Assembly (NCBI GenBank): GCA_027605045.1
Contig: JAQFWX010000038.1
Span: 62,001 to 126,000 of the forward strand
Length of the DNA stretch: 64,000 bases
Direction: 5' to 3'
DNA from: Phallus indusiatus
Lineage: Eukaryota > Basidiomycota > Agaricomycetes > Phallales > Phallaceae
Positions within the stretch are counted from its first letter, which is position 1. Every line of letters begins with the position of its first letter. A model generated the notes under the pieces. It worked only from the letters and a program-made list of their open reading frames with translations, was not told the DNA's origin and did not search any database. Of this stretch, positions 1 through 64,000 are shown in pieces. A program made the translations under genes and the position numbers.

Positions 1-783
1 CGGGTCGTATATACTTTCAATGGACGGTCCCGGGACACTATTCCGACTCAGTGCATAAGGTAACGGGCAGTATATTTATGCACGGACACTCCTACATTCT
101 GGGGCATTAATTACATATTCATATAGTGTGTCCCGGATATTACGGAATTACACGGACAGTATAGGATAGGTGTGGGACATTCCAAGACAGTCTCAGAAAT
201 GATGGGCGGTAAGTACCGGACACTACAGGATTTCGTGGACGGTATAGCACCGGTGTAGGACGTTCCATATAGATACAGGACAGTCTACAAAATGATACAC
301 GGTAAGTATGAGCGAAGGACGTAACATGGTAAAAAACAGGCAGCATATACATAGTGTCCTAGAGGCACTATGCACAGTCCCAAAAGCCACGGACGGTCAT
401 CTATTGTCCGCACCAGTTAGGTACGACTATTATCTTACCATGTTTATGCTTTTGGGTACTATGTAGGGGGGTGCCTGAAGTGTCTTAATGCTTCATTAGC
501 GGATTGGGACGTTTTGCTTAACAGGTTATAACATCCAACTTCTTATGTTATTGAACGAAAGATTAGCTGAAGAGTGTCAAAAGCGGTCGGTTTGACAGAC
601 AAGAATTCCCAGCATGGACATCCTTATTATTTAATGTCTATTCCTTAGTTCGGTAATTGAAATTGACAGATCTGTAAAATAAAAATATGAATATGTTGCC
701 TTCAAGCTTCAAGCCTCAAGTGAGAGACTGTCGGCTAAAGCCGAAAACAAATCGTTGGTCACGCGATCACGTGGAATCACGAG
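1..783. other. Intergenic region with degenerate tandem repeat
   Basis: No gene was recognised. Positions of about 150-230 and 234-316 look like two diverged copies of an ~80-bp unit. Each holds the words GGACAGT or GGACGGT, GGACRTTCC, ACAGTCT and ACGGTAAGTA in the same order. Related GGACACT and GGACGGT words are scattered across 1-420. The rest looks like ordinary AT-rich upstream sequence for the gene that starts at 832. Confidence 0.35.
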
Positions 784-831
784 ATGTCACGGTTTTTGAC
801 GCGCCCGAACACGACTTTTCTTGCTTGGACC

Positions 832-2001
832 ATGTCGACACCCGGAGACGTTATCTTGATTCGTTCTGATTCAGAAGAGGATGAACTCTACATGCCCCCG
901 AACGGCAAATATATTCTTCCTAAAAAACCCGTTTCAGATGAAATAGTTCCTGACTCAGAAGGCGAACAAGAATCTTTGCCACTCATTTCTCGTACTCCGC
1001 CCCGACCGCGACAACAACAACAACAACCGCAGCATAACGATGCGCATTCATCTCCTTTATCACCCGTTCACAAGCGAAAGAAAAAGACGAAGACTAGCGA
1101 TACTGCGCAAGGAGAGCCGAAGGCGAAGAAGATGAAGGCAGCAAAAGTCAGTCTCTAATTGACTCTTCGACTAACTTGTTTATACAATGACTTCAAATAG
1201 GCGGTGACCTCGTCTCAAGAGGATAGTGACAAGCATAATACGAATAGCGAAGAACCTCGGTCTTCTTCACAACCTGGATCCCTTTCAACTAAACCGCGAC
1301 CTAAACCTAAACCGAGACTCAAAGCCAAAGCGAAAAAGCCGATAGAAGACATCGAAACTACATCAACTGCGCACGAAGTTGCTGTTGAATCCTTTCAACC
1401 TCAGCCAGACCCTCAATTCCAAATCCAACCTCAAATTCAGCAAGAACCACCCCGACCGTTACCCAATGACCAGCTATCGCTTGAAACAAGACCTCAACCA
1501 CTTCCGGCGAAACCATTCGTCCAAATCACGAAATTAAAACCCAAAGAAAGAGAAAAAGGAAAGGGAAAAGAAAAGGATCACGAAAAGGAAAACCCGCCTT
1601 CGCCAACCAAAGATACGCCACAACGACAACCAGTGACACCTGCCTCAGCCGCTCCTTCTCAAACGAACGCCACCGACACTCTGCGAACCGACAAGAAGAG
1701 TCGAAACCGACCTCTCACAGACATTCTTCGAGAACTCAACAAAATTGGCACGCCTCGTTCACCCGCGGTCTCCCGGGGGTTTTTGGCCCGTATTGCACCG
1801 CTGCACCCCAATCGGCGCGAACCTCCACCACCACCACCGCGTATTATGCCCAAGAAGACTAAAAAAGAAATTCAAATGGAAGAACGGTGGGAAGAAGAAC
1901 TACAAGATAGCATATCCAATTGGTGTGAGTTGACGGAAGAAGAACGAACGCAATATAGGAAACAAAAGCGAGATTGGGAGCTTGGGTTGTATGAAGATTG
2001 A
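832..2001 (+). CDS. Hypothetical disordered, basic protein
   Basis: Two exons, 832-1146 and 1201-2001, join in phase across a 54-nt GT-AG intron with a branch-point-like GACTAAC, giving 371 residues. An in-frame ATG at 784 would add 16 residues. I chose 832 because the acidic start (MSTPGDVIL) reads like a normal N-terminus. I recognise no domain. The protein is low-complexity: an acidic patch, a polyglutamine tract near residue 60, Lys/Arg-rich nuclear-localisation-like clusters (HKRKKKTK), long Pro/Gln/Lys stretches, and a charged C-terminus rich in Glu and Trp (EERWEEEL, KRDWELG). A nuclear scaffold or chromatin-associated role is possible but is only a guess from composition. It stands alone, with the IDO gene convergent downstream. 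Confidence 0.7.
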
Positions 2002-2345
2002 TTGTATTGTAAGCCGTAGTAGGCGATTGTTACGTACATATAGTTTTTTATTTGGTGTTGAATAATTGGTCTGTACGTATGGTAATCAACAGAATGGAAT
2101 GACGTCTCGTAACACACGCTAACATCGGGAATGTCCGCATACTATTGCATCGTGACGTAAAGCCTAATGCATTTTGCACCAACTAATTCATTGTACATAT
2201 GTCAAAAAGATATGAAATGCATTTGTGAAAACAGTGGTAAATGTTTAATACATATTAGTATGAAATTAATAGCACTTGTTTGTGATTATTTACTTATGGG
2301 CAAGCCGCAAGGGCCAGGTGGTGAAGAAAAACCACGTGGCTGTTT
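2002..2345. other. Convergent intergenic spacer
   Basis: This 344-bp space separates the stops of two convergent genes. It holds only presumed 3' UTRs. I see no further gene or repeat in it. Confidence 0.5.
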
Positions 2346-3906
2346 TTAGCGTATGACGGCACCAGCTGTCCTGTCCCTGACACCCTTTAGGAAAGGCATG
2401 AGATCTGTTCCACCGGTCCCTTTACATTGCATCTCGTCTTCGCCAGAAGCGGCACACGACGGGGCCATAACAACTGGCCGCACCAAAGCTTCCGACTCGT
2501 GTTGCACACGTCTAGCTTGAGAAATGATGTACAATGTCGCAATTCTGATGTGAGCGTCTCTAAATCGTTTGAGGGCAGTAATTGATGCGTTGTAAGCAGC
2601 TTTCAAATCCTTCCGCACTTCAACCTCTTCTGGTGAGAAATTGTCGCAGGGTGATCCATCGGTCGGAGAAAATGACGGTGGTTGGGCCATCACGATGGCA
2701 CGTAGCGATCTCGGGCTTTGTTTCAAATGGTTTAAAAAAGCTCGATGATGTCGTGGCATATATACTTGCATCCGCTCGAGAAAAGGGGATTGCTTCTCCA
2801 CATTGGGTGCCATACCTGGCGTAACTGTTCCGGTTCCACCAGGAACATGAGTGTGAGAAAACTGATCAACGCCCAAAAAGATGTCCAGAACGTGGATGAT
2901 AGAACTCTGGCCCGCGCTCGGGCCTGAAAGCTCCGTAGGTTCTTGCAAATTCGCCTTGGTGGCGCCTTCGAATACCCAAGGACGTGAATCTTGACCACGG
3001 AACCACGGTCTAATTTGCTCGTAGAAAACGGCCGGATCACATCCGTGCCTTACGTCATTTAAGATAACAGTCATCTCATCGATAACGACCACAAGCTGAC
3101 TGAGATAGTGCGAAATCCGTTGCAAGGATAGCAGATCGCCGACGAATGCCTCGTCCTCTATTGATCGGAGAAGTGCGAGCGCTGATACGCCGACTAATTC
3201 AATTCGGGCCGATGTAAGATAAAAGTGTTCCTCGTCTGGTGTTCCGGTAAATGTGGTTTGTGAGCGTAGTTGCATGGGGTCAATGTAGGATGCGTCCCCG
3301 GAGTTTAGATCCCAGTTGTAAAGGACATTGTCAGAGTACGTCAGGATAGGGGGGATGACGAGGTCGGCGGATACTTCCAAGAGTGGGATAGACAACGGGG
3401 CAGGGATGTAGATAGGGGAAGTAGGATCAGCCGATGGGGGCAGTGAGTGAATGTACGTGTGCAGGATAAATGTCAAGACGTGATGGGCTCGTCGGAGCAT
3501 AACTTCGGACTTGGATAACTCCGAAGTCGGAAGAGTAGGCATCTAACATCCAAAAGAGAGTCATTAGTTAAAAAAATTGACTGCAATTGAAATATTATTA
3601 TCGCTTTGTTGGTACCTGCTGAACCCTTCTCCGCCATGTCTCAGAAGCATCTCTGTCCCGTTCTGTCAAGTCTTTGCGTTCGCCGACCTTAAACCGTTTC
3701 GTTGATATGTCATCTACTAGCTGTTCCCAGATAGAGTATGTTGACGGCAGTCTCTCCAAAGGAGGAGATGGGGGCATAAACCCAGTCCTGACGTCCACGT
3801 CGAAATCATGTGCTGCAAGAGTCGATGTATCTGGGACGACACCCAAATGACTGACATTTTGGCGAGTGAGAGATAGGAAGTGATTCGGGGGAAGGAAATG
3901 AGACAT
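2346..3906 (-). CDS. BNA2: Indoleamine 2,3-dioxygenase
   Basis: Haem dioxygenase that opens the indole ring of L-tryptophan to N-formylkynurenine, the first step of the kynurenine route to NAD. Exons 3906-3616 and 3542-2346 join in phase 0 across a 73-nt GT-AG intron (GTACCA...GTTAG with an ACTAATGAC branch site), giving 495 residues. Family signatures are clear: the segment DVRHGCDPAVFYEQIRPWFRG near residue 260, the SGPSAGQSS loop that lines the active site, and MPRHHRAFL near residue 360. The second His of that last motif aligns with the proximal haem ligand of the animal enzyme. The length is normal for fungal IDO. The symbol follows the yeast name for this activity. Fungi often have several IDO paralogues and I cannot say which one this is. 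Confidence 0.93.
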
Positions 3907-4388
3907 AATTTATCCGGTATGTGAGGAAGAGGAAAAGGCAGAAACAGTACGCAAAAATAAAATTTAAGAGGGTTGCTTATATATCCTGTATGCTAGTCTT
4001 GGGCGCCTTTTAAATTCTGTGTCGTTTGCCGAAGGCGGCCAACTTATATGTGCGGATTTCCCACGGCGTGACGCATTGGGTGTTGAATTGAAGTTAATTA
4101 ATTGGCCCACAAACGAAACTAAATTCTAATTCAGTTTCTTAGCCTTTCTCAACTAAAGTTTCCGGAATTAAAATTCAAAAATTCAGCGGTACTATGACCG
4201 TCCGACTTTTGGTGGCTGTTTTTCTAAATAGCAAGAAGCATCAATACTCGGGCTCTTCATGGACGTTCCGGGATTTTCAAATGATATACTATCAAGCTGA
4301 ATGACAGATGTCGAAGTGCAGTAGTCGATAACATGATACTACAAAGTCCGAAAATTAAATATGGCAAGATAGGACCTCCAGTTTGAGG
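3907..4388. other. Intergenic; IDO promoter side
   Basis: Lies upstream of the IDO start and downstream of the ankyrin gene stop. It is AT-rich (runs such as AATTAATTGG and AAATTAAAATTC). No gene, RNA or repeat was seen. Confidence 0.4.
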
Positions 4389-5225
4389 TCAAATATGCCT
4401 CAAGGATTTCATTTCAGGAACACACCCCTTCTCACTGATAAAATATTCTACGATCTCTCTCGCGTCTTTTCTGATCGCCAGGTCCACCAAAGATGTATCG
4501 ATAACAAGCCTATCCGACCGTTTGCGTTTTTTACTCGATCCGGGCCTCAGCTCCGGCTCACATTCAACCAGCAATTTCACCATCTCCAAGTCTCTCGCGA
4601 GAATCGCGGCTTTCACAGCTGCATAACTTCGCAATCGAGGATCAGCGCCACGATCAAGAAGAAATTGAACCAAACTGGGAAATCCTGCGTGGACAGCTCG
4701 GAATAGCGGATAGCCTTTATAAGAATTGACAAAAGGTTTCATAAACGTAAAAGGAATAGTAGGTTTTGTTGCGACCGATGTCCGTAAAGGAACTGCTTTC
4801 TGCCATAAGAACCGTAACAAAGGTAAGGGTTCCGAGTTAGGTCCGTACATCGGAATCATCGTTGGGTCCAGTGAGCGAAATATTCTTCTGGGAAGTTCGA
4901 AAAAATCTTCAAAACTTGCATCTGGTATATCATCAGGAATCGTTGTCTTGTCCAATATACGATGCAAGGCATCCAAGACTTGAATACTGCAAATAGGATA
5001 CCGCAAAGCTGGAGTCAGGAATTTTCCGGAAATACATGTCAAGCCCTCTTCTGAGTGACAGAAATATAGGCTATGTCGGCCAAGTATGTAATGGGCATGC
5101 AGGACTGCTGAGCCTGTTTTGATGGCTGTATAGATATACTTCGAAGCAAGCGGAAGGGAAGGTGACAGTGCCAAGATGTAAAGCTCGTACAAAAGCTTTT
5201 CTTTCGACGTCAGCGAGCTTGACAT
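4389..5225 (-). CDS. Ankyrin-repeat protein
   Basis: Intronless open frame of 278 residues starting at an ATG preceded by an AT-poor leader. The C-terminal half shows ankyrin-type helices. Residues about 175-205 (PLFRAVHAGFPSLVQFLLDRG followed by ADPRL) match the ankyrin consensus of a short helix, a hairpin turn and the LLxxGAD signature. Two more degenerate copies follow (VKAAILARDLEMVKLLVE and LVDLAIRKDAREIVEYFI). A basic stretch (SSKKRKRSD) lies between repeats two and three. The N-terminal ~160 residues have no domain I can name. It probably acts as a protein-binding adaptor; partner unknown. Confidence 0.75.
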   Translation of the reverse strand: MSSSLTSKEKLLYELYILALSPSLPLASKYIYTAIKTGSAVLHAHYILGRHSLYFCHSEEGLTCISGKFLTPALRYPICSIQVLDALHRILDKTTIPDDIPDASFEDFFELPRRIFRSLDPTMIPMYGPNSEPLPLLRFLWQKAVPLRTSVATKPTIPFTFMKPFVNSYKGYPLFRAVHAGFPSLVQFLLDRGADPRLRSYAAVKAAILARDLEMVKLLVECEPELRPGSSKKRKRSDRLVIDTSLVDLAIRKDAREIVEYFISEKGCVPEMKSLRHI

Positions 5226-6650
5226 AATGAGAAAAACGTTTCAGCCCACCTCGACCGGCAAGTCGGTTAATGTTCTTGATCCTCTCATGGGACCATGGGA
5301 GACGAGCAAGAAATGGGATGGAAGAGGCTGAAGTTGATGACGTAATCTCCTTCCCTTAGCCGACCATTCATTCTCACTCAATCATGGTCCCAGCTTGTTG
5401 ACAGCTTTAATTCAATCAAAGAAGCTGGCACATTGATATACTGCAAATGCCTTTGTGTCATTGTCACTCCACTTGGACGGGGTGAGTGAAGGTGGTACAT
5501 AGAAAACTAAAGTGGCGACTCAAGCTTACGCCAGACTCCAGCTTCGGAGGACAAATTGAACTTGGGTGCTAAATATTATCTCCTACTTGGCTAATTTGAC
5601 ATATGATCTCATATAATATATCTGGAAAATAATTAAAATTCTTCAACCTGACCCCAAAAGTGTCATTGGGCTTTGAATGACAGCATTGACGCCACGGGAT
5701 TTTAGTCCAATCAACAAGTCAAAGAACTGCAAACTATTCAGCGTATATATTATACATATATTTATATGAATGCCTATAGTATAAAACTCTCAATGGTGAA
5801 TTGATCCTCGGCTTGACCTGGCATCCGCCTTAATATCATATGAAGACTCGCAAAAATATAACGCACCAAAGCGACCACAATGACCAAACCATGAGGTTAG
5901 CTTTCACACGTTCCAGCATGTCAAACCTTATCGTTCAGGTTCTGAGGAAGTGATTGTTGTTTGCTAGATCGATGGCAATTTAACCGTATGACGCGCCTAA
6001 GAAGAAATTGAAAATTTAAATATAGGGACAGAGAAAGGGTGTCCATCTGTCTTCAGCCTTTACGGCGTCCTAAATTTATCTCAGACATTTAGCGCGAATT
6101 TCAAAAGAGGTGCCCATACACTTTATTGTTTGTGTAAACGGCGTACCAAGTAGTTCAATGCTGATTCACAGAGCTGACCGTCATCGAATTGGTCAATTCA
6201 CTCTCAACTTGAATTGGGTGTGAAAATTGACCTTCGACACTTTTTTCCCTCATGACCATAGCCCGCAGAGGTGAATTCATATTTATCGTTGGCTTACGAG
6301 GGTTACCATAACTGTTTTGTAATGAGGTTGGTACACTTCTGGAACGGAAGATCGAGAATAATTTGCCATTTCTATTGATACATTCTTAGACAAAGTTGGG
6401 GATCTAGAAGAAGTTCTAGAAGAATATATGAATTCAGGTGAGGTGTTCGATATGAAGTTTATAGTTACCTAAGAAGGCTCTTCTAGACATGCGATACCAT
6501 GGACATAAGGCTGAAGATCCAGAAGAAACTTAAATTTCTTGGCCAATACGGTTCTAACTAATTTATGAACGCAAGCATGGTGAATCAAGAAATGTGTCAA
6601 TTGCATATTGTGAGAAAAAACGTAACAATACAGGCTACAATAAATGAGAT
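5226..6650. other. Intergenic region, no gene recognised
   Basis: About 1.4 kb of AT-rich sequence between two minus-strand genes. Open frames are short and none shows a recognisable motif or plausible splice series. The part nearest 5226 must carry the ankyrin-gene promoter. Confidence 0.4.
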
Positions 6651-7829
6651 TCAAACTTGCATTTCCAAATCTGCAGTCATGGTTAAATATGTAATATTTA
6701 CAAGAAGCAAGAACAGATGTTCAGACCTATTCATTAATTCCGTCCGTTGGCGGATAATACAAAGGCAATAGTTCCCTGAATTCCACGTTAATTTGACGTC
6801 CTTGTTAAGGAACATTACAACGGACCGATATACATCTCTATCAGTATCCGAGTGTACAACGAAGATGATTCTTTCGAACTATGAATCATTATTAAACGCC
6901 GCTTGAGCAGACGCCTGATGATGTCTATTGGCGTACCTCATGGTCATTAGCATCGAGATACTCTCTGGTGACCCTTAGGGCAATATGTGTTGCATCAGTA
7001 ATCGGATAACCATACACACCCGTCGAGACCGAGCAAAATGCCTAAAAAGGGTTTTTTCGTGCCATTGTGGTACTCATATTATAGATAGCTTACAATGCTT
7101 TTTAATGAGTTATTTGCAGCGAGAGCAAGCGAAGAACGATAACAGGATGCAAGTTGTTCCGATACAATTTCAACCCGATTTCGAGAATAGATAGGTCCTA
7201 CTGTGTGAATTACATGCTTACTATGTAGATAAGTGAGATAGGGTCGTCGAAGGATAAACATAACAGTCTGAACATACGCTGGAAGGTTATATCCTTTCGT
7301 TATCTTAGATTCGCCAGTTTCGGCACCGCCCAAAGTCTCACCTGAGAAAATCTTGAGAACCCGGCATAAAATCATGCAAAAAGAGTTTACATTCTTCGAG
7401 AAGCTCTTCCCCAGCTGCGCGGTGTATCGCGCCATCAACTATGAAAGAAGAAGAACCAGCGTAAACAAAGGTATCGTCATTTGGCTGGGCACTTACCTCC
7501 TCCTCCACCTAGAATAAAATGTTTGAACAGAACCGTCGTAATTGCTTAGTACTCTGACTAACCTAATAATGACTTATTTGCTGCATTGACGATAGCATCA
7601 ACTTCAAGTACTGTTATATCACCTTGACTGTCAGGCACAACCCACAAGCGCTTTCAGATCAACAGATTCTGTTTTTAATACTAGAAAAATGAATCGCAGC
7701 TTACAGAAGCGAAACACGATCAAGAAGATCGGATCTAAAGTTCATTCGAGGTTTTGCTGTGCTCGGAATGGTTAAACTTGTATACAACGATCGTAGAGTA
7801 GGGATTGCAGCCAGTTTTATAATTGACAT
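6651..7829 (-). CDS. Macro-domain (ADP-ribose-binding) protein, MacroD type
   Basis: Predicted to bind ADP-ribose and remove mono-ADP-ribose or O-acetyl-ADP-ribose. Eight exons are supported by phase and motif: 7829-7705, 7627-7563, 7508-7497, 7438-7391, 7341-7278, 7220-7094, 7041-6937 and 6878-6651, giving 257 residues. The joined protein reads the family signatures in order: IPTLRSLY near residue 10, [17 protein letters not shown], the loop [42 protein letters not shown], and the second phosphate loop STGVYGYP. The GGGG loop is carried by a 12-nt microexon. After FERIIFVV and a VYRSV helix the last ~50 residues match nothing I know of in the family, so the true 3' end may use another intron. 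The gene is divergent from the small gene at 8471. Confidence 0.88.
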
Positions 7830-8470
7830 GGCGGAACGCTGCAATGGACGATGATTGCGTCGACCAGGTGAGAAAGCATGGTTACGTCATATAGTCACGA
7901 AATGTCACACACTCGCACATTGTCCAGTCCTCGTTCTATGGACGCCAAACATTGAAATTTTGCTTGAAATCATGGCACTGTCTCTATATTTCGGACTGAA
8001 GCTGGCACATAATTACCGGGACGTATAACCCGGGCAAAGCACGGACGCACCGTCATCGTGACGAAGAATGAACCGACTGTAGGGAGACATTGGGGACACA
8101 TGGTTGCAATTTGCCATATTCAGATCCTTCTAGAGCTCGTTTTACCCGCGATATTGTACGCATTCGAACCCGTACTACGAATAATGGCATCCTAACAAGT
8201 TCTTTTCTGAGGTTATCATCCAACTAGAACCTAACTAGGCCACCTAGTTTCGCCCCAGCGTGATTCAACATCACTCTGGTCGAATCTGTCCAACAAGCTG
8301 GACATCTCTTTGCTCAGGATCGTGGTCTGGTCCTGAAACGGTCCTAAGCTCAATGATATATAAACACGTTGCTCTGCTCTCAATTCTCATCAACCCACAT
8401 CACCAACAACCGTCTCAAACCAGCGCGTCAGTGCATCTCTAGCCTAATCACCTTCAGCTAACACATAACC
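7830..8470. promoter_or_regulatory. Divergent promoter region
   Basis: 641 bp between two divergent starts. A TATA-like ATATATAAACACG lies at about 8356-8368, roughly 105 nt before the plus-strand ATG at 8471, and a CT/CA-rich leader follows it, as in many fungal promoters. Nothing comparable is obvious on the macro-domain side. Confidence 0.4.
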
Positions 8471-8911
8471 ATGGCCATTACCAAACCTCCCGGTGTCCTC
8501 AATCCGCCACGATACAAACGCCTCGGAGGGTACACTATTAGCTTGGAGGCTGCAGCTCGATGGGCATCTGGCATAGAAGGTTTTGAGCTGGACCCAATCA
8601 ATGAGGGTCATACCATTCGCTTGATTCTCCAACCACTCTTTAAGCACTATCCCGTCACTCTTAGAATAATCAATGAAGGGGAGAACTCCATACTCATGTT
8701 CATCACTCAATGGATCGACTTTTATCCAGGCATGCCTCCCTCTAGATCAAGAAATTTGAACAGGTGTGATCTTGACAACATGGTCAGATACTTACTTCAA
8801 ACTGAAGGTAATTATACTGTCAACGTACTTATATTCTTTGATATATCTGACTCATTTATCTGATTAGGTATCTTGTACTATGAATACGATACAATCGACG
8901 TCCCCGTTTGA
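8471..8911 (+). CDS. Small protein of unknown function
   Basis: Exons 8471-8807 and 8868-8911 join across a 60-nt GT-AG intron to give 126 residues ending ILYYEYDTIDVPV. The start follows a CA-rich leader and has ACC before ATG, which is a good context. There is no signal peptide or membrane segment. Trp-, Pro- and Tyr-containing motifs (GGYTISLEAAARWASG, WIDFYPGMPPSRS) suggest a compact folded protein. I do not recognise the family. The tail is completed neatly by the second exon, which supports a real gene rather than a chance frame. Confidence 0.65.
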
Positions 8912-9182
8912 ATCGCCGTTATGGATTGCTCAACTTTGTTCAATTGTCCATAACCGTATATCCCTTATTAAACAATAAAAACTCCCTAATACTCACCAAT
9001 CAATAATATATCATTTTTTTTCACAATCAAATTTTGGTTTCTATTTGAGTTATCAAAGTTTGATGCCGCATGCGTCTGATAATTGTATCGGTATCAAACA
9101 CATCCCTTAACGTTCGGAGTTTGTCCTAACGTGCCCAGAAGAAAAGATCATGAACCAAAGCCATACTATATTACATATGTAT

Positions 9183-11368
9183 CTACACGCTTTTCTTTTC
9201 GTCGATTTCCTTAACCTCTTTAACCTCGTGTCGCGCACCGGAACCCAGAACACCCTCAATATCAACTTCGTCTCCGAACACAACAGCCATCTCCTCTAGA
9301 GTTTTTCCTGTTCAAAGATATACAGTGTAAGCAAAAAAATTGCTTTAAGAGGATGCAAGGTGAGTCGGTTACCTTTAGTTTCAGGGAACAAGAAAGCAAT
9401 AATCACGAAATCGATTGCGTTTAGTACCACAAACACCATATAGTATTTCCACGCAGTGTTCTGCAGTGCGACCGGCGATGCTTCCGAGAATAAAACGTTG
9501 AATAGCCAATTGGCACAGGTGGCCGCCGAAGTACCAAGTGCTCGAGTTCGCGTTGGGAATACCTATGATATTATGATGTTGAATCTTGGTTTCTTCACTG
9601 TTTACAGAAGAAGAAAGGAGTGCAAACCTCGGAAGCCAATACCCAACTGACTGGACCAAAGCTGAGAGAAAACACGATGCTCATCAAGAATATCATCGCA
9701 ATTCCAGCCTTTTGTGCCGCGAGATTTGGAGCACCTGATTGACAGGTTTGAGCATTTGTTCGACATATTGTGAACAGACGTGTTACGCACCAGCACCGGG
9801 AGGAAAAGAAGCTACAATTGCGCTCAATACCGAGAATAAGGCTACGAGCATTCCAGACCCGAATAGCAGTGGCTTTTTACGACCCACGGAATCCAAAGCG
9901 AAAACAATGAAGCTATGTTGTGGAATATCAATAAAATTGTGTATCTGTGCGGCGATAACTCACAAGAAGTTTGCGATAGGTCCGATGGCGCCGTAAATAC
10001 CTTGGACTAGCAAAAGCTGATTGGGGGGTAATCCAAGTGCTTTGTACATCTCCGGTCCAAAGTAGTTGATCACTTTTTCACCCTCAATGTCAAAAAAAGT
10101 GCTTCTAGGTCGAATTACCACGATAACTTACCATTTATTCCAGTAAACTGACCCATAATTTGAACACCACAAGCGACCAAAGTCCGTCTTAGCATAGCTG
10201 GCGTAGCCCATAAATCGCTGATCCTTCTGCTCCTAACGACCTGCTCTGCGTGAATAACATCACTCATTTCCTGAAATTCTCTTTCAGCCTGTTCAGTGTC
10301 GTCTTTGCTTTCGGCATGCAAGAACAGGAAGATTTTATGGGCTTCTTCGTCTCGGCCTTTTTCTAAAAGCCAACGCTATTTGTGTTTATGTGAAACTTGC
10401 AAAGCTTAGTCGGAAATTGGCATAAAGCTCACGGGACTATTTGGAAGAAATTGTATCCCGACTAGGAGAAGAAAGGCGGGTACAAGCTGCGGTTGTTCTG
10501 GGTAGTTCCAAAAGGCATTTAATGTATTCTTAGGAGTAAACTCACCTGCAGACCAAGTGGAAGTCTCCATTGTTTGTCGTCGTTGAAAAATTGGCAACCA
10601 TATCCAACCTAATGTGAAGTATCATGAGACCCGTTCTCACCATGATTGGACAACACTTACCCAGTTTGCAGCAACAAACCCAAGCCCGACCATTTGTTGC
10701 GTCAAGCCAACAACGAAGCCGCGAATTTTGGCCGGTGCGATCTCGGTCTGTACAATACAACGAGGTTTATCGTCAGTTCGGCGCGAGCTGTGTGTGTACA
10801 TACATACATTGTATAATGGGACCACCATGGAAAGTATACCGATAGCAACGCCAGCGACAATTCGACCAATCAATAAGCATGCAATGTTCGGTGCACCAGC
10901 TTGCATAGAACATCCCCAAAGTGCCCATACACAACCCATCTGTATAGTAAACTTCCGTCCGTATTTATCGCTCATCCTGAAAAGACGTAGCGTTTAATTC
11001 CACATAAATACAAGCCTGCCTGTATGAGCACTGACCATCCTGCTGCCAACGCTCCAAAGAAACAACCCCCCGTGAATGTTGCGACGACTGCACCCGTAAG
11101 AGCAGCTGATGGATTATTAAAATGCGCGTTGAAGTGAGAAAATGTCAAGATGGAAGAAATAATTCCACTATATTTATTGTCGTTTAGTCTCCTTGTTTAT
11201 TCTCGGATCCGGAATCAACACCAAACCTGTCATATCTGCAAAGATGTTCATTTAGCTCTTCTCGCTCTAATTTTAATATTAAATCTGAAGTGGATGATAT
11301 ATTTACCCAAACAAGAAGCTTCCTATCGCCGCAAAGAAACCAGTGAAAATGTTGAATGCTCGTCCCAT
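9183..11368 (-). CDS. MFS sugar transporter
   Basis: Major facilitator of the sugar-porter family, a plasma-membrane proton symporter for hexoses or related polyols and acids; substrate not predictable. Thirteen exons splice in phase to 490 residues: 11368-11307, 11235-11227, 11167-11036, 10976-10808, 10747-10661, 10608-10546, 10486-10433, 10375-10132, 10072-9964, 9912-9791, 9734-9628, 9562-9373 and 9307-9183. Signatures in order are TFTGGCFFGALAAG (helix 2), SDKYGRK (loop 2-3), GRIVAGVAIG (helix 4), the TEIAPAKIRG loop, the central loop start RWLLEKGRDEEA, GINVINYFGP (helix 7), DSVGRKKPL, WVLASEVFPTRTRALG (helix 10) and the C-terminal FPETKGKTLEEM. The second exon is only 9 nt. No stop or frameshift interrupts it, so it looks functional. 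Confidence 0.92.
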
Positions 11369-13404
11369 TATGAGTGGGGAGAAAAACAGAAGCAAGTGTC
11401 GGATCCGAGTTCGAAAACGACGTTACTTCGTTGCTGAAATTCGTTATCAAGTACTTATCTATCCATCGGTTGTCTTGTCTTTTCTGAAAACCACAGGGAA
11501 CACGAATTTGCGGAAAAATTTCGCCATTGATACTGTCATTTATACAAGTCAGGTGAACGAATGAACCAGAGCTTCTGAGGCTTCAATTATTGCTGCCTCC
11601 ACATCATAGGATTACCGGCCCGTGGGGATGGCACTAATTGGCTCAAACACCATTCAAGTAGATTAGCGGGCCTCGAGGTTAGGATGATTTGAATTCGAAA
11701 TGTGAATACGTTTCTGGCGATGTCAAAGCCTTTACCTCTAGACCTTTTGAAACTGACGTGGTTTAAAGATTGCTGGGGGGACCAAAGTAGAACTACGCTT
11801 GATATTTTGACTGCTAGATAGCAGATTTGGAAGTATCTGTTCGGCTTACTAGATGGAAATTGAAGAACGTACGTTTTTGACAATTTGAAACAATTTGAAA
11901 ACGGGAAGTCGAAGTACTATCATGTGGATTGACGAGTGAGGGTATGTCAAAAATATAACACAAGGGGCCTGATTCGACGAAGAAGCGTTGAATGGATCAG
12001 GACGATGTATCAAAAACGGTGCTCTGCTGCCGGCTTTACCGCTGCCGCGCGCTCGAAATTGTGGCCATTGTATGATTGAGACAGTTGATGGTATCATCAA
12101 CTGCATATTTAAAGGAGATAACAGAGTACAAGGGAGGTGAACTTGAAGCATCTCTCTCTAGGATATCTGCAATGCTACAGTCGACACTGGCGATGAAAGT
12201 GGAGATCGGACCGTCTGTCCTGAGCGCAACTGATCAAGTAAGCTCAATTCTCTTCTCTTGTGCGCTCATACCTCATCGTCGGGAATTTGAAATCGTCTCA
12301 ATTAATAGGAAGTTGAGATTTTGAAAAGTTTCATGGGAAACAGCCCCTAGACTCGGACCCCTCTGTACGAGCTTGTAGAGGAAATTTCCCATCTCACTAG
12401 TTCAGCTGCTGCGGTGTGGCTTAGGCTCTATTCAGCTCAAGCCTTTAAATAGGGGTCGTACCATGAAAGAAAAAACCTAGAAGACTCCCTCGGTTTCTCA
12501 ATTGAAATTTGGGTTGTTCATTTCTTGTACTTTGATCTGACATCACAAGAGATGATTGTAGGTGAAAGGATCCGTCTCTTTCAAGCTTGTCAAAGCTAAT
12601 TCGCAGGTTGTATCATGTAGTTGCAGTGCTAGGGAATCATGGAAGGTTGGCACTGGCGTTCATTGGGTGTTCATTGCACACGGGCATGCGACTACCGGCT
12701 CCAATCTATAACGTCCTCCTTTCGTTGATCTTCAATGCTTCATCTTCAACTGCCGGCATCCCTGATGTTATTGGAGGGCCATCTAATTCTTTCCCCGCTG
12801 AACACCGATTCTCCAACGATTTGCAAAGACGAGCACCATGTGCTACACAATTACGTGACGCCGTGCGATAGCCAATCCGACACAGGGGATACAATTAATC
12901 ATATATGGGTAGTTGAAAAATAAATTGTCAACCCTACACCGCCCCTCGATGTTTTCCTTTGGGGGGGGAGGCCCCCCCGGCATCAAGCTAGCGCCGGACC
13001 ATGGCCATCTGCAACTGTCTTAGCGTCACCAAAGACTTGGGAAAAAACTAGCATAACGAGTTCCGTTGGCACTAGTATTGGAGCAAGCAAACCAAAGACG
13101 CAATTCAACAGGAACGTCTGTCCAACCTAGAAGGCTGATACGCATGACGGACAAGCCACGAGGCGCTGCCAAGTCATACTATGGATGACGCCAGACGCCG
13201 GCCGATCACGTGCGTATGGTTTGCCGACGAGCCGCGGACTACAGTAAGTTTTTCAGTGGAACGATTTTTGGCTTAGAAATAATTATACAAGCTTGCTGAC
13301 ATCACACAAGCTCAATTGCGTCGTCTCGTCTGCTGTGTTTTTTTTGTCTGTTTCTTTTTTGTCCCTCCTTTCAACCTTTTCATTTTCCACATCCCAGTCA
13401 TACC
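11369..13404. other. Intergenic region between transporter and ERG3
   Basis: About 2 kb between two divergent starts, so both promoters must be here. No gene motif was found in any frame. At 12961-12978 eight G residues are followed by AGG and seven C residues, a very strong short hairpin. A T/C-rich tract at 13336-13384 precedes the ERG3 start. Confidence 0.4.
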
Positions 13405-14715
13405 ATGGATCTCCTTCTTGAGTTTCTCGACAATCATATCCTCGACGACGTTTATGCGAAACTATTCCCTCTCGCTCAGTCTCAGACATCATCGCTGTCA
13501 AATTCCCCAATACCTGTTCCAGACGTCGTCAAGGTGGCATGGCATTCCTTCATGTCTTCTCAGTCAATGTCCATTTCGCCAATGAATACAAGTCTATCCA
13601 ACACCACTCTGCCCATGACCTTGGGGTCTGCTGCTTCGGCCTGGCCGCGTGATTTTATCGGACGTCAGCTTCTATCATTAATCGTCGTAACAACTATCGG
13701 AATACACATTGTGTATTTCCTATTTGCCGGTCTCAGCTACCAATTCATTTTCAACCATGACATGATGCGCCACCCCCGATTTCTACCCAATCAAGTAAGT
13801 CTCAGCAGTTGCACCGGTGTAGTCCTTCTACCACCTTTGACACGCATCCAAAACAACAGGTTAGGAAAGAAATCATGGCTTCACTGCGTTCGTTTCCAGG
13901 AATGACCGCGTTCACTCTGCCGTTCTTTTTATGCGAAGTCCGAGGCTACACCAAATTATACGACAAAATTGAGGATCATGGCTGGCCTTATTTGCTTCTG
14001 AGCCTCCCGCTTTTCCTCGTATTCACGGACTATTGCATATACTGGATCCACCGCTGGCTACATGTTCCATGGATTTACAAACGTATCCACAAACCCCATC
14101 ACAAATGGATAGGTAATTCATATTTTTTCTTTCCTATTTTGGGAACCCTTCTTACCCGTGATCACCATCAATCAGTTCCTACCCCATTCGCATCTCACGC
14201 ATTCCATCCTCTTGATGGCTTCGCGCAATCGTTCCCTTACCACATGTTCATCTTCCTATTTCCGATGCAGCGACATCTATATCTCGTATCGTTCGTTCTT
14301 GTCAACTGCTGGAGCATTTTTGTGAGTCCACCTACATCTCTTTCTCGAGAAGGGCCACGTCATTGATGTATTATTCTATGTTTAGATACATGACTCCGAT
14401 ATGATTACAGGACACCCATTGGAGAAGATCATCAACGGTCCGGCACACCACACCTTGCACCATCTCTATTTCACATGCAATTACGGACAGTATTTCACTT
14501 TTGCCGATCGCGCTGGTGGATCATATCGTCATCCCGATAGTTCCTTAGATCCGATGCTGGAAGTCAAGCTGCGCGATGGACTCTCAGCCGAAGAACAGGC
14601 CAAAGCAAAACAGGAGCAAGAAAAGCAAGGCGATGATCTCGCCGAAGAATGGGAACAAAAGATACTAGGTCCCAATACCACCACCACAACTCAAACCAAA
14701 AGCAAGACGGAATAA
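13405..14715 (+). CDS. ERG3: Delta(7)-sterol 5(6)-desaturase (C-5 sterol desaturase)
   Basis: ER membrane di-iron oxidase that introduces the C5-C6 double bond in ergosterol synthesis. Exons 13405-13794, 13860-14112, 14176-14321 and 14386-14715 splice in phase to 372 residues. All histidine boxes that bind iron are present: HRWLH (HX3H), HKPHH (HX2HH) and HHTLHH. Between them stand VPTPFASHAFHPLDGF and the helix that ends IFIHDSDM. Hydrophobic segments occur at residues about 90-115 (LSLIVVTTIGIHIVYFLFAG) and before the first box. The C-terminus is a charged Glu/Lys/Gln tail followed by a run of Thr. The length is typical. The gene sits alone, not in a sterol cluster. Confidence 0.95.
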
Positions 14716-15377
14716 TCATGGAGCTTCTTTCTTCCAAATCCGTTATGAGCGAGAAGTATAACGAAAAACTGATGTACTATTTGACCATATTATGTTTATT
14801 AATTATCTTTACTGTTTCAAATTTAATCGAAAGACAAAGTTAATAGAATCTTTAATTCCCACACCTCTTTTCAATCGAGTAGATTGTTTTGAATGTAACC
14901 AAGTCTGATTTAGTTCTGGATAGTTTGTCGTTTTGGAAAACTCGGCACAATCATTCTTCTAGAAGCTTCTTAGCGAATCCGGACTTGGCATATGCGTTTC
15001 AACGCGAACCGTGCCCCGACCAAGTACGGGATCAGAATCTTATTTAAAACCTTCCAGTTTATGTCAAAGTTTTCGTACCGCTTCTGTTCTGGTTGGATAT
15101 TTAGGTAGTTCTATCCGAAGATTGACCGACACTTAATCGACTAGTTACTATTGGGGTTACCTCATTGACAACGAGGCGTGTAAAATTGTCTTTTGAAAAA
15201 CTATTTTTGGCGTTGTCAAGAATGCATAGCTTGATAATTAAAAACACGAAACAATAGTACAACGGGAAGCAACCAGTGCCATGAGATAAAATCGCGTCTC
15301 CAATGAAGCTGTGAAAAAACGTTAAAAAAAATCACATACGGATTTCCAGTAGCAGCTTACAATGAGATAGTATAGGA
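14716..15377. other. Convergent intergenic spacer
   Basis: AT-rich space between the stops of ERG3 and the DUF1295 gene. A TTTGAATGTAACCAAGT-type 3' flank follows ERG3. No gene, RNA gene or repeat was recognised. Confidence 0.4.
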
Positions 15378-16676
15378 CTACCACCAGCATAACCAAGGAA
15401 CGCGGCTACAAGTTAGCGTGAATTAAATAAATATCCATGTCTTCTCCTAAGGGAAATCATGTGCGATGCATACTTGATATATTCTGTGTATCTCGAATAA
15501 TCTACGGCAGTCCTCCTAGCAGGTTTCTAAACAACTATGAATACAATACGAAACAAGCGGCTCAAAATAACCGACTTGCTTTCCACAAGGGTAATCCGGA
15601 CGCAGTCTGTGAATACTGAGAGTGACGTTCACAAAAATTAAAAACGATGTTTCAGAAAGTTACATACTGAAGTTACAAAATGCCATGTGAGTAAAGGGCT
15701 GACTGCTGCAATTATTGGTGCCAAACGCGGATAAGGCGAAGATTGCAACGTGCTTGAAGCAAGCGCCCATATCCCGAGCCAAACGCCTATTTCACTGGTG
15801 TAACTAATATCACAAGAAAAAGGAAAAACAAATCAGTGCTTCGCTTTTTGATAATCCAATTACCAACTTTGAGTGACGAGCCCAGGTAAATATGCCGCTT
15901 TTCAAGGTTTTCTTGCAATGTTTGCTTCTTTCGCCTGTGTTTTGCCATCTGTAGTTTTGCACGTCGGCAACAACCTCTAATAGAAACGAGGAGGCGAATA
16001 AGCCGAGGGGTATATAGTCTTTAGCCCCCAGCGGTAATTGACGTGATGTAGACAGGGTGTTAGCCTACTCGTAATCAACAACCCATTCCAAAGGTTTAGC
16101 TCAGCCTAACTCACTAGATACACTGGTAGTCCAACGAAGAAGATCCAGGTCGCTATAAGGGGTATCCGTCGTATTGAGTTAAAACGTGCTTCTCGGAAAG
16201 GCAAATACCTTGCATGAGACATACGGCTGCAAATTTCAACGGTTTATACTTTATCTCAATGGCATGGTCGAGATGAGTATCATTTCGTAATCTGAGACCT
16301 TTCTAGTGAGCGTCAGACTTGAAACAACATCCAAAAAAGTTTGAACCCGTCTAACCAAGAAGAGAAGCAATCCGAGACGGGCTGACCAGACAACTATTGT
16401 TCCGTTGAGTAATATCTGTCGAGCGGACAGATTTAATGCTTTTCCTTCCTAAAGGAACAAAATGCAGTCAGATGAATTAAACACATATCTAAACGTCCGC
16501 GGACATACCTTAATCGACTGGTAGAATAAGGACACGAGAGTAGATGCTACGAATCCAAACAGCCCCGCAAGATCGAAGGTTAGCTCGCTTTGGAGTGGTA
16601 TGGAGACGAGTCCGCCAGCGGTTTGGACGAGACAGGTTGTGGCGAGGATGGGTAAAAGTCGAGAAAAGGCGGCCAT
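15378..16676 (-). CDS. DUF1295 (steroid 5-alpha-reductase-like) membrane protein
   Basis: Polytopic membrane protein of the DUF1295 family, which has the fold of steroid reductases and isoprenylcysteine methyltransferases; the reaction is unknown. The first exon (16676-16509) gives the N-terminal LFGFVASTLVSLFYQSIK. Later exons give LNLSARQILL and WSARLGLLLFL, then YKPLKF and ATWIFFVGLPVYL, then FLLEVVADVQNYRW and SGIFTWARHSNYTSEIGVWLGIW, then SGLPLWKKPARR, and finally EYINRVPWLCWW before a TAG at 15378. The order of motifs is that of the family and the tail matches its usual Trp-rich end. One intron near the end seems to start with GC (AAA/GCAAGT). I am sure of the family; the two last splice sites are tentative. 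Confidence 0.82.
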
Positions 16677-17606
16677 TAAAGTGAGGGTACTTGTAGAGTG
16701 TGATACGGAGACTGAAGATATTGAGACCTTTATAGGATCTGGGTACGTGTTATGGATGCACCGAACAGGTGCTATTGCCACCTGGTTTTAATCCGGATGC
16801 TGAACGTTGAACGATTGACAATAACCTGACGCGGCAGCAATTCCAACTGATTAACATGAACATGTTGGAAAATCCACTACGTTGGTTGTAGGGCGTTTGC
16901 GAGAGACTAAAATGGCTCGATCGTATTAAACACCCAAGATCTGCCAGAAAACTAGATATCTGTATTATCGGTATTAGCAAAACATGCCGTAGTTTGGAAA
17001 TCAAGAAAATGAAAGGAAAGGAAATATCAGCCAGTGAAAGAAAGTTACTAAAAAAAGCCGGATATGTACTCATTCTGGCTTCCTAGGTAATGGTAGGATT
17101 ATCCAGAAGCGTCATATGGCCCCGGCAACACTCATCACGAAAGGTAATAAACAAATAAAATCCTCACTTCATGTCAGGTAAGTGGAGTAAGATGAATGGG
17201 CTAGGTCCAGGCGGTCGTAGGTCAACATGCATGGTGCCAGCGTGAGGGAACAGTGCAAGGGAGGAAATTCTTACGTAAGTCTGCTTAGTCATTCTCCAGG
17301 AGATTGAACCTCGCGAGATGTTAGGTTCGGCCAAGCCCCTTTCACACTCCGACTCGAGCTCCGCAGGACCTTCGTAGAAGGGGCTTGGAGCAAAGTACAT
17401 GGTTTTCAGGGGTAGCTCGTAGAGCTTCCAGCGGCCGCAGATTCAATTTTCAGCTTTAGACAATTAGGAACAAAATATAGATGACATATATATCTACAAT
17501 ATCACTTATGAACAAATAGAACATCATTTTGTAAACTGTAGAGATTCTTACACGCGGAAGCAAATTAGTGGATGGTAAATCTCTCAAAATTTATGGTCTC
17601 AATTTA
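16677..17606. other. Intergenic region left of the transposon nest
   Basis: Contains the promoter side of the DUF1295 gene and host DNA up to the TA target of the Tc1/mariner element (17605-17606). No gene was recognised. A conserved ~90-bp motif with inverted ends lies at about 17309-17400 and is listed separately. Confidence 0.4.
17309..17400 (-). repeat. Short dispersed palindromic repeat, copy 1
   Basis: About 90 bp that match, in reverse complement and at roughly 90 percent by eye, the sequence at 41871-41965. The core starts CCAAGCCCC, ends GGGGCTTGG, and encloses GGTCCTGCGGAGCTCGAGTC. On the minus strand one frame reads MYFAPSPFYEGPAELESE in both copies. It lies outside the mariner inverted repeats. 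The nature of the repeat is unknown; a shorter third match is near 60397-60420. Confidence 0.55.
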
Positions 17607-17630
17607 TTGCCGTTTGCAAATTTGTTTTCC
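17607..17630 (+). repeat. Left terminal inverted repeat of Tc1/mariner element
   Basis: 24 bp identical to the reverse complement of 41260-41283. It is preceded by the TA target duplication. Confidence 0.9.
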
Positions 17631-17895
17631 GACGGCAACGAGCGCTAATATTCACCCCAATGCAGCGCAAGCAAGAAAAAATTAATTATCTTGAAAACAG
17701 GTAGCTTAACCTATCTTCTTTTTTACACTAAAATTAGTAGTTTTATATGAAGAATTTTTTGAGACCTTAAAAGTCAAGTAGAAGTCTTTGGAAAAAGTAT
17801 GTATGTTCCAAAACCTGTCTTATTGCTTGATTGTAATTTATATAATGATTAAAATATTATCTCGAGCTCAAAATTCTCGTTTGAAGTGTAATATG

Positions 17896-18973
17896 TGTTA
17901 GGGCTACTCAGCTCACACTAGAGGGAGGGGATCCTAAGAAAATATATTGAAGGAAAGACTAACTACTCACCTAGAGGGAGGGGATCCTAAGAGAACAAGC
18001 TTAGGGACCCTCACTCTAGGGATAGCGACTATATACATGAAAAACGATAACGCGGCGTGCGGCCCTGACACAGCTAAGTGCTAGGCGCCCGAACCGAGCC
18101 TAAGCGACGTGATGTCATGTCAAGTGCCATGTTCCGAGCCTATCCCGGATAAGTCCGGTCTAGTACGTAACACGTGCGTGCAGATAAAGAGAGTACGGAG
18201 AGTACGGGTGTGAGGGACTTGGCTTCAACTTGTATGCTGCGCCCACTCGCCCAACTTCAGTTATCCCTCGATTTCAGAGAATGAGAGAAGTATGTAACTA
18301 GTACGCACAAGTCCGACATTAAGTACGACGACGAACTTAGATTGCCCAAGAGGTCTGACGACGACTGGGACTTGAACTATGTGCAAGTCCGCAACTAAGT
18401 ACGAGACGAGCACGCAGAGTACGGAGAAGAACAGAGACGGAGTAGATAAGAGAGAAGAATAGATTTATATTCTGACTGAGGAATCCCAGCTACAAAACTG
18501 GGACTTAAATACAGGAGTTCAAGGTAGCTATACTAAAAGGAGGAATGGATGATAAAGGAATGGTGGTCTCCAGGACGGACAAAACGGGCAGAGTCCGGAC
18601 TAGCCGAACCCCTGGTTGGTCAGGAGATCGGACGGACAGACTCCATTTGGAAATGACCGGATCGGGGGGCTGTGCACAGAGTACGGGTTGTACGAACAGA
18701 GTACGGATTGTGTATTTGATGTAACTGACGGATCATGGAGTATGGCTTACGTAAACCTCGGAAAAGATCACGGGGCACGCCGGGCGTGACATGTCACGGG
18801 CATCACACCGGGTACGAGCGTGCGACGTGCGCGAGTAGAGAAAGTGAGATAGAGACGGAACAAGGAAACAGAAAGTGAAAGTAATGGACAGGAAATGTAA
18901 ATGGAATAGAAATAAATATATACCGATGATAATAAATAAGGAAAATGAGGGGACGCGGTAGCGTACCCTGACA
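17896..18973 (-). repeat. Gypsy-1 3' LTR, interrupted
   Basis: About 400 bp of LTR split by a 674-bp foreign LTR at 18118-18791. Near its left end the word AGAGGGAGGGGATCCTAAG occurs twice, about 60 bp apart. The same pattern, in a diverged form, is in the solo LTRs at 33380 and 39226. Confidence 0.85.
18118..18791. repeat. Solo LTR, family C, nested in Gypsy-1 3' LTR
   Basis: A 674-bp insert begins TGTCAAGTGCC, ends GGCGTGACA, and is flanked by the 5-bp duplication TGTCA (18113-18117 and 18792-18796). It has no coding capacity. It is rich in the word GAGTACGG. Removing it and one TGTCA restores the surrounding LTR exactly. Confidence 0.85.
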
Positions 18974-19414
18974 CCACCCCCCCCTTCAACGAGGCGGCGT
19001 CCCGCCGCCTGTAGCTTCGACTAATGATGCTTGCAGCTTGGAGAAATCGAACCGAGGGCGACGATGGAAGAGGAGACCATTTATCGAGCGCGGCACACTC
19101 GGGTGCTCACGGTGGAACTGCCTAATGAGATCTGGGGCCGCAATATTCGACTCGGGTTCCCATTGATCATGCTCGGGACCATAGCCTTCCCAATGCACCT
19201 TATATTCGAGTCGTCTCCAGAATACACGACTGTCCAAAATCTGTTCCACGACGTAGTGCTCACCGTCATCTCTGACCTCCGGAGGTGGGGGAGCCTTGAC
19301 GCGACGACCCGGGATTGTATCTTCAACCTTTGGACGTAACTTCCCGACATGGAACACTGGATGAAGCCTTGACATCGACAGCGGTAAACGCAGCTTGTAT
19401 GTGTGCGACCCGAC

Positions 19415-20213
19415 TGTCAGGGCTACTCAGCTCACACTAGAGGGAGGGGATCCTAAGTAAATATATTGAGGGAGAAACTAACTACTCACCTAGAGGGAGG
19501 GGATCCTAAGAGAACAAGCTTAGGGACCCTCACTCTAGGTACAGCTACTATATACATAAAACGACGACGCGGCGTGCGGCCCTGACACAGCTAAGTGCCA
19601 GGCGCCCAAGCCGAGCCTAAGCTGTCAGGGTACGCTACCGCCGTCTCTCATTTTCTTATTTATTATCATCGGCATCGTTTCTTTTCTATTTTATTTATCC
19701 TTTCCATATTTTACTTTCACTCTCCGTTTCCTTGTTCTGTCTCTATTTCACTTTCTCTACTCGCGCGCGTCGTGCGCTCGTACCCGGCGTGATGTCCATG
19801 ACATCACGTCGCTTATGTTCGGCTTGGGCGCCTGGCACTTAGTTGTGTCAGGGCCGCACGCCGCGTCGTCGTTTTATGTATATAGTAGCTGTACCTAGAG
19901 TGAGGGTCCCTAAGCTTGTTCTCTTAGGATCCCCTCCCTCTAGGTGAGTAGTTAGTTTCCCTTCCAATATATTCTCTTAGGATCCCCTCCCTCTAGTGTG
20001 AGCTGAGTAGCCCTAACATAAGCGACGTGATGTCACGGGCATCACGCCGGGTATGAGCGCGCAACGCGCGCGAGTAAAGAATGTGAAATAGAGACGGAGG
20101 GAGCAAACGGAAGGTGGACTTAATGTACGGGAAATGTAAATGAAATGGAGATGAACATATACCGAGGATAATAAATAAGGAAAAAGGAGGGGACGCGGTA
20201 GCGTACCCTGACA
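19415..20213 (+). repeat. Solo Gypsy-1-family LTR inside Gypsy-1 pol, itself interrupted
   Basis: Flanked by the 5-bp duplication CCGAC (19410-19414 and 20214-20218). The ends are TGTCAGGGCTACTC and GTACCCTGACA. The LTR is split at 19622 by an inverted copy of the same family (19623-20018). Taking both out restores the pol frame. Confidence 0.88.
19623..20018 (-). repeat. Inverted Gypsy-1-family solo LTR nested in an LTR
   Basis: A 396-bp complete LTR in reverse orientation, flanked by the duplication TAAGC (19618-19622 and 20019-20023). It was therefore inserted after the surrounding LTR and is not an inversion product. Confidence 0.88.
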
Positions 20214-23200
20214 CCGACCTTGCTGACTATCGGAAAAGGCCCCAAGTACCGATGCGATAACTTGGCGGAGGGCCTGGTGGTACGAATGTCGCTCGAATCG
20301 AGGTATACCTTGTCACCAACCTTGTATTCAGGTGCCGGGATGTGTTTCCGATCGTAGTACTTGGCCATCTCGTCCTTCGACTTGGCTATGGCGGCCTTGG
20401 CTTCCTCTATCGTCGACTTCATACGCGTCTTGAACTCGTTGACAGATTCGATCTTCGAGTCAGCAACCAGCGGTTCAAATCCCATACGAGGATGTCGTCC
20501 AGTGTCGAGCTCGAATGGTGTCGCACGCGTAGCTGAATGCACGTGGTTGTTATATGCGAACTCAGCCAAGGGCAGTATCTGGTCCCAGTCGTCCTGTCGC
20601 TCAGAGGTGAAAAGTCGAAGGTACTGTTCGACTTCTGCGTTGACACGCTCTGTCTGACCATCGGTTTGAGGATGATATGCCGTAGAGGGTGCAAGCCGTA
20701 TGCCAAGGAGCCTAGAAAGCTCCTGTGTGAAGCGGGACGCGAACTGGGGGCCTCTGTCAGAGATCACCTTCATGGGGAGACCATGGAGCTTCCAGACATG
20801 TTGAAGGTACAGACGGGCTAGACCTGTCGCATCAAGTGTCGTAAATGTCGGCACGAAATGAACCCGTTTGGTGAGAGAGTCGATGACAGAGAGGATCGTG
20901 TCGAAACCGTTGGATTCTGGCAGCTCCACAATGAAGTCGACTGAGATGTGTTCCCAAGGTCGACTTGGCACTTCTGTGGGTCGGAGAAGGCCATAGGGAG
21001 CATGATGAGACGGTTTCGTACGTAGACACATGTCGCAGGCCTCGACATAGCGTTGGACGTACCTAGAGACACCTGGCCACCAGAAGGTGCGTGAAATGAG
21101 CTCGAGAGTCTTGAAACGACCCGGGTGACCACCGAGTTTGGTGTCGTGGTGCTTGGAAAGGATTTTCCGACGCAATTCGTCCACATTTGGCACGTAAACC
21201 TTGCCGCGATAATAGAGGAGGTCCTGGTCTTCAAACCATTCCGACGAGTGAGCTGAACGACCACCCAGTGCACGAAGTGTTGCAACGGCTTTGGAAACAC
21301 TATCTTCAACCTTGCCTTCCCGATTGGCCTTGCGAATCTGGCGTAGAAGGTCCTCCTCCTCCCCTTTAAGACGGAATGTTTGCAGAGCATTGATTGCAAA
21401 CATTTCGGGTCGGATTAAGGTGACTCCACGATTGTCGTCCTTTCCCGAGCCATGATCTGGGCGACGGGATAGGCCATCAGGTTTACCCATTGACTTACCC
21501 GGTATATGCTGTAGGGTGAAGTCGAATCGTGAGAGGTATACTGACCATCTAGCTTGACGACGATTGAGGTTACGCACGGACATGAAATACTCGAGATTCT
21601 TGTGATCAGTCCGTATGTCGATAGGGTGAGACGCACCTTCAAGAAAGTGTCGCCATTCTTCCAGGGATCGTATGATAGCGAGCATCTCCTTGTCGTGAAT
21701 CTCGTAGTTGTGTTCGACAGGACTAAGAGCCTTCGAGAAAAACGCAACTGGGTGCCATTTGCCGTCCTCGTTCGACAACTTTGACAGAACCGCGCCTGTT
21801 GCAAAGTCGGAACTGTCTGCTTCAACCCGGTAAGGATTAGCGGGGTTGGGAATGAGAAGAATGGGGGCAGAGGTGATTGACGACTTCAGAGTATCGAAAG
21901 CATGCTGACAAGTGTCGGACCAGACGAAGGGTGTATCTTTCTTGGTTAACCCGAACATGGGATTGGCAATACGCGCGAAATCCTTGATAAATCGACGATA
22001 GAAGTTGGCGAAGCCCAGGAAGGACTGAACCTCGGTGACATTCTTCGGGACAGGCCAATCTCTGACACCCGAGACTTTCGCGGGATCCATCTCTACGGTG
22101 TTCTCGGAAATGACGACACCTAGGTACTCGATTTTAGTCCGACAGAACTCGCACTTCTCTGCCTTGAGATATAGCTTGTGCTCGTGGAGACGTTCGAGAA
22201 CACGTCGTGTTACCTGGTCATGTTGTTCCCGATCCCGAGTATAGATGAGAATGTCGTCAATGTAGACGGCAACAACACCTTCCGAGATCATGTCTTCAAA
22301 GATCTCGTTCATCATCGTCTGGAAGGTCGCAGGACTATTTGTGAGACCAAAGAACATTACCAGGGGCTCGAAAAGACCGCGGTTGGTGCGGAAAGCAGCC
22401 TTCCACTCGTCTCCTTCCTTTATCCGCACGTTGTTGTAACCCCAGCGCACGTCCAGCTTGGTGAAGTATCGGGCACCTTGCAATTTGTTGATGAGCTCTG
22501 AGATCAAGGGCAGCGGGTAGCGGTTCTTAATCGTCATAGCATTCAATGCCCGATAGTCCTGGATGAGACGAAGGGAGCCATCTTTCTTCTTAATGAAGAA
22601 TACTGGGGAAGCCATGGGCGACTTGGAGGGTCGGATTCGTCCAGACGCAAGGTTCTCTTCTAGAAACGCGTCTAATTCGGCCTGTTCGTTGGGCGACAAC
22701 GGGTAGATCTTGCACGACTTGGGCTCAGAACCTGGCACAAGCTCTATCGGGTGATCCCACTTCTTCGACTGCGGCAGCGAGTCGAACGACTCCTTCGAGA
22801 AAATGTCGGCAAAGTCGTGGAACATCTCTGGGACAATATCTCGAAAACCCTTGGGGGCCGGTGCGTCCGAGTTGTTGGCATGGGCCTGGGCCAGTCACTG
22901 GGAGATGGTCTCGGTGGCATATATGCGGTGTGCGTCGGGCTCGTCAGGCAACATTGATATCGCGAATAGTCGATCACCTTCTTCAATCTCAGACTCGATG
23001 TCGACCAGGTCCGGTATGTCAGGATCGTGGGTCTCAGTGTCGTCCAGTTCAGGCAGAGGTGCACGTCGGATCTGCTGGAACGCGCGCCTAGAGAGTTTAC
23101 CCGCTGGCCAGCGTGGAGCGCAGGATCTACAACTAGGACTGCAGCGCATGAATTCCACTTGACCAGTCGTGTAATCTATGACGGGATTGTGGGCCTTGAA

Positions 23201-23889
23201 CCACGGCAGCCCAAACAAGACGGGATACTTGAGGGAGGTAACGGCGAACAGGGTGCGTTCAGAATGATCCCGAAAGCGAACGACCAGGTCGACGACGTGG
23301 GTAATAGAGCCAGCGTGATTGGGCGTACCGTCGACGTTAAACACAGGAATTGGTTTAGCAAGGCGTACGGAGGGAAGCCGATGTTTCTCGACAAAGTCGC
23401 AATTGAGGAACATACCGCTAGCCCCAGTGTCCAACATGGCCTTGCTGTGCAGCAGGACTCCGGTGTCAACACTTTGTAGTTCTACAGGGATCTCCAGCTT
23501 CTGCGTACCAGCGGTAGCTGCAAGTCGGTATTCCTTAGGCAACGCGCGACGTTGAGAAGGCGACAGCATACATGGAATGGAAACAGAGCGTGTAGCAGGT
23601 GGAGGCGATTCTTTGGGTTTGTCAGGGGATGCAGCAGGGGTAGTTATGTATCTCTACCCAATAGCGCTCAGGTGCTTTATCTACCAGTAGGAAGGGAGGT
23701 AGTCGATGACGAATGAGAAACAGGAGTAGAAAGGAAGATGGTGACAGTATGAAGCGAACGGAGAAACGGAAGATGTTCGGGAGAATACGGGAGGAAAGAT
23801 ACGGACCGGCATACCGGGTACCGTACGATGGATGTGGTAGCGCGTAGACTAACACATACGTCTATACTATACGCACAATATACTAGATT

Positions 23890-24208
23890 TGTAACGTTTC
23901 GTTACTTTTTATAGTGTACCGCTTGCGGTACACAGTTTATATCACGCTGTAGTTTCACGCCACAAGTAACAGACCAAAGTGCTGTATTTTCTTTGTGGAG
24001 TAAAACAAGTTGCGCGTGCTGAATCAGCACGCGCGTAGCTACTACTAATGTATAGTTATTACATAATGGCTCGCCGCGCCGCGGCAGCCAGAGGCGTTAA
24101 GCACCTCTGTTATTAGAGTAAGTAATAGTAACTACTGCAGAGGCGAAGCCCTCTGCATATGCCTAAGTGGCATATACTCAATCCACCGCATGCGGTGGAT
24201 CCGTTACA
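23890..24208 (-). repeat. Gypsy-2 3' LTR
   Basis: Begins TGTAACG, ends CGTTACA, and is 319 bp long. It consists largely of consecutive stem-loops, for example GTAACG/CGTTAC, TGTACCGC/GCGGTACA, GCGTGCTGA/TCAGCACGC, GCAGAGG/CCTCTGC, TATGCC/GGCATA and TCCACCGC/GCGGTGGA. Confidence 0.9.
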
Positions 24209-24218
24209 TCCTCCCCTT
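24209..24218 (-). other. Polypurine tract of Gypsy-2
   Basis: AAGGGGAGGA on the minus strand lies directly against the 3' LTR, where plus-strand DNA synthesis is primed in LTR retrotransposons. Gypsy-3 has a similar run at 37022-37033. Confidence 0.7.
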
Positions 24219-24270
24219 GTGACTTGGACTCCAAGTCATAGGATCGCGAAGAGGAAGCATCTGACTGTAA

Positions 24271-26025
24271 TCAGTCAGAGGGATTGCTGTAGTCAATCTC
24301 CATGCTCTCCGAGGCACTCGGATGCGGTGCGTCAAGGTCCTCAGGGGGCCTCAACAATTCCTCGTCCGTCATCTGAATTGGGACGGACGGGGAGTAAACC
24401 TTATTAGGCGGGCCTGCCACAATACTGGCAGGTGATGCCGACGCATGGACGGCGGGGGCGGCCGACTGAGTCGTACGCGCCTTTTTTGTTGGACGATCCA
24501 GTCCACGGCGCACGCGATAGTCATGCGCGATGCGATTAACATCTTCTCCATTGGCGTAACGTTGGAGAAGGGGCGCGATCACCTCAGTGACGCGTCTTGT
24601 CGTCACTCCATTGGCGTGCATGGAGCGAATCACCTCCTCTATGGTAATGGAGGAGGGGGATTTGCACTCGAAGGAACGAGTGTAGCCTTCCATGAGCGTG
24701 GAAGGCAGGTGGGTGGAGGAATTACCCCTACCACCGAGAACTTCTTCCCACACAGTAAGTGCGGGGTCGAGGAGGCACTCAGCCGCCTTCTCGAGGAACT
24801 TGGCACGCACTTCACGAGTACGTGTGACTCGTTTGAGCCATGCGAACACCTCAACATCTTGAGGGTTTAATGATCCATCCGACATTAGTCGGATGTAGGG
24901 AGGACCTGGTTAGGGTCCGCATTCCAAGTATTGATTAAATACTTGATCTCGGGGTGGATTAACTCTCCCGAGATAAACACCACCGATGGACGGTTGGCGG
25001 CAGCCTCCATAGCTTCAAGCTTGGCTGTTTTCCTCGCCAGGCGGCGCTCCTTCATGGATCTGCGCCAACGAGTCCATGCGTATGAAATACGCATGTGAAC
25101 CCCTCTGTCATCGGGGTACGTGAACACCGGGGGGTCGGTCCAAACCCGGGTTCCAATCTCGACGAACAATGGTTCGTCGAGGCTGCAGGTGTTATACCAT
25201 GCAGTAGGATTGGGGTGCCAGGCACCAGAGAATGATCCCCACTAACAGTGGGGTCGAAACCCTTGACGAAGAAGGGCCATGGGTCCCTATTGGAGTCCCA
25301 TCCTGGCTTGGTCCGTGGATACGGACCAGAGGGTTTCCTTGGAGAAACCGGGGCAGCATCGCGAGAGCCCGATGCCTTGGTTGCATCAGCGTAGGTACGC
25401 TGAGGCTTGTGTTTGGTGGACGACGCGATGGAGGCGTCGTCATCATAGTCATTATCATCGACTATGTCTTCCATGTCGTCGTCAGACGACATGTCGTTGA
25501 AGATATCAGGCAAAGGGGCTGCCTGGGATGGTTCAGGCGCTTTATCGGCCTGGTCTCTCGACCGCTTTTTGGAGGTCGATGGGGTAGTCGACGGGCCTGC
25601 CGTCGACGCTGAACATTCAAGTTCAGCAATGCGAGCTTTCAGCTCGCAGATATGACGATTCGCATCGTCGAGGTGGTCTGTCAAGGACTTGACGTCCTTT
25701 TCAGCTTCTTCTAGACGTTCGTCTAGATGATAGTACTCCCTCTTTATGAAGGGAAAGGCCTTGTAGACGGCCTGCTTGACCATATCATGGTCAAGGATGA
25801 TTGCCCCGCTGCCAGCGGGGCCTGCCAGGTGACTGGCAAAGTCGTTGCACGCAGTGCAACTATCATTGTTATGATAGACGGATATGCATCCGTCCATCGC
25901 GTCTAAGGTCCATTCGGACCTTTGCAGGGCCAGTTGAGCCTCTGCTTTTTGAACCTACTAACAGGTTGCGGCGTAGGCGACCGCGAGCGTGATCGTTCGC
26001 GTTGTTTTCCCTTGCTGTCAGGCAT
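24271..26025 (-). pseudogene. Gypsy-2 extra ORF (ORF3) after pol, frameshifted
   Basis: Begins at an ATG 131 nt after the pol stop (MPDSKGKQRERSRSRSP). It shifts frame in an A-run near 25945, then reads LALQRSEW and a Cys/His segment MDGCISVYHNNDSCTACNDF, then KAFPFIKREY and a coiled coil (ELKARIAELE). Next come an acidic Asp-rich linker near 25450 and a frame change near 25200. AWYNTCSLDEPLFVEIGTRVW follows. After another frame change near 24885 comes DGSLNPQDVEVFAWLKR. It aligns segment by segment with the 601-residue ORF3 of Gypsy-3, which shows that all frames once formed one protein. I recognise no known domain and see no envelope-like signal peptide or membrane anchor. Confidence 0.8.
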
Positions 26026-26156
26026 GGGGGTGTGAGGAGAAAAGACCGTGAACGGACTTTTGGGTTATATACTTGGGCGGCCTCATGGAGCGCCCAAGTG
26101 AAAATTACCTCACCGCGTAGCAGTGAAGTGCCAGTGGATCCCTGTGGGTGGGATCT

Positions 26157-29100
26157 TCAAGCAGATCCCCGAGTGGGATCTGGGCGCTTGTTGTTGGTCC
26201 GCGACTCTCCGTGATTGGATAGTCGTGGCAGCTGCCGAGGCTCGTTTACGCCTCGTAATTGCAAGTACTCGTCTAGAGCTTGCAAGTCCTTACAGTTACT
26301 GTAAGGTTCCCAAGTGGTATCCCCAAGGGTCCACTGGACTAGGAACTCGAGATCTTTCTCGCGAGTTCCACTCCAGCGATGAGCTAGGAGTTCCTCGACG
26401 TGCCATTCAGCATCGTCTGGCTGTCCAAAGTCATACGCCGTGAGTGTATCGCGGCGTGGAAATCTCTCATCGTCGTTGGCGATGTGAGGTTTAATCAAAT
26501 CCACGTGAAATACGGGATTTATGCGACGTTGCTTGAGCTCTTCAGAGAGCTCAAGTTTTACTGTGATATTGTCTTTAACGGACAATATTTTGTATGGTCC
26601 CACATAACGCGGGATCAACTTCTTAACTCTCCCCTTGGGGAGGTTGAGATTCCTCGTCGACAGATAGACGAGGTCACCCTCTTTGTACTCCGGTGCATCG
26701 CGCCGTGAGTTGTTCGCGTAGTGAGCCTGTTTAACGCGATTGGCTATGATAGCGTCATGCGCTATCATGAGGTTCCACTTTGCCTATTGAGCAAAGTGTT
26801 GAACACCTTTGAATTTGGTGTTCGTCTCAATTTTCCTTCCCAAACTGGGAAGGTAGCCGTAGTTGAGTTCAAACGGCGCGAAACCAGTGGTTTCGCTGGT
26901 GCTGCTATTAATAGCAAACTCCACCATTGGGATCCTTTCGGCCCAATCTTTTTGATCGTTCTGTATGACGGAACGAAGTATTTGACCAATTGAGCGATTG
27001 GCTCGCTCGGTAGATCCATCCGTTTGCGGATGGAACGCCGTGGACATGAGCAATCGTGTCCCCATTAGGCGTTGCAGTTCCTGCCAAAACTTGGCAGTGA
27101 ATCGTGCATCCCTGTCACTCACGATTGAGTCAGGGACACCGTGGAGTCTTACGACTTCACTGAGGTATAACCAGGCTGTGCCCTTGGCGGTCAGCTTGGT
27201 GGTGGTTGGCATCAGACGAACCATAGAGGTCAGTCTGTCAATCACGACGAATAGGAAGTCGTGGCCGTTTGAAACGGGTAATGGACCGACGAAGTCCATT
27301 CCAATCGATTCCCAAGGTTTATTGGGAATCGGGAGTTGTTTTAACAGACCACTGGGGTGATTATTCTCCCCTTTGTTGGTCTGGCACGTTCCACAGGATC
27401 TGCAGAACGTATCGATGTCTTCAATCATCGATTTCCACCAGTACGCTTGTCTAACGTACTGAGACGTTTTGTAACGTCCAAAGTGCCCAACAATTTGGTG
27501 GGCCTCACTGATTATAATCTCAGTGATCCTCCTCCCCTTGTAAAATGCGTTATGGGGGACGCATAATACATCGCGGAGGAACTGATTCTTGGTAAAGATC
27601 AGTTGATTTTTAATTCCAAACGCCTTGTGAGCGTTTGGGTTGGCAAGAACCAGCTTAAATACTGGGTCCTTGTGATAACCTTGCTGTATCAGCGAGGTAA
27701 ATTCAGCAAAGCCCTCAATTTTGGCTTTAAGAAGCTTGCTGTCTTGCTCTGCACTTAGAGCAAGTATATCCTCATCGGATTGCGCTTCTGTAATATCAGA
27801 AGGTGTAGTATTTGAGGGACCTTCAACTCGAGGTTCCTCTCGTACTCGTGAACGTGTAATAACGTTCACTCTCACTTCATCCCTTCTTTCGATGGGAAGA
27901 TGATCCCCTTCGGGATCAAGTCTAACGTCAGCGTTGACGTATACCTCCGGAGGGTGAACCTCATCCGGAGTGTCCTCTTCGTAATAACGAGAGAGGCCAT
28001 CGGCGACATTGTTAGTGACGCCCTTGACATGAATCGTCTCGTAATCAAAACGAGACAGGTATTCATACCACCGTGCTTGGCGCGGTGACATGCGAGGCTG
28101 GGTCTTGAAGTGGACCATGGCCTCGTTGTCCGTTACTAGGGTGAATCTACGCCCTAGTAGTTTGTCTTCCCACTTAAGGAAGGCTTCAAGTACCGCGATG
28201 AGCTCATGCTCATGGGTGCGGTAGTTGTACTGAGCAGGGGTGAACTTCTTCGAGAGAAACCCTGCTGGCCTACATGTTTGCCATGTAGGCCCTTGCCCAT
28301 AATAGGCACCGACGCCACATTTAGAGCCGTCGGTTACGACCCAAATTGGATCTGGGTCGTCCACGTTAATAGGCTTCAAGATAGGAGCCTTTCGCGTGAG
28401 TGCTTTGATTGAATCAAAGCACTTGTTCAACAACGGCGTCCATACGAACGGTCTGTTGTTGTACGTACACCCTGATAGTGGTGTAGTGTATGCGGCTACC
28501 CCTGGTAGGTATGCCGCAACGTATTGTACGAGGCCCAGAAATTTCTGGACATCGTTATACGTGCGTGGAGTTCTCCACTCACGTATTTTATCCATCTTCT
28601 CTTGATCGGGATGGATGCCATCATCGTCAATGATGTGGCCTAAGCACTCCAGTCGCTTAGAGTATAAGTCAACTTTACGACTACTCAGGTAAAGTTGTGC
28701 CTCTCGCAAACGCGAGAAGGCGTTCTCTAGATGCTGCTGATGCAGATCTATTGTGTTTGAATAGACGAACACGTCGTCTATGTATGCATCCGTCGAACGA
28801 CCGATGCAGTCCCTAAAGATATGGGTCATCAGACGTTGAAACGTCGATGGGGCATTGCAGTCTCCTTGCTGCATGACATGGCTCTTGAAAGTGCCATAGA
28901 TGGTGGCAAAGGTCGTCTTGTGGACGTCCTCTGGGACTATGCGTACCTGCTCGTACGCCTCAGTCAGATCAATCTTTGATCTGTATTTGTGTCTCGCCAC
29001 GTTCTGGCGGATGGTTTCCTGGTCAGGGAAGGGCGTTACGTCCTTCTCTGTGTTTTCGTTCTGCAGGCGCAGATCGAACACGGTCCGTAGTGCTAAGACC

Positions 29101-30238
29101 ACGGCTCGTTTCTGCAGGCAAAGCATAGGGATTGCCTGTGTAGCTACAGTTGGTTCCCACCAACCTGCAGCTACGTATCGCTGAATCTTTTCAGCGAGTA
29201 GCGCTTGAGCGCATCCGGGCACCTGGGAAGGTGGTACCGGATCTTCTTATTGGGTTCAATAAGAGGAATCTGATGATTCACTTCCCGAAACGGGGGAAGT
29301 CGGGAAGGGACAGGACCGAAAAGGTCACTGTACTTGTTCTTCCAGTACTCGATGAGTGCTGGGATATTCTCTTCCGTCATCTCAGGGACGGAGGAGCTGG
29401 AATGTTGGGTGCTGGCTAGCACCATCGCTCCTGTTTCAGGAGCGTGTCCAATCACATGGTGATTGGTGTCAATCACCTCGCCGTCGCGGGTGATTGTACC
29501 TCTGCTGAAATCCAGGCAGATGTTGTAGCGTCTCAGGAATGGGACGCCAATGATCACATCATAGTGATCGATGTTGACGATGTCAAAGTACTCTTGGACA
29601 TCGATACCTCCGAATTGGATTCGGGTGTACGTTCCATACTGGATGGAAGACTTGCTGCCCTTAACGGCCAGCTGCAGCACGACAGGTTTGTCGAGCTTGA
29701 AGGTTCTTGCCCCGGTGGCAAGAGAGAAATGAGGGGACATGATCATCCCCTGGCATCCACTGTCGACTAGGCAGTGAGCCAATTGGCCATTAACTGGCCA
29801 GAAACCCTCAATGGGTCTCGATGCGTTTCTGTCTCGTGTTGGGGCATGAGAGCTCACTCTAGCCATATGGTCATAGAGTGGTTCCTTGCTCGTAGCGAGC
29901 GAGGACTCATTGTCATCCAATGGCGATGACTTGTGGACCGCGAAGTGCAGTCTGCGCTCCTCATACTCGTCACCAATTGTGAGGAGCATGTATACACTGG
30001 GACCATTGTCATCATCGTCCCATTGGTATTGGATGCCCTCGTCGTCCTCGACGGGGTCGTTGGTGGGCTCGTCTTGGGCCACCTCTTCCTCCACAGCTTG
30101 TTCAACTGTGGGGTCTTCCACGTTCTCCTGCGGGGCATCGTTCGATGTCTCGCCAGAGGTCTCTTCAACCTCTTCGATACGACCCACATTGGCTCGTACC
30201 TGTCTCAGTCTGGGGCACGCATTTCTGTAATGTCCCAC
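26157..30238 (-). pseudogene. Gypsy-2 pol polyprotein
   Basis: From the N-terminus: the zinc knuckle CFNCGQVGHYRNAC just upstream, an acidic linker, a retropepsin-like protease with AHCLVDSGCQGM and IIGVPFLRRYNI, reverse transcriptase (KIDLTEAYEQVRIV and YIDDVFVYS), RNase H (WVVTDGSKCGVGAYYG), integrase zinc finger (HFGRYKTSQYVRQAYWW, CRSCGTC), integrase core (MDFVGPLP, SDRDARFTAKFW, TDGSTERAN) and a chromodomain (WHVEELLAHRW, EFLVQWTLGDTTWEP). There is a 1-nt shift near 29210 between protease and reverse transcriptase. A single in-frame TAG at 26784-26786 lies between integrase and chromodomain. The protease has DSG in place of the usual DTG. Confidence 0.88.
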
Positions 30239-32834
30239 CTGCCCACAGTTGAAACACGTGGGAGGGGTAGTGCTAGTGCGATTGTTCGTACTAGTTGGGG
30301 CAGTCCTAGCGAGCTGCGAGTTATGATTTCTCGAGCTTGATGAGCTCGAGGGCGATTCCCCAATGGGGAATTGCCATTAGTTCGCGTCTCATGGGGACGC
30401 GCAGAGGGACCGTGGTTCCTCTGGTTCAAGCGCATATTGTTTGAATGCGCTTGTCTGGCCAAGTTGGTGTGGCTGCTGCTGCTGCCACTACCACTACTGC
30501 CACTACTACCCGTTGGACGGGTAGTGCTTCCTTGGGAGGCCGTTATCGACCTCCGCTTCTTGAACGCCTCCTCTACTTGGATGGCGAGTGCAAGTAGTTC
30601 CTTAGCAGACATCTGCTCAGGACTACCGCCTCTGAATGCTACTTCAGCGGCGAGGCTGTGGTTCAGCCCATCAAGGAACCTCCTCCTGAATGTATAATCA
30701 TCAGGAGGGTGCGCTAGTCTGTTGGCTAGCGTGAGTAACGCACTCATGTATTCGTGTACAGAGTGCGATCCTTGCCGTTCGCGTTCGAACTGGATCGCCA
30801 CCTCACTTCTCGAGTGGGGTGGGAGGAATCGTTCGTGTAGTCTCCGTAAAGCGGGGACTAGGGTCCACTCATGCATGGGACGAGTACCTCGTTCCACGTT
30901 CTGGGTGAACCACTCTTGTGCCAACCCTTCTAGGCGCATGCCTAGAAAGGAGAGTTGCTCTGCTTGGCTGACTTCTCCAAGCAGGTGGTTTACGCGTAGC
31001 CAGCGTAACAGACCCGACACAAAGTTGTCGAAGTCCTCGGCTCTGGACGAGCCGCTATATGTGGGCGGGAGCCCTATCTTCGCTCCTGCTTTCGCAAGGG
31101 GCGAGTTGCCTGGCATCATATCCCTGTTTGCAATCAGGGCTTCTTGAACCATGGCTATGACGCCCTCAAGTACTGGGGCGTCGTCGTTGAAAGGGTCAAA
31201 TCTTTCAACACGTTCCTCATTGAACGGTGTGGCGCGGAGATCCTCGCCATACTGTGGTCGACGAGCGTATCCATCATATGGATCGATATGTGGTGCTTCT
31301 GCTGGGTTAGCAGATGCTTGCCTCTGCCCATTGGGCTCGGCACTTTGCCTTGGCAGTTGTCTGCCAGGGGGTGATGCTCTGTCGTCTGGACGACTTGAGC
31401 TTGTGGCTGGGTCTGGCGATGGGATCCTATCGCCAGTGATGGCATTATAGCCACCTTCAAGCACACGAGCATGGCGGACCGCGTTCATACGCGCGTCCCT
31501 CGCGATGCGGATCCTATTTTGGATTAAGGCTGTCCACGGGTATTGCAAACAGGTACCTGCGCGAGTGTTTAGCCAATCAGAACACAGGATTTTGCCCTTG
31601 ACCCTTAAATCCTGCATTCTGATTGGCTAAACGCTCGCGCAGGTACCTGTTTGCAATACCCGTGGACAGCCTTATTTTGGATGATCCGCATTTGCTGCTC
31701 GTTGGGAGTGTCAGTCTCGAGAGAGCCTGCTACAGCTTCCTCGAGCGCATTAGTGGCCGTCTCCACAGCCCGTGCATGCGTACGGATTGCTCTGTCGGAG
31801 AGTAGCCTTGCTATCCTCTGGTATTCGAGGGCAGCTTGGGCGACCACTTCAGCATCCTCTCGTGGGGGTGTTCCATTTCGCGACTGGTTCACCAGTCGCG
31901 TGGCTATCTCGGTATCGATATAGTCACCAACCGCGTCAGACTCGTGAGGCGGTTGTCTTGTGAAACGGTGCATTCGTCTCACTGTTTCTCTGCCAGCCTC
32001 TATTTCGGGGCCGGGGTTTCTAGGAGCTGTATATGCCGTAGCTCCTTGAGTAGGAGGTCTATCAGGACGCGTACTCGGTCCTGGGGTAACGTTCTGAGAA
32101 CGTTGTCTGGTGCCTGTTGGTGCAGGCTCAGGGGATTGGGAATTACCAGCTGTCGCTGGTGACGGACTGGCATATGTCGGTCCCGTCGGTGTAACAAACC
32201 TAGCTTGTGGGGCTGGGTTTGTGAATTGATATGCAAGGCGACTCGTCGGCCCTGCTGGTCTAGGACGAGTAGATCCAGTACCTGATGCAGGCGGATCTAC
32301 CGCTCTGCTTTTTCCTTTGTCAGAGCGTGCTCGTGCAGGCTCTGCTTCAGGAGACAAGTCTGTTGTCCTGACTTGGTCCCTGTCAGTGCCTGTAGTAACA
32401 GGCTCTGGCTCAGGGTTTTCAACTCCTGCGTTGACATTCTCGATTAATCGAGCTAGTCTCTGCAGTTCTGACGGGGACATATTCCCGTTCCTCACGCCAT
32501 CGAGTAACGATGCGTGAACAGCGTTCATTGTCTCGTCCCTTCGGATGGACCTGTCGCTCCTGACGCTAAGTCTGGAGCGACCAGATGCTACGGACTTTAC
32601 GTCCTCATCTTCTTCATCAGCGAGTTGGGGCTGATGTTCCATCGTCTGCGACGCAGGACGAGTGGGATTTTGGGTTGATGCATCCACTCTCTCCCATGTG
32701 GATGACTCTCCTTCGAGGGTTCCTTCCCTAGACGGGTCGGGATTTTCGGTTTGCACTGGCCCGGGTGGGTCAGGCTGATTGGAATCAGGTGTACCACGAT
32801 CTGGTGCACTCTGACTCCTGGTAGTAGGAGCCAT
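30205..32834 (-). pseudogene. Gypsy-2 gag, interrupted by a 149-bp foldback element
   Basis: The ATG at 32834 opens a Pro/Ser/Thr-rich N-terminal region (~400 residues). The capsid-like part follows at about 31510-30205, with LPPTYSGSSRAEDFDNFVSGLLRWLR, QAEQLSFLGMRLEGLAQEWF and VALQFERERQGS-type helices typical of Ty3/Gypsy gag. The frame is broken at 31525-31673 by a small transposon; without it the reading is MRIIQN/RIRIARDARMN. The zinc knuckle lies one frame away, so a frameshift, natural or mutational, sits near 30350. Confidence 0.82.
31525..31673. mobile_element. 149-bp foldback MITE in Gypsy-2 gag
   Basis: Two arms of about 68 bp (starting AAGGCTGTCCACGGG) are nearly perfect inverted copies around a short centre. 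The flank ATTTTGGAT is duplicated (31516-31524 and 31674-31682). A 9-bp duplication is typical of Mutator-like elements, so this is probably a non-autonomous member of that group. Confidence 0.8.
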
Positions 32835-32919
32835 TGAATCCTCCTGTAATAGGAAGGGTTAATTTCGCTTGCTTAATACAGCGGCGGGTTGTTTTTAACG
32901 CCTTTGGTGTTAAAAAAGA

Positions 32920-33240
32920 TGTAACGTTTCGTTACTTTTTATAGTGTACCGCTTGCGGTACACAGTTTATATCACGCTGTAGTTTCACGCCACAAGTAAC
33001 AGACCAAAGTGCTGTATTTTCTTTGTGGAGTAAAACAAGTTGCGCGTGCTGAATCAGCACGCGTGTAGCTACTACTAATGTATAGTTATTACATAATGGC
33101 TCGCCGCGCCGCGGCGAGCCAGAGGCGTTAAGTGCCTCTGTTATTAGAGTAAGTAATAGTAACTACTGCAGAGGGCGAAGCCCTCTGCATATGCCTAAGT
33201 GGCATATACTCAATCCACCGCATGCGGTGGATCCGTTACA
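32920..33240 (-). repeat. Gypsy-2 5' LTR
   Basis: 321 bp, almost identical to 23890-24208. It differs by eye in a longer GCGGCGAGCC stem and a few single bases. It is followed on the minus strand by TCTTTTTTAACACC, where the primer-binding site should be; I cannot match that to a tRNA. Confidence 0.88.
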
Positions 33241-33276
33241 AGATTAGCCCTTATGATCCTAGCACGTACCCTGACA

Positions 33277-34196
33277 GCCGCACACGATGCCATAATTGCG
33301 AGTCGCGTGAAACAAACCATGCACGCGAACACCCACAGACGAGATGCGCCTGTTTACAAAGAGGGTGACCTCGTGTATCTGTTAGGGCGACTCAGGGCAC
33401 ACACCTAGAGGAGGGAAAACCTAAGATCTATTGGGGGACAACGACTAACTACTCACCTAGAGGAGGGAAAACCTAAGAGAACAAGCTTAGGTATCCCCCT
33501 CTAGGGAAATCGCATATAAGTACAGGATATGAGGCGCCCGACTGATCCCCATGGGATCCGAGGAGATACAGACAGAAATCGAAAGAAATCGAAAAGATCG
33601 AGAGATCGAGAAAACGATGAAAATAGTGGAAATGACAAATACGGGAAATGATGGGAATCGAAGTGCGAAATGAAATCGAAAGAAATCGAAGAAATCGAAT
33701 AATAGGGCAAGGCGCTAGCGTACCGTAACAGTATCTTTCTATGAAGAACATATCTCTACCAAAGGGTAGATCCAGTAAGTTGGTACCGCGTTACGTCGGC
33801 CCTTACAAAGTATTGTCAGTCAAAGACAATATTAACGTCAAACTCGACTTGCCTGACGAGTTGAAGAAGCGTAGGATAAGTCCAGTATTCCACGTGGACT
33901 TAGTGAAACCACATATCGCCAATGATGACGATAGATTTCCACGTCGTGAGTCATTAACGGCGTACGACTTTGGACAACCGGACAATGCCGAATGGCATGT
34001 AGATGAACTATTAGCCCATCGCTGGACTGGGTCTAAAGACACGGACATTGAGTTCCTAGTGCAATGGACGCTAGGCGATACGACCTGGGAGCCGTATGAA
34101 CACTGCAAAGACTTGCAGGCATTGGATGAGTATCTCCAATTACGCGGGGTTACCCAATTAGGGAAATTGCCGCGTCTCCGCACGACGCGTAAATGA
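33277..34196 (+). pseudogene. Gypsy-3 integrase C-terminus and chromodomain, split by an LTR
   Basis: Reads AAHDAIIASRVKQTMHAN, then the GPY/F-type module (KEGDLVYL / SMKNISLPKGRSSK / LVPRYVGPYKVL), then a chromodomain (WHVDELLAHRW, EFLVQWTLGDTTWEPYEH), ending at a TGA. The frame is broken at codon VYL/S by a 351-bp solo LTR (33380-33730). Removing it and one GTATC restores the frame. The missing 5' part makes it a fragment. Confidence 0.88.
33380..33730. repeat. Solo LTR, family B, copy 1
   Basis: TGTTAGGGCGACTC...CCGTAACA, 351 bp, flanked by GTATC (33375-33379 and 33731-33735). The same family occurs at 39226-39577. Its left part has two copies of CCTAGAGGAGGGAAAACCTA, a plan shared with the Gypsy-1 LTR. 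Confidence 0.9.
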
Positions 34197-34335
34197 GGAT
34201 CTGCAAGCAGATCTGCCCCGTGCCCCCGGTGGCACTGCAGCCACGAGAAAATCCTACTCGGGCGCTACTCTGATACAAGAGTAAATAAATACTCTCCCTT
34301 ACAACCCCGTCTCAGCCACCTGAGCACCGTCAACG

Positions 34336-36980
34336 ATGTCTGCAGAACCTTCACGACCTACCTCTTCATCTACGAAGCCCTTGACCCGCAAGGGACGATT
34401 TGACGATATCAAGCAAGCGTTGCTTGAAGCACAAAAAGAATGGAGTATGGATTCCATGCCTGGCTGCGTAGCCATCACCCACGAAAGTGGGAAATGTACC
34501 CACTGCGATGAGTATATCTCGCACATTAGTACCGCTGCAAGCAAGCGTACCATTGTTCTTGACGAGAAAGACATCAAAGAGTGCCTACTCGAGGCATTCC
34601 CGTTCCTGCAAAAAGAGTGGGATGATTTACGAAAGCACCTCGAAGACGCTAACGACTACGCCGACCAGACCGTCCAAGAACTCAAGGACGTTGAGAGACG
34701 AGAGGACGACCTTCGAGATCGTATACGGGAACTCGAGGACAAGTTGAAGCAAGCCCCACAGGCAGCATCGCCTGTGTCATCTAGGAAACGACCTCGGTCA
34801 GAGGCCAAGGGCCCCACGAATCATGGGCCCGTAGGATTCGACGCGTACGACAACAACGACGATGATCTAGACGACCACGATTGGGCGGACTCCTACAATG
34901 ACGAGTCGGTACTCGACTCCAACGGTCAACCCGTTCCTCCCCACTCTGGGGACGATTTCGGCCTGATGGACAGGCTGGACCCTGAAGAGGAGTCATTATT
35001 GTCTAGGCGACAACTCGCTGAGAAAGTCCTTGCTGAGTTCCCAGGAACTCCCCGTATCTCCAACCAGGCCAAGTACCACGATACGTGGCCCACTTTCATG
35101 CACGGCCACAACCCCACAGCTTCTCGAGCAGGGAAAACCCCTGTACCTGGGCCAGTTCCCGACCCACTCGCGTGGTACATGATGTGTCCACTGGATGATC
35201 CCTCATTCGTACTCCAGGGGAAGCAGATCTGGAAGAAACCACCCATATTGGACACACCTCAAAAAGTTGCAATGCACGCGCGCATTAGACTTGCCTGGGA
35301 TGTAGGCATGATGTTCATCAATAGAAAGAAGAAAGAGCGAGACTACGCTCGCCTCACTATCGGGGAGCGCCCTGAAGCTTTTCCATACCCAACAGAAGGG
35401 CAAATGGACCTGGAAACGGGTCGCCTCTATGAGACGTGGTATAAGGACCCCGCCTCCGTACCCTTTTATATAAGGGTTGAACCATCGGGATCGCTGAATA
35501 TCAGCGATGTTGAAGTCGTAGCGTGGCTTCGAAAAATATTCCCGAATCGGGAAACAAGGAAGACTGTATTCCCCCTTGTAGCAGAGATATGTACCGAGCC
35601 TGGACTATCCACCTGGCTCAACGCCACTGGCATCAACGTCGACAAGACGGTGAATAACTCCCCATCCATAATCGAAGGATGGCGTCGAGCATATACCCTG
35701 CCTCAGGGTAACATTCCCACCAAGGAAGAAGTTGTCGGGATGCTGCGATATAACTGTGTAAATACCCGATTAATCGAAACTCGATTAGGACCACTATTTG
35801 AGCGGTGGCGATCACACACTAACAGCAACACCATCGCCGTGAAGTGGCGAGAATCTCAACCCACCATTTCGTCGCTGTTACCAGGGCGTCACACTGGAGA
35901 CATTGTAGGGTTTAGCCAAAAAAAGGATCCTAAGAAAATTATGGTTTGAGGCATAGGCTATTGACAATTTACCAAATTGCAAAATTATATTATAACTAAT
36001 ACTCAGGTCAAGGGATTCTGGCTTGCAAAATTGTCAGTATACTGCTATAATTATCTTAACTAAATTATGTAATAATTCTTTATCATATAAGCCTATGATT
36101 AATGTTATCCATTTGGTAAAATAATGAATAAAATGAAACTTACATTATCATCATTCATATTGAAGAATGTTCTAAAAATCTTTTTTATATTTATTGTGAA
36201 AATATATTTCTATTATAATTTAGATGCACGGATAAACCTTAATTTTAAGCATGAGATTACATTGTATAATATCAGAGTTTTCCTGGGAAAACCTTAATAA
36301 TACAGGGATTCCTGGAAAATCTTGAGAAAACTCTAATGTCACATATTGTGACCTTAAGTTTTAATTACACAGAAACTCAATATTTTTCACTCCCTCAAAA
36401 TTATGATGAAAAATTGTACTGATAAGTAATTATATTAACTTCATTATATAATTTTCTGCTATGGTTAATAATAATATATGTTTTATTTTGTATACTGTTT
36501 GATTGAAAAGAAAAAGTTATTGATAGTGTTATATAAGTAAAAATTCTTACATAATTTAACTAAGATAAAAATAGCAACATACTGACAATTTTTCAAGTCA
36601 GAATCCCTTGATCTGAGTATTAGTTATAATATGATATTACAAGTTAGTGAATTGTCATATGCCTATACCTCGAACTATAATTTTTTTAGGATCCTTTTTT
36701 TGGTCAAACCCTACAATGTCTCCAGTGTCAGTATCGAAGACGACGTCGCCACAATCGTCGTGACACCGCCCCTGCAGCTCCCATTGCTGGATCTTCGAAG
36801 GAGACTCCCTATGTGGAGTCCACCGCCAATTCGCCTCCCTCGGCGAAAGCACTGCTCCCAGCAGATATCGCTGAGAAAGAACTCGTGATCGACCCCGATC
36901 AATACGAGGTCCTGGATAGACCAGGAGCAGGCCCTCAAGGTGATATTGAGATGGCCATGGATTATACCGCGGACGACTGA
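34336..36980 (+). pseudogene. Gypsy-3 extra ORF (ORF3), 601 codons, split by an 836-bp element
   Basis: The parts 34336-35891 and 36731-36980 join in frame to 601 residues. N-terminal part: ALLEAQKEWSMDSMPGC, then a Cys/His cluster (GCVAITHESGKCTHCDEY), FPFLQKEWDDLRKHLED and a coiled coil to about residue 140. Then a basic KKRPR-like patch (SSRKRPRSEAKG), an acidic linker, a Trp/Tyr-rich segment (LAWYMMCPLDDPSF) and a helical C-terminal region (NISDVEVVAWLRKIF, SPSIIEGWRRAY). The tail ends MAMDYTADD. It lies 139 nt after the pol stop, as in Gypsy-2. It has no membrane segment, so it is not envelope-like. No family was recognised. The frame itself has no stop apart from the insertion. Confidence 0.82.
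35892..36727. mobile_element. 836-bp MITE with CACTG ends in Gypsy-3 ORF3
   Basis: The ends read CACTGGAGACATTGTAGGG in inverted orientation and the similarity continues for about 148 bp on each side. The 3-bp flank TCA is duplicated (35889-35891 and 36728-36730). CACT ends and a 3-bp duplication point to the CACTA superfamily. The centre is very AT-rich and non-coding, unlike the host element. Confidence 0.8.
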
Positions 36981-37021
36981 GACTCACTCGTCGTATCATG
37001 TATTGACTTGACGCTCAAGTC

Positions 37022-37033
37022 AGCGGGGGAGGA
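37022..37033 (+). other. Polypurine tract of Gypsy-3
   Basis: AGCGGGGGAGGA directly precedes the LTR that begins TGTAACGG. Confidence 0.65.
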
Positions 37034-37297
37034 TGTAACGGTTCCGCTATGAGCAGCGGACTACTATTAACCATAGTACATATTCGTATATACATACAAT
37101 TGTATGCAGACGATCGTCACCTGCACAAGTACCTAGTATTATGTAATGTACATAGGCGCCGTCACACCAGTAAATACCGCGTAACGGTAAAGGCGCCAGA
37201 AGCCTTTCTTACCTACACTTGCAAATATACAGCTTTATACTGTTTGTTGTGAGTCCGTAAGAACCGGGCTAATCGTAAACTGTAACGAAACGTTACA
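37034..37297 (+). repeat. Gypsy-3 3' LTR
   Basis: 264 bp from TGTAACGG to CGTTACA. It shares ends and stem-loop style with the Gypsy-2 LTR (TCCGCT/AGCGGA, TACCG/CGGTA, TGTAACG/CGTTACA) but little primary sequence inside. Confidence 0.82.
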
Positions 37298-37592
37298 CTT
37301 AGGGACCCTCACTCTAGGGATAGCGACTATATACATGAAAAACGATAACGCGGCGTGCGGCCCTGACACAGCTAAGTGCTAGGCGCCCGAACCGAGCCTA
37401 AGCGACGTGATGTCACGGGCATCACACCGGGTACAAGCGTGCGACGCGCGCGAGTAGAGAAAGTGAGATAGAGACGGAACAAGGAAACGGAAAGTGAAAG
37501 TAATGGACGGGAAATGTAAATGGAATAGAAATAAATATATACCGATGATAATAAATAAGGAAAATGAGGGGACGCGGTAGCGTACCCTGACA
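37298..37592 (-). repeat. Gypsy-1 5' LTR remnant
   Basis: Matches the Gypsy-1 LTR from CTTAGGGACCC to CCCTGACA. About 110 bp of its other end are missing, having been cut off by Gypsy-3. It is followed by ATATG (37593-37597), the mate of the duplication at 17891-17895. Confidence 0.88.
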
Positions 37593-37702
37593 ATATGCTT
37601 AAACAAATTTTCGAAATAAAAATTGTACTATGTTTATGGTACAGTTCTGGTGAAATCTTTTGAACTCCACAGTGAAACAACCTCGAGAGCTACATCCTTC
37701 TC

Positions 37703-39644
37703 ATGCCAGCGGCACGTCAATCTAAAACCAAAAAAGTGTCAGATAAGACCCCAGCAATAGAAAACATACCATTGCCTCCAAAACGTAAAGTCGGAAGACC
37801 ACGAAAAAACCCCATGCCTGTCATAACGAGTGAAAACACAATGCCGGATTCTGCTTCTGTTCCTCCTGTAGGTCCTTCAGGAGATGATTTGGCGGCAATA
37901 ATAGGAAACCCTGATTATGACCAATGTATGATTGAGCTTGACAACGAACGATATGTGGCTGGGTTGGACATACCTCTTGGACCAGCTGAGGATGACAACA
38001 TATTTGCTGTGCCAGCCAGTAGAAATGTCACCTCTGATGGACCTAAAAGGAATAATGGAGGAAAGGATCAGGAGGGTGATGTACAGATGATAGAGGAAGA
38101 GGGAGAGGATGAAGATTTTACTGCTGAGATAGAGGAAACTGCGGCTGATATCAGTATGTCGTTTTCATATATCTAGATGAAGAAAACTTACAAACAAATC
38201 CTAGCTACTAAAGGAGCAATATCATTTTTAGTTCCATTGCCGAATGGAACAAGTGATGGGTTAGACATTCCATCAAATCTGACATGGCAGGATGTCAGGT
38301 TCCGTTTGGCAGAAAAAATGGAAGTACCTGTCAATTCTCTGAATATTGGCTACAAATTCTCGACCCATACAGTCCGTGACCCCCAGAGATGTCTTGGATC
38401 AGTTGCAAATTGGCTGGATTTGGTTGCAAAAGCACATTTGGCAATGAAGGTTCATGCCAAGGCTAAGAATAAAGGAAAGCCATTCGAGATACACATCAAG
38501 GATATGAATCTACCTCCGGATGCAAAGGCAGCAAAGGCAACGAGCGAGAAACTGCGACTAGGAGGATCCGGAGGTACGAAAGGTGGTGGTGGTAGTGGTG
38601 TAGAGCCATCTTTTGCGGCGAACTCCGGGCAGGAGGTCTTCTCGGAAGGCCGATTAGTCAAGCTTCTCGAACTCAAAACAAAATGTGGTAAACATGACCG
38701 GAATTGCATTGTAACCTCTAAAGGTGAACATATCCGCCTTTTAAAAGAGCACATTAGCCTCTGGGCTATGTTAGTGGTGTGTTACTCTCCTTTTGCCCTA
38801 TATGCAAACCTGATTAGTCAACAGTCATGCGGAATGGGTGATAAGGACTTGATAAAACCACCTGACTTGGTTATCACTCAGGCAAAGACTTCTTCCGAAG
38901 CACGGGATCATATTGCACCTCCACGTGGTATTGTTCGAGGCCCAAAAAATAGCGCAGAATCTGATGACCTCCTTGAACAGGGAGAGGAGACTGATGCGAA
39001 TGGCATTGAAGATCCGCAACAATTTCCATTCCTCTCTTCTTGGCTAAAGGAACTTGAATGAAAGTCCTGGTGCAGATGATAGGTGCTACTACCAGTATCT
39101 CCCATTCATTGAGAAAGAGGGATACCGGCGAGTTTCTGAGCTTGCAGATCTGATTACAGACTCAGAACTCCGTGCCATTTGCCCAGGAATGCCAATGGCA
39201 ACTGCGAAAAGCCTTATCCGGTTTGTGTTAGGGCGACTCAGGGCACACACCTAGAGGAGGCAAAACCTAAGATCTATTGCGGGGCAGCAACTAACTACTC
39301 ACCTAGAGGAGGGAAAACCTAAGAGAACAAGCTTAGGTATCCCCCTCTAGGGAAAACGCATATAAATACAGAGTACGAGGCGCCCGACTGATCCCCATGG
39401 GATCCGAGGAGATAGAAACAGAAATCGGAGTAAATCGAAGAAATCGAGAAATCGAAGAAACGACAAAAGTAGTGGAAATGGTAAGATACGGAAAGTGAAG
39501 GAAATCGAAGTGCGAAATGAAACCGAAAGAAATCGAAAAGATCGAATAATCGAGCGAGGTGCTAGCGTACCGTGACAGTTTGCCCAAATTGACACAAAAA
39601 GGATTCGTCAATCATCAAAACAACTTTATAATGGAGCATACTAG
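37703..39644 (+). pseudogene. Passenger gene of the Tc1/mariner element, broken
   Basis: An open reading frame starts at 37703 (MPAARQSKTKKV) with an AT-hook-like KRKVGRPRKNP near residue 32 and an acidic stretch (EEEGEDEDF). An in-frame TAG stands at 38174-38176 and the frame continues at once (MKKTYKQILATKGAISFLVP, IPSNLTWQDVRFRLAEKM). A Cys/His-containing part (LKTKCGKHDRNCIVTSKGEHIRLL) is followed by a frameshift near 39053. The C-terminal segment (ADLITDSELRAICPGMPMATAKSLIRF) resembles SAM-like helical bundles. It is split by the solo LTR at 39226-39577 and ends at a TAG at 39642. It converges with the transposase gene. Function unknown; a DNA-binding helper role would be a guess. Confidence 0.7.
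39226..39577. repeat. Solo LTR, family B, copy 2
   Basis: 352 bp, TGTTAGGGCGACTC...CCGTGACA, flanked by GTTTG (39221-39225 and 39578-39582). Removing it restores the passenger frame LIRF/AQIDTK. Confidence 0.9.
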
Positions 39645-39678
39645 CAACAGGTGTAAATACAAAACTAGTACATCATGC

Positions 39679-40859
39679 CTAGTAACCACAGTGTTTATAC
39701 CATGCTTGTGCATGCTCTGATTTGATACTCCAGACAGCCTCATGTAAACGCATGTATATCTGACTCTCATCATCATCTAAAACCGCAAGCCACATAAGAT
39801 TGCCGTTCCGCCGGATGACATTCTTGATGAATGAAAACGCGAGCTCAATTGGATTATAATCCGGAGAATAAGGTGGAAGGAATTCAACTTTCATTCCACT
39901 GTATAATAGATATTAGAATAGTCAGTGCATTGAAAAAAAAACCCACCGATCTGTTATCATTTTCAACACCTCCGGACATTTGTGAATCCGGCAATTGTCC
40001 ATGACAATCACTGAATTTGGCTCTGGATAAGGCTGCATTTGATCCAACAGACCTTCAATAAAAGTGGCGAAGCTTGCAGTGTTGAATGACCCCTTGAGAA
40101 TGTTTACATGTAAGATGCCGGAAACTGATAAAGCCGGAAGAATGGAATATCTGAAGATTTTTGAATGATTTGTATGGAAATATATTGAGCAGCGTACCTT
40201 TTTCCTCTCACAAAGAAAGTTTTGTGGATAGCCTTCTCACCAGAAATTGCCCACGCACGATTCCTGAATGTAGTGCGGCGATCACACGCACTCTCATCCA
40301 CAAAGACAAGCTGATTGCAAGAGTAGTTCGAGATTCGCAAAATATACTCTGCACGCAGTTCTTCCGATCGTTCATATGCAACGCTTGTAATCTATACAAA
40401 TAACATTTATACTACCATAAACCACAGAAAAATGGAGAAGTATTGACTCACCTTTTTCATAGTGAACCCACTGCGCTCCAGAGCCCTCCAAATTGTTGAC
40501 TGGGATGCTTGCTTTCCGCAGATTTCTTCCAGCTCAGCTTGCAGCTCATCTAAGAAGATGTCATTCGTTCGCTCAATGCTTCCATGAAGATACTGCCGAA
40601 ATCACATCAGTAAATCACTCAAAAGTGATGGTGTATAACTTACATCAATGTCTTCACCATCCAAAAGACGTTTCCTGCCCCGTTTTTTACCCTCCACTTG
40701 GTTTATTGGGTTTCCGGTCATGAAGTATCGATCCGACAGGGTATTGATAGTCTTCACATTGAGATCGGTTAAACTTGATACTTCCAGGGGCGAAAAATAT
40801 TTAAGAAGCCGGATTACTGTCCAGGCATGATCATCAGAAACCTTCTGACCTTTTTTCAT
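39679..40859 (-). CDS. Tc1-type DD34E transposase
   Basis: Cut-and-paste transposase with an N-terminal helix-turn-helix region (SPLEVSSLTDLNVKTINTL, then a basic KKRGRKR). A second DNA-binding part follows (SQSTIWRALERSGFTMKK). The catalytic triad is complete: FVDES, VMDNCRIHK and PPYSPDYNPIE, with 34 residues between the second Asp and the Glu. Four introns (near 40590-40645, 40395-40450, 40140-40200 and 39900-39945) splice with GT-AG ends and intact motifs. The C-terminus ends KHCGY. No stop or frameshift was found, so the enzyme could still be functional, although its own element is now ~23.7 kb long and unlikely to move. It could act on deleted copies elsewhere. Confidence 0.85.
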
Positions 40860-41259
40860 GCGAGAAAGCTGGCGTTTTCGAGGATGGCGTGGATGAGATG
40901 GTGGTGGCCGGTTTGGCTAGCTGAGTTTGAATTTCCAAACCTTCGTGCTCCGTCAAACTGACTGTTTCTGGTGATTACACCATAAATAAATATACAAGTC
41001 ATTATGACCTCTTAACAGAGTGTGATTTTGAGTAGATCAAGAGAATTTAACAACTTAGAGATTTATTTTCAGCTGGAATATCCAAGTATGAATATGTCTA
41101 TGAACCACTTTCGAAAAAAGGGATTTATTTACTATGATATATTCACTAAAATTAAGTATCTTACAGAAGATAATTTTTGGAGTTTATTTCGTTTCTAAAT
41201 CTAGTATGCTTGTCAAGATATGAATTTTTCAGTTGAGAGCGTGAACGCATGTCGGAGCT

Positions 41260-41283
41260 GGAAAACAAATTTGCAAACGGCAA
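41260..41283 (-). repeat. Right terminal inverted repeat of Tc1/mariner element
   Basis: Perfect inverted copy of 17607-17630, followed by TA at 41284-41285. Confidence 0.9.
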
Positions 41284-41285
41284 TA

Positions 41286-42063
41286 ACAGTAAATACTCGA
41301 CCAAATCCTTTAAAAATTGGCTTAAAATTTTCAATATGATTCAAAATTAATTCTGATGACTTGAAGTAGTTACCGGCATTGAGTTTTGAATTGATTTTGA
41401 ATTTTTTTAAGGAATTGTTGCATGTCCTCTGCTGCTTACATGAGGCGAAAAGTGATACTGTCCACTAGTGTCCACTTGTCGGTTTTCTTAGCGAAACTGA
41501 CGCGACCAATGAGACGCGACCTAAACTGCAGTCACGTGACGTGCGCAAAGTGCAATTTTCGACAAAAACAGTTTACCGTAGCCTCAAACATCGTGCCGGT
41601 TACCAACTAATGTGCTTATAATATATTTAAGATATTATTAAAGAATGTGTTTTCTCAGAATTTTGAAATATTGATGCCGAGATGAGCTATAAGCTGCGAA
41701 AGTTCTGAGACCCTCATTTTCATTGTGTGATTGATTATATGTTTTAATGCATATTTAATTTTCTGATTTGGCTTGCATACTGTAGCCATACATCTCTAGT
41801 ATCCGAAACCCAATTTTCATACAATTTGATGTTGTCGTTGTTGTTGCACGACAAAAAACGCTACCGGGACTTATCCTGTATTTTGCTCCAAGCCCCTTCT
41901 ACGAAGGTCCTGCGGAGCTCGAGTCGGAGTATGAAGGGGCTTGGCCGAACCTAGCGAGATGTGGAGCCGCCCGCGAACTCGGACATAATATCATGCCATC
42001 ATCCAAGATGTCATTATTCCCATCTTGCCCTTCGCTCGTTCATTCAGTTTCTGAACTTCAATA
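41286..42063. other. Host intergenic region right of the nest
   Basis: Host flank between the transposon and cytochrome c. It is AT-rich up to about 41880, then carries the palindromic repeat copy 2. The last ~100 bp must contain the cytochrome c promoter; a TC-rich leader (CATCTTGCCCTTCGCTCG) is visible near 42020. No gene was recognised. Confidence 0.4.
41871..41965 (+). repeat. Short dispersed palindromic repeat, copy 2
   Basis: Inverted relative to copy 1 at 17309-17400. It contains CCAAGCCCCTTC and its inverted end GAAGGGGCTTGG 58 bp apart, with GGTCCTGCGGAGCTCGAGTC between them. Confidence 0.55.
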
Positions 42064-42729
<666 letters not shown>

Positions 42730-42915
42730 TTTAGCTATTTAATGTTTTTGGACACTCAATTGACAATTGTTACCGTTTGTAGAGCTCTAAATATACACTT
42801 CTATTAAGAACGATAGTTTGGACTCGACTCAATTGGGACAGAAGCGTTGCTGAGATCCTTTTCATTTACTCCGATGTGAATCATTTAGTGATACAGTCAA
42901 TTATATACGTTCCAT

Positions 42916-44361
42916 TTAAGGTTTTCTTTTCTTCACATCATCATCTTTCACAGGATGAAGGACCACTTTGTTAGGAGCTCCTGAGATTACACCGGCATGT
43001 CCTTTAGACCAGTCGTAGGATATGGCATATGCCATAATTGTTCCGTTGTGATTGAAAGCACATGCAGTTATAGGAGCGGGAGAGCGATCAAAAGCTATCC
43101 GTGTATATAAGATGGGAGTTCAGCCATATATAACGATAAACCTACTCTTGACAAGACTTCGCTGATCTTTATTCCACGTCTGCATGCCTCCGTCACTACC
43201 TAAATAAAAATCAACTCGTCTGAATGATTTATCGAACGATAAATAATTACCTCCCGTAATAAAAGTGCCGGAACTTTTATGAAATACTATAACGTTTACC
43301 GAATATATTTCGGTTCTTTTTGGAGTTGTAATCTCGTGTCGATGACACCTAAATGTAAAATTGGACCTATTTTGCTATTAATTACGTAGATCAATATAGA
43401 CACCTTCTTAATCAACTTACGAGTTATCTTTGTCGTCAACGTATTGTACCGCAACGCGCCCTTCTATGCTACCGACAGCAAATCCATTACCAGTAGGGAA
43501 ACAGGCTACACATCGTGTTTGCCATTTTAGCGGAGAGTTAATGGTCTACGTAATATTGATGAAGTAACAATGCTAACTTCAGCATAAACGCACTTTCAAG
43601 ATTATCTGGGGATTATTTAAGTTGATGATCACAATGTGCCGGTCAGCTGTAGCAACGACGAGAAGAGGGTAGACAGTATCCATGCTGTAACACCTATCAG
43701 GCAGAGAGACGGTCGCGATTGGATTGGGCGACTGTAAGTCCCAGTACTAGTTTAGCGCGGTGAGAAACAAATCAGTAAAAAGAGGGAATGTATTTTATAA
43801 AGTACCTTGACTGTTTTGTCCCAGCTACCAGTAACAAGGTATCCCACAGATGCAGGTGTATCCACCCATCTACACGACTTAATTGGCGCATCATGCGTTG
43901 CTACCTGAGAGTTTTGACCTGTAGCGAGATCAAATGCACGCGCAACTTTGTCGCCTCCGACGGAAATAACTTTGGATCCATCCTACGAAAAGCCCGAGAA
44001 TGGAAGCTTGAGATGTACATACGCGAAGTCAGAGCGAGTATCGTGATTCATACCTTCGTCCAACATACATCAAATACGGGTGCTTCGTGATTATACATTG
44101 CTTTACCACGCGTCTGACCATTCGGTGCAACCTCGTAAATACGGACCTAACTAAAAGCATGAATATCGGTCGGAAATGCATTAAAATGACGAGTTGAGCT
44201 AAAGCAAGAGGAATTCATGAACTTACGCTGCAATCCCAGCTACCGACTGCTAGGAAATCAGCAACGGGTGAAAACGCTAAACATGATATTGAATCTGTCG
44301 GTGGGTCCGCTAATTCTAGATCGGACGGTTGTTGATTCATAGTCGTCCCGAACATTGACAT
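42916..44361 (-). CDS. RAE1: mRNA export factor RAE1/Gle2 (WD40)
   Basis: Seven-bladed WD40 protein that docks mRNA export complexes at the nuclear pore through Nup98. The N-terminal [14 protein letters not shown] and [13 protein letters not shown] and the first blade [16 protein letters not shown] are diagnostic. Later come [55 protein letters not shown] and the C-terminal signature [27 protein letters not shown], with [10 protein letters not shown] at the end. Many short introns divide it. I fixed the start at the ATG that gives MSMFG. It diverges from the F-box gene with only 112 bp between starts. Confidence 0.9.
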
Positions 44362-44473
44362 CGTGGTGGCGGATAGAGCGAGTACTGTTGCCGAGATGCC
44401 GTTTCTTATAGTGACGGTTTTGTCACGGTCAAGCGCTTTGACCTCCTGTTCCAACAACGGGACTTTCACCGAC

Positions 44474-46099
44474 ATGCCACACAACTCTAGCAAATCAGTT
44501 TCAATCGCTCAGAACGATCTTATCAATGGAAAACTTCCGGATGAAATACTCATTCAAATATTTTCTTTTTTAGGCCCAGAAAAGCGCAACAGCCACTATC
44601 TCCTTCTTGCCAGGGTCTGTCGTCGTTGGCGTACTATCGTACTTCGCAACTCGCCTTTCTGGACATCTTTATGCTACGATCGGCGTTGGGGTACGAAGGA
44701 ATCTATGGACAGATTTGAGATCATGTACCGTCGCTCCGGGTCCCAGCCTTTGGACATTTTCGTAGCAGATGATTTCGACTATAATCATAGTCGCCACTGG
44801 CTCGAGCATTTTCAGACACTGGATCTCTCTCGGATTCGATCTTTGTTTTTGGAAATCTCTTATGATATACGTTCGGAAGCTGATTATTTTTCCGATATTC
44901 TTATCCCTAATACTGCAATGTGGTCCGATATTCTCGTTCCTAATTTGAAGAACTTGAGCTTCGTCCTGACGAAGTGGGTAACAATCGACGTTGAACCAGT
45001 CCTACAATTCTTATCCAGGCTTATCAGCACGTCTCGTTTGCAGTATTTGCGGATTCCCGGTCCTTTTCTGTCGTATCTTCATGATCGAGTATTTCAGCAC
45101 CTGTCTCACGTCGAGTGGCTCAAACTGGATCAAGAACTCATAGGCAGTCCTTTTGCCGACGAATGGGAAGTGCTCGAGTTACCTCCACATCTCGATATTC
45201 TCAAAAGTTTGGAAAAACTACCTAATCTTCAATTCTTGAACTATGATTCTGACCCGAGAAACCGTCCCACCACATCGAATGAAGTAATAACACTTCCAAA
45301 CCTGCGGATGTTAAGTCTGAACAATTTTTCGGACTTTTTTTGTACGGTTGAGATGCCTGATCTCGACTACTTTTCTACCTTCCAGAGAGCGGCTTGGCAA
45401 GATATACCCGATGACCGTCTTCTATACAATTTTGATTTCTCAAACACCAACATCATCACCATATGCATGGCATTCTGCCACCGAGTTCATGTGGCATTAC
45501 CATCATATTTTGTGGCCTGCATATCTGGAAAGGACAGCTCGATGGCGACGCCTAAAGATTGTGCCTCGTTTGCAGAGTTCAGTGAAGGACTACCGTTCGG
45601 CGCAACTTTGAATGGTCATTTGGAGCTTCCTGAAAATAATTCATTCCATTTCGTATACGAATGGTATCTCGAACGTAGGCCTAACCCGGTTCCCATTCCA
45701 TTAAGACTGGCTACAGCTCTTATGGAACTAACAGTGGACACCACAGCTCACGAAAAGCAAAGGCGTAATATTTGGCCTTTCTTAGTCGACATCTTGCGCA
45801 GTGCCAAGACGATCACCTCATTAAATATAATAAACACGAGCGTCGGCCTTGTCAAAGTTTGTAAACTCCTGGAAGAAGAACCTGGAATAACCCCGCGCTT
45901 AGAACGGCTGACCTACCATAGCGCGCATCGTGCAAAGCCTACAAGTTTCTTGGCCCTTCTTTTGAAGACGGTACAAAGCGTTCGCTTCAAGGCGTCCTCC
46001 CAACCGTTAAAAGTCCTACGAGTGCAAAACTTTTTCACTGTACCCTATGATCAGGTTCAAGCTATTGAAAGATTAGGTATAGAGTACATACAAGTTTGA
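44474..46099 (+). CDS. F-box protein
   Basis: Single-exon frame of 541 residues from the ATG of MPHNSSKSVS. The frame is open further upstream, but that part overlaps the RAE1 promoter. An F-box-like motif lies near residues 20-60 (KLPDEILIQIFSFLGPEKR, ARVCRRWRTIVLRNSPFWTSL). The rest is a long leucine-rich region of the kind that follows F-boxes in Agaricomycetes (LNILDLSRIRSLFLEI-type repeats, LPNLQFLNYDS, TLPNLRMLSLNNF). It is predicted to be the substrate adaptor of an SCF ubiquitin ligase; target unknown. Such genes are expanded in large families in these fungi. Confidence 0.8.
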   Translation: MPHNSSKSVSIAQNDLINGKLPDEILIQIFSFLGPEKRNSHYLLLARVCRRWRTIVLRNSPFWTSLCYDRRWGTKESMDRFEIMYRRSGSQPLDIFVADDFDYNHSRHWLEHFQTLDLSRIRSLFLEISYDIRSEADYFSDILIPNTAMWSDILVPNLKNLSFVLTKWVTIDVEPVLQFLSRLISTSRLQYLRIPGPFLSYLHDRVFQHLSHVEWLKLDQELIGSPFADEWEVLELPPHLDILKSLEKLPNLQFLNYDSDPRNRPTTSNEVITLPNLRMLSLNNFSDFFCTVEMPDLDYFSTFQRAAWQDIPDDRLLYNFDFSNTNIITICMAFCHRVHVALPSYFVACISGKDSSMATPKDCASFAEFSEGLPFGATLNGHLELPENNSFHFVYEWYLERRPNPVPIPLRLATALMELTVDTTAHEKQRRNIWPFLVDILRSAKTITSLNIINTSVGLVKVCKLLEEEPGITPRLERLTYHSAHRAKPTSFLALLLKTVQSVRFKASSQPLKVLRVQNFFTVPYDQVQAIERLGIEYIQV

Positions 46100-46208
46100 A
46101 ATGCAAAGAGTTTAACGGTACGACGTTGTTATATATGTATCTACTTCCTCCAGCTTTTACGTATTTCGTACGCAGAAGATTGTAAAATTAGAAGTATTAA
46201 CTAAACAG

Positions 46209-46672
46209 GAGAGAACGGGATCGTGAGAGAACGGGATCGTGAGAGAACGGGATCGTGAGAGAACGGGATCGTGAGAGAACGGGATCGTGAGAGAACGGGA
46301 TCGTGAGAGAACGGGATCGTGAGAGAACGGGATCGTGAGAGAACGGGATCGTGAGAGAACGGGATCGTGAGAGAACGGGATCGTGAGAGAACGGGATCGT
46401 GAGAGAACGGGATCGTGAGAGAACGGGATCGTGAGAGAACGGGATCGTGAGAGAACGGGATCGTGAGAGAACGGGATCGTGAGAGAACGGGATCGTGAGA
46501 GAACGGGATCGTGAGAGAACGGGATCGTGAGAGAACGGGATCGTGAGAGAACGGGATCGTGAGAGAACGGGATCGTGAGAGAACGGGATCGTGAGAGAAC
46601 GGGATCGTGAGAGAACGGGATCGTGAGAGAACGGGATCGTGAGAGAACGGGATCGTGAGAGAACGGGATCGT
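46209..46672. repeat. Minisatellite: 29 perfect copies of a 16-bp unit
   Basis: Unit GAGAGAACGGGATCGT, 464 bp, exactly 29 units with no mismatch that I can see; one degenerate start (GAGGGAACC) follows. The unit length is not a multiple of 3, so two minus-strand frames are open through the array and encode a repeated SRSLTIPFSHDPVL pattern. Confidence 0.93.
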
Positions 46673-47126
46673 GAGGGAACCAGCATAGGTGTAGGGAGCG
46701 AAATAGTAGAAGAGTGAAGGATGAATATAAGGGTTTTCGGTCTTAATTCGGGGCAGTCGTAAGAGGTAGTAATGGGGCATGAAAACAATGATGTTTTTGA
46801 GTCAAAACGACTCGTCTTTTATATACAGTGATGCCCGAGAAGAAACGGACTCTAGGATTTTTGGGTAAGGGGATAAAAGGCGAAAAACTAAGAAAAGCTT
46901 AAAAGCGAGCTCGTTGTGAGACGGACTTTAAAGAAACGAAGTTATTTTTGTATGAAACAGGGGGAAAGCGATGGCTTTTAAACTACTGCTGAAGGTCACT
47001 CAGCTTTTGAGTTGTTCGTGGCTTCGTATATACGTCGCGAGTGCTTAGTGTGGTTAGTCGTTCCGAGTCGGGAAATTTCCTTTCTTGGATGATTCTCCGT
47101 CTATTCCGTATTCTCTCTCAACACTG
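46673..47126. other. Intergenic region, no gene recognised
   Basis: Sequence between the minisatellite and the stop of the DUF6535 gene. Only short frames are present and no motif was seen. Confidence 0.4.
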
Positions 47127-50100
47127 TCACACCTCGTTTCCATTGAGTTCCCAATGGAGCTGTCCACACTCTTCAGAATTATGGTTTGTTGCTTTAGTGC
47201 TTTGATTTTCGACACCCAGCTGATGTTGAGAGGCCACACCAAAACGTTGCCCAAACTTGTGTGCGACTTTTTCAAGCTGTCGACGGTTTCCATTTTGTTT
47301 GGAATGTGCCTTTGAAATCATAATATTGTGGAGTTTATGTAAGTTTGACCGGTCAAGCTCTAAATTTTTGTTCCATTCGGCAGTCATACTGTATCCTAAT
47401 CGCGCCAGCACGGACGAGTTATGGAGAACGGTGAACAGAGCGAGTCCATCTGGGTCCTCGGCCACAGGCGTCACGAATAGATCCATTAGGCCCTCATACA
47501 AGTATTTTTGTGAATTAGATTCCACATATCCACAAAACTCGAGGTTTTCAAAAAATGTCAAAAAATGGGACACAGCCTCGTTGGGATCATTCGATGAAGT
47601 GATGCATCGACGTAGACTGTCGCGGTTCTGAGGCATGACCAACAGTGCGAATATGGGATACGGCCATGGCCAGTGAATGTTGGATCTGACTTCCGAACAC
47701 CGTCGATATACTGGAAAAGGGTCGTGGTACTTAGTAAGGTAAAAGCGCCTTACTTGGTCAACGTTCTCGCGGATGGCGCGCCAAATTAGAGATAAGCAGT
47801 CAAGTATGTTCAATCGGACGGCATCCGTCACAGGCTTACTCCAGAATGCATCCACGCAGCAAACATCTCTGAAGAAGACAAGGAAGTCCTCATGTGAGAC
47901 ATAATAGCCCTCGTGTGAGTAGCAGGACTCTTTGACGATTGCGACACCAAGCCATTGGAATAAGTTCTTAAACAGATTATACAACAACATCTGTTTCTGT
48001 GTGTTGTTGGCAATGAGCGATCGTGGGGAAGTAAGGTTCCGATAGATGGAAACAACGAGGAGATAACGTTCCTTAAAGGATATGTCTTCTGAGGAGGAAA
48101 AATGAGGGCTGTCAGGACAAAAGTAACGGAACAGGTAGTCGAATTTCCATTTTCCCGGCTCGCCAGGATGTTCCAGAACAGTCAGGAAATCTGTAGTCTC
48201 TGTGCCATTTGTGGTGCTCTGGGTTTTCCAGAGAAATATGTTATCCATTCCAGAAGTGATGATACGTCTGGCCACATCATCATCTCCCGATGCCCTTGCC
48301 AAGAAACATTGCCACATGACCAGTGGAAGCTTGAAATTGTCTTTGATGGCATCCTTAAGAATTTCGACATAATTGGCATTTATTACATTCCTGGAGATAC
48401 GGCAATAATTTTGGTATTCCACTTCATCCAATTGTCTTCTGAACTCCCCATTAGCCATAGACGGAAGTAGAGACCAGTAGTTGTACTCCCGGGACAAGAG
48501 ATCGGCACACAACCCGTAACGAATATCTGCCGCACTTGTGTCGTCGAGCTCCAAAATCCTCCAAAAATTGTTCAGGGTGTCGAGTTTGAATGTCTGAGTA
48601 ATATTTCGATGCATAAATGAGCACCGTGCGATAATCCGGTGAACACTTGTAGCAGAGGAGGTTTGATAAAGCCAAGAAAGTGCGTTTGAGTCAAGAGGAG
48701 CAGCATCTGCAACAGCTCGCTTTATCTTCTCCTCCCTCCAGTTTGTGAATTTCGGAATGGTAGAAACGAAGCGTCCTAAGGCTCTCAGCGCATGACGAAA
48801 ACCCAAATCATAGTACAAATAGTCACACAATGCCTTGACAGCATATATGGGCAGACCAATCAAGGCCTCGCATGCAAATTCAAGTGTAACCCAGACGTAA
48901 TGAAGGAAAGGCTTGATAGGACGAATCAAAGGATGGATATTTCTCCAGAGAGACTCCCATTTCGAGCTCGTCCTGTCTAGTCGATCCGTCTCCATATGAG
49001 CCTCTGGGTCTGATCGTACTCGTTTTGAGTCCTTTGTTGAGTGTAGAACCTTTTTCGACACTGCGCTAATCCGGTGAAAGACCTTTGGCAAAAAGAAGAA
49101 AAGTACACCGATATAAATCGTAAGCGACGTTATATATGGGCATCCCGGATATCGTATAGGCAGTATCACAGAAACGAAATATAAAACGTATGTGACTCCG
49201 GTAATAGCGACAATCGCCCGAGCGATTTGAACATCCAATGGAAATAAAAGTATGATGATGCCGATGAGGAATATGCCGACAGCAAGATGTAAAAGAATCG
49301 GCAGGAGATCAATGATGGCACCGACTCTCCACGACTCAAACCCCTGAAACCGAAATTGTCTTGCCCTCGCTTTTTCACGCGGTGTTCCGGAGATAGAAGA
49401 CAGGTAATAATAGAGCCATTGTTTGGCAAGGACAGCGAACAGCGCAGTAGACAACGTAATTGCCAAACTAGTGAACCACAGGCCATTTACGAGTCGCGCA
49501 TTTGCCGATGGTATGAACGGAGAAGTAGGGATTAGTGTTGAGCTGGGAACATTATTAATCGACGTTCCGCTGAATTGGGCTCGGAGTAATTGGGTTGTTT
49601 CGAACAACAAGGATGCAGAAACTTGAGTATTGTCCCGCTGAAGGCTTTGCGAAGCCTGCGAAATGAATGTGGTTATAACACCAGAAAAAAGACCAGCCTG
49701 AACAATAGCAAACTTTAGCGGTCATAGCCACATACCACATAAGACGGGCATTTAACGTACAAATACGAGAAGAACATCTGCTGTCTCTTTCCAACCTTCC
49801 ACTCTTTCACGATCATAGGCCTCAGCTTCGTCAAGGTAGGTCGACCAAACTCGAGCATTGGGACCAAGCTCTTCTCCGGGCCGATCCATAGGATACTTCT
49901 GTTCATAATCAAATCGATTATTTACTTCGATGATCCTGGATTAGCGAGTACGATATAATTACATCGGCCACTACTCACCATTATTGGATTCGGTTTTGGT
50001 TATTACTCCAAAAAGCTTTTTGCGCAAGGTCTTGATTTCTTCATCATTGTTAGATGTTGGTTTGGACTCCTTTTCTGGAAGGTGTATACGATAATCAACA

Positions 50101-50402
50101 AATTATTTGGAAGAACAGAAAAAAATTTCACCAGGCAAATCACGAGTGAGAATCCGTAAGAGTTGAAGTTGTAGCAAGTTTTCATTTAAACCTGTTTCAA
50201 GCTGCACTTTTTGTTCATTTGGAGAGGTCGCTGCGGCATGTACAGATGGCGACCTCTCGTCTTCAGCAATTTCCTGAACTCGTTCGGTAGCAGGAGAAGC
50301 ACCCAGAACCGGCGGAGGCCCATTCTCGATTTCACCCTGATTGCTGAGGAGCTCCAGCTGCGCTATATTTTCGTTCGAGTTACAAGTAGCTGCTTCAGAC
50401 AT
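47127..50402 (-). CDS. DUF6535 membrane protein
   Basis: Basidiomycete-specific family of unknown function. Exons 50402-50132, 50074-49979, 49924-49761 and 49697-47127 splice in phase to 1033 residues. The N-terminal ~90 residues are low-complexity. The conserved core starts with YEQKYPMDRPGEELGPNARVW and EGWKETADVLLVF/AGLFSGVITTFI. Four or five membrane helices follow: WFTSLAITLSTALFAVLAKQW, LPILLHLAVGIFLIGIIILLF, AIVAITGVTYVLYFVSVIL and LTIYIGVLFFFLP. The large C-terminal region (~600 residues) is soluble and helical, without a domain I can name. Confidence 0.85.
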
Positions 50403-52016
50403 AGCTGGTCAGATTGCGATACAACGATAGCGAGATAGGGTGGGTTTGTTGATATATAACGTTCGGGGAGGATCAAGCTGTAGGACGGAAGAGAGGCGCC
50501 ACCAATATGCTTGGTACATGTAGCATTTCCGGATTCGCATGGATCACAGTATTTAGTAATGAGGCTGAGGCCATTTGGATATGGCGACGAAGAGAATACT
50601 GAGTTATTTTTACCAGCACGTTGCATCTGCTTCCGTTTTGGCACTGTATGGTGGCAATACAAGCGGTGATCATTTTCGTTACATAATGATCAAGGCGCTA
50701 GCTTAGGATTTTGTGGAAATAAACCCCATTAATAAGTCCTAACTTGGTCCGGTTTATTAACCGACTCAGGTTTTTCTGACACGAACCTGAATTGCAAGTC
50801 TTATAGCTATAGCGCATCGTCTCGAGGATGCGCAACAACCACCGTGCTAACCTCAGGTCCCGTTACGAAGTGGCGTTTGTTTCCAAGATAGGCACTAAAA
50901 TTGAAGAAGACCATCATGTAACACACATAAATTCAAACAGTACCCAATGTGCGCTGCATGTACGTGTTGGCTGAAAGACCGCGAAGAGAAGAACAATACA
51001 AGTAATTTCGTTGATCTAGAGTCTCCATCATATCCGGATTCCATACTCTCGGGTTAAAGTTTGCAAAACGTACGCCTCGCCGTAGTTCGTCACCCGGTTT
51101 TCACAACCTGGATAATGTGCGACGAAACTAGACGTTCTAGTGAACGGTCGTTTCGCCAACCGAAGACTTTTCGCCGCACAAAATACATGGTCCCTTGTTG
51201 GGAAAATACATGTCGAGCCATTCCTGGCTCCGAACTGGAGCTCTTTCACGCTTGTTGAGCCACTTTTGTTCCATTCTGTGATGATTTCTGATTGTGGGAC
51301 CGATGACAGACAATGCCTTTTTGGGCGTCCGGGCTCGCTTTTTGGCAGGAAGGATAGGCCGGCGTTTTAGCTGAGTTTGTTGCATGGGAGGGGGACAAGG
51401 GTTTAACGACGATACAATGAGGGGGGCGGCGTTGTGGATGGGCGTAACTGAGTACGGCCTGGCTCGAGTTTTGAGAGGCCAAAGACAGAGCAAGCCAGGC
51501 CAAGCCAAGGCCCGGAAATCATTATCCAGGACCATAAATAACTTGAAACGGAACAATCAAATCTTTCTTAGCTTCATTTTCACCGGTAGCTTCCCCGTCG
51601 TGAAACAATTCACATTCTGTGGGTTTTGTAATTTCACTTAGTTTAGACTAATCTTGCGCTTTATAATTCGAATTTTTAGCCTTACAGCACCCTTTATGCA
51701 TGCGTACGCTAATACAGTTGGCACTAAAGTTACTCGGACTCGAACGCACGGTAAAACTAAACTTGTTTGAAACCTGTCGACGAATTTACATTCAAGTCCC
51801 TGGTTTCTTCGTAGACACAAATCCGGAAGAGTCTCCGCGTCTCAGGGGGGACAAACATTGTAAACTGAGTTGGACACGGGTCTTAACCATTAGCTTAAAA
51901 AAGAAAAGCAGCAATTTACACCAATAATAAAGTCAAATTTATTCGAAGCAAATTTCGAATAGGCGAATGCGTTGTTTTTTTTTCTCGATGTACATTGAAT
52001 TAGCATTAACTTGTTC
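50403..52016. other. Intergenic region with an unassigned minus-strand frame
   Basis: No recognised gene. A minus-strand frame at 51137-51556 encodes a basic segment (RRPILPAKKRARTPKKAL) followed by WLDMYFPNKGPCILCGEKSS, which could be part of an unrecognised gene. I could not build splice sites that extend it convincingly. Confidence 0.25.
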
Positions 52017-53227
52017 TTACAAGCACTGCGAGTAGTAAGGTGGCGAAACTGCCGTGCAAGTGCTTCCCGTTGCGCATGCTGTCGGACCACTCCATCCTGT
52101 ACCACCGCTAGAAAGAATATAAATTGTTCAAATGAACCCGTTCATTGAAAAGTGTCATCAACTTACCATTGACCGTACTAAAATGAGACGAATTGCATCA
52201 GTTGTTACCTGTTAGCAACAAAATTGACACGCACTTTGGTCTGGGTTGCTCCACTAGCACTGGTCGTTGGCGTGGGTGCGGGCAAGGGTGTAGTAGGCGT
52301 GACAGTTGTGTGGGGAGTGGAAGACGTATGAGGAGCAGAAGTGCCTGGAGCAGATGAAGCAGACGAGGCAGCACCTGACAGGTATGACTGATAATTATTG
52401 GAAATAGCCTCGTTGGTCTGAAGACCGAAGAAGCTGAAGTCATTGTGTTCCGTAAAGTTAGAAGCTGGGTTGCTGATGTCGTCGACGGGTGTCTCGGTTT
52501 GGGCCACATAGGCAATAAGCTGGAAAGTTCCTGTAGGGTCGATTGAACCTTCAGACCAGTTGGTGCAGTTCTTAAGAAAGGTGAAATAAGATAATGAGTT
52601 TAGGTTTTATGCGTTGCGAAAAATAACTGGTATTTACTTGGCAACGGAAGGTGGCCTTGATGTGTGTGCTGTTCGTTCCAGAACCGGGAAGCATAGTAAT
52701 TGTAGGTCCAGAGTATAGCAATGGTTGAACGTAACCATCGGTCCAGCGGGTGGAGAAGATGACGTCGTCCCCATCAGGCCAGAAAACGAAGAGCAAACTA
52801 TTTTCGACTTCATTCAAAAAATCTTAAACATCAGAATTATGCATGTTCTTACGAATCTGCCATAGTTCCTGCCATTGAGGCACCAGTGTAACCGTATGAC
52901 AAAGGTGCAACGAGTTGGACAATATATTCTGTGGCAGGTGGAGTAGTCAAAGGCGGCAAGACGAATCCTACAAAAATGTCCAAATCGGGATCCTATATCA
53001 AAAAACGTTTGTTGGCGGTGCCCAAGCCATAGAGACGACATGAACGACGAACCTGATAGCCTTCAAAGCAAATTCCATTGGCGGAATCGCAGATCTGGCT
53101 GCTGGTTTGTCCGGCGACTGCAATTAAGTTTGTTCTTAGAGGCAAGTAGTTCAAAAAGTGAATCTAACTTACCGAAATCGACAAGAGCGTATAATGATGC
53201 AGCAAGTAAAGCGCGACCGAACCTCAT
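52017..53227 (-). CDS. Secreted cytochrome domain (AA8/CDH-type) with CBM1
   Basis: Seven exons (53227-53173, 53117-53053, 52992-52853, 52797-52638, 52570-52235, 52177-52167 and 52107-52017) give 285 residues. A signal peptide (MRFGRALLAASLYALVDF) is followed by the b-type cytochrome domain known from cellobiose dehydrogenase (QICDSANGICFEGYQDPDLD, SYGYTGASMAGTMADS, VFWPDGDDVIFSTRWTDGY). Likely haem ligands are Met80 or Met84 and His132 in STHIKATFRCQNC; this is inferred by position. A Ser/Thr/Pro linker leads to a cellulose-binding CBM1 (YGQCGGTGWSGPTAC...YYSQCL). There is no flavin dehydrogenase domain, so it resembles the carbohydrate-binding cytochromes of white-rot fungi that may pass electrons to lytic polysaccharide monooxygenases. 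One exon is 11 nt. Confidence 0.93.
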
Positions 53228-55021
53228 TTTGAAGAGGATTGAATAGTCTGAATCGACTCTGAAGTAAAATCAGCACGAAACTGGCTCTTTAAATGCTCTT
53301 CCGCCTGATTTACGGAAAGAAAACAATTAGATTTTTGCCAACGCAGCGAATATTGGAGTAATAACGAACCGAGCTTTTGTCGAAAGTGATACGTGAGTTA
53401 TTTTTAATCAGTATACGAGGTTAGATATTTATATCCACGCTTCAGCAGATGACGTCCGTATTTTTAGAGAATCTCTTCTTCAATGTCAGTTGATGGGAGA
53501 TAATCGGAGCTATGTGATGAATCATGCATATTTTTTGTTCTCAGCTCCGATAAGTCTGGAACGCATACTGTTCGGAACCATGTAATCACATTATATTTTG
53601 TTGAGATTCATCCGCGGTACTTGATAGTCCTATCTCTGTACATTGACGCGTCGGGTTCTTTCAACGGCCGGGAACTGTTTTGCTCCTTTTTCTACCGACA
53701 ATAAACGATGGTAGTTTGTTCGGGTAAATTGACCAATGACAATTACACAATCAAATCACCAACACGCATATGTAGTAAGAAGGATATGACGTAGAGTCAC
53801 AAGTTGATCATATAATTGGGTTGGAATGGTGGGCTCGAGGCCGCCGGAGCTAAACGTTTGTCACATTATACAAGCTTGAAAGACAAAACCTCCAACAGAG
53901 ATAAAAGAAGTCACATAGATGTGTCGAGATCTGAAAGAAGTTACAAAATCAGTCAGAAGACACCAACGATAAGTTTGCGATGTTTAGCCGTACAGCCGCT
54001 GATTTACCTTGACCGCGTTATGTAGTTGGGTTCTATTCCGTCGATGCCGTTACAATTGCACTTTCCTGGTTTTCTAACTGGTTTTACAGCTCTTGGGAAC
54101 TCAGTACGCCATCTTGAAAAATGATTTTCCGAATGCCTAAAGCCCAAATTGGGACGTGTTAGGTGTTTGTTATCACCGCACCGAAAGAATGAATCAACCT
54201 GCCACATTCTTAACATCCGCGTTCTCCGATCTTTCCTTTTCAGTCATACTTTTTCAACTTCTTATCTCTCTTCATATCCACTAACTGCTGATATAACTTC
54301 CTCGCCGACAGCCATTCCTACCTCGAGACTCCTAACATGGGCCGAATCAAGGGCGGTTTTCGTCTTTGCAAACTCATGCAGAAGATAAAAGATATCACTG
54401 TTCGTTATTTCAAGTTGTATTGAAATTGATTCAATGGATTCTCATCTCAAATTACCTACGAGATAATTTAGTATTTGTGAAAGTTTGGGAAAGACAAGAC
54501 TACCTTCTACTTTAACATGATACCGGTGATGTCTCTGACTTAGAAACCCAGCAGGGCAGGGCTCTGGTTTGAAAGTCGAACTCCGCTTCGGCGCACGCCT
54601 GGGGCCGTTACGCGTTACGGCGTTACCTCAGCCTTCTCTTTTCAAAATCACTCTTCCGAAAGATGTTCTACGTACTTCTGTGCTATTCACAATTTAAGCA
54701 CAAATTGAATGAGCATCCTATTTCCGCCTACTCCATGTAATTGGGTTGCCTTCTTTTCCTTGGCCTTTTTCCTTTCCTTGTCGCCTTTTTCTCATTCTTT
54801 TGTGATGTCATTTATTCTGGGTGTGCTCGGATTAGAAACTGCACTTCACATTAAAATTAGTTACATTGCAACATATTTAAACGTCTATCTACGTCTCGAT
54901 ACAAGCTTAGAATAAGTTAAACATAACGTAAGTTTTTTTGGTTATCACATGAATTCAATAGGATTTACTGATTGAAGACGGTTAGTTTTTTGGGAAACTT
55001 ATGTCGGAATGAATGCAGCCC
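53228..55021. other. Intergenic region, no gene recognised
   Basis: Includes the promoter of the secreted cytochrome. A tiny plus-strand frame at about 54337-54423 (MGRIKGGFRLCKLMQKI) is in a clean context but is too short to judge. No repeat or RNA gene was recognised. Confidence 0.35.
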
Positions 55022-56150
55022 TTACTTTTTGATTCTTCGTGGCAACAGTTTAACCACCCGTGTCTCTCTGATTTTTGGCCCTTCCGTTCCGAAGTAGCGA
55101 CCCGACATGTATCCCCATTCCAAACATCCGATCATGAAATTTTCCAGACCTTTGATATATCGCCCGAGGTCCTTGTCGACCTGATCTCCCCACGAAGGCA
55201 GTCGCTTCTTATATGTCTCGAAGTTATCTAACATGGTGAAACACATGTCTCCCACGACGCTCACAGCATCTTGAAGCGTCAAGCCGTACTGTTTCATGAA
55301 AAGTACGACGAGATTGTATGTATCTCCACAGGCTTGCTCCTTATTATAGGAATAAATGTCCTGTCAATCGGTATGAGTCAGGCTTATCCGGATAAAACTT
55401 GTATAACGCTCACGTACATTAGCCCAGGTACAAAAATCATTAGCGCTTTCCTTCAGGGACTGCACTACGGGATGTTCCATGACTTCCTCTGGAAAGTCAG
55501 CTTGTAATGTATATTCAATGAAGTCGAACAACGGTTTGAAGGCGCTGCTATCTCTTCTTATGTCGATATATTTTTCAATACTGGGAATAGCCCTGTCTTG
55601 GCGGTGAATAGCTTGAATATGTCTCGCTTCCAGGAAGAAGCCCATATCTTCAATAAATCGACTTCGAAAGCCAGCAGAAGCGCGAGGAAGGCATCGGAGC
55701 CAAAATCTAGGACAGAGGAGGATGTGAGCATGGAAGTTGAAAAAGTTAACAGTTCATTCAAACTTACTGTCGAGTAAGCTTACTCAAAGTAGGCTCTTCC
55801 TCAGCAGATTGCGCGGGCTTAGGACATAGGAAAGCATTCATCATCAAATCCGCCATTGCTTTATTTCCGTTGACGTCCACATCGTCGGTTACATCACCAT
55901 AATACAGGATGAGGTGCATTAGATCGCAGCTTCTTTGAAGACCTTCGTCCTCGGCGTCGTTATACACATATGCACAAAGTTTTCCGGCAATGAGCATCTT
56001 CAATTTCTTTGCGTGCATAGGAGTAAAATTCGAAAATGCACGCCGATACCATTCTTCAGACAACGCTCCAACAGCATCGCCGTGAGGATGGGCTTTTAAT
56101 GAATATGGGCAACTAGAGATAAAGTCGGGAATTATGAATGAAGAAGGCAT
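55022..56150 (-). CDS. Sesquiterpene synthase
   Basis: Class I terpene cyclase that ionises farnesyl diphosphate; product unknown. Exons 56150-55768, 55706-55418 and 55360-55022 splice in phase to 336 residues, a normal length. The Mg-binding triad NDIYSYNKEQ (residues 224-233) is canonical. The C-terminal pair RY stands in EWGYMSGRYFG. The Asp-rich motif is atypical: the position where the family usually has DEYTD or a variant reads GDVTDDVD (Asp86, Asp89, Asp90). Other family residues are in place (AIHRQDRAIPSIEKYIDIRR, ANDFCTWAN/DIYSY). It lies 1.8 kb from a P450 on the same strand. Confidence 0.93.
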
Positions 56151-57945
56151 CGATGAGAAGGTGAAAGTGTGGTGTGATTTTCAGAGAAGCATAGTTGGGT
56201 GTTTCTTATATTTGCCCCAACCAGCGAAGGCGATGAGCATTAACGAATACATCAAAAAGGTTCTGTATCGATTTCCCGAAGGGGTTCCGAGTCGTAACTG
56301 TCAAAAAGATCGACATCTCCCAATTATCGACAAGCTTCTACAGACTATTCCCCTTTAGGCGTTTGAGTATTGCAAGGTTTTCTTGATTCTGCATTACGAA
56401 TTTCTATTAATACTTGAAACTAACTTGACTACAGGAACGGGCGCATGATCGACGTCTTTTTTCTGATTTTCATCTCAAAGTCGGTCCGGAGGAACCAATC
56501 AACTATCCATGATCATCGAATATTCGCGTCACGGTGACAGTCAAAGAAGTTGCAGTCGATGCTAAATTTCGGCATGCGGTATTTTGAAATGTCCGAAGAG
56601 CAGTTCTTCGGTTTGAGATTTAGCTTGTTAGGTAAACCCTACATCTACTCCGTTGAATTTCGAAGGTCCAAAGCAGTGAAGAGCCACTGTACAATAGCCA
56701 TATGGTGTTGACTCGGTTGACTCGGCTTTGAAACGCACCCGGACATCGATCAAATCAAAGGCGCTGTTTCATTGGAATCGTCACAATTCAAAATGAAAGG
56801 AAGAAAATTGTAGGTTTGTACCAAATGTCAACGATCCCGTGTCATTCACGGCAAATATCTATGCATGCAATGTGCCTGGCTTATTGCAAGTTATTTGGCT
56901 AAAATGTGATTATGGCACATTTGATATTCACTTCCGACAGATGTTGTTTTCCCTTTGACCATGCGTGGACGTCCATTCTACCCCAGTACACTTTAATTTC
57001 AGAGTGGAATTTAATCAGAATGGTGACCATCCGTCATACTTATGGCATGGTGGCGATACAATGAAATTTAATTCTGATGTCTGCCATTTGCTCAGGTCAA
57101 ATTTGTGCTCGTGAAAAGAACTTCATAAGCTTCTAGCCGGTTTAGTGAACCTTAAGCTTCTAGCTATGTACGTGGCTTAGAATAGTATTTCCGATACTTG
57201 ATGTGGAAGCCGTCGACGATTTACGTTCCCTAATCAAAACTATGCACAAGGTCAGGCGTCAAGAATGTTGCTTATACTTCAGACTTCTCGAGATTACATA
57301 TAATGAATGAGATATGCGTCGGGTATGTCGCGGCCCGCGCCACATGACACTGCGTAACTTAAAGTTTACGACATCTTTAGCCGAATTAAACTTTTTTTTT
57401 TCACACCGGAACCATTTATATTCATTATGACAACATGCGATGCGCTGCTATATTCACACACTAACGTGCAGAGTCGCAGAATCGCCGTGATTGACAGACA
57501 GCGCGTTTTTTTTGGCTGTGTTATACGTCGTTGGTTGTACACTTCGACATGATGTCGGTCCAGCTCCAGCCTGGCCCTGATTGCGATAATCAATGATACC
57601 GCGTACCGGCGGATTAGGTTCGGAGGTACCGCATGCATGAAACAAATGGCGTACATCGTCCAAAGGCGTGTCACAACTTAATTCGCCAAAATCAGGAGCG
57701 AAAAATCGTTCGCAAAAATAAAAATACGTTTTAGTGAACTTTACTGCCCCTTCAATAGCTGGATCGCGATTGTGTCATTGCTGGTGAGATGTCAACACAA
57801 CGAAGACAAGAATGCCGTCGAATGCCAGATTCTTGGTTCATTAAAAGAAGAGAAGTAATAGAATAGCCAATTGAATGACGTGGAACGGGATAATGAAAGG
57901 CTTCGAAAAACAAAACAGAGGCGTCCAAAGGCTATATCACAGTAT
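56151..57945. other. Intergenic region between terpene synthase and P450
   Basis: Carries the terpene synthase promoter. A minus-strand frame at 57454-57690 reads like coding sequence (LDDVRHLFHACGTSEPNPPVRG, ending SATLHVSV) but matches no family I know and has no partner exons. A short duplication of AAGCTTCTAGC with TTTAGTGAACC between its copies lies near 57128-57163. Nothing else was recognised. Confidence 0.3.
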
Positions 57946-60000
57946 TTATTTTTCCCGTTTCCGAAATAACACCTCAACTTTGTCATCAGGGACACAAGAT
58001 GTCCCATACCACACGTTGTCCGGCTGCGCGCCTCCATTGGCCATTTTGATATCGTACACGAGGAGAATACGAGCCATCAGAATTTTCATCTCCATACTGA
58101 CGAAAAACCGACCTGGGCTACAAGATTCAATAAGTGATTGGTTGAGCGACAATGTCCCCATTGTGGATGCATAGTATGCATAGTAATCTGAGCACTCACC
58201 AAGCATGCCGGCCATGTCCAAAGGGCAGATAGCTCAAGCTAGTGGAAACCATTGAAGTTGACGCGTTCATAATATCTTCCGGTTGATCCGTCATGTCCCT
58301 TATGAAACGGAAGCCATCAAAAGTACTTCCTGAAGAAAAAACTTCTTCATCACATTGCCTAGCGGTGCAAATGGCAGAAATTCTTGTTCCTTTGGGGATG
58401 CGAGTTCCGTCAGATAATGAATAATCTTTTATTGCTACTCTGGGGAGAGACACTACTCCATGTCAGACAGAGATCACGTATTCCTACTGGGGACTCACAA
58501 GCTCCCAACGGATGAATCCTCTGACTTTCTTTGAAGAAACTGTCCAACTTATACATACGCCCGATAGAAACTTTGTTCCACCCATATACTTGAGCTACAC
58601 TTTCAATCTCTTCGCGAATAGGAGAAATGTATTCAGGCCGACAGGCTAGGTCAAACAAAGCTTGTGTGAAAGTCTACTCAATGATAATCACGATGACAAT
58701 TAAAGGCAATAGGAAAGGTAAATATAGTTTACCATAGATGTCGTATGTATTGCCGCAAAGTTCAGAGTCAAGACCCGAAGGGACAGGTTATAAGTTGAGC
58801 GCTCCTCAGCTTTGGCTTCGTCCATGAGCCACGAAAGTCCATCGTTCTTTGACTGATTAGCATTCTCCTGAAAGGGAAAAAGGGAAGAACTGACCGGTTT
58901 GTCAGGGTAGTCGGGCCCAAACTTTTCGATTTTTCTCTTTCGTTCTTCTATAATTGGTTCAAGATGTTTCAAACCTGTCTGTATACCACGTCGGACAAAA
59001 GTGAGTTTTCGTCCTACGAAACTGCAGAAGCTATATACAGGTCTGGTGTGTGGACTAATATGAAAGCACGTACGACTTCAAAAAATGCGGGAACAAATTA
59101 ATAATCTTAGCCGTTAAGACAACGTCGACGGTGAATCGGATATTAAGATCAATGAATTCGGGTTCCCGACCTTACAAATATAAAGATACGCCACAAATCT
59201 GAGAATTGAGCTTCATAAAACTCACACAGAGGCAGTCCTACGAATGTCCGATTCGACATCCTACACACCAAAGTTTTGACTGTATCAAAGGCCTTAATAG
59301 CGCTCCAGTCTAGTATTCTTTATTAGTCAAGACGGTCATAACTCCAGAAGGAGACGTACCCTGGGATAAAGGGATAAGCTCATTGAGAGCGACGATGGCT
59401 TCATCCAAAACTTCAGGAAAAACAATGGATAGATTTCGTGTTAGTTGAGTCCGAACAACTCCGACATGATAAGGATTCCTTTCTACATTAGAACCCAAGG
59501 TATAATCCCCCGCGATTATCTGAAGAAGTTTCATTAGTATACTATAATGATATTGTCAGAGTAAATTTCTCACTTCACTTGCACTCCGTGCGAACGAAAG
59601 AGCCTCTTCAGGAGCTTTGCGCAACTCATCTATCATAGCCTCCGATGTAACGATAATATGCCAACCATTCAGTTCTGGGAACCGAAACGTGGAAGGTTTG
59701 AACTTGGTAAGAGCTGTTAGCTGACTTGAGTGGATTGGAACTTTAAGAGCGCAACGATACCTTGGCATACCCCTCTTGAAGTAACCTTTTGCTGCCCTTG
59801 AATGACTTGAGGGCTGTAATATAGGATGATAAAATGTTTGTCCCTCCTACGGCCGGGATAGAAGCCTACATATGAATTCAGCTGATAGGATAGCACACTT
59901 GAACCTCATGAGTTTAACATACATATTTTCTTTCATTTCGTGTAATGCAAAAGAGGGTATAAGTCAATAACAGGATGATGGAGAGTGGAAAGATGCCCAT
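57946..60000 (-). CDS. Cytochrome P450 monooxygenase
   Basis: Membrane-anchored haem oxygenase, likely acting on the terpene made next door. It starts with a signal-anchor (MGIFPLSIILLLTYTLFC), then ASIPAVGGTNILSSYI and LQEGYAK/FKPSTFRFPEL, joined across a 58-nt intron with a CTAAC branch site. In order follow VGVVRTQLTRNLSIVFPE, VCRMSNRTFVGLPLC, FIDLNIRFTVDV, the I-helix LTLNFAAIHTTSM, the ExxR FKESQRIHP, LPRVAIKDYSLSDGT, and the haem loop FGHGRHACPGRFF with its Cys ligand. The haem Cys codon is split by an intron. About twelve GT-AG introns were resolved and no disabling change was found. A 27-nt in-frame segment at 58868-58894 has GT-AG ends and could be either nine residues or an ultra-short intron. 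Confidence 0.9.
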
Positions 60001-60748
60001 ATGTCGCACTTCGCAGCTGTTATCGAGAGGTATATTCCATTGGTGGATTATTGCCATGATCCGGCGGGAGAAAGCTTGAAGTTCGAGTTATCCGCTTCAT
60101 ATTGGCTCCCGTCATTCTGGGTATGATTGGCGTGTAAATCGAGAAAAAGTTCGCATGCTATGTGGAATCGGCCTGCAACGCTGATTATCAATTACTGCTA
60201 ACACAGTGAAAATCAGATTGAATATCATTATATGACCCAAAGTATTGCTGCTATAGCCTGAGACGCATCGCATTTTAACGGAATATTTTTTCTACAGGTA
60301 CTGTGTTAACGTCAGCGGTCAGATTTGACTCTTAATCCTCGAATTCTGAAACTTGCCTGCTATCGTACTTATGGGCGCGCATGAGTGTGTCGGCACGCGA
60401 ACGTCCTGCGGAGCTCAAGTCGGAGCTATAGTTTTTTCTGGGAACCAATTAAAGACGGGAAGAATTTCAATTCTCGAAGCCTTTGCATCGATATCGACTA
60501 TGACTGTTGCAAAACTCGAGAAGTTTAAATCATTCTCATCTGTACAGTCTTTCTCAATTTTCGCTAACTGGTTGCAAGGTAAAACTCGCGTTGTTCAAGT
60601 TTCAACTGTGTCGACGGATGATTACCTACAAAAATGTAACTGAGAGGGGATTTCATTCAGCCGTGACACCAGGCATGTATTTAAGTATGTACAGAGGATA
60701 TCTAGTTGAGAAGTACCGGAAAGCATAGCTTCAAGACAATCAATTAGG
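60001..60748. other. Intergenic region
   Basis: Upstream of the P450 and downstream of the FunK1 gene. At about 60397-60420 it has a partial match (GTCCTGCGGAGCTCAAGTCG) to the core of the dispersed palindromic repeat. No gene was recognised. Confidence 0.4.
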
Positions 60749-63238
60749 TCAAGACTCAAGTTTACGGAGGCCTGTGATCACTTGGTCTAGAATACGGATT
60801 AAGCCATCATAAGTAGCTTCACCAAACGGGTGAGCATCAGATTTGCTCTGCCGCCTGGTCACAACAACATAGTCATGGAGGTCCTCAAAGAACTGGGCTA
60901 GTGGGGTATTGAACAACCCAAGTAACGGCCTTCCGAACATCATCATCGGAACCTCGCCGTACACTCTTGCACGAGATATCTTTGCTAGATCAACGTACCC
61001 AAACAGGCCTTTGAAACTTTCTTCGACTTTCTTAAAGATTGCCTTATCGGTGATCTTGATATCCCGAAGAGGTTGTTTAACATATGCTAAACGTCGGAGC
61101 GTCGCGTAGTAAATAACCCAGACAAATGATTCAACGTCGTGGCATAATTCGTGGTTTACGGTTCGATTATCGGACATAGCCTCAACTAGTTCGCAAGCCA
61201 TGAATTGAACGGTGCCCTGTGCTTGTATTAGCGCAGATGCAGAAAGTAAAGGTTCCACGTACCGTCATGGGAGCACCACGTTGGACGGATGACCAGGTTG
61301 TGTGGGTTCTCGTAGTCGGAGGCGTCAGGGTTCCACCTGGGCGACGGATTGGGGGAACAGCTATAGTCCTTTGAGCTTCCAAATGCTGATCTTCAATTCT
61401 GGCGAACTCAAAATCGGTCAGGAATCCTCTTCTCTCATCAGGAACGTCATCCCCTGAAGTCAAAGAAAGCAAGATGTTGCCAGCGCTGACGTCACGGTGC
61501 AAAATATTTGCATCGGCAAGAAATTTATGGCCTTTAATTACGTTTCATGATCAAAAAGCGCACTACATTATAAATTGAAAGTCGTACCAGCCAACGCAGC
61601 TCTAATACCAAGAAATAATTCCAAAAAATCATCGAATTCCCATAATGAGCGGCCTATAGTTTTGAAGAAAACGCGGTGTAAAACGGTCGTCTTCTCTTGA
61701 TTTGTTATAATTCCTCGCAAATTTGCTGTTGTAAGTTTACGACCATCTAGGAGTAAAACATCTCCCCCTCTTGAGTACTCAACCAATCCTTCAGGTCTTC
61801 CAAACGATATCGGAGGGGCACCAGGTAAACTCTGTTCTCGTTCCAAATGTAACTTCCTTGCTCTTACGTGCTCATAAATAAGCGATTCCGGGGATCGGTT
61901 ACTTCTCCTCCAGGCCGATTTCATGATTGATAACGAGGCAGCGACACTCGTGATCGAATGTGGTGAGTCCGTAACTTTCCAGATAGTCGTACCACGACCC
62001 ATTAGAGACAGCGATGACCAAATGGGTAGACCGATTGTATAATATATCCTATCCTCGAATCTGATCGAATAAGTAGGATAATTACCAAGTTTCTCAATTT
62101 CTTCTTCGCGAGAGCGATGGTTGACTGGGACGGTTCTTTGCGAATAAAGCCGGCATGCTTCGGAAAACGGATCCTCGAGGGGAAGCTGGCTGACATTAGG
62201 GTCCATCCCCAGGTCATACGGAGTCATATCACATGAGAGACGCCTAATAACGTGAACGAAGAGGTCGAAATTTACCCACATGTCTTCAACGGGGGAAAAC
62301 TCAACGCCGTCCCTATCAAAAATGGCCACACAGAATTTCCTGCCAAAAATGAGTAGACCAACTGAATACATTTGGAACGGTTTAGCGGACATATGAAGTC
62401 GAGCGTAATCGGCGGCCTGAGCGGTAAAATCCGTCGCGACAGGCGGCTCAATATTGGCAAGTCGCACGTCCTGTTTTGACGATGCCTTCAGTTCAACAAA
62501 CGCCAGCCGACGACGCCATAAGCATTTGCCGTGGTTAACTTCGAGTGTGGGATTCCTTGGGTCCACTACTTCGCAGATGGTGAAATCCGGGATAATTTCG
62601 GGAAAAGAGAATGTATCGCCTTCTGATTTAAGTTTGGAATCTTTTATGAAAACCCACTCTCTTTCAAACCTCGGGGTACTAGCTATAGACGTCCTTATCA
62701 TCTCAAAAATTGAGTGCTATAATTGATTTCAGGGAAAACGGTTCATCTTCTGAGACCAAAGACTTACAAGAGGCTCCATCATCAATTTTTCTCGTCTACC
62801 ATTCACCTCCTTGTAGTTTATCTTCTTCTCTTCGGCGTCGTCGTCTATTATCTTTTCTTCATCATATATCTCTTTGGGAGTTCTAGAGTCAGCAATGGCA
62901 ACCAGCTTAACGAGGGTTTCTTTGATCTGGGCGAAGTCGGTGTTTAAATGATTGACGCAGTCCTGTACCAGATTGGCATCAACATCATCGACACCCAGAC
63001 GTCGAAGAACATTTTGCCTTTCGACTTGCATATTCCCCTTTAGTTCATCTTTTAAAAAAGGACGAATGTCTTTGGCATCATATGTGGCAATGCCTGGAGC
63101 AGTGGCGAAACTTTGCGTACGACCATAAGCTTTCTGAGGTGAAGATTGCATCGTGATGATTAACGTTTCTTCCCAAGTTATCTGCTTAAATACACATACC
63201 TCCTCGTATGGATGTTCATCTTCGGGGTCATTGGCCAT
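60749..63238 (-). CDS. FunK1-type protein kinase
   Basis: Fungus-specific kinase family, much expanded in Agaricomycetes. Exons 63238-62768, 62716-61588, 61531-61263 and 61216-60749 splice in phase to 778 residues. The N-terminal region has EEVCVFKQITWEE and a long helical part. The nucleotide-binding half contains FAFVELKASSKQD-like and FLLEYSRGGDVLLLDGRKL-like blocks. The catalytic loop is ILHRDVSAGNILLS and the metal-binding motif is LTDFEFAR (DFE instead of DFG, common in this family). GTVQFMACEL and HDVESFVWVIYYA complete the C-lobe. Substrates are unknown. Confidence 0.9.
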
Positions 63239-64000
63239 GTCAATTGTTTGACAATTTGACAGATGCTCAATTTCTCGAGAAAAACTTGAATAAGGACTTG
63301 GAAACTTAATATAATAGGGATGTACAGTTATTCTGCACGCGGAAATACCACTTTAATAAAATCCTTTGGTCAATAAATAAAAATGGGCAAATGTGAGAAG
63401 AGAATGAGTAGAAAGGCGCGTCACGGTGCAACACTGCAGGAATGGCCATTGGCCAAAAATGCACGTGTCACAGTTCGGCTAAACACCCATCATTGTCCAA
63501 TCACCCACCGCGGCCACTAGTACTAACATTACAAGACAGCATTGGAGTATCTTCTTGTCGTGAGTGACATAAAGAACTCCTCAATCTCATTAACAACTGG
63601 ATCATTAGTAGCTCATGTCGCGATAGTCGAAGAGTTCGAGCCCCACGCCATGTTTTTAATGCAGCTCGATATTAAATCCAATTTTCAAATTCCTCTCGGA
63701 AATCAAAGATTTAAAAGGGCTTCGGACACAAATGGGTAAATGGACAGAACAGTTATTGGACAGACATTTTTTATTAAGACTCGTATATCACGGTATATGT
63801 TCCAAACAATGAAGCCCGCGGATTTGTCAACTTGGGTTTGTGCATAACACCACTTTTTTCAGTCTTCAAATCATAATTATTGGACAACTGTCGTATGACC
63901 AGTGTGTGAATGGCCGTTCTCACCGAGAAACCAAAAATAGACACACGTAAGTACATATTGAGGACTTGCGACGTATTGACAAGCACATAACCGGGGTCCG
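63239..64000. other. Window-edge region with a possible partial gene
   Basis: Contains the FunK1 promoter side. On the minus strand from the window edge to a stop at 63774 a frame reads IHTLVIRQLSNNYDLKTEKS and ends FGTYTVIYES, which could be the last exon of a gene outside the window. Unrecognised. Confidence 0.25.

Follow-up and report, generated by a model that had tools for sequence, protein, structure and literature searches.

Small RNA viruses carry dispersed packaging signals in their coding sequence, stem-loops whose loop motif is read by the coat protein. The Gypsy-2 retrotransposon described here resembles them in the many short stem-loops that cross its coding sequence and differs from them in its loops, where A-richness was the only motif seen. 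In the genome-scale ordered structure (GORS) of positive-strand RNA viruses, as presented in the excerpted account (PMC7642675), folding energy is raised genome-wide, short stem-loops are abundant across coding regions, and pairings are poorly conserved among relatives while paired sites change less. The first two properties recur in Gypsy-2 (family F1), and the third in F1 together with a second family, F2. GORS is also linked to persistence in the host, and the same excerpt quotes 23.4% as the highest folding-energy difference of vertebrate RNA viruses. Among retrotransposons, SHAPE analysis of the genomic RNA of yeast Ty3 gave 14 well-folded regions in vivo and 12 ex vivo (PMC11381356, in excerpt). 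Ty3 is like F1 in being an LTR retrotransposon with folded regions in its genomic RNA (predicted ones in F1), but the excerpted text mentions no element-wide excess of short hairpins for Ty3. The preliminary description of the locus held that no family with this trait had been described. This calls for a qualification: the pattern agrees with that of the positive-strand RNA viruses in the excerpt (PMC7642675), although our literature text searches listed no retrotransposon with genome-scale ordered structure.

The window, that is, the whole analyzed stretch of 64,000 nt, comes from Phallus indusiatus (GCA_027605045.1, contig JAQFWX010000038.1, positions 62,001-126,000, forward strand); the features considered are collected in Table 1. 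F1 ends in TGTAAC...GTTACA, is flanked by a 5-bp target-site duplication (AGATT), and has a pair of LTRs that are 98.4% identical. Pfam matches include RVT_1, RNase H, the integrase zinc-binding domain (above the cut-off, with the integrase core match below it), chromo, gag, and protease. With its LTRs, gag, protease, RT-RNase H-integrase order, and chromodomain, F1 belongs to the chromodomain clade of Ty3/gypsy elements. An extra ORF downstream of pol is common to F1 and F2. Its Pfam matches are limited to weak coiled-coil, its predicted fold is poor (mean pLDDT 39.8, with a long helix at about 89-139 as the sole confident part), and a homologue search with the F2 copy (537 aa) was empty, as was the search with the 409-aa ORF located 5' of F1 gag.

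Table 1. Features of the window, with counts of perfect stems (loops of 3-12 nt). Expected counts for F1 ORFs are from synonymous shuffles (100 for the RT-RNase H-integrase ORF).
Feature	Coordinates	Strand	Stems of at least 6 bp	Remarks
Gypsy-1	18986..23619	-		Control element without the hairpin trait
Gypsy-2 (F1)	23890..33240	-		Ty3/gypsy LTR retrotransposon, chromodomain type; hairpins along full length
3' LTR of F1	23890..24208	-	7	At least 8 bp: 4 (12.5/kb)
204-aa extra ORF, 3' of pol	24271..24885	-	12 vs 2.7 expected	No Pfam match
281-aa extra ORF, 3' of pol	25052..25897	-	25 vs 4.7 expected	No Pfam match over cut-off
SH3/chromodomain ORF	26157..26768	-	12 vs 1.3 expected	At least 8 bp: 6 vs 0.2 expected
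Subfamily-variable stem	26566..26588	-		Window copy: 8 bp, loop of 7
RT-RNase H-integrase ORF	26784..29222	-	52 vs 8.4 expected	
Protease ORF	29171..30238	-	24 vs 4.6 expected	
gag ORF	30205..31617	-	22 vs 3.8 expected	
Compensated stem	30505..30525	-		T-A in 14 copies, C-G in 4; no intermediate seen
409-aa ORF, 5' of gag	31605..32834	-	18 vs 3.0 expected	No Pfam match; stems of at least 8 bp at their lowest density (2.5/kb)
5' LTR of F1	32920..33240	-	8	At least 8 bp: 5 (15.6/kb)
Gypsy-3	33277..37297	+	48 (11.9/kb) vs about 7.5 expected	F2 family remnant with inserts

We counted perfect inverted repeats with loops of 3-12 nt and compared them with dinucleotide shuffles. F1 contains 163 stems of at least 6 bp (17.4/kb), where about 18.7 are expected, and 64 of at least 8 bp (6.8/kb), where about 1.3 are expected. 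There are 173 non-overlapping stems of 6 bp or more, and their median spacing of 39 nt agrees with the earlier statement that a hairpin occurs every 30-40 bases; all hairpins quoted at that time were found, at or near their coordinates. The excess spans LTRs and ORFs alike, as had been described. In the RT-integrase ORF, the 15 observed stems of at least 8 bp compare with 0.4 expected in 100 synonymous shuffles, which bears out the proposal that codon choice has been bent. Shuffles preserving both the protein and the dinucleotides, set beforehand as the refuting test, gave 1.6 for the same ORF, with a maximum of 6 in 200 shuffles. For the chromodomain ORF this doubly constrained shuffle, which moves only 6% of its bases, gave 3.6 (maximum 6) against 6 observed. 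Among 8-mers at spacers of 3-16 nt, with overlapping windows counted, 97 inverted repeats were found versus 5 direct, 1 mirror, and 8 complement repeats. The excess is restricted to short loops and is gone at loops of about 16 nt. Chance, base composition, low complexity, and simple repeats are excluded by the three types of shuffles, and chance is also contradicted by the loop-length cut-off, the scarcity of direct and mirror repeats, and the controls from the same window. We found no arguments in favor of an origin by chance, composition, or low complexity, and its probability is negligible. No known RNA family reached the gathering threshold in positions 23000-38000.

The stem-length excess breaks off past 8 bp in F1 and past 6 bp in F2. 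The G+C content of the 8-bp stems of F1 (55.6%) is on a par with that of inverted repeats arising by chance (55.0%), and without a G+C preference in the stems, stability driven by G+C was rejected. Among palindromes with loops shorter than 3 nt, 4 have exactly 8 bp and 13 have at least 9 bp, versus 26 and 10, respectively, at loops of 3-7 nt. Stems are therefore longer at the shortest loops (Fisher p = 0.0012), as expected where a single strand must fold.

The mean folding-energy difference reaches 42.5% in F1, compared with the viral maximum of 23.4% quoted in the excerpt (PMC7642675), and amounts to 15.5% in F2. Gypsy-1 gives 4.7%, and two stretches of flanking DNA give 0.3-1.4%. All 65 folding windows of F1 lie at 19.5% or more relative to dinucleotide-shuffled controls. 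Values range from -1.6 to 29.7% over the 62 folding windows of the F2 copy L039 (mean 15.5%) and from -9.4 to 51.2% in single folding windows of Gypsy-1. The predicted pairs of F1 are mostly local, with 87% formed within 48 nt versus 60% in shuffles. With respect to the strand, the signals disagree: the energies favor sense (42.5% vs 34.1% for antisense), whereas the stem mismatches, read in sense, are more often A-C (82) than G-U (31; p = 0.004-0.012) and do not favor folding of a sense RNA.

Gypsy-3 belongs to F2, whose pol is 76% identical to that of F1, and shares the trait in a weaker form, as had been noted. The absence of the trait from Gypsy-1 was largely upheld: its 15 stems of 6 bp or more are near chance (about 9.9), but the element is not flat, with 4 stems of at least 8 bp versus about 0.25 expected. 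In the flanking DNA (1-18985 and 37298-64000), densities are 2.5-3.2/kb at 6 bp or more and 0.1-0.2/kb at 8 bp or more. Ten further Gypsy-like stretches, picked from 150 listed matches and all remote from F1 (24-34% identical), were compared; six are near chance and four (L045, L047, L053, L054) are at about twice chance. For pol, homologues were found at the level of proteins only, 599 at threshold among 7999 scored candidates, with 120 listed; they include relatives whose pol is 53-62% identical. No relative was confirmed at the DNA level among viral contigs or prokaryote genome contigs.

Variation was analyzed in 26 copies of F1 and 14 distinct copies of F2. Of the 150 F1 variants shared by at least four copies, 13 disrupt a stem of 6 bp or more (30.8 expected), and the depletion persists among synonymous variants (8 of 99, 21.2 expected). 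Private variants, confined to one copy, are not depleted (86 of 415, 91.4 expected), and another variant count gave the same picture; non-coding variants in F1 are few (28 in all). When only stems of 8 bp or more are considered, the depletion among F1 variants in at least four copies is weak (12 vs 16.6 expected). In F2, stem-breaking changes are depleted among shared variants (2 of 112, 15.1 expected) and somewhat among private ones as well (18 of 191, 26.8 expected). Neither G-U nor A-C polymorphisms are clearly better tolerated.

Between the two families, 16 of 26 doubly changed pairs in stems of at least 6 bp remain complementary, versus a null of 39% (p = 0.026), and 13 of 21 versus 38% in the reverse direction (p = 0.039); raising the minimum stem length to 7 bp gives 10 of 17 (p = 0.071). 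Stems of the RT-integrase region turn over: F2 shows complete pairing at 4 of 49 F1 stems, and F1 at 8 of 33 F2 stems. Shifted and replaced stems also occur among F1 copies. The stem at 26566..26588 is shifted by one base in L003, L011, L016, and L018 (8 bp, loop of 5), with a variant of that form in L023; of the eight copies with G-C in place of A-T, three (L012, L015, L021) lack any stem of 6 bp or more at this site. Where other copies have stems that the window copy lacks, the difference is mostly a single base, in either arm. Six compensated pairs were found inside F1, three with one-sided intermediates and three with none. We do not count them as proof, because slid controls gave 0-7 doubly changed pairs and double transitions are complementary by construction. 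No compensatory pairs were seen in the F2 copies.

F1 is best read as an LTR retrotransposon that carries, in extreme form, the genome-scale ordered structure of RNA viruses. Taken as a whole, it is probable that F1 and F2 both carry such structure, kept folded by selection, with shielding as its proposed use. Selection for structure is by itself quite likely, whereas shielding as the use of the folding is a tentative proposal. Selection, visible at synonymous sites, would keep a single strand of the element in consecutive short hairpins; the folded strand, presumably so in the cell, may be the genomic RNA, the minus-strand cDNA, or an antisense RNA. A strand paired with itself would be poorly accessible to antisense RNA, small RNAs, other copies, and nucleases. 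Since stems are placed differently in F1 and F2, it seems that pairing as such is kept rather than particular stems. Selection linked to packaging or silencing is possible. Unlike the GORS viruses as outlined in the excerpted account, F1 is an integrated LTR retrotransposon with a target-site duplication in a fungal-type genome, its hairpins are perfect Watson-Crick stems that extend into the LTRs, its strand is ambiguous, and the stem-length break is specific to each family. Several observations count against selection for structure: the different break points, the absence of G+C enrichment (odd under selection on stability), the weak depletion at stems of at least 8 bp, the depletion of private variants in F2, the marginal covariation at 7 bp or more, the doubly changed pairs of F1 within the range of slid controls, and the predominance of A-C over G-U mismatches in sense.

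Template switching that writes quasi-palindromes had been suggested as a cause. Here the nascent minus strand would fold back, copy a few of its own bases, and rejoin the template, making the arms complementary mechanically, with the F1 and F2 enzymes needing duplexes of 8 and 6 bp, respectively. Such writing by the reverse transcriptase of this lineage would fit the chance-level G+C of the stems, the family-specific break, the equal involvement of LTRs and ORFs, mismatches that are G-T-like on the minus strand, and the three compensated pairs lacking intermediates. As a sole cause it is not supported: stems are mostly gained by one-base changes in either arm, the other three compensated pairs have one-sided intermediates, and the depletion of shared stem-breaking variants at synonymous sites requires selection or frequent repair. 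This depletion affects shared but not private variants in F1, which favors selection over palindrome writing, and we consider the latter rather improbable.

Alternatively, the stem-loops may be dispersed binding sites for an element protein (Gag or the product of the extra ORF), serving packaging or cDNA protection. This would account for stems that have a fixed length yet show no preference for G+C, and the extra ORF shared by the two families and the 409-aa ORF of F1, both with empty homologue searches, offer candidate proteins. Against it, the F1 loops showed no motif other than A-richness and the hairpins no regular spacing, and the extra ORF bears no sign of nucleic-acid binding in its Pfam matches and predicted fold; on balance this explanation is unlikely, if worth keeping in mind. 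A role of the palindromes in double-stranded DNA, as cruciforms, sites for dimeric DNA-binding proteins, or chromatin signals, would agree with inverted repeats existing on both strands and with the similar tolerance of G-U and A-C polymorphisms, but the longer stems needed at loops shorter than 3 nt speak against it, and we regard it as very improbable. A more speculative extension, to which we give little credence, is a quantized structural code in a class of retrotransposons: the full length of each element would need perfect hairpins whose length is set by lineage (8 bp in F1, 6 bp in F2), read on the minus-strand cDNA or antisense strand by a factor sensitive to the number of base pairs and not to energy.

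Selected genome-scale ordered structure in F1 and F2 would mean that this property of RNA viruses also occurs in LTR retrotransposons, at a level that in F1 exceeds the 23.4% quoted in the excerpted viral account. A single genome holds an extreme (F1), an intermediate (F2), and an unstructured (Gypsy-1) family, so that one host would allow the use of such structure to be examined in relation to silencing, reverse transcription, and packaging.

F1, the hairpin-rich Gypsy-2 family, is present in the window as a copy with LTRs of 319 and 321 bp (98.4% identity between the pair). The element ends in TGTAAC...GTTACA and is flanked by a 5-bp target-site duplication, AGATT. Its Pfam matches include gag, aspartyl protease, RT, RNase H, integrase zinc-binding, SH3_Tf2-1 and chromodomain. 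The frame of this copy is broken into several ORFs; in other copies, open frames around the pol match reach 2020 codons.

Features of the window, with strand and basis of assignment
Feature	Position	Strand	Basis
F1 Ty3/gypsy LTR retrotransposon	23890-33240	minus	LTRs, target-site duplication, Pfam domains
Gypsy-3, member of family F2	33277-37297	plus	chromo ORF likeness, genome matches
Gypsy-1, control element of the same superfamily	18986-23619	minus	
Indoleamine 2,3-dioxygenase gene	2346-3542		Pfam IDO, E 3e-107
Ankyrin-repeat ORF, neighbour of the indoleamine 2,3-dioxygenase gene	4389-5225		

The preliminary description had reported F1 to be saturated with short stem-loops, and all of the hairpins it quoted were present on checking. 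At loops of 3-12 nt, F1 contains 64 stems (perfect inverted repeats) of at least 8 bp versus 1.3 in dinucleotide shuffles. Stems of exactly 5, 6, 7, 8, 9, 10 and 11 bp number 123, 60, 39, 46, 10, 6 and 2, respectively, while the shuffles give 52.9, 14.2, 3.2, 1.0, 0.2, 0.05 and 0.05. The surplus thus amounts to about 35-70 for each stem length as far as 8 bp and ends abruptly there, the numbers beyond declining approximately as by chance extension. For the related family F2, represented by the copy L039 (loops of 3-16 nt), we counted 125, 78, 24, 5 and 1 stems of 5 to 9 bp (66.2, 15.9, 3.5, 0.7 and 0.2 expected), and the break sits after 6 bp. In F1, stems of 8 bp or more have loops of 3-16 nt in 69 cases and of 17-40 nt in three; the F2 surplus falls at loops of 3-9. 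No excess comparable to that of inverted repeats was found among direct, mirror and complement repeats in F1.

Three side observations concern repeats and stem composition. Same-orientation complement 6-, 7- and 8-mers in the F1 copy number 68, 27 and 8 versus 22, 5 and 1 for mirror repeats. G occupies the fifth 5'-arm position in only 1 of 51 F1 stems of exactly 8 bp, a figure uncorrected for how many positions were inspected. Elsewhere in the window, 40001-50000 holds 448 exact 8-mer direct-repeat pairs at spacers of 3-16, a tandem-repeat tract.

The proposal that codon choice had been bent to form the stems was borne out in all seven F1 ORFs tested, where stems of at least 6 bp exceeded the maximum of 100 synonymous shuffles. 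A shuffle keeping both protein and dinucleotides, applied to five F1 ORFs and altering 6-19% of their bases, predicted 13.8 stems of at least 6 bp in the RT-integrase region, where 52 were seen. In the chromo ORF, of which it altered 6% of bases, there were 6 stems of 8 bp or longer, with 3.6 expected and 6 as the shuffle maximum. Stems of 8 bp or longer reach 12.5 and 15.6 per kb in the LTRs and at most 10.6 in any F1 ORF, so they cannot be owed to translation alone.

Folding energy was measured as for RNA viruses, in 350-nt windows at a step of 140 with eight dinucleotide shuffles per window. The mean energy difference from shuffles was 42.5% for F1 (65 windows, 19.5-93.5%), 15.5% for F2 and 10.8% at the Gypsy-3 locus. 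Gypsy-1 gave 4.7% (up to 51.2% in a single window), the flanking stretches 0.3% and 1.4%, and the six of ten other Gypsy-like stretches that were run 1.6-12.3%. PMC7642675 gives about 15% for SARS-CoV-2, 7.5-10.7% for HCV and, as the top value for a vertebrate RNA virus, 23.4%; comparison of F1 with these figures is only approximate, since the shuffling program used here differs from that of the source. In 150-nt windows, F1 had a mean z-score of -4.24, an F2 locus one of -1.91 and Gypsy-1 one of -0.59.

Gypsy-3 and F1 share 78% identity across 145 residues of the chromo ORF. Large parts of Gypsy-3 match many places in the genome at 94-99% identity, several of which adjoin pol matches 75-77% identical to the F1 pol. 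Within Gypsy-3, the 838 bp at 35891-36728 have an inverted self-match at 70% and break the matches that Gypsy-3 has with the remaining listed F2 places; they are probably a separate insertion of the fold-back type. Those matches also end at query positions 104-106 and restart at 455, leaving about 350 bp (33381-33730), part of which resembles 19477-19529 at 87%. The whole nest of elements is flanked by stretches 98-100% alike (18000-18973 and 37298-37592), as if nested insertions had split an older repeat.

Variation among copies bears on whether the stems are kept by selection or written by the reverse transcriptase. We aligned 26 F1 copies to the window copy as reference and kept 717 variants from 5428 columns covered by 10 or more copies, leaving out 28 alleles above 40% because their direction of change was ambiguous. 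Stems of at least 6 bp were broken by 86 of 415 private variants (91.4 expected when the same changes are placed at random), 24 of 152 variants in two or three copies (33.5 expected) and 13 of 150 in four or more (30.8 expected, sd 6.0). Among synonymous variants, the corresponding counts were 43/206 (44.5 expected), 16/98 (20.2 expected) and 8/99 (21.2 expected, sd 4.7); non-synonymous variants in four or more copies broke stems in 5 of 45 cases (9.5 expected), and the non-coding class held 28 variants, too few for such a comparison. Depletion was weak at F1 stems of at least 8 bp (12 versus 16.6 expected). In F2 (14 distinct copies, 303 variants; placement matched on base and position modulo 3, without a synonymous class), 2 of 112 shared variants broke stems (15.1 expected, sd 3.6), as did 18 of 191 private ones (26.8 expected, sd 3.8). 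Stem-breaking variants are depleted when shared, and such changes were therefore purged from the lineages that kept copying. Where another F1 copy has a stem that is imperfect in the window copy, the difference is mostly a single base, which can lie in either arm. Six F1 pairs have changed on both sides, three with one-sided intermediates and three without; they are not used as proof because their count is not above slid controls.

Over the longer distance between F1 and F2 (43% identity at RT-integrase third codon positions), 16 of the 26 pairs that changed on both sides within stems of at least 6 bp are still complementary (null 39%, p = 0.026), as are 10 of 17 at stems of at least 7 bp (p = 0.071). 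The reverse direction gives 13 of 21 (null 38%, p = 0.039) in a set that overlaps the first. The stems themselves are mostly unshared: full pairing in the other family is seen for 4 of the 49 F1 stems and for 8 of the 33 F2 stems. One stretch in four F1 copies, which probably comes from a diverged subfamily, shows within about 200 nt stems that have moved, lengthened or been compensated, as well as new ones. The pattern looks like replacement of stems while the need for pairing stays the same. About 190 bp at sense positions 97-283 in L011, L012, L019, L021 and L001 are strongly unlike the window copy, with surroundings alike, likely through recombination with a diverged subfamily.

As to what folds, stems are longer in palindromes whose loop is below 3 nt than in those with a loop of 3-7 nt (p = 0.0012), as expected if a single strand must bend; a reading of palindromes in double-stranded DNA would not predict this. 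On the sense strand, the internal mismatches of otherwise good stems are far more often A-C than G-U, at 51:20 in F1 and 31:11 in L039, versus 12.2:10.0 and 12.5:7.1 in the respective shuffles and about 1.05-1.6 to 1, varying by set, among new mutations. Because sense A-C corresponds to G-T in the minus strand, the folding target could be minus-strand cDNA or antisense RNA. However, the energy gain over shuffles is greater on the sense strand, A-C and G-U changes among the polymorphisms are removed to a similar extent, and no A-C over G-U bias was seen in the F1-F2 comparison, all of which count against such a target. The stems, when tested, were not G+C-rich, a finding that speaks against simple selection for thermodynamic stability and in favor of either something that reads duplex length or a writing process, in which the reverse transcriptase makes the palindromes; both remain as rival explanations.

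F1 and F2 also have in common an extra downstream ORF, of 537 aa in Gypsy-3 and represented by 281 and 204 aa in the F1 copy of the window. The common part has a Cys/His cluster close to its beginning, and the ORF gives weak coiled-coil matches. A search with the F2 version as query found no homologue, and its fold prediction, based on only 3 sequences, was poor except for one long helix. This ORF might be tied to the hairpin trait.

In four of the ten other Gypsy-like stretches (L045, L047, L053 and L054), stems of at least 6 bp are about twice as numerous as by chance. In weak form, the trait may occur more widely in this genome. All features tested agree with genome-scale ordered RNA structure except the kind of replicon and the strand, for which the evidence points both ways. 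No retrotransposon with such structure was found in the literature searched, which reached few subscription papers.
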